From the IMG/VR virus record IMGVR_UViG_3300005563_001228, positions 1-21,262 of that record: a stretch of DNA of 21,262 nucleotides; one strand, 5' to 3'. The notes beneath the pieces are model-generated. The model was not told the DNA's origin and did no database searches. It worked only from the letters and a program-made list of their open reading frames with translations. The stretch comes from a virus. The position numbers were made by a program, and so were the translations under genes. Positions 1 to 21,262 of the stretch are shown here, piece after piece (positions within the stretch are counted from its first letter, which is position 1; the number at the start of each line of letters is the position of its first letter).

Positions 1-3000
1 TCCCTCCCACGGATTGCCATCAACATTCATCTGAACGAAGCCATTCACGTCCGTTCCATTTAGCGTAACTATCTCCCAACACCCCGCCGAACCAACCGTG
101 GTGCTATTGCATTGCGGAGTAATGGTGAGCGTCGTCGTTTGTGTGCCGACAGGACTGACAGTAATGCTCTGTGGCGCTGAAGTAACTTGAGCATAGGTCG
201 AGTTACCAAGATATTTTGCGGTAACGACGTGATTTCCTAGAGACGGGGTGCCCCACCAATACGTGTCCCACTGAGCGTACCCATTGGAGTCGAGGTTCCA
301 TGTTCCCCAACGACTTCCGTCAACGTCGAACTCCACCAGACCACATGCGTAGTTGCAGCCCACATGGGCTAAAGCAACGGCATCTTCCGCTGTGCTGAAA
401 TTCGACGGCGTAAACGACAAACTTATGCTCGGCTGTTGATTGCCAATAGGGTTGATAGTGATTGTGAAATCTTTCGATGAAGGTGCGAAAGCCGAATTGC
501 CTTGATAATAGGCCGTCACAGTGTGTGTCCCAACGGTGAGGTAAGGACTTGGCCAGGAAATTGACCACATGTTGTAAAACGCTGGTATATTGCCGTTTCC
601 ATCGAGCGTCATATCAGGGATCCAACCATGTCCGTCGATAGTCATCGATACGCTGCCGCAGGCTGTGTTGCAGCTGACATGAATCAGGAGCTGAGGTGCT
701 TCTGTGGCGGTGAACGAATCAGGGCTGATTGAAAATGTCGTTGTCGTTGGCTGCAGGCCCGCAGGTGCTACGGTATAGCTCGCCCCTCCTGACGAGGCCG
801 CATGAGTAGGATCCCCTAAGTAGTTGGCTTGTATCCAGTGTCCGCCGACGGTAAGCGCGAACGCCGGAGCCAAACTCGCCGGGATAGAGACAGTACCAGT
901 CCCATTCAGCGGTTGAGTTCCGAGATCCTGGCCATCGATGAGCAGGTCCACCGATCCGCATGCGGCGTTGCAATTTACATGAACCGTAAGCGTGGACGAA
1001 CTGTCCACCGCTGCACTATTCGGGCTGATCGTGACAGTTGTTGTCGTCGGAACTGGTCCTGCCTGCGTTCCCTCAACGGCGATCGCTGTAACTCTTCCGC
1101 GACTATCGTAGGATCGCACGTCCGACAGAGCAATCTTGTTAGCAGTGCTATCCACGCCATAAAAAGCAGCAGAGAGGCCGCCGATAGGGCTGTAAGCGAC
1201 CGTTGCGTTGAGAGTGCTCGCGACTCCAGGATCCGCCTTAAAGAGAGTATCCGGATGTGTACCGTCTGCCCAGGTGCTGACGACGCTGGAAAGCCGCCCG
1301 GCACCATTGTAAGAGCTTGTAAAGCCGATCTGGGGCGATTGCGAACTGCTAAGACCGTTATCGCTGTAAGTTAGGTTGCCGGCAGGATCATACATGTATT
1401 GCAATGAGCTTGCGGTTGCGCAGGGGCTGAAGGCGCACCGGCTCTCCTTCGTAATTCGACCCATCGCATCGTATGTTGTAATAGTGCGTACTGTCAGTGC
1501 ACTCGCCGAGGCGGCAGTAGCGTTCTGTGGGCATGCGGTCGTATATGGCTGGGTCCATTCGGAAGCCAGCCGACCGATTCCATTGGTTGCAACGGTGTCA
1601 TATAGATAGCACACCGACGGAGTCTTGCTTGCAGCAGTACTCGCTGGACCCGAATAGCTCTTGGACAGCATGCGATTTAGCGGATCATAACTATAGCTTG
1701 TCGTGATACCACGAAAGTCGGTTTTGTTGGAGAGATTGCCGTTCGCGTCATATCCGGTGCCTGCAGCACAATTTGTGCCGTCTGGGGATACTCCCCCGGT
1801 AGTCCCGTAGCAGATCCTCCCGGGCTCGGGATTATTTGACTGAAGCAGTCGCGACAATGCATCGTACGTGAATATCCGCGTGCGACTGCTCGAGCAAGAA
1901 GACCCAATCGTATCGGCGCCCCATTGGTCGGCACACAGCATGTTACCGAGCGCATCGTATTTGTAGCTCGTCTTCAGTGCCCCTGGTTCGATAACATAGG
2001 TTAATCGGCCCAGCCCATCGAATGTTCTCTGCCAATGATTTCCGCTTTCATCGACGGAATCGGTCCATGTACCACCTACGAGACCTTGCGCGTGCGGAGT
2101 GCAGGTTGACCCAGACACATTCGGCGATTGGACATTGTCATAGCAAAACTGACTACTAGTGCCGTCTTGGTTGGTGGTCAGTACTGGCCTTCCTAGGGGA
2201 TCGTAATTGAATTGAGAATATCCCCAAGTCAATTCCGAGCAGGATGTCGGCATCACACCCACCTCCGAGGAACATCTGGTCGGGTTCCCTTTTTGATAAA
2301 CCTGTCCCTGCCCATCGTAGATGGTATCGACGTAATCGGTACCGTCGGGATCCGTCGTCAACCGAGTTTGGACCACGTGCCCCAAGCCGTCGAAGTATGA
2401 CGTGCTGGTAATTCCTGATGTCGTAGTGCTGACGTTTGCACCCGCGTCATCATAACAATAGGTCGTATTTCCAATAGGGTAATCAACCTCGCTCAGGCGG
2501 TTTAGGCTGTCCGTGTGAGCGCACCCGACTGGAGGAATATTGTATTTATACGTAGTGGTCTGAGAGTTCTCATCGGTAGAGCTTGAGAGCACCCCCATCG
2601 CATAATCATAAGAAAATGTCTGGTTGTGACCGAGTGGGTCAGTGATCTTAGTCAGATACGAGTTCGAATTGCCAAGCGAATTGGAGCCGCTGTCGGTGTA
2701 GAAATATGTGGTCGTGTGCGAGCTACCCAACATATCCGAGCAGCTGGTGTTCCCGCATGGGTCTGTGGCGCTGATCCGTTGCCCCGTTTCGTCGTAGCTA
2801 TACGTCGTTGTGGGGCCCGCACATGGCCAGCTAGTGCATTTCACCACTTTCGTCACATTGCCTCGAGGTACCTGCTTAATGGCAGCATAATTTGGATCAC
2901 GCGTGCTGATCGGACTCACAGCAGTTGGCACCGGGGTTGTAGCGCCCGCGCCACTCGCACATACGGCAGTACCCCCATCTAGGTAAGCGTCGGTTTCCGA

Positions 3001-4869
3001 AATTATGCTGCCGGTCGTATCGCTGCCGCTATAAACAATCTCCTGGCAAGGGACGGTAGTGTTGAAATAATTGAATACCGTAGTTCTACATCCCGCTGCG
3101 TCTGAGTTATAACATTCCTGATCTTCGTGCAACAGGCCGGCTGCGTAGGTCAAGGTCGCTTGATATACAGTGTTTCCGGATCCCGTTGTGCGCTGCTCAC
3201 TGGTCATCAAATACGGATCGACCCATGTCTTGCTGACCGACATCACATTCTGCGACGACGGATTCCCCCCTGTTCCCCACTGGCTTGTAACAACGCTTTG
3301 TTCAACTGGAATCTGCACCGGTAATTGGGGCCCGGTAGGAAGCGGCGACGTGACTTGGTTCACGGACGAGTAGGTGTATACCGTTTGAGAAGTCTCATGG
3401 GTAAGGTTATCTGTGGTTTTGACAGTGGTTGTTTTCGATCCCCACAGATAATAGTCCGCCCCGGGAGTGGTCGAATATTTGAATTCCTGGATGAGCGCGG
3501 CATCTCCTCCGTTCGTGTACCCCACCTCACGTTCGACAACTACTGGGGCCTGATACCAGTAATCGCAGATGCCGCCCGTCACCTGCGCTGAGCTGCCTGG
3601 CTGGTACCCAGGCAACGAAACGAAATTCGGGTATTGGGACACATCAGCCTGGTAGGAACCCGAGGAGTTCAGGTCCCATTTGTACTTCACCCAACCTCCG
3701 TTGGGGTAATCGATCTCATTCACCAAGCCATACGTTCCATCATATTGAAACGTGTATGCCTGGCCATTCGGGAGATAAATGTGTTTTAACACGTTTAGAC
3801 TCGTGTCATTAACTTGAAAGCTTGCGGAGCAAGCCATAGGCGGCCCCGGGGGGTTTACCTGATTACTGTTAGCCAGATAGCTTGCTGTGGTAGTTGCATA
3901 GTCGAGCGTATACGTCAGACCTCCAATCGCATACGATTGCGGTACTGTTGAATTGACGGGGTAGTTTATTTGCTCGGCAGTTCGCCCGGAGGTGTCGGTC
4001 AGCACCAGTGAGCTCAATCCGCCGGAGCCATTTGGTTGTCCACCGGAAATGTTAATGACATTACCGTTTCTATCCTCGATCTTGTATGGAAAGGGAAAGG
4101 TGGATACGGTCCCATCCTCGGGACTTGCGTATAAGTTCGAGGCGAACCAGTAGACCGTACTATCCGGATCAGTAACGGTAAACGCCGGAGCCGCGTTAGG
4201 ACATCCTGGAGTAGAACTGCTATTAACCGAACCATTGCATTGGCAGGGGCTCCCATTGCAAATGTCACTAAGTTGTGCAGTGTAGCCGTAGATTACGCTC
4301 TGCCCAACAGCAAAAAATCCCGTATTACTCTGACAGTAATTTGGATCGGCATAGCCGCCAGAACCGCCTGCCGGCGAAATGGCGGTTAGTCCCGCCGGAA
4401 TTGACTCGCCGCGCGCATTGAAGAATGTATAAGAGCTACTAATTGAACACTCTACAGAGAAGGCATCGCCGGATTGTGTTTGCTGCAGCGAGGATACAGC
4501 CGCGTAGGGTACCGTATCAGTCCAGCCGTTAAGAGATCTATCTGTTCTGACGTAACCATCACCATCCATCACAGACCTGGCTGTCGTACCACCGGAATAC
4601 TCCTGAGTGGCCATGTGATGCACAATGCCGGAGTTGTACATAATCGAAAATGGCAAAGTAATTCCACGGCTCGGTAGTGTGGGTAGCTGAATGGAGATAC
4701 TGAGACTCCCATTCGCGGGGTTCACTGTCTCATTGAGTCCCCTGACGTAATCATGCCCCGCTCCAAGAGTGGGGCGCATGACATCGCTGCTCAGGGGTAC
4801 ATTCTGCGCTAAGGCATTCGACATTGAAAGCAGTGCACTGGCAAAAGCCACAGCCACCCAGCGTTTCAT
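1..4869 (-). CDS. Secreted RHS/YD-repeat protein with C-terminal Ig-like repeats (3' end outside window)
   Basis: Open without a stop from the ATG at 4869 to base 1 (1623 codons seen); I checked the frame line by line. The start has an upstream GAGAGGA and a clear signal peptide (MKRWVAVAFASALLSMSNALA, probable cleavage ALA/Q near residue 21), so the protein is exported. Residues about 60-900 resemble the extended N-terminal part of large RHS proteins. YD-type repeats follow, e.g. YDALGNML near 971, YDALSRLL near 1002, YDPLNRML near 1061, YDAMGRIT near 1133 and YDPAGNLT near 1160. From about 1270 there are four Ig-like repeats of about 100 residues, each opening with a Thr-rich strand; three carry a conserved C-N-x-A-C-G motif. 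RHS proteins form large beta-cages and often act in contact-dependent competition or surface interactions. No toxin tip or RHS core is visible before the window edge. Family call is firm; role is unknown. Confidence 0.93.
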   Translation of the reverse strand, partial: MKRWVAVAFASALLSMSNALAQNVPLSSDVMRPTLGAGHDYVRGLNETVNPANGSLSISIQLPTLPSRGITLPFSIMYNSGIVHHMATQEYSGGTTARSVMDGDGYVRTDRSLNGWTDTVPYAAVSSLQQTQSGDAFSVECSISSSYTFFNARGESIPAGLTAISPAGGSGGYADPNYCQSNTGFFAVGQSVIYGYTAQLSDICNGSPCQCNGSVNSSSTPGCPNAAPAFTVTDPDSTVYWFASNLYASPEDGTVSTFPFPYKIEDRNGNVINISGGQPNGSGGLSSLVLTDTSGRTAEQINYPVNSTVPQSYAIGGLTYTLDYATTTASYLANSNQVNPPGPPMACSASFQVNDTSLNVLKHIYLPNGQAYTFQYDGTYGLVNEIDYPNGGWVKYKWDLNSSGSYQADVSQYPNFVSLPGYQPGSSAQVTGGICDYWYQAPVVVEREVGYTNGGDAALIQEFKYSTTPGADYYLWGSKTTTVKTTDNLTHETSQTVYTYSSVNQVTSPLPTGPQLPVQIPVEQSVVTSQWGTGGNPSSQNVMSVSKTWVDPYLMTSEQRTTGSGNTVYQATLTYAAGLLHEDQECYNSDAAGCRTTVFNYFNTTVPCQEIVYSGSDTTGSIISETDAYLDGGTAVCASGAGATTPVPTAVSPISTRDPNYAAIKQVPRGNVTKVVKCTSWPCAGPTTTYSYDETGQRISATDPCGNTSCSDMLGSSHTTTYFYTDSGSNSLGNSNSYLTKITDPLGHNQTFSYDYAMGVLSSSTDENSQTTTYKYNIPPVGCAHTDSLNRLSEVDYPIGNTTYCYDDAGANVSTTTSGITSTSYFDGLGHVVQTRLTTDPDGTDYVDTIYDGQGQVYQKGNPTRCSSEVGVMPTSCSELTWGYSQFNYDPLGRPVLTTNQDGTSSQFCYDNVQSPNVSGSTCTPHAQGLVGGTWTDSVDESGNHWQRTFDGLGRLTYVIEPGALKTSYKYDALGNMLCADQWGADTIGSSCSSSRTRIFTYDALSRLLQSNNPEPGRICYGTTGGVSPDGTNCAAGTGYDANGNLSNKTDFRGITTSYSYDPLNRMLSKSYSGPASTAASKTPSVCYLYDTVATNGIGRLASEWTQPYTTACPQNATAASASALTVRTITTYDAMGRITKESRCAFSPCATASSLQYMYDPAGNLTYSDNGLSSSQSPQIGFTSSYNGAGRLSSVVSTWADGTHPDTLFKADPGVASTLNATVAYSPIGGLSAAFYGVDSTANKIALSDVRSYDSRGRVTAIAVEGTQAGPVPTTTTVTISPNSAAVDSSSTLTVHVNCNAACGSVDLLIDGQDLGTQPLNGTGTVSIPASLAPAFALTVGGHWIQANYLGDPTHAASSGGASYTVAPAGLQPTTTTFSISPDSFTATEAPQLLIHVSCNTACGSVSMTIDGHGWIPDMTLDGNGNIPAFYNMWSISWPSPYLTVGTHTVTAYYQGNSAFAPSSKDFTITINPIGNQQPSISLSFTPSNFSTAEDAVALAHVGCNYACGLVEFDVDGSRWGTWNLDSNGYAQWDTYWWGTPSLGNHVVTAKYLGNSTYAQVTSAPQSITVSPVGTQTTTLTITPQCNSTTVGSAGCWEIVTLNGTDVNGFVQMNVDGNPWEG

Positions 4870-5299
4870 TTTAGGTAGTCCTCTCTCGCGGCATGGGAAA
4901 CATGGAGTTCTCTGAATGTCATTGCGGGTGGTGGTTCAAATGATCGTGATGAGCAGATACTCATATGGTGCTGTATCCCCATCGCCATTGGATCGAAAGG
5001 CACCACAAATAATTTCTTTCCGAGTCGTGTTGCCCATCCCCAAGTGCACGAGAGCGCGTTGTGATTCCGACTAAACATAGATTCCAGGGATAGCTAAGCG
5101 CGTCACTGCGCGGTGACGTCTTTTTCCAATGGGCGCGATTACAGTGTGAAGTCCCTGCTGTCGATGCGGCTGGATAGTCTACCGAAACTACTCTGCAGGA
5201 GCCCTATGCAAGAGTTCGCACTGAAGCGAACGTACGTCCAATAGTGGGTTGCTGATGTTGAAAAGGTGGCCGACACTCAAAATAGCTTGCGCCCACTTT
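4870..5299. other. Intergenic region upstream of the RHS gene
   Basis: About 430 bases between the RHS start and the decayed DUF5681 copy. No convincing gene is visible: open frames here are short and show no recognisable motif. The RHS promoter must lie here, but I could not identify a consensus -35/-10 pair on the minus strand. The only structured element seen is the palindrome plus T-run at 5101-5127. Confidence 0.5.
5101..5127 (+). terminator. Terminator-like hairpin with T-run
   Basis: Inverted repeat CGTCAC (5101-5106) / GTGACG (5113-5118) with a 6-nt loop, followed by TCTTTTT. It has the form of an intrinsic terminator reading on the plus strand, but no plus-strand gene lies upstream, so it may be a relic or may have another role. 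Confidence 0.3.
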
Positions 5300-5607
5300 C
5301 GTGCACCGCTGCTCACTTCGCTATACCACGAAGGAGCTATTGCCGATGTACCAGCCGCGCGAAAAACGAAGAAGCATCTACAGCGCCGTAGGAACTATCG
5401 ATCTGCTGCCGCGGAACTGGAGACGTCAGCTCAAACGGCTTACACGATTGAGCGCTTGCATCAATGCCGAGCCGAAATCGATTGGCTTCTTCGGTCCCCC
5501 AGATGGTTCCCGGGAGCACCCTTCTTGAATGGCACACTTTTTGGCGGCTTCTTGCAGCCGACCCCATAGTCTCTGATGCGATTACCAAGTTCGCTGTGGT
5601 CGCTCAC
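5300..5607 (-). pseudogene. Decayed copy of a DUF5681 gene
   Basis: Read on the minus strand from a likely GTG near 5607, the sequence gives SDHSEL..., then DYGVGCKKPPKS and FKKGAPGN. These are the diagnostic KPPKSGQFKKGxSGNPxGRPKKP motif of DUF5681, seen intact in the gene at 10927-11370. After a frame change it continues as PKKPIDFGSALMQALN. Further downstream the reading frames break and only faint similarity remains; the 3' limit near 5300 is approximate. It sits directly downstream of a decayed methyltransferase on the same strand, exactly as in the intact module, so it is a relic of a second copy of that operon. It is too divergent in bases to be a recent duplication. Confidence 0.72.
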
Positions 5608-5679
5608 CGGATCACCTCTGCATCCCCGTTGTATTAGCTCAGCATGGAGGTTTCTCTGACCGCGAAACTCTGGCCTGAT

Positions 5680-5869
5680 TCGCTGTGGATCGCATCTCGC
5701 TTGGTTCGGCGCTGCCAACGCCGAATGATCCTGTCGACGCACAGCGGATCTAGTTCCAGGCCATAGCAGACCCGCCCAGCGCGTTATGGATCCAAGGGTC
5801 TTGTGGATGCGGTTTGAGACATGTTACGGGAAGATAGCTTACTTTCAAGGCTGCAGTTTGCGATCTCAT
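5680..5869 (-). pseudogene. Remnant of a ParB-domain DNA methyltransferase with a large internal deletion
   Basis: Bases 5801-5869 match the first codons of the intact methyltransferase gene (12661-12729) and include an equivalent start region at 5867-5869. Bases about 5680-5797 match its 3' end (about 11440-11593). The shared GATCCAAGG (5789-5797; 11585-11593 in the intact copy) marks the deletion junction. About 1.07 kb is missing, covering most of the ParB domain and the DPPY motif. Flanking order (upstream GC-palindromes, methyltransferase, DUF5681) is preserved. The gene cannot be functional. Confidence 0.78.
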
Positions 5870-6355
5870 AATGTCATTGCTGTGCTTGGAGAACCAAGCT
5901 GAGTTAAAGTCCTATGTAACTCACTAGTGCGCAAATCGTGTTTCTCGGGCGCGCGCCCGTGAATGCTGTCGGCGCGCCGAACGCCGAATCTTGGCGCCCA
6001 TACGAACTCCGCGACAATCTCACGTTAAGGCCGACAGCAAGTTCCGCTTTGAGCAAGGCAATTCGCAAGTGCAAGCGAGGTAAGGTGTACGAACAGTGGG
6101 CGGCCTCAGTGCTGCCTGCGCGTTTGTAAGCGATCTAATTCTGGTACGGGGCGGAGGAGGGCTTCGATCAACCGTGTCAGGGATGGATCCGAGGCACTCA
6201 TTTCGGCCGGAGCCTGCCCCTTTCCACCATTTCTGCAGGGCGTGCCGATTCTGAGCGGCATCGACCGCGACCCGCGCTAGCAGCAGTAATGAAATCCAGC
6301 ACCGCACGGCAGACGAGCGGCGAGAATCGCTACTGCGCCCGTCGTACATTGAGGC
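5870..6355. other. Region upstream of the decayed methyltransferase, retaining the ancestral leader
   Basis: No gene seen. Bases about 5931-5996 resemble the region upstream of the intact methyltransferase: TCACTAGTGCGCAAATCG matches TCACTGCGCAAATCG near 12785, and a run of GGGCGCGCGCCCG, GGCGCGCC and TTGGCGCCCAT parallels the GGCGCC cluster at 12856-12913. The remainder, 6004-6355, holds nothing I recognise. Confidence 0.5.
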
Positions 6356-7310
6356 ATGCGCTTCTTCGTCGGCGGCAGGACTGGGACTGGTGGTCGCTTC
6401 ACGCGTCCCGTGCAAACGTCGACGAAGTTAATTTCTGGCGTCCGTCACCTACGGCAGGATTCTGGGCGCATACTCCGTGGGCACCGTTTCTATTCAAACT
6501 GCATGCGCCCAGGAACGCGATTGCTAGAGGATCCTTTTTCAGCAAGTTTGTACAGATGCCCGTCAGTTTGACCTGCGATGCCTTTAGAGAAGCCAATTGG
6601 GCGAGATCAAAATCTGAAGTCAGAGCTAGGATCTCGAAGTATCGAAAAACACCTATTGCTCTCGGCGAGAACCCTACAATCGGGTGCATTTTGCTAGAAG
6701 AGCCCTTCTTCTGGCCGCAGGACCTGTGGATCGACTCCACTCCCTATTTCAGTCGAAAAGTAGTCAGCGGCAAGACGTTCGATACCGCGGCTCAACTCGA
6801 TGGCAAGCTCTGGTCGGCCGTTCTTGAACGCTTAGTCGCAATCCAAGAGCGCATCCCGGTCGAGGGCCGGCCTGAATGCAGTAACGAGCAGCGGGTTTGG
6901 CACGCCTCATCTCGCGTTCCCCAGACTCGGTCAAGGCTCTTTCCTAATTCTGGTGATGGATGCGTACGGCCGAAGGTGGGCAATGACTGACGAGAAAACC
7001 CTACTAGTCCTCGATGCTGCGCACATCAAGCCGTACGCGATCGTTGGTAGCCATGAACTCTCAAATAATCTAAGTGGCCCACATAGTCGGTTATCAGCTC
7101 GACTCCGTGCAGGCAGTCTCCTTCCGTGGCTTGGCCCGCCTTGCTCGCTCTGCAGCGGCCATCTAGCTCGCGCTTCGGGCATTCAACTACTGTCGAGCTT
7201 TCTACGACGGGAAGAATCCAGTCTTGCTAGGTCTGCCGGGACCACGTTGCGCGAACGTGTCAGTCAGTATTTGTCTCGCTTGTTGAAGCCCACCACCCTC
7301 GCTATCGATC
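6356..7310 (+). pseudogene. Frameshifted HNH endonuclease (putative restriction endonuclease) pseudogene
   Basis: Starts with MRFFVG at 6356, shifts frame near 6375-6385, continues as DEVNFWRPSP, PFLFKL, FFSKFVQMPVSL and NPTIGCILLEEPFF to about 6900, then shifts back to PRLGQGSFLILVMDAYGRRW and LDAAHIKPYA. This order is that of the roughly 290-residue HNH 'putative restriction endonuclease' family. The conserved CAxTGE-type segment reads RRWAMTDE, so the usual Cys is Trp. The DLHTLFD stretch after the HIKPY motif is unreadable. A faint tail (FYDGKN, then GTTLRERV in another frame) runs to about 7310. At least two frameshifts and motif loss make it a clear pseudogene. In an active form it would cleave DNA. 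The 3' limit is approximate. Confidence 0.8.
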
Positions 7311-7539
7311 TCCTGAACGATGGACTCAGTGTTCAAACCAACCGTTCTGAAATTTTTGATTTCACATTCTAAACCGTTTAGCTGGATATCGCTTTCGGTA
7401 CCGAGCCTCGCGCAAGTTTTGCTACCGTCCCCGATTGACGAACCCTATTTCCGTCGTTTTTACTTACATCCATTCATATCAGCTCTGACGGCTGTCAAGG
7501 GGCGGTCGGAGTCGGGCCTCCATTTAGGTTCCTCACTCC
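7311..7539. other. Spacer upstream of the recombinase-ParB operon
   Basis: No gene seen. It should contain the operon promoter; the best candidate is the TTGACG/TTTACT pair at 7435-7464. Confidence 0.4.
7435..7464 (+). promoter_or_regulatory. Candidate sigma70-type promoter for the recombinase-ParB operon
   Basis: TTGACG (7435-7440) and TTTACT (7459-7464) are separated by 18 nt, 76 nt upstream of the recombinase ATG. The -35 matches 5/6 and the -10 4/6 of consensus. A pattern match only. Confidence 0.28.
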
Positions 7540-9087
7540 ATGACTGCACAGTCTGATCTCACCACGAAGATCCCGGTTGCTCAATACGTCCGCATGTCGA
7601 CGGAGCACCAACAGTACTCGACAGAGAATCAGCAGCTTGCAATTTTGCAGTACGCACAGACACATGGGATGACCCTGGTCCGTACATACGCCGACCATGG
7701 TAAGAGTGGGCTGGTTCTCTCGGGAAGATCAGGACTAACTAATCTTTTGCAAGATGTGAGATGTGGAGAGGCTCCGTTTCGGGCAGTTCTTGTCTACGAC
7801 GTAAGCCGGTGGGGTCGCTTTCAGGATCCGGACGAGGGAGCGCATTACGAACACGTTTTGAAACAGTGCGGCATCCAGGTCCACTACTGCGCCGAGCCTT
7901 TTGCGAATGACGGGAGCCTTCCGTCCGCGTTGATCAAGACCCTAAAGCGAACAATGGCTGGCGAGTATAGCCGCGAGCTATCGACAAAAGTATTCATAGG
8001 ACAATGCCGACTTATTGAGCTCGGCTTTCGTCAAGGCGGACCTGCTGGCTTTGGATTACGAAGACATCTAGTCGACGAAGATCGAAACTTCAAACTGGAA
8101 CTGCGGCCAGGGGAGCGAAAGAGCATCCAAACGGACCGCGTGATACTTGCGCCTGGGAGTGAAGAGGAAATTAGGGTCGTCAAACGCATCTTCCTCTGGT
8201 TTACAGAACGTGGATACACAGAAAGAGAAATTGCCGGATTTTTGAATCAGGAAAAGGTGTTGACCGATTTTGGCCGGGCATGGACGCGGAGTACTGTCCA
8301 CGGGATCCTGACGAACCCGAAGTATATCGGCACGAACGTTTACAACCGAAGTTCGTTCAAGCTGAAACAGATCCACGTGAAGAATCCACCGGAGAAGTGG
8401 ATATGTCGCCCGGAAGCCTTCGAGGCAATTATCCCTCCAGAGCAGTTTGAAAAAGCCCTCACAATTATTGCCGAACGCAATCGACGGTATACAGACGAGG
8501 ACCTCCTCGCACGCCTGAAGCAGCTTCTATTATGCGCAGGCACTCTCTCGGGGGTGATTATCGACGAAGCGGAGGATATCCCGTCCAGCGCGGTTTACGC
8601 CTCACGGTTCGGAAGTCTTCCTCGCGCTTACTCCTTAATTGGGTGGGATTGCGGTCGGGATTACAGATATCTGGAGATCAACCGGCAGCTCAGAGAGCAA
8701 CATGCGGGGCTCGTGAAAGCGATCTGGGCTGAGTTGAAGACAGTCGGTGCCTCGATTTCTCAGGATCGTAAAACCGATCTATTGACGATCAACAATGAAT
8801 ATAGCGCGTCGTTGATTCTTGCCCGCTGTCGGGAAACTTCGGCAGGCAGCCACAGGTGGATTATCCGTTTCGATACAAGTCTCAATCCGGACATTACAAT
8901 TGCCGCGAGGCTTACACCGGCTAATCACGAAATCCTTGACTACTATCTTTTGCCGTCAGTTGCAGATCTTGGCCCAACTCTCCGGCTCGCTTCAGAGAAC
9001 CCGCTTTTTCTTGAAGTCTTTCGGTTTCCGGACTTAAGTTTTTTTATGACTCTAGCCAAGCGAACACGAATCGAGGTGGCAGCGTGA
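7540..9087 (+). CDS. Large serine recombinase (first gene of a recombinase-ParB-ParB operon)
   Basis: 515 residues. The N-terminal resolvase domain (about 12-165) has the signature QYVRMSTEHQ with catalytic Ser at residue 20, and the arginine motif VYDVSRWGR near 90. A 'recombinase' DNA-binding domain follows (about 175-300: GGPAGFGL, EIAGFLNQ, ILTNPKYIGTNVYN). The C-terminal third lacks the Cys pairs of a zinc ribbon. Such enzymes join or resolve DNA at att-like sites through a phosphoserine intermediate. Its stop overlaps the GTG of the next gene (GTGA), so the three genes are translationally coupled. It is distant from the two recombinases at the right end, which share the other family's TRKSSEEG motif. 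The ribosome site upstream is weak, but the ATG fits the conserved N-terminus. It may mobilise this block; its sites were not identified. Confidence 0.92.
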   Translation: MTAQSDLTTKIPVAQYVRMSTEHQQYSTENQQLAILQYAQTHGMTLVRTYADHGKSGLVLSGRSGLTNLLQDVRCGEAPFRAVLVYDVSRWGRFQDPDEGAHYEHVLKQCGIQVHYCAEPFANDGSLPSALIKTLKRTMAGEYSRELSTKVFIGQCRLIELGFRQGGPAGFGLRRHLVDEDRNFKLELRPGERKSIQTDRVILAPGSEEEIRVVKRIFLWFTERGYTEREIAGFLNQEKVLTDFGRAWTRSTVHGILTNPKYIGTNVYNRSSFKLKQIHVKNPPEKWICRPEAFEAIIPPEQFEKALTIIAERNRRYTDEDLLARLKQLLLCAGTLSGVIIDEAEDIPSSAVYASRFGSLPRAYSLIGWDCGRDYRYLEINRQLREQHAGLVKAIWAELKTVGASISQDRKTDLLTINNEYSASLILARCRETSAGSHRWIIRFDTSLNPDITIAARLTPANHEILDYYLLPSVADLGPTLRLASENPLFLEVFRFPDLSFFMTLAKRTRIEVAA

Positions 9088-9944
9088 CCGAAACTCCGAT
9101 CGAACTGATTCCCGTAGATAAAATCCGCATTGTCAATCCAAGAACAAGAAGTAAGGCCGTCTGGCTAACAATCGTCGGAAGTATCAGATCTGTTGGGTTG
9201 AAAAAACCAATTACTGTAGCGCGGCGAAAACAACCAGATTCTGAAGGACGATTGTTCGATTTGGTATGTGGACAGGGCCGACTGGAAGCATTTGCCGAGT
9301 TGGGAGAACCCGATATTCCGGCAATAGTTTCCGAGGCTTCCAAAGACGATCATCAACTGATGAGCCTCGCCGAAAATATTGCCCGTCGGCCACCCTCCAA
9401 CAAAAGCATCTATTTAGAGGTGAAACGCCTGCGAGAATCTGGGTATACGTCCCCAGCCATTGCGCGAAAACTAGGATTACACCGCACGCATATTCACAAT
9501 ATCGTCCGGCTGGTTGAGTGTGGAGAGGCAAAGCTGACAGAGGCCGTGGAAGCTGGACGGCTGCCAGTCAGCGTCGCCGTGGAAATTGCAACAGGGAGTG
9601 ACGAAAGTGTTCAGCGTGCTCTGATGGAAGGCTATGAAAGCGGCAATATCCGTGGCTCACAAATGAGAGCGATACGATGCATGATGGAAAAACGCGCTGA
9701 AGATACCAGGCCTCTCAGCAAAATAGAGAAGAAGCCACTCACCGGAGCTGCATTAGCCGGGATTTTCAAAGCTCGGGTAAAGGAGCAGCAACGGCTTGTT
9801 CTGAAAGCCAACGAAACTGAGCAACTTCTTCTCGCAATCGCCTCTGCAATGAAAGTACTGCTTCACGACGAAGACTTCTTGACGCTCCTTCGCGCGGAAG
9901 ATCTTTTTGATATACCTGAGCAACTCGCTACCCGAATTGCGTAG
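9084..9944 (+). CDS. ParB N-terminal-domain protein (ParB/RepB-like)
   Basis: 286 residues starting at a GTG that overlaps the recombinase stop, with GAGGTGG 4-10 nt upstream. The ParB N-terminal fold is seen in order: IPVDKIRIVNPR, VGLKKPITV, the nucleotide-binding CGQGRLEAF (box equivalent to GxRR), and SLAENIARR. A helix-turn-helix follows (YTSPAIARKLGLHRTHIHNIV, residues about 113-132), then an alpha-helical C-terminal part. Classical ParB proteins are CTP-dependent clamps that load at parS, but no parS-like palindrome and no ParA gene are seen here, so chromosome or plasmid partition is not supported. Its coupling to a recombinase suggests a role in recombination directionality, immunity or element maintenance; that is inference. 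Confidence 0.9.
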   Translation: MTETPIELIPVDKIRIVNPRTRSKAVWLTIVGSIRSVGLKKPITVARRKQPDSEGRLFDLVCGQGRLEAFAELGEPDIPAIVSEASKDDHQLMSLAENIARRPPSNKSIYLEVKRLRESGYTSPAIARKLGLHRTHIHNIVRLVECGEAKLTEAVEAGRLPVSVAVEIATGSDESVQRALMEGYESGNIRGSQMRAIRCMMEKRAEDTRPLSKIEKKPLTGAALAGIFKARVKEQQRLVLKANETEQLLLAIASAMKVLLHDEDFLTLLRAEDLFDIPEQLATRIA

Positions 9945-9956
9945 GAGGCAGACGAT

Positions 9957-10859
9957 ATGAATCATCCAATCGCATTTCAGCAGTACATTGTCTCGATATC
10001 TTTGGACCTGATACTGCCGCAACAAGAACTCTCCGTCGAGACTCGTAAGAGCATTTCATATCGCTATATCGCGGCCTCGATTAAGGAGATCGGCTTAATC
10101 GAGCCTTTGGTGGTATTCCCCAGGTCGGCTACCCAGTACCTTCTGCTGGACGGCCACACTCGCCTGGACGTGCTAAAAGCCCGTGGAGATAAAAGTGCGC
10201 GATGCATCCTGACTACAGATGATGAGGCATACACATATAACCGGCGAGTCAACGCGATACCTCCGATCGCTCAGCACCTAATGCTGCTGGAGGCCCTCCG
10301 GAATGGCCTGAGCGAGGAGCGAATAGCGCGCTCTCTCCAAGTTGACGTATCGGTTATTCGTCAAAAGAGGGACATGCTGAATGGAATATGCCCTGAAGCT
10401 GTTGGACTGCTGAGAGACAAAAAGTTAAACGCCAATATCTTTACTTTACTGCGGAAGATGAAACCGTTCCGACAAATTCAAGTAGCAGAGCACATGATCG
10501 CAAACTCTAGCTATAGCGTTACTTTTGTGAAGGCTCTACTGTATGCGACACGACCTGAACTTCTCATTGACAAGGCGCGGTCGCCACATGGGTCGAACGG
10601 GAGCGACGCATCGAGGAACCTCCTGATTCAGGAGAGCGAAGAGCTCCTTAGAGGACTCAAGAGCCTTGAAGATTCATACGGTAAGAATGCACTTGCTCTC
10701 ACGGTCTGTTATGCCTACGTCGATAAGCTCCTAGAGAACACTCAAGTGATTCGCTATCTTGAACGAAAACACAAGCAGACCCTCGACGCGATACGATTTT
10801 GCCGGGCTCAGAAGAAGCTCCAAGCTAACCGCACCGTCCACAGAATTAGCGTGGCGTGA
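9957..10859 (+). CDS. ParB/RepB-like protein (RepB C-terminal-type partition protein)
   Basis: 300 residues, ATG at 9957 with a strong TAGGAGG that overlaps the stop of the upstream gene. The N-terminal ParB-like part has IKEIGLIEPLVV, LLLDGHTRLDVLKARG (residues about 64-79) and YNRRVN. A central HTH region follows (GLSEERIARSLQVDVSVIRQ), then a helical C-terminal half of the type annotated as plasmid partitioning RepB C-terminal. It is the second ParB-type protein of the operon and is shorter and more divergent in the CTP motifs than canonical ParB. From memory, recombinase plus two such proteins is a recurring trio in bacterial genomes, but I know of no assigned function. Confidence 0.88.
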   Translation: MNHPIAFQQYIVSISLDLILPQQELSVETRKSISYRYIAASIKEIGLIEPLVVFPRSATQYLLLDGHTRLDVLKARGDKSARCILTTDDEAYTYNRRVNAIPPIAQHLMLLEALRNGLSEERIARSLQVDVSVIRQKRDMLNGICPEAVGLLRDKKLNANIFTLLRKMKPFRQIQVAEHMIANSSYSVTFVKALLYATRPELLIDKARSPHGSNGSDASRNLLIQESEELLRGLKSLEDSYGKNALALTVCYAYVDKLLENTQVIRYLERKHKQTLDAIRFCRAQKKLQANRTVHRISVA

Positions 10860-10886
10860 TTACATCAACTTATTGCATTGCCTTTA

Positions 10887-10912
10887 TCTGCTTGAGCAGA
10901 CGCTCTCGAGCG
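10887..10912. terminator. Two tandem palindromes between convergent operons
   Basis: TCTGCTTGAGCAGA (10887-10900) is followed immediately by CGCTCTCGAGCG (10901-10912). They fill the 67-base gap between the converging ParB and DUF5681 genes. A bidirectional terminator is the simplest reading, but there is no strong T-run and the loops are only 2 nt, so a protein- or recombinase-binding site is possible. Confidence 0.35.
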
Positions 10913-10926
10913 ATTGCGGACGAGGA

Positions 10927-11370
10927 TCAATCATCGTCGTCATCATCGTCATCTTTCGCGAGCTGCTCACGACCCTGGTTAACAATCCATGCGAGTTCGT
11001 CGTCGGTTAGATCGTCTGCTTTGAAAGAGCCAATCCCAGGCTTGGTTCCAGGACTCTGCTCGGTCTGTGCAGCTTTGCCCTCAGCTAACTCCAAGAGTTT
11101 AAAGAGGAGGCGTTGTGCCTGGATGTTTCCCGCAGCCGCTTTGTGCCACACCTGCTTAACAACCAGATCGATTTTCTTGACCCGCTTGGGTCTCCCGTTC
11201 TCATTGATAGGCACCTCTAAATTGCCCTCCCGTAGTAGTGTCGAGTGAAGATCTCTTGGCTTTTTTGGGCGGCCGGAGGGGTTTCCCGAAGCGCCTTTTT
11301 GGAATTGACCACTCTTGGGCGGCTTGCCATACCCAATCTCGTAATCTGGAGTTTCGTCATCTTTGGCCAT
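10927..11370 (-). CDS. DUF5681 protein with poly-Asp tail
   Basis: 147 residues. ATG at 11370 is preceded by AAGGAG, which overlaps the stop codon of the methyltransferase, so the two are coupled. The N-terminus carries the defining DUF5681 motif (DYEIGYGKPPKSGQF, KGASGNPSGRPKKP, residues about 11-40). It is followed by NENGRPKRVKKIDLVVKQ and a helical AAAGNIQAQRLLFKLLEL segment. It ends in eight consecutive Asp residues. Family members are found in bacteria and phages, often beside ParB-domain methyltransferases, and have no established biochemical role. The basic GRPKK stretch looks suited to nucleic-acid binding, and the acidic tail could regulate it (inference). Confidence 0.85.
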   Translation of the reverse strand: MAKDDETPDYEIGYGKPPKSGQFQKGASGNPSGRPKKPRDLHSTLLREGNLEVPINENGRPKRVKKIDLVVKQVWHKAAAGNIQAQRLLFKLLELAEGKAAQTEQSPGTKPGIGSFKADDLTDDELAWIVNQGREQLAKDDDDDDDD

Positions 11371-11379
11371 ATCTTCTCC

Positions 11380-12729
11380 TTAGCTTTCCGCTACTGCAGT
11401 TGGTGTCTGCTGATATCCCTGCGCGGCCTCTCTGGCCGCAAAGCTCTCTCCCGATTGCACGTGAATGGCAGCGCGGTTGGTGCGTCGTTGCCAGCGCCGA
11501 ATGATCGAGTCGACATAGAGTGGGTCTAATTCCAGGCCATAGCAGACTCTCCCCGCGCGCTCAGCAGCAATGACCGCTGTTCCTGATCCAAGGAACGGAT
11601 CGAGAACGAGAGCCCCTCGGGCAGTTGAGTCCTTGATCGCATCAGCAATGAGCGCGACAGGCTTCGGTGTTGGGTGTAGGGCAAGCAGATCTCCATCCGG
11701 TCCCGAGCGCGAGAAGGTATTTGCCGAGGGATAGTTCCAGACGTTGGTGCGGTAGCGCCCGAACTTGCCCAATTGGACATTGTTGCGGTGGGATGCTCCG
11801 CCGTGTTTGAACAGGAAGATCAGCTCATGTGCGCTGCGATAGAAGCTTCCCATCCCACCATTGCTCTTGGCCCATACGCAGAGATTCATCAGTTCGCCAT
11901 AGGCGCTGGTTCCGGCCGCCAGCATATGGTTGATATGCCTCCAATCTATAAAGTAGTACGCTAGCGAACCGGGCCTGCTGCTTTGTTTCGACAGGGACAT
12001 GGCCTTGCGTAGGAACTCAGTAAACTGCCCTGAGCTCATCTCCCCAGAGGCCATGGCAAACTCCCGGTGACGTGTCTTTCCGAGACCGGTGGCATGCCCA
12101 TCGATTACGACGTTGTATGGTGGGTCGGTTATGACCAGGTCCGCTTTCGCTCCATCCAGCAGCAGGTTATAGCTTTCAGACAAGAGCGAATTGCCACAAA
12201 GAACGCGATGCTTGCCGAGCCGCCAGAGATCGCCGACGGCGGATACCGCTGACGCTTCAATCTCGGGTAGACGGTCATCCGGATCGGCTTCATGGGCGCT
12301 CTCCAGGCCACCGATCAGAACGTCGATTTCTGCGATCTCGAAGCCCGTGACCTCAAGCTCGAAGTCAAGCTCCATCTCGGAGAGCACTTTGAGCTGTTCT
12401 CCAAGGAGCCGCTCATCCCAAGCAGAATTGAGAGTCAATTGGTTGTCTGCGATGAGGAACGCCGAGTACTGCGACTGGTTCAGGTGATTCAGCTTGATGA
12501 CCGGAACGGTGCTCCAGCCAAGTTTTCGTGCGGCCAGCAGCCGTCCATGCCCAGCGACTACGTTGTGACTGTCATCGGCAAGAATCGGAACGTTGAAACC
12601 AAATGCCTCGATGCTCTGAGCGATCTGGCCTACCTGCTTCTCGGTATGAACTCGGGGATTCTGTGGATGCGGTTTGAGAGATGCTACAGGGAGGTAGGTT
12701 ACTTCTAACGCTGCTGTTTGTGATCCCAT
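11380..12729 (-). CDS. ParB-domain fused DNA methyltransferase (beta-class N4-cytosine/N6-adenine)
   Basis: 449 residues, ATG at 12729 with AGAGGAAA upstream. Residues 10-115 form a ParB N-terminal domain (LPVASLKPHPQNPR, VVAGHGRLLAARKLG, FLIADNQLTL). Residues 165-430 are a DNA methyltransferase: catalytic DPPY at 202-205 comes before HPTPKP (352-357) and the AdoMet-binding DPFLGSGT (377-384). That order is typical of beta-class amino-methyltransferases, which modify N4 of cytosine or N6 of adenine. No cognate restriction gene is linked; the only nuclease relic nearby is the HNH pseudogene about 5 kb away, so it is probably an orphan methylase. ParB-methylase fusions of this kind are common on phages and integrative elements, often with DUF5681 next to them. 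A decayed paralogue lies at 5680-5869. Confidence 0.93.
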   Translation of the reverse strand: MGSQTAALEVTYLPVASLKPHPQNPRVHTEKQVGQIAQSIEAFGFNVPILADDSHNVVAGHGRLLAARKLGWSTVPVIKLNHLNQSQYSAFLIADNQLTLNSAWDERLLGEQLKVLSEMELDFELEVTGFEIAEIDVLIGGLESAHEADPDDRLPEIEASAVSAVGDLWRLGKHRVLCGNSLLSESYNLLLDGAKADLVITDPPYNVVIDGHATGLGKTRHREFAMASGEMSSGQFTEFLRKAMSLSKQSSRPGSLAYYFIDWRHINHMLAAGTSAYGELMNLCVWAKSNGGMGSFYRSAHELIFLFKHGGASHRNNVQLGKFGRYRTNVWNYPSANTFSRSGPDGDLLALHPTPKPVALIADAIKDSTARGALVLDPFLGSGTAVIAAERAGRVCYGLELDPLYVDSIIRRWQRRTNRAAIHVQSGESFAAREAAQGYQQTPTAVAES

Positions 12730-13069
12730 TGCTTTCCTCTTCTCGGCTCATAAAGGAGCTGGTTGAAAAATGTCATGGAATCAATCACTGCGCAAATCGA
12801 GCTAACAACAATTTTGGTATTTCGGCCCAGTTGATTTGATTAGGGTTAGTCGGTCGGGCGCCCGACGTCTGGCGCCCACGGCTCTCTGGCGCCGGCCGGT
12901 TATCATTGGCGCCCATCTTTATTGAAGCCGCAGATATGGGCGTCCCGCGTGGGCGCAGACACTCAAAATGCCCTGCGCCAAGCCAAACTGCGAACTACAA
13001 GGGACCGGATTCTATCCCGCCCGGGGCTCCTGGATACCCTGTTCCTATGTAGCCCGAGCTATGAGGTCG
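12730..13069. other. Upstream region of the methyltransferase operon
   Basis: No convincing gene. Open frames in 12920-13170 on the plus strand lack family motifs and partly overlap the small gene on the other strand. The region carries the GGCGCC cluster (12856-12913) and a segment near 12785 that is conserved in the decayed paralogous module. I could not name a minus-strand promoter with confidence. Confidence 0.5.
12856..12913. repeat. Cluster of four GGCGCC palindromes
   Basis: GGGCGCCCG, TGGCGCCC, TGGCGCCGG and TTGGCGCCC occur within about 58 bases, 127-184 nt upstream of the methyltransferase start. A matching but less regular cluster (GGGCGCGCGCCCG, GGCGCGCC, TTGGCGCCC) lies at the same relative place in the decayed copy. 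Possible roles are an operator for the ParB or DUF5681 proteins, or a self-methylation control site; neither is shown. Confidence 0.5.
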
Positions 13070-13303
13070 TCACTTCGATTTGCTGGCGGCAGCCCAGCGC
13101 TTTCTTTGCGCGGCAGCGATTCTCGCGCGGGCTTCAGGGCTCAAGGAGCGCCTCTTTCCCGAAGTCGATAAAAAAACCGATCCTTTCGGACTTCCTACGC
13201 CCCTTTTCATGGAGCTAGAAGCCACTTCGGCTAGAAGAGCACGAGCTCGTTGAAGCTTGGCGATTTCTTGGTCGATTGCGGCAAGAATGCTTTTTCCATC
13301 CAT
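13070..13303 (-). CDS. Small basic protein with N-terminal helix and LSPEARARIAAAQ motif
   Basis: 77 residues from the ATG at 13303; a TTG 21 nt upstream would extend it to 84. The N-terminal half is a likely coiled-coil helix (ILAAIDQEIAKLQRARALL). The linker is GSPKGS-like, and the C-terminus is basic, with SLSPEARARIAAAQRKRW. Short proteins with exactly this two-part build are frequent hypothetical proteins in Acidobacteriota and Planctomycetes; the tail looks like a nucleic-acid-binding motif, but the function is unknown. There is no clear ribosome site before the ATG. It is transcribed toward the methyltransferase operon and away from the XRE gene's repeat. Confidence 0.68.
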   Translation of the reverse strand: MDGKSILAAIDQEIAKLQRARALLAEVASSSMKRGVGSPKGSVFLSTSGKRRSLSPEARARIAAAQRKRWAAASKSK

Positions 13304-13359
13304 AGGCACATTGTAGCGGGACAAACGTTAGCGCCCTAACTGTAGCCACGCCGGAATGA

Positions 13360-13394
13360 CTTGACTGTGTGCCCGAGCAGAGCGTCACTGTCAC
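13360..13394 (+). repeat. 35-bp direct repeat, copy A
   Basis: Begins CTTGACTGTGTGCCCGAGC and is identical to 16089-16123 over 35 bp. The stop codon of the XRE-cupin gene (TGA on the minus strand, 13391-13393) lies inside it. After base 13394 the sequence departs from the other copies, so this is a recombination boundary. Confidence 0.85.
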
Positions 13395-13924
13395 CGCGCG
13401 GCCAGGTAAGCATGGCCCATGCCGCTATCGATGTACAACGAGTCACCTTTGCTCAAAATGACCGGCTCATATTGCTCAGTATGGACCTCTATCTTCCCTT
13501 CGATGACCAACAGGAACTCCTCCCCAGGGTGGCGAATATAGTCCCCGAACTCGTCCAACGTCTTATATTTGGTGCGCCCAAGCATTGGCGTCATTGTTTT
13601 GTGCCTTAGCGCGGTGTTCAGGTACCAGTAAATATACTTCCCGGCTTTGACTGAGATCCGGTCTTTGGGGCGTTCAACGCTGTGGCGCGCGGTAACGTTT
13701 GTGCTTGCATCATCTGCATGGAATAGGCTCGCAATATCGATCTGCAGCCCGCTCGCTAGCTGAGACAGCTTGTCATAGGTGAGGGACATCTGGTCATTTT
13801 CGACCTTGGAAATGGTCGAGCAAGCAAGCCCCGTAAGCTGATTGACATCAGAAATTGTCAAACCGAGTTTTTTGCGCGTACTGCGCAAGTTCTTTCCGAG
13901 GCTGGTTCTTAAGGATTTCTTCAT
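13391..13924 (-). CDS. XRE-family transcriptional regulator with cupin domain, C-terminus cut short
   Basis: 177 residues from the ATG at 13924 (a GTG at 13933 would add three). An XRE/Cro-type helix-turn-helix lies at about residues 8-67 (LGKNLRSTRKKLGLTISDV, then GLACSTISKVENDQMSLT). A short linker precedes a C-terminal cupin (about 95-177: HPGEEFLLVIEGKIEV, LSKGDSLYIDSGMGHAY). Proteins of this build are one-component repressors whose cupin senses a small molecule, often in amino-acid, polyamine or sugar-acid metabolism. Here it ends LAAR-stop, inside direct repeat A, whereas relatives usually continue for another 15-25 residues. The final cupin strand is therefore probably missing, by fusion to the repeat. 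It may still fold. It is downstream of, and codirectional with, the PolX-like gene, with a 374-base gap. Confidence 0.85.
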   Translation of the reverse strand: MKKSLRTSLGKNLRSTRKKLGLTISDVNQLTGLACSTISKVENDQMSLTYDKLSQLASGLQIDIASLFHADDASTNVTARHSVERPKDRISVKAGKYIYWYLNTALRHKTMTPMLGRTKYKTLDEFGDYIRHPGEEFLLVIEGKIEVHTEQYEPVILSKGDSLYIDSGMGHAYLAAR

Positions 13925-14139
13925 GTTCACCACACTTCTTCAGGTTTGAAGATAGCGTATCGGAAAGTAGGTCCACCTGCACTGGCAGGCTTCGCGGCCG
14001 TTCGACGCGGTGCTGGAGCAACTGCGGCGCGGACATTGGAAAATCGTGCTCGGTGACTGGCTACTGAGCAGCTTTCATGTGAGTTCCAGCTTCGTTCTGT
14101 TTGGGCCGGAAGCGTCGATCAATAACGCCGCTTTACTGA
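13925..14139. other. Spacer between XRE-cupin start and repeat copy C
   Basis: No gene recognised. One plus-strand frame near 13978-14080 reads like a real protein fragment (RPFDAVLEQLRRGHWKIV) and may be the relic of something I cannot name. The XRE promoter should lie here on the minus strand. Confidence 0.35.
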
Positions 14140-14163
14140 TGACTATGTGCCGAGCAGAGGGTT
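14140..14163 (+). repeat. Direct repeat, degenerate copy C
   Basis: ATGACTATGTGCCGAGCAG aligns with copies A and B with one base missing and a few substitutions. Similarity to copy B continues downstream (CTCACCTGGCG versus GTCACTGGCG) as far as the DUF2924 remnant. Confidence 0.6.
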
Positions 14164-14207
14164 ACCCTCACCTGGCGACCAGCTCAGAACCGCCGCAAGG
14201 AGCCCGA

Positions 14208-14292
14208 ATGGATGACATAACAGTCGAAAAGATCCAAGAATTATCCACTTGAGCCAGCCTCAGCTTGCTGCAGATCTGAGATATCAATTTAT
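14208..14292 (+). pseudogene. 5' remnant of a DUF2924 gene
   Basis: Reads MDDITVEKIQELST, then a stop, then ASLSLLQI. This parallels MDALIAETIEKLPT and PQLLQI at the start of the DUF2924 pseudogene at 16159. The distance from repeat copy C (68 nt) equals that from repeat B to its DUF2924 start (69 nt). Only the first 25-28 codons survive before the 3' end of the PolX-like gene on the opposite strand. It marks the left end of a lost recombinase cassette. Confidence 0.65.
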
Positions 14293-14298
14293 GTGAGC

Positions 14299-16014
14299 TC
14301 AATGTGATATCAGCTTCAAGAGCGACTCGAGTGGCTGGCAGTTCAGCACGTCTGCAGCCTGGAGTCCCGCCCGCCGCGCCTGCTCTATTCCGTAACGGAT
14401 AGTGGGATATTCCCCAGTACTGTGTGAATCAGTCGAAATAGCGATTCGCACCCCTGCTGACTGGACCAACCTGGCGTTTTCTGCTGAAACGTCGAGTCGG
14501 TCAGGGCTTGAGTTCAGCTCGAAGAAGTGTCCCCGCTCTTTTGCATGCCGAATGATGCGTTCGAAATCGAGCTCATATCCAGGTCGCTTGAGGAGGAGTC
14601 GTCCTGTCGCGTGCCCCAGAATTGTGAAGTAACGGTTGTCCATCGCGCGTAATACACGCTCCGTTTGGTTCTCCCTGTTCATCGCAAAGCGGGAGTGGAT
14701 AGAGCTGACCGTGTAATCGAGTTCTCTCAGAACATCGTCGGGTAAATCCAGAGTCCCGTCTGAGAGGATGTCGACTTCTGCGGATTTCAACACGCGGAAT
14801 CCGGACAGGCGTGCATTAAGTTTGTCGATAGTGCGGATCTGCGCACGCAGATCTTCGATGGATTGTCCGTTCGCGATCTTCAGGCTGGGTGTGTGGTCCG
14901 TAATGCCAACATATTCATAGCCGAGTTCTTTGGCAGCTGCAGCCATCTCCTCCACAGAATCCCTTCCGTCGCTCCCAAAGGTGTGGGTGTGAAGATCTCC
15001 GCGAATATCCCGCTGCGTGACGAGTTTTGGCAATGTACCCTTGCGCGCTCGGCTCACTTCGTCGAGGCCCTCCCGGAGTTCTGGAGGAATGACTTCCAGG
15101 TCGAAATGCTTGTAGAAGATCGCCTCGTTCGGGAAAGAGGATGTTTGAGCCACGGATCGGAGGTTCCCTGTGACGCGGACCAACTTCCGCAGATGAGCCC
15201 CTGAGCCTGTGGCGCGAACCATCCTCAGCCCCCATTGGTCCTTGTCGGACTGCTCAATACACAAAAGCGGACCAGAGGAAAGCGAATATGTAGCCGTTGT
15301 CGCCGTGAACTCTATGAGTGGCGTGCGGCCACCGTACCTCTTCATGGCTTCTACCAGTGCATCAAAGTCAGTCGCTATGACCAGAACATCCAATCTGCTG
15401 ATGGTTTCGACACGACGACGATACTCGCCGACAATCTCTACGCGCTCTGCTCCGGCTTTCTTCAGCAGAAATGTCTTGATCGCCTGTGCGATCGGATGTG
15501 CGTGGTAGAGGAGGATCGTTTCGGTGTCGACAAGCCCCAGCCGAACGTGCTGGGCCATGCGAGTGCCGAACGTTCGCTCCAGTTCGCCGCTTTCGAGTGC
15601 TGTAGACAGCGCTTCAATATTCGAAATATTCAGCTTTTTGTAAATGCGCAATACACGTCGGGGGTCGAGGCGAGGATGATCTATGAGGCTTGCAAGTTCA
15701 GGACCTACACTCGACCGGAGCTTCTCTAGACTCTTGAGGGTTCCCGTCTCCACAATCTCGCGAATTGCTCCACTTATCGCTGCTCCTATACCAGCGTAGA
15801 TCCGCAAATCCTCGTTGTTCCGGACGAGTTCATCCACGCTTTCGCCCAATCCACGAACCACTGCGGCGGCTCTACGGTACGCCCGAACCTTGTATGGATT
15901 TGCCTTCTCCACAGTTAAGAGTTGGGCAAGTCCGGAGAGACGGTCCGCGATTTCCGAGTTGCTCAGTGGCTCGGACTCGCGCGCTCGATCCATGGCTTTT
16001 GGATGCTCATACAC
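14299..16014 (-). CDS. PolX-like protein with degenerate polymerase and intact PHP domain
   Basis: 571 residues from a GTG at 16014 (an ATG at 15993 is possible; neither has a strong ribosome site). The layout is that of bacterial PolX: helix-hairpin-helix/8-kDa region (about 20-165, with NPYKVRAYRRAA), nucleotidyltransferase palm (about 190-310), and C-terminal PHP phosphoesterase (about 335-571). The palm looks dead: the GS motif is GEYRRR (196-201), the first catalytic Asp of the DxD pair is Arg207 (SRLD), and the third Asp of the usual VDLRVV is Gly262 (WGLRMV). PHP metal ligands are all seen: H342, H344, D349, H374, E413, H440, H468, D529 and H531. It should therefore act as a Mn/Zn-dependent 3'-5' exonuclease, AP-endonuclease or phosphatase without DNA synthesis. 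It lies between repeat copies C and B as apparent cargo. Confidence 0.9.
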   Translation of the reverse strand: MYEHPKAMDRARESEPLSNSEIADRLSGLAQLLTVEKANPYKVRAYRRAAAVVRGLGESVDELVRNNEDLRIYAGIGAAISGAIREIVETGTLKSLEKLRSSVGPELASLIDHPRLDPRRVLRIYKKLNISNIEALSTALESGELERTFGTRMAQHVRLGLVDTETILLYHAHPIAQAIKTFLLKKAGAERVEIVGEYRRRVETISRLDVLVIATDFDALVEAMKRYGGRTPLIEFTATTATYSLSSGPLLCIEQSDKDQWGLRMVRATGSGAHLRKLVRVTGNLRSVAQTSSFPNEAIFYKHFDLEVIPPELREGLDEVSRARKGTLPKLVTQRDIRGDLHTHTFGSDGRDSVEEMAAAAKELGYEYVGITDHTPSLKIANGQSIEDLRAQIRTIDKLNARLSGFRVLKSAEVDILSDGTLDLPDDVLRELDYTVSSIHSRFAMNRENQTERVLRAMDNRYFTILGHATGRLLLKRPGYELDFERIIRHAKERGHFFELNSSPDRLDVSAENARLVQSAGVRIAISTDSHSTGEYPTIRYGIEQARRAGLQAADVLNCQPLESLLKLISH

Positions 16015-16088
16015 AGGAGGTGCAATTCCAGCCTTGCAAGCTGCAGGAATTTGCCCCGAAAGCTAGCGCTTGTACCTGCAGAAATAGC

Positions 16089-16123
16089 CTTGACTGTGTG
16101 CCCGAGCAGAGCGTCACTGTCAC
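16089..16123 (+). repeat. 35-bp direct repeat, copy B
   Basis: Identical over 35 bp to 13360-13394, offset 2729 bp. It lies 69 nt upstream of the DUF2924 pseudogene and just beyond the PolX-like gene's start. Confidence 0.88.
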
Positions 16124-16158
16124 TGGCGGAGAAGGTGACAGCCGCCCAGGAAGACAGA

Positions 16159-16583
16159 ATGGACGCCCTAATAGCCGAGACAATTGAGAAACTACCCACG
16201 TTAAATAAGCCTCAGCTTCTGCAGATTTGGGCTGAGAACTTCAAAACCCCACCTCCACCGAACCTTCGGAAAGATCTGATGGTGCCCATCCTCGCCGCAT
16301 TCAGGAGCGGGAATACGGCGGCCTATCGCACAGAGCACGGGCTCGGTTGAAGGAGATCGGCCTATCTCTCCGGCCCCAGAAAGGCCCCGTTCGGAATATG
16401 GATTCGGCTCCTGACACCGGGACCAAGCTGATCCGGTCCTGGAAGGGCGAGGTTCATGAGGTTGTGGCCAACGGAACCGTCTACGTGTACCGTGGCAAGA
16501 CCTACTCCAGTCTCTCGAGGATTGCTCGCGAGATCACCGGAACCCGCTGGTCCGGCCCACTGTTCTTCGGAGTGAAGAAATAG
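16159..16583 (+). pseudogene. DUF2924 gene with a single frameshift
   Basis: ATG at 16159 with CAGGAAG upstream. Frame 1 reads MDALIAETIEKLPT ... LMVPILA. After about 16302 the family sequence continues only in another frame, as RIQEREYGGLSHRARARLK ... TKLIRSWKGEVHEV ... TGTRWSGPLFFG, to the TAG at 16583. The usual ILAYRIQE motif lacks four bases, so a 4-nt deletion explains the shift; the rest of the gene is well preserved, so inactivation is recent. The stop is immediately followed by the ATG of the serine recombinase. DUF2924 proteins are small, of unknown role, and are almost always found just before this type of recombinase. The intact paralogue is at 19434. Confidence 0.85.
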
Positions 16584-18506
16584 ATGGTCCGATGCGCGAT
16601 CTATACCCGCAAATCCTCCGAAGAAGGCCTGGAACAGTCGTTCAACTCGCTTGATGCGCAAAGAGAAGCCTGTCAGGCCTACATCCAGAGCCAACGCCAC
16701 GAAGGCTGGAAGGTGCTGCCGGCCCGATACGATGACGGTGGATTTTCGGGCGGCAATATGGAACGACCAGCCCTCAAGAAGCTTCTCGAGGACATCGCCG
16801 CCGAACAGATCGATACCGTAGTTGTATATAAGGTTGACCGTCTGACACGGTCTCTCGCGGACTTTGCCAAGATCGTCGAGCAGTTCGATCGGCAGGGTGT
16901 CAGCTTCGTTTCCGTTACCCAGCAGTTCAACACGACCACCTCCATGGGCCGGCTGACCCTCAATGTCCTGCTGTCGTTTGCTCAATTTGAGCGGGAGGTC
17001 ACGGGAGAACGGATCCGTGACAAGGTGGCTGCCTCGAAACGCAAGGGTATGTGGATGGGCGGTGTGGTGCCGCTTGGCTACGACATCGTGAACCGGCGCA
17101 TGGAGATCAATCCAAAAGAAGCCGATACCATCCGCCAGATCTATCGTTGCTATCTGGATTTGGGTTGCGTCTCAAAGCTTCGGCAGCATCTCGATCAAAT
17201 CGGCATCCGGAGCAAGGAGCGCGTGAGCCGTGCCGGGCGACGTTCGGGAGGGAGCGCAATTTCCCGGGGCGCTCTGTACGAAATCCTAAGAAGCCCTCTA
17301 TATATAGGTGAGGTTCACTATCAGGGGTCCGTGTACGCAGGCCAGCATGAGGCTATCTTGGATCGCAAAACATGGAATCAGGTCCAAACCCGACTGGAAG
17401 AGAACTTGCAGGCTCCCAGAAGGGGGACGGGGCTGGCGAGGAAGAGCCTGTTAACGGGGTTGCTTTACGACGCAGCCGGCCACCGCTTTGTTCCCACACA
17501 CGATTTCCTTGCTTCTCGCTTCGTCGCTAACAATGAGCAGATTTGGAACCGTGACAGCTTCGAGCGGGTTACGTTTTCTGCCAGCTCTTTCGACGCAATT
17601 ATGATGTGCCTTGAACAGATTGAACGGGGCGCAGCCGATGATTTCATTCGCAATGTGTATGACTGGAACCTTTACGGCGTTGGCTACTCGTTAGGAGAGA
17701 GTCGCAGAGACAACATCTCGTCCGAAATGACAACGGTCATTCTCGCAATGTTTGCTGAGAGACGATGGGACCCGGTCCTTCCTAGTAGGCAAAGCGCGAT
17801 CGACACACTCCAGCAGCTAAGACAAAAAGGTGCAGCTTCATTCTTGAGCGCGCCCTCCCTTGAGGAGGTCTTTCAATTAGTGCGGGATCATCCGTCCGGA
17901 CCAGATACACGGTGGTTCGACGTGTGGAAAGCCCTGTTCACTGTTCTGCCCGGGTCAGTGGTAGAGGACGAATGGGTTCGGCGTCTGGGAAACCCTGACT
18001 CGGTCGAGGGTTGGACAATCGCCAATGTCCTCAAGAGAGTGTATTTATCCGACCGACAACAACAAATATTGAGAGATTTCCTGTCGCACGATGATTCGGT
18101 AGTACGTTGGCGTGCGGCGCATTCGATCGGTTCCTTTCCATCTGAGGACAATGCCTTGGCTCTGATTGAGTTGATAGATTTTCACGACAAGAATGTGAGA
18201 TATGGCGTAGTCAGGTCTCTACTGGAGATGGCGTCTCGCGTCGAGGGGCATCTACGGAACACGATCTTCGATCGGCTGAAGTCCAAAAAGGACGCAATCG
18301 TTGAGTTTCCGTCCGTTCGCGAAGAAGTTCGAAAGTGTGTGCTGATTGCCAACGTTGCAAATCCGTTCGAATGGCGCGAGAGATGTCTGAACTTGATGAT
18401 GGAGCTTCTGCCTTTCGAATCTGACTTTGCTCGTGAACGATGGGGAAGAGCTATACAGCAGATGCTCGACTTATTCACGCACATTGAAGGGGTGGTCAAT
18501 GCTTGA
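16584..18506 (+). CDS. Serine recombinase N-terminal two-thirds fused in frame to a HEAT-repeat-like protein
   Basis: 640 residues. Residues 1-306 are a large serine recombinase: catalytic Ser11 in YTRKSS, SLDAQREAC, arginine motif VDRLTRSLADF, FAQFEREVTGERIRDK, and the recombinase domain with LRSPLYIGEV and GHRFVPTH. The usual next segment (GRRYRYYTSQAV, intact in the paralogue at 19910) is absent. From Asp307, near base 17500, about 334 unrelated residues follow. They are helical, with HEAT-like units at about 490-600 (LSHDDSVVRWRAAHSIGSF, HDKNVRYGVVRSLLEM) and no recognisable catalytic motif. The 3' end overlaps the cytidine deaminase start by 8 nt. The likely origin is a deletion joining a recombinase to the second half of a HEAT-protein gene in a HEAT-deaminase operon. 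The recombinase part probably cannot work without its C-terminal DNA-binding and coiled-coil region. Confidence 0.85.
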   Translation: MVRCAIYTRKSSEEGLEQSFNSLDAQREACQAYIQSQRHEGWKVLPARYDDGGFSGGNMERPALKKLLEDIAAEQIDTVVVYKVDRLTRSLADFAKIVEQFDRQGVSFVSVTQQFNTTTSMGRLTLNVLLSFAQFEREVTGERIRDKVAASKRKGMWMGGVVPLGYDIVNRRMEINPKEADTIRQIYRCYLDLGCVSKLRQHLDQIGIRSKERVSRAGRRSGGSAISRGALYEILRSPLYIGEVHYQGSVYAGQHEAILDRKTWNQVQTRLEENLQAPRRGTGLARKSLLTGLLYDAAGHRFVPTHDFLASRFVANNEQIWNRDSFERVTFSASSFDAIMMCLEQIERGAADDFIRNVYDWNLYGVGYSLGESRRDNISSEMTTVILAMFAERRWDPVLPSRQSAIDTLQQLRQKGAASFLSAPSLEEVFQLVRDHPSGPDTRWFDVWKALFTVLPGSVVEDEWVRRLGNPDSVEGWTIANVLKRVYLSDRQQQILRDFLSHDDSVVRWRAAHSIGSFPSEDNALALIELIDFHDKNVRYGVVRSLLEMASRVEGHLRNTIFDRLKSKKDAIVEFPSVREEVRKCVLIANVANPFEWRERCLNLMMELLPFESDFARERWGRAIQQMLDLFTHIEGVVNA

Positions 18507-18885
18507 CGGGGGGGACGCTTTGCTGCGCAAAGCGTGGGACGTTCGAGAACGCGCGCATGTCATTGGCCCGACCAAGGTAGGTTGCGCTATTTTGTCCGAC
18601 GGTGGCCGCATACATTCCGGATGTAACGTTGAGCACCGGTATCGCTCGCATGATGTTCACGCGGAGGTAAATGCCATTACCTCCATGGTGGCGGGCGGTG
18701 ACCGGAACATTGTGGCGCTGGCAATCGCCGCTGAGCGAGAGCGCTTCACTCCTTGTGGGGCTTGTCTGGATTGGATCTTCCAATTCGCGAATCCCGAAGC
18801 GGCGATAGTACTCTGCCAATCCCAACGTGGAGGCCCGATAACGAGATATTACCTGCGCGACCTGATGCCTTACTACCCACGGTGA
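18499..18885 (+). CDS. Cytidine deaminase-like zinc enzyme
   Basis: 128 residues from the ATG at 18499, which overlaps the preceding stop and so suggests translational coupling. It has the cytidine-deaminase zinc site: SGCNVEHRY, then HAE (His54 ligand, Glu56 proton shuttle), and PCGAC (Cys86 and Cys89 ligands). The length matches short tetrameric Cdd enzymes, although these usually use Cys in place of His54. The family hydrolyses cytidine or deoxycytidine to uridine forms; bacterial relatives with altered specificity exist. The active site looks complete. The partner is the HEAT-repeat-like part encoded just upstream, not a pyrimidine-salvage operon, so a specialised role such as nucleotide-based defence is possible but unproven. 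Confidence 0.87.
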   Translation: MLDGGDALLRKAWDVRERAHVIGPTKVGCAILSDGGRIHSGCNVEHRYRSHDVHAEVNAITSMVAGGDRNIVALAIAAERERFTPCGACLDWIFQFANPEAAIVLCQSQRGGPITRYYLRDLMPYYPR

Positions 18886-19380
18886 ATGTAGCGCTTCACC
18901 TGTACTCCTCGACCCGGCTTAGGATGGCTAATTCTTGGTGCGGAGAGGAAGCTGGGTTCCGCAGCCTGGTGGCCCAGTTCTCGGAGGGTAGTCTGGTGAG
19001 AAGTCGTGAGTGGTGTGTGGGCGAAGAGAAGGGAACATAACTCAGGGCGCCGGTGCCCACCCAATTCACGTTCTCCGCTAGCACTTATTTAGCCGGACTT
19101 CGCACATACTCGGCCGAATTCCGCGTTAGTTCAGCGAAATTCGGCCAGAGAAAGAAAAGCTTCAGACTGTATGGCGGACCGAATTGGATGCGAACTCCGA
19201 GTACCTTTCTGCCGCCAGAGTCTGCTGATTTTCCCGAGAATCCCGCTCACATTGGCCGAATTTGCCAGGTGGAGAATTTGTGCGATGTTTCGCCGGTGAT
19301 TCGCCTCTCTCAAAGCCGATGCTCTGCCGACGCTAATCACCCTAAATCTAGCTTGGCTGGCCCGCAGTGAAAGTCGGCGT
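18886..19380. other. Long intergenic region with GGCCGAATT motifs
   Basis: About 495 bases after the deaminase with no convincing gene; open frames on both strands lack family motifs. It contains a GC palindrome GGGCGCCGGTGCCC near 19046-19059 and several copies of a GGCCGAATTxCGC-like motif (19112, 19134 inverted, and about 19253 as GGCCGAATTTGCC). Confidence 0.5.
19112..19146. repeat. Inverted repeat upstream of the second DUF2924-recombinase cassette
   Basis: GGCCGAATTCCGC (19112-19124) and GCGAAATTCGGCC (19134-19146) form 13-bp arms with one mismatch and a 9-nt loop. Related single motifs lie further on, near 19253. It could be a hairpin, a recombinase or regulator binding site, or an element end; the lack of a T-run argues against a terminator. 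Confidence 0.6.
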
Positions 19381-19404
19381 TTGACTCTGCGGACGAGCAG
19401 AGCG
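19381..19404 (+). repeat. Direct repeat, copy D
   Basis: TTGACTCTGCGGACGAGCAG onward matches copy A at 20 of 24 positions. It lies 53 nt upstream of the intact DUF2924 gene. Confidence 0.65.
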
Positions 19405-19410
19405 GAAATG

Positions 19411-19433
19411 GACTTGCTTCGAGGAGGCAAGTC
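19411..19433 (+). promoter_or_regulatory. Stem-loop presenting the DUF2924 Shine-Dalgarno sequence
   Basis: GACTTGC (19411-19417) pairs perfectly with GCAAGTC (19427-19433). The loop and stem edge hold GAGGAGG, and the ATG follows immediately at 19434. In the mRNA the ribosome site would sit in a 9-nt loop, which could set or control translation of the cassette. Confidence 0.45.
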
Positions 19434-19913
19434 ATGGGTAAGAACAAGATAACGAAATCGAAACACCCCAATCCAGAGGCCGTTCATCGGCTCTTGAAGG
19501 AGCTACCAGCGATGGATCCGAAGGCGCTCCGGAAGCTTTGGTACGATCTGTTCGGCCGAATAGCCAGTCCGGCTTTATTCAGAGCAACACTGATCCCGAT
19601 CTTGGCCTATCGCATTCAAGAGAAAGCGTATGGCGGGCTCAAGGAATCCACTCGCAAACGGTTGCATGAACTCGCCCAGGATCGTGTGAACGGTAAAGCC
19701 ATTCGGACGATGATCCGACCGAAGATTGGCACGCGCTATGTGCGAGAGTACGGTGGCAAGCTTCACGAGGTCACAGTTCTTGCGGCTGGATACGAATATG
19801 AGGGAGAGGTTCACCGCAGCCTGACGGAGGTAGCAAAGGTCATCACCGGCACAAAATGGTCCGGGCCGGTGTTCTTCGGTTACAAGCGGCCGGGGAAGGG
19901 AGCGCAAGCATGA
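19434..19913 (+). CDS. DUF2924 family protein
   Basis: 159 residues, ATG at 19434 with GAGGAGG. The family signature is seen along its length: LLKELPAMDPKALRKLW, then LFRATLIPILAYRIQEKAYGGL (read in two parts), IRPKIGTRYVREYGGKLHEVTVL, and the C-terminal VITGTKWSGPVFFGYK. The C-terminal half resembles a small beta-rich nucleic-acid or recombinase-accessory fold, but no function is established. Its stop overlaps the ATG of the recombinase (ATGA), so the pair is coupled. DUF2924 may be a directionality or accessory factor for the recombinase (inference from constant linkage). The paralogue at 16159 is frameshifted and a third copy at 14208 is truncated. Confidence 0.88.
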   Translation: MGKNKITKSKHPNPEAVHRLLKELPAMDPKALRKLWYDLFGRIASPALFRATLIPILAYRIQEKAYGGLKESTRKRLHELAQDRVNGKAIRTMIRPKIGTRYVREYGGKLHEVTVLAAGYEYEGEVHRSLTEVAKVITGTKWSGPVFFGYKRPGKGAQA

Positions 19914-21262
19914 TCCCCCGCACCCGTTGTGCTATCTACACCCGCAAGTCTTCCGAGGAAGGCTTGGAGCAAGCCTTCAACTCACTGGATGCCCAACGCG
20001 AAGCCTGTGAGGCTTTCGTGAAAAGTCAGCAGCATGAGGGCTGGCAGGCGATCGGGACTCACTACGACGACGGCGGATTCACCGGTGGGAACATGGAACG
20101 TCCTGCGCTGAAGCGCCTTATGGCCGATATTCACGCGGGCAAGGTGTCGGTCGTGGTTGTTTACAAGGTTGACCGGCTTACCCGCTCGCTGGCCGACTTC
20201 GCCAAACTCGTCGAACAGTTCGATAGATACAACGTCAGCTTCGTTTCGGTCACTCAGCAATTCAATACAACGTCTTCGATGGGTCGACTCACGCTTAACG
20301 TGCTGCTGTCTTTCGCACAGTTTGAACGCGAAGTCACCGGCGAACGCATCCGCGATAAGGTCGCTGCTTCGAAGAAGAAGGGGATCTGGATGGGAGGTTC
20401 CATCCCACTTGGCTATGACGTGCGCGATCGCCAATTACAGATCAACGAAGCGGAGGCCGCAACCGTGCGCACTATTTTCGACCAATATCTGAGGTTAGGC
20501 AACGTCAACCTCCTGCGGGGATGGTTGCGTGAGAATGACATCCGCAGCAAAGCAGGGAACAATTTCTTCGGCGGTCCGCTCTATCAGGTACTGCACAACC
20601 CGGTTTATATCGGCCGCACACGCCACAAGACGAATACCTATCCTGGCCAACACCAGGCGATCCTCGATTGCGAAACCTGGGACAAGGTGCAAGCGCTGCT
20701 CGCCGCGAATCGCCAAGGCGGAAAACGGAAAGCACGTGCAACCAAGACCACTCTCTTTACCGGGCTCCTCTTTGACGCTGAAGGCACGCGTTACACGCCG
20801 ACCCACGCCACAAAGAATGGCCGACGCTACCGCTACTACACTTCACAGGCAGTAATCAAGAAGACAGAAAAAGTTGAGACTCCCACGCGTATTCCAGCGC
20901 ACGACATAGAATGCGCGGTGATTGAACGCCTTTTGAAGCTCCTTCGTGAGCCAGGGGACTTGGTCACGAGCATCCGGGATGATTCCGAAAAGGGAGTGAC
21001 TCAGCCCGGCGATTTGTTCACAAGGATAGTCTCCGGCGCGACATCAGCCGCAGCAACTTGGCAAGCCCTCACCGGCCCAGACAGAGAGCATTTCCTCCGG
21101 GCGGTCATCGACCGCGTCATCATCCACGCAACCCGCGTGGAAATCCGAATCCGTGTGCCCCAATTGATCCAGCAACTCCTCGGAAACAACTCGAGTCGAG
21201 ACGGAAACACGACCGTGTCACCCCAGGTTCACATGCAACTTGTAGCCTCGATCGACTGTCCT
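19910..21262 (+). CDS. Large serine recombinase (3' end outside window)
   Basis: 451 codons seen from the ATG at 19910; open to the window end. The resolvase domain has catalytic Ser14 (YTRKSSEEG), SLDAQREAC, VDRLTRSLADF and FAQFEREVTGERIRDK. The recombinase domain follows with GGPLYQVLHNPVYIGRT. Where many relatives have a zinc ribbon this one has LFTGLLFDAEGTRYTPTHA without Cys pairs, then GRRYRYYTSQAV and a C-terminal region with ALTGPDREHFLRAVIDRV. It is closely related over about 300 residues to the recombinase half of the fusion at 16584, and serves as a reference for what that fusion lost. Coupled to DUF2924. Probably the active integrase or resolvase of this cassette. Confidence 0.93.
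   Translation, partial: MIPRTRCAIYTRKSSEEGLEQAFNSLDAQREACEAFVKSQQHEGWQAIGTHYDDGGFTGGNMERPALKRLMADIHAGKVSVVVVYKVDRLTRSLADFAKLVEQFDRYNVSFVSVTQQFNTTSSMGRLTLNVLLSFAQFEREVTGERIRDKVAASKKKGIWMGGSIPLGYDVRDRQLQINEAEAATVRTIFDQYLRLGNVNLLRGWLRENDIRSKAGNNFFGGPLYQVLHNPVYIGRTRHKTNTYPGQHQAILDCETWDKVQALLAANRQGGKRKARATKTTLFTGLLFDAEGTRYTPTHATKNGRRYRYYTSQAVIKKTEKVETPTRIPAHDIECAVIERLLKLLREPGDLVTSIRDDSEKGVTQPGDLFTRIVSGATSAAATWQALTGPDREHFLRAVIDRVIIHATRVEIRIRVPQLIQQLLGNNSSRDGNTTVSPQVHMQLVASIDCP

Follow-up and report, generated by a model that had tools for sequence, protein, structure and literature searches.

A serine recombinase operon with two ParB-family genes and no ParA: a conserved trio and its possible role in mobile elements

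Introduction

ParB-fold proteins are common outside partition systems, and few of them have a known job. What, then, are two of them doing in one operon with a serine recombinase? The question is raised by a viral DNA sequence of 21,262 nucleotides (positions 1 to 21,262 of IMG/VR record IMGVR_UViG_3300005563_001228; hereafter the window), for whose three-gene arrangement our literature searches found no published description. Here two ParB-fold proteins are tied, as neighbouring genes in several phyla, to an enzyme that is easily assayed.

Organisation and conservation of the trio

The trio and the positions within it that are discussed below are as follows.

7540..9087, + strand: serine recombinase, 515 aa; Resolvase and Recombinase domains and a C-terminal domain without zinc ribbon (ORF and Pfam)
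7597-7599, + strand: codon of Ser20, the catalytic position of the recombinase (alignment of 90 relatives)
8503..9084, + strand: recombinase C-terminal domain, residues 322-515 (predicted fold; likeness to restriction-type or Holliday-junction nucleases)
9084..9944, + strand: ParB1, 286 aa; ParB_N, HTH and a RepB-type C-terminus (ORF and Pfam)
near 9267-9281, + strand: ParB1 C-motif, CGQGR (alignment)
near 9372-9386, + strand: ParB1 P-motif, ENIAR (alignment)
9957..10859, + strand: RepB2, 300 aa; RepB-type protein (ORF and Pfam)
near 10143-10163, + strand: RepB2 conserved LLDGHxR (alignment)
near 10221-10241, + strand: RepB2 DE..TYN, a conserved stretch replacing the canonical ENxxR (alignment)

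The open reading frames and Pfam matches bear out what an earlier note on this DNA had read from the letters, namely that a recombinase, a ParB-type and a RepB-type gene stand together without ParA and without a replication gene; no ParA-like ORF occurs across the window, and none of the window ORFs scanned is a replication gene. The same note had regarded the genes as translationally coupled, which holds for the recombinase and ParB1, where the GTG start of ParB1 lies inside the recombinase stop with an overlap of 4 nt, but not for ParB1 and RepB2, which are separated in the window by a gap of 12 nt. The three genes are not chance neighbours, since 103 of 109 testable RepB2 loci (those with 2.7 kb or more of DNA upstream of RepB2) carry the same two upstream genes as a complete ordered trio. 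This set is distinct from the 109 loci that remain when RepB2 DNA is clustered at 85%, which are called non-redundant loci below. An overlap of 4 or 1 nt between the recombinase and ParB1 genes was found in 80 of 97 loci. At least five bacterial phyla have the trio. The distance matrices of its three proteins correlate at r 0.717, 0.721 and 0.891 (permuted maximum 0.147, over 89 loci). The proteins co-vary, and the unit they form is conserved and old. It is also accessory and occurs sporadically, in 6/396 Acidobacteriota and 17/289 Alphaproteobacteria genomes, and its carriers include plasmids, prophages and defence islands.

The serine recombinase

The recombinase begins with a catalytic resolvase domain (PF00239, 4.7e-18) that has its active-site residues; among the aligned relatives, Ser20 is kept in 88 of 90 and Asp87, Arg90 and Arg93 in 89 of 90 each. 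A Recombinase domain follows (PF07508, 2.8e-23; Foldseek matches to 9dxd, 9rah and 9iu2), and the first two domains together match serine integrases in structure (Foldseek, 9dxd, E 1.2e-14). Structure alignment A4 took in 72 of 88 listed recombinases, and A6 71 of 90. The phage serine integrases of phiC31, Bxb1 and SPbeta have the same two domains, catalytic residues and first-two-domain structure, but they continue into a zinc ribbon and coiled coil, whereas the trio recombinase has a different C-terminal domain. PF13408, the model for this part, was not matched in the recombinase up to E 0.01, and the C-terminal domain has a single conserved cysteine column (430), too few for a zinc ribbon. 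The enzyme probably works like a serine integrase but does not count as a canonical member of that class.

For the C-terminal domain, prediction points to a fold like that of restriction-type or Holliday-junction nucleases. The structure model of the domain (pLDDT 89.0) aligned best with I-Ssp6803I in VIA-align (Z 9.4); Foldseek alone gave weak matches (best E 0.091), a sequence search against solved chains gave no credible one (best E 0.027), and the best match among viral models was an uncharacterised phage protein (E 1.8e-04).

ParB1 and RepB2

ParB1 matches ParB_N (8.3e-07), HTH_ParB (4.4e-05) and RepB (1.8e-08), and its profile, compared with solved chains, matches only ParB, Noc, KorB, a ParB-like nuclease-domain protein and sulfiredoxin. 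The motifs of the nucleotide pocket are kept in ParB1, with Gly63 (103/103) and Arg66 (102/103) in the C-motif and Glu97 (100/103), Asn98 (102/103) and Arg101 (100/103) in the P-motif (ENxxR). In keeping these positions together with an HTH, ParB1 is like the CTP-switch proteins ParB, Noc and KorB. RepB2 matches RepB at 1e-30 and ParB_N only at 0.0088, under the family cut-off. It retains LLDGxxR, with Asp65, Gly66 and Arg69 in all of 107 sequences, but its second motif is altered, with Thr93 and Asn95 in 107/107 and Tyr94 in 103/107. ParB1, with its motifs intact, is a likely nucleotide-dependent clamp; the altered motif of RepB2 leaves the suggestion of two CTP clamps unproven. A scan of viral sequences with the single RepB2 sequence returned 38 pattern matches and no relatives.

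ParB1 is also like the orphan ParB-fold proteins of mobile elements described in the survey PMC12704722, being itself an orphan linked to mobile elements; the words 'recombinase', 'integrase' and 'RepB' are absent from the survey's main text. From these orphans, as from ParB, Noc and KorB, the trio differs by its fixed serine recombinase operon and by the altered P-motif of RepB2.

Evidence against a partition function

The ParB and RepB domains in both partners of the recombinase would suit a plasmid partition or incompatibility operon whose ParA has been lost or is borrowed, and RepB of repABC plasmids shares the PF07506 domain with them. However, no ParA or RepA was found near the trio as in repABC; a ParA-like gene occurs in 1 of the 109 non-redundant loci, and there 6.7 kb away. 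Sphingobium plasmids with the trio have a separate ParA-ParB pair of their own, many trio loci lie on chromosomal-size contigs, and the fixed partner is a recombinase. We therefore reject a partition system, an explanation that we consider very improbable indeed. The TIGR03454 partition_RepB model scores ParB1 at 43 bits against a cut-off of 201.5, and the ParA-binding motif was seen in 3 of 103 ParB1 and 0 of 107 RepB2 sequences, counts that carry no information because a control ParB lacks the motif as well. As the earlier note had supposed, the two ParB-family proteins belong to the recombinase operon and not to partition, since the trio is conserved without ParA. Trios serving as ordinary partition systems on plasmids with parA and parS, the arrangement that would have spoken for partition, were not encountered, the plasmids looked at having separate ParA-ParB pairs. 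Of palindromes beside the trio, none was common to the 22 loci inspected.

Movement and boundaries

The trio travels as a block of about 4 kb. The Agrobacterium plasmids pAt C58 and pAt Sta005 have a common 3904-bp trio block (96.9%) between different flanking genes, and over 4482 bp a viral contig is 92.9% identical to a Pseudomonas plasmid. Homology between related trios stops 120-300 bp beyond RepB2 in 70/103 pairs and 300-620 bp upstream in 52/102 pairs, these pairs not being independent and coming in the majority from one Rhodobacteraceae group. The trio sits at the ends of mobile elements: of 28 viral contigs of at least 30 kb, 19 have the RepB2 start less than 7 kb from their end on the upstream side (4.6 expected), ends that may be set by integrase-seeking software. 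By our reading, 11 of these 28 contigs carry an unrelated integrase, of the tyrosine or serine type, less than 7 kb from the end that lies opposite the trio; integration of the phage thus need not be the trio's task.

Candidate attachment sites were sought at these boundaries. The repeats at the borders of the Agrobacterium block also flank trio-free gene units and are common on plasmids in which no trio was seen, and a second Agrobacterium trio lacks them; no common site was found in other clades. In Rhodobacteraceae, a tRNA-fMet gene lies about 2 kb upstream of the trio in several loci and copies of its 3' half occur, but no second copy was found on the 83-kb trio contig G001, and the gene was not accepted as the trio's site. 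Direct repeats flank the trio at E <1e-4 in 6/93 loci, against 1/93 shuffled pairs; they are fragments of neighbouring genes of differing kinds and were not accepted as one mechanism. Further leads were also set aside. An apparent Roseomonas rearrangement has its left breakpoint on the border of an insertion sequence. In Pseudomonas, a repeat at the right edge did not clearly exceed its reversed-pattern control, and in the G001 prophage short repeats shared by the trio flank and the far end did not outperform controls from the interior.

Proposed role of the trio

We tentatively favour, with confidence close to but short of even, a trio that is the recombination module of a mobile-element family, with two DNA-bound ParB-family accessory proteins. 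This reading draws on the conserved operon, the co-variation of the proteins, their intact catalytic and motif residues, the missing ParA, the block movement and the position at element ends; against it stand the integrases at the opposite contig ends, the Agrobacterium repeats that also flank trio-free units, the failure to find a common attachment site in other clades, and the caveats on breakpoint pairs and contig ends. The serine recombinase would cut and join DNA at the element ends, and ParB1 and RepB2, made from the same operon, would serve it as accessory factors bound to DNA. ParB1 would most likely be a nucleotide-dependent clamp that loads on DNA near the site, RepB2, with its altered motif, may be a partner or adaptor, and jointly they could choose the pairing sites and the direction. 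Phage serine integrases and their recombination directionality factors offer a likeness, in that an integrase is helped by a partner protein; in place of such a factor, the trio has two conserved ParB-family genes in its operon. We infer that the block is moved by the trio's own recombinase at sites of its own, with nucleotide binding and directional control, and ParB1 and RepB2 could then be what governs synapsis, direction or target choice, as the earlier note had proposed.

The trio could instead be a resolution system. ParB1 and RepB2 would then assemble the synaptic complex at a res-like site, where phage concatemers, plasmid dimers or transposon cointegrates are resolved, and the carriers would move the trio about. 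Its position directly after tniQ in two loci (L042 and L055), the place where Tn5053-type transposons carry a resolvase, its convergence with tniQ-tniB-tniA in three others (L170-L172), and its presence on Sphingobium plasmids that already have a ParA-ParB pair all point that way. We nevertheless think it unlikely, as many loci show neither transposon nor plasmid, further Sphingobium plasmids of that type have other genes and no trio at that place, and no res-like repeat array was seen at the loci inspected. Similarly doubtful is a resident accessory locus shuffled by other systems, such as the dispersed pAt sites or homologous recombination at hot spots, whose own job would be a different one, for instance regulation or competition between mobile elements. 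The boundary sites shared with trio-free units on pAt plasmids, the mixed mobile and defence genes downstream of the trio and the hot spot in Sphingobium plasmids are consistent with it; against it, the tight operon and the almost invariant active-site residues of the serine recombinase imply that recombination itself is under selection, and none of the three trio proteins matched a PADLOC defence model.

A bolder and decidedly improbable extension is a serine recombination machine guided by a ParB clamp that shuffles gene units, integron-like, with serine chemistry and a nucleotide switch; the tyrosine integrase IntI of integrons is absent from the trio, whose enzyme is a serine recombinase. 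The recombinase would act at dispersed, oriented sites (on pAt plasmids, a candidate 28-bp site with a CCTTGA edge), ParB1 would load at the site, slide, and find and align partners, RepB2 would set the direction, and the nuclease-like C-terminal domain would read the site. Returning to the recombination module that we favour, control by ParB1 and RepB2 would make its enzyme a nucleotide-switched site-specific recombinase, which would offer a new way of setting direction and choosing partners, and possibly a tool.

Neighbouring genes and the third ParB domain

Three features beside the trio in the window remain.

5465..5938, - strand: remnant left of the trio, similar to the DUF5681-methyltransferase pair (direct repeat of 11239-11559 and 12642-12799)
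10927..11370, - strand: DUF5681 protein beside the methyltransferase, a neighbour and not a trio member (PF18932, 2.8e-22)
11380..12729, - strand: N6/N4 DNA methyltransferase with an N-terminal ParB domain (Pfam, literature)

The third ParB domain that had been counted in this region is indeed present in the methyltransferase (ParB_N, 2.7e-06), and it is of the phage ParB-methyltransferase type, outside the trio. PMC12704722 and PMC6536676 describe this type in phages, near terminase genes, and the fusions of the ParB-terminase locus match the third domain and not the trio. The ParB-methyltransferase adjoins the trio in only 6/109 non-redundant loci, and a DUF5681 gene likewise recurs near it in 6/109, the window counted. 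Of the 102 non-redundant loci with a downstream gene of at least 60 aa, 90 were tallied, with five methyltransferases, five tyrosine integrases, three McrBC and three Fic genes among the downstream genes. The remnant on the left is 64.6% identical to its counterpart over 325 nt in one repeat and 70.6% over 163 nt in the other.

The trio and its conservation

The trio is best read, at slightly under an even chance, as a module for recombination in which a pair of ParB-family proteins are accessory factors. Two rival readings, a resolution system and a locus moved by others, are rated equally with each other and as unlikely. In the window, an IMG/VR record of 21,262 bases, the ORFs and their Pfam domain matches confirmed the three genes where the earlier note had placed them:

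7540-9087, serine recombinase (Resolvase and Recombinase domains)
9084-9944, ParB1 (ParB_N, HTH_ParB and RepB domains)
9957-10859, RepB2 (RepB, 1e-30; weak ParB_N, 0.0088)

At the first junction the recombinase and ParB1 genes overlap by 4 nt; at the second, 12 nt separate ParB1 from RepB2. The reported lack of ParA was borne out, as no ParA-like ORF was found in the window. ParB1 retains CGQGR and ENxAR; RepB2 retains LLDGxxR, and a conserved TYN stretch replaces ENxxR. We found no published description of the trio in the literature searched, which left subscription papers and preprints mostly outside and is not proof of novelty.

The trio is conserved as a unit. The RepB2 query matched 103 plasmid records, and the order recombinase, ParB/RepB, RepB was present in all five plasmid loci inspected first; a genome scan gave 546 confirmed relatives, with 80 loci retained, and a viral scan gave 50. 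Where the DNA upstream of RepB2 extends for 2.7 kb or more, 103 of 109 genes sit in a complete ordered trio. Five of the six exceptions were frame-broken, fragmentary or without a proper ParB1, and the sixth (L033) has all three genes in order and failed the spacing rule only. The recombinase-ParB1 junction measured -4 or -1 nt in 80/97 cases and the ParB1-RepB2 junction in 55/108. The distance matrices of the three proteins co-vary across 89 loci (r 0.717, 0.721 and 0.891; permuted maximum 0.147). Trios occur in Pseudomonadota, Acidobacteriota, Planctomycetota, Hydrogenedentota and Myxococcota, and these phyla were mostly clustered on the tree (5 changes against a possible minimum of 4), so that the trio is an old unit whose exchange across phyla looks rare. 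The window trio falls with Acidobacteriota in the recombinase tree, closest to locus L011 (63% identity). A small divergent gene, HTH-like in appearance, lies upstream of the trio in 51/88 loci and is absent from the window; a Pfam search with two of these genes returned no match.

The recombinase

Resolvase-type catalytic residues are kept among 90 recombinases (Ser20 in 88; Asp87, Arg90 and Arg93 in 89 each). In the full model (pLDDT 84.5, pTM 0.52), Foldseek grouped the first domains with the SPbeta, phiC31 and Bxb1 integrases, which they resemble in predicted structure; a Pfam search for a zinc ribbon gave no match. The C-terminal domain was found in 117 trio recombinase ORFs; beyond these, two trio-recombinase fragments carry it and a single additional recombinase has part of it. 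Modelled separately (pLDDT 89.0), it had no Foldseek match in the PDB at E <=0.001, the best weak rows being the restriction enzymes PvuII and NhoI. VIA-align placed I-Ssp6803I at the top (Z 9.4, rmsd 3.9, 124 aligned), followed by Hjc Holliday-junction resolvases (Z ~6-7), Eco15I, EcoRV and PvuII. These model comparisons point to a PD-(D/E)XK-like fold, of which a conserved Pro-Asp (domain positions 129-130) and Asp (146) would fit the two acidic positions. Cleavage by this domain is doubtful, because the usual PD-(D/E)XK lysine was not seen in it. At L038, another member of the recombinase subfamily (10978-13059) adjoins the trio; its C-terminal domain is only partial, and no ParB genes belonging to it were detected.

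Carriers, accessory status and movement

The trio is accessory, as RepB2 occurs in 6/396 Acidobacteriota and 17/289 Alphaproteobacteria genomes, at one or two copies each. We rejected a partition system: a ParA-like gene was present at one of the 109 loci retained after clustering RepB2 DNA at 85%, at a distance of 6.7 kb, and two trio-bearing Sphingobium plasmids carry an annotated ParA-ParB pair elsewhere. Sphingobium plasmids have a hot spot flanked by a zincin-like (ArdC-type) gene and DUF2493 (L161-L163, L190-L192); some carry the trio there, others arsenic genes, nhaA or a tyrosine integrase with IS21.

Of the 28 viral contigs of at least 30 kb, 19 have the RepB2 start within 7 kb of the upstream-side contig end, against 4.6 expected, and two have it within that distance of the other end. 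In 11 of these 28, by reading of the contigs, the end facing away from the trio has an unrelated integrase within 7 kb; the trio is therefore a companion to many phage integrases rather than their substitute. Contig G001, whose gene roles were assigned by reading the sequence, carries an apparent set of tailed-phage genes; the trio lies at one of its ends, and a further serine recombinase is found close to the opposite one. The first downstream genes were mixed (90 scanned), including five N6/N4 methyltransferases, five tyrosine integrases, and three each of McrBC, Resolvase and Fic. A tniQ-like gene, read by eye, precedes the trio in L042 and L055, and an annotated tniQBA adjoins the second Agrobacterium trio.

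Between related trios, homology stops 120-300 bp beyond RepB2 in 70/103 pairs and 300-620 bp upstream in 52/102, pairs dominated by one Rhodobacteraceae group; no common site was found at these ends. pAt C58 (L008) and pAt Sta005 (L164) have in common a 3904-bp stretch (96.9%) holding the small divergent gene and the trio, with no other long shared stretch nearby. Each end of this block has one of two similar 28-bp sequences in direct orientation (L008 5057 and 8939), and their spacing is 3882 bp on either plasmid. In C58 an AbiE-type unit precedes the block and a Fic unit comes after it. The AbiE-type unit ends at such a sequence in L165 and at a weaker match in L166; the Fic unit begins at one in L167 and L168, and at a weaker match in L169. 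With up to three mismatches, the core pattern occurs 21 times on pAt C58, 20 on the same strand (reversed control, 1), and 3 to 20 times on each of six further plasmids. From these shared boundary sequences and strand-biased site copies it follows that gene units on Agrobacterium pAt plasmids are swapped at dispersed, oriented sites. To credit the trio with this exchange would go too far, because the sites also bound units that lack it and because none lies near the second Agrobacterium trio. The sites have the core CCTTGANNGGAATCGAACC, which resembles a tRNA T-arm read backwards; on W02 their strand switches between two arms.

Surroundings of the window trio

Downstream of the window trio lie a DUF5681 gene and a methyltransferase with a third ParB domain, a pair that lies no more than 3 kb from the trio at 6/109 non-redundant loci (the window, L030, L037, L046, L065 and L079). 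ParB-methyltransferase fusions are reported to be enriched in phages and prophages (PMC12704722) and, in Paracoccus phages, to precede the terminase genes on the upstream side (PMC6536676). Given this phage-type fusion and a decayed second copy of the pair to the left of the trio, the window trio therefore seems to adjoin a decayed phage-like packaging region. The recombinase-HEAT gene is possibly a fusion after deletion. The remaining features are as follows:

1-4869 (-), protein with RHS repeats and bacterial Ig-like domains, cut off at the edge of the window
5465-5938, second DUF5681-methyltransferase pair, decayed
16584-18506, N-terminal half of a serine recombinase joined to a HEAT-repeat region (PF00239, PF07508, PF13646)
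18427-18885, ORF resembling cytidine/deoxycytidylate deaminases; the end of the recombinase-HEAT gene overlaps it
19434-21262, DUF2924 gene, then a further large serine recombinase, cut off at the edge of the window
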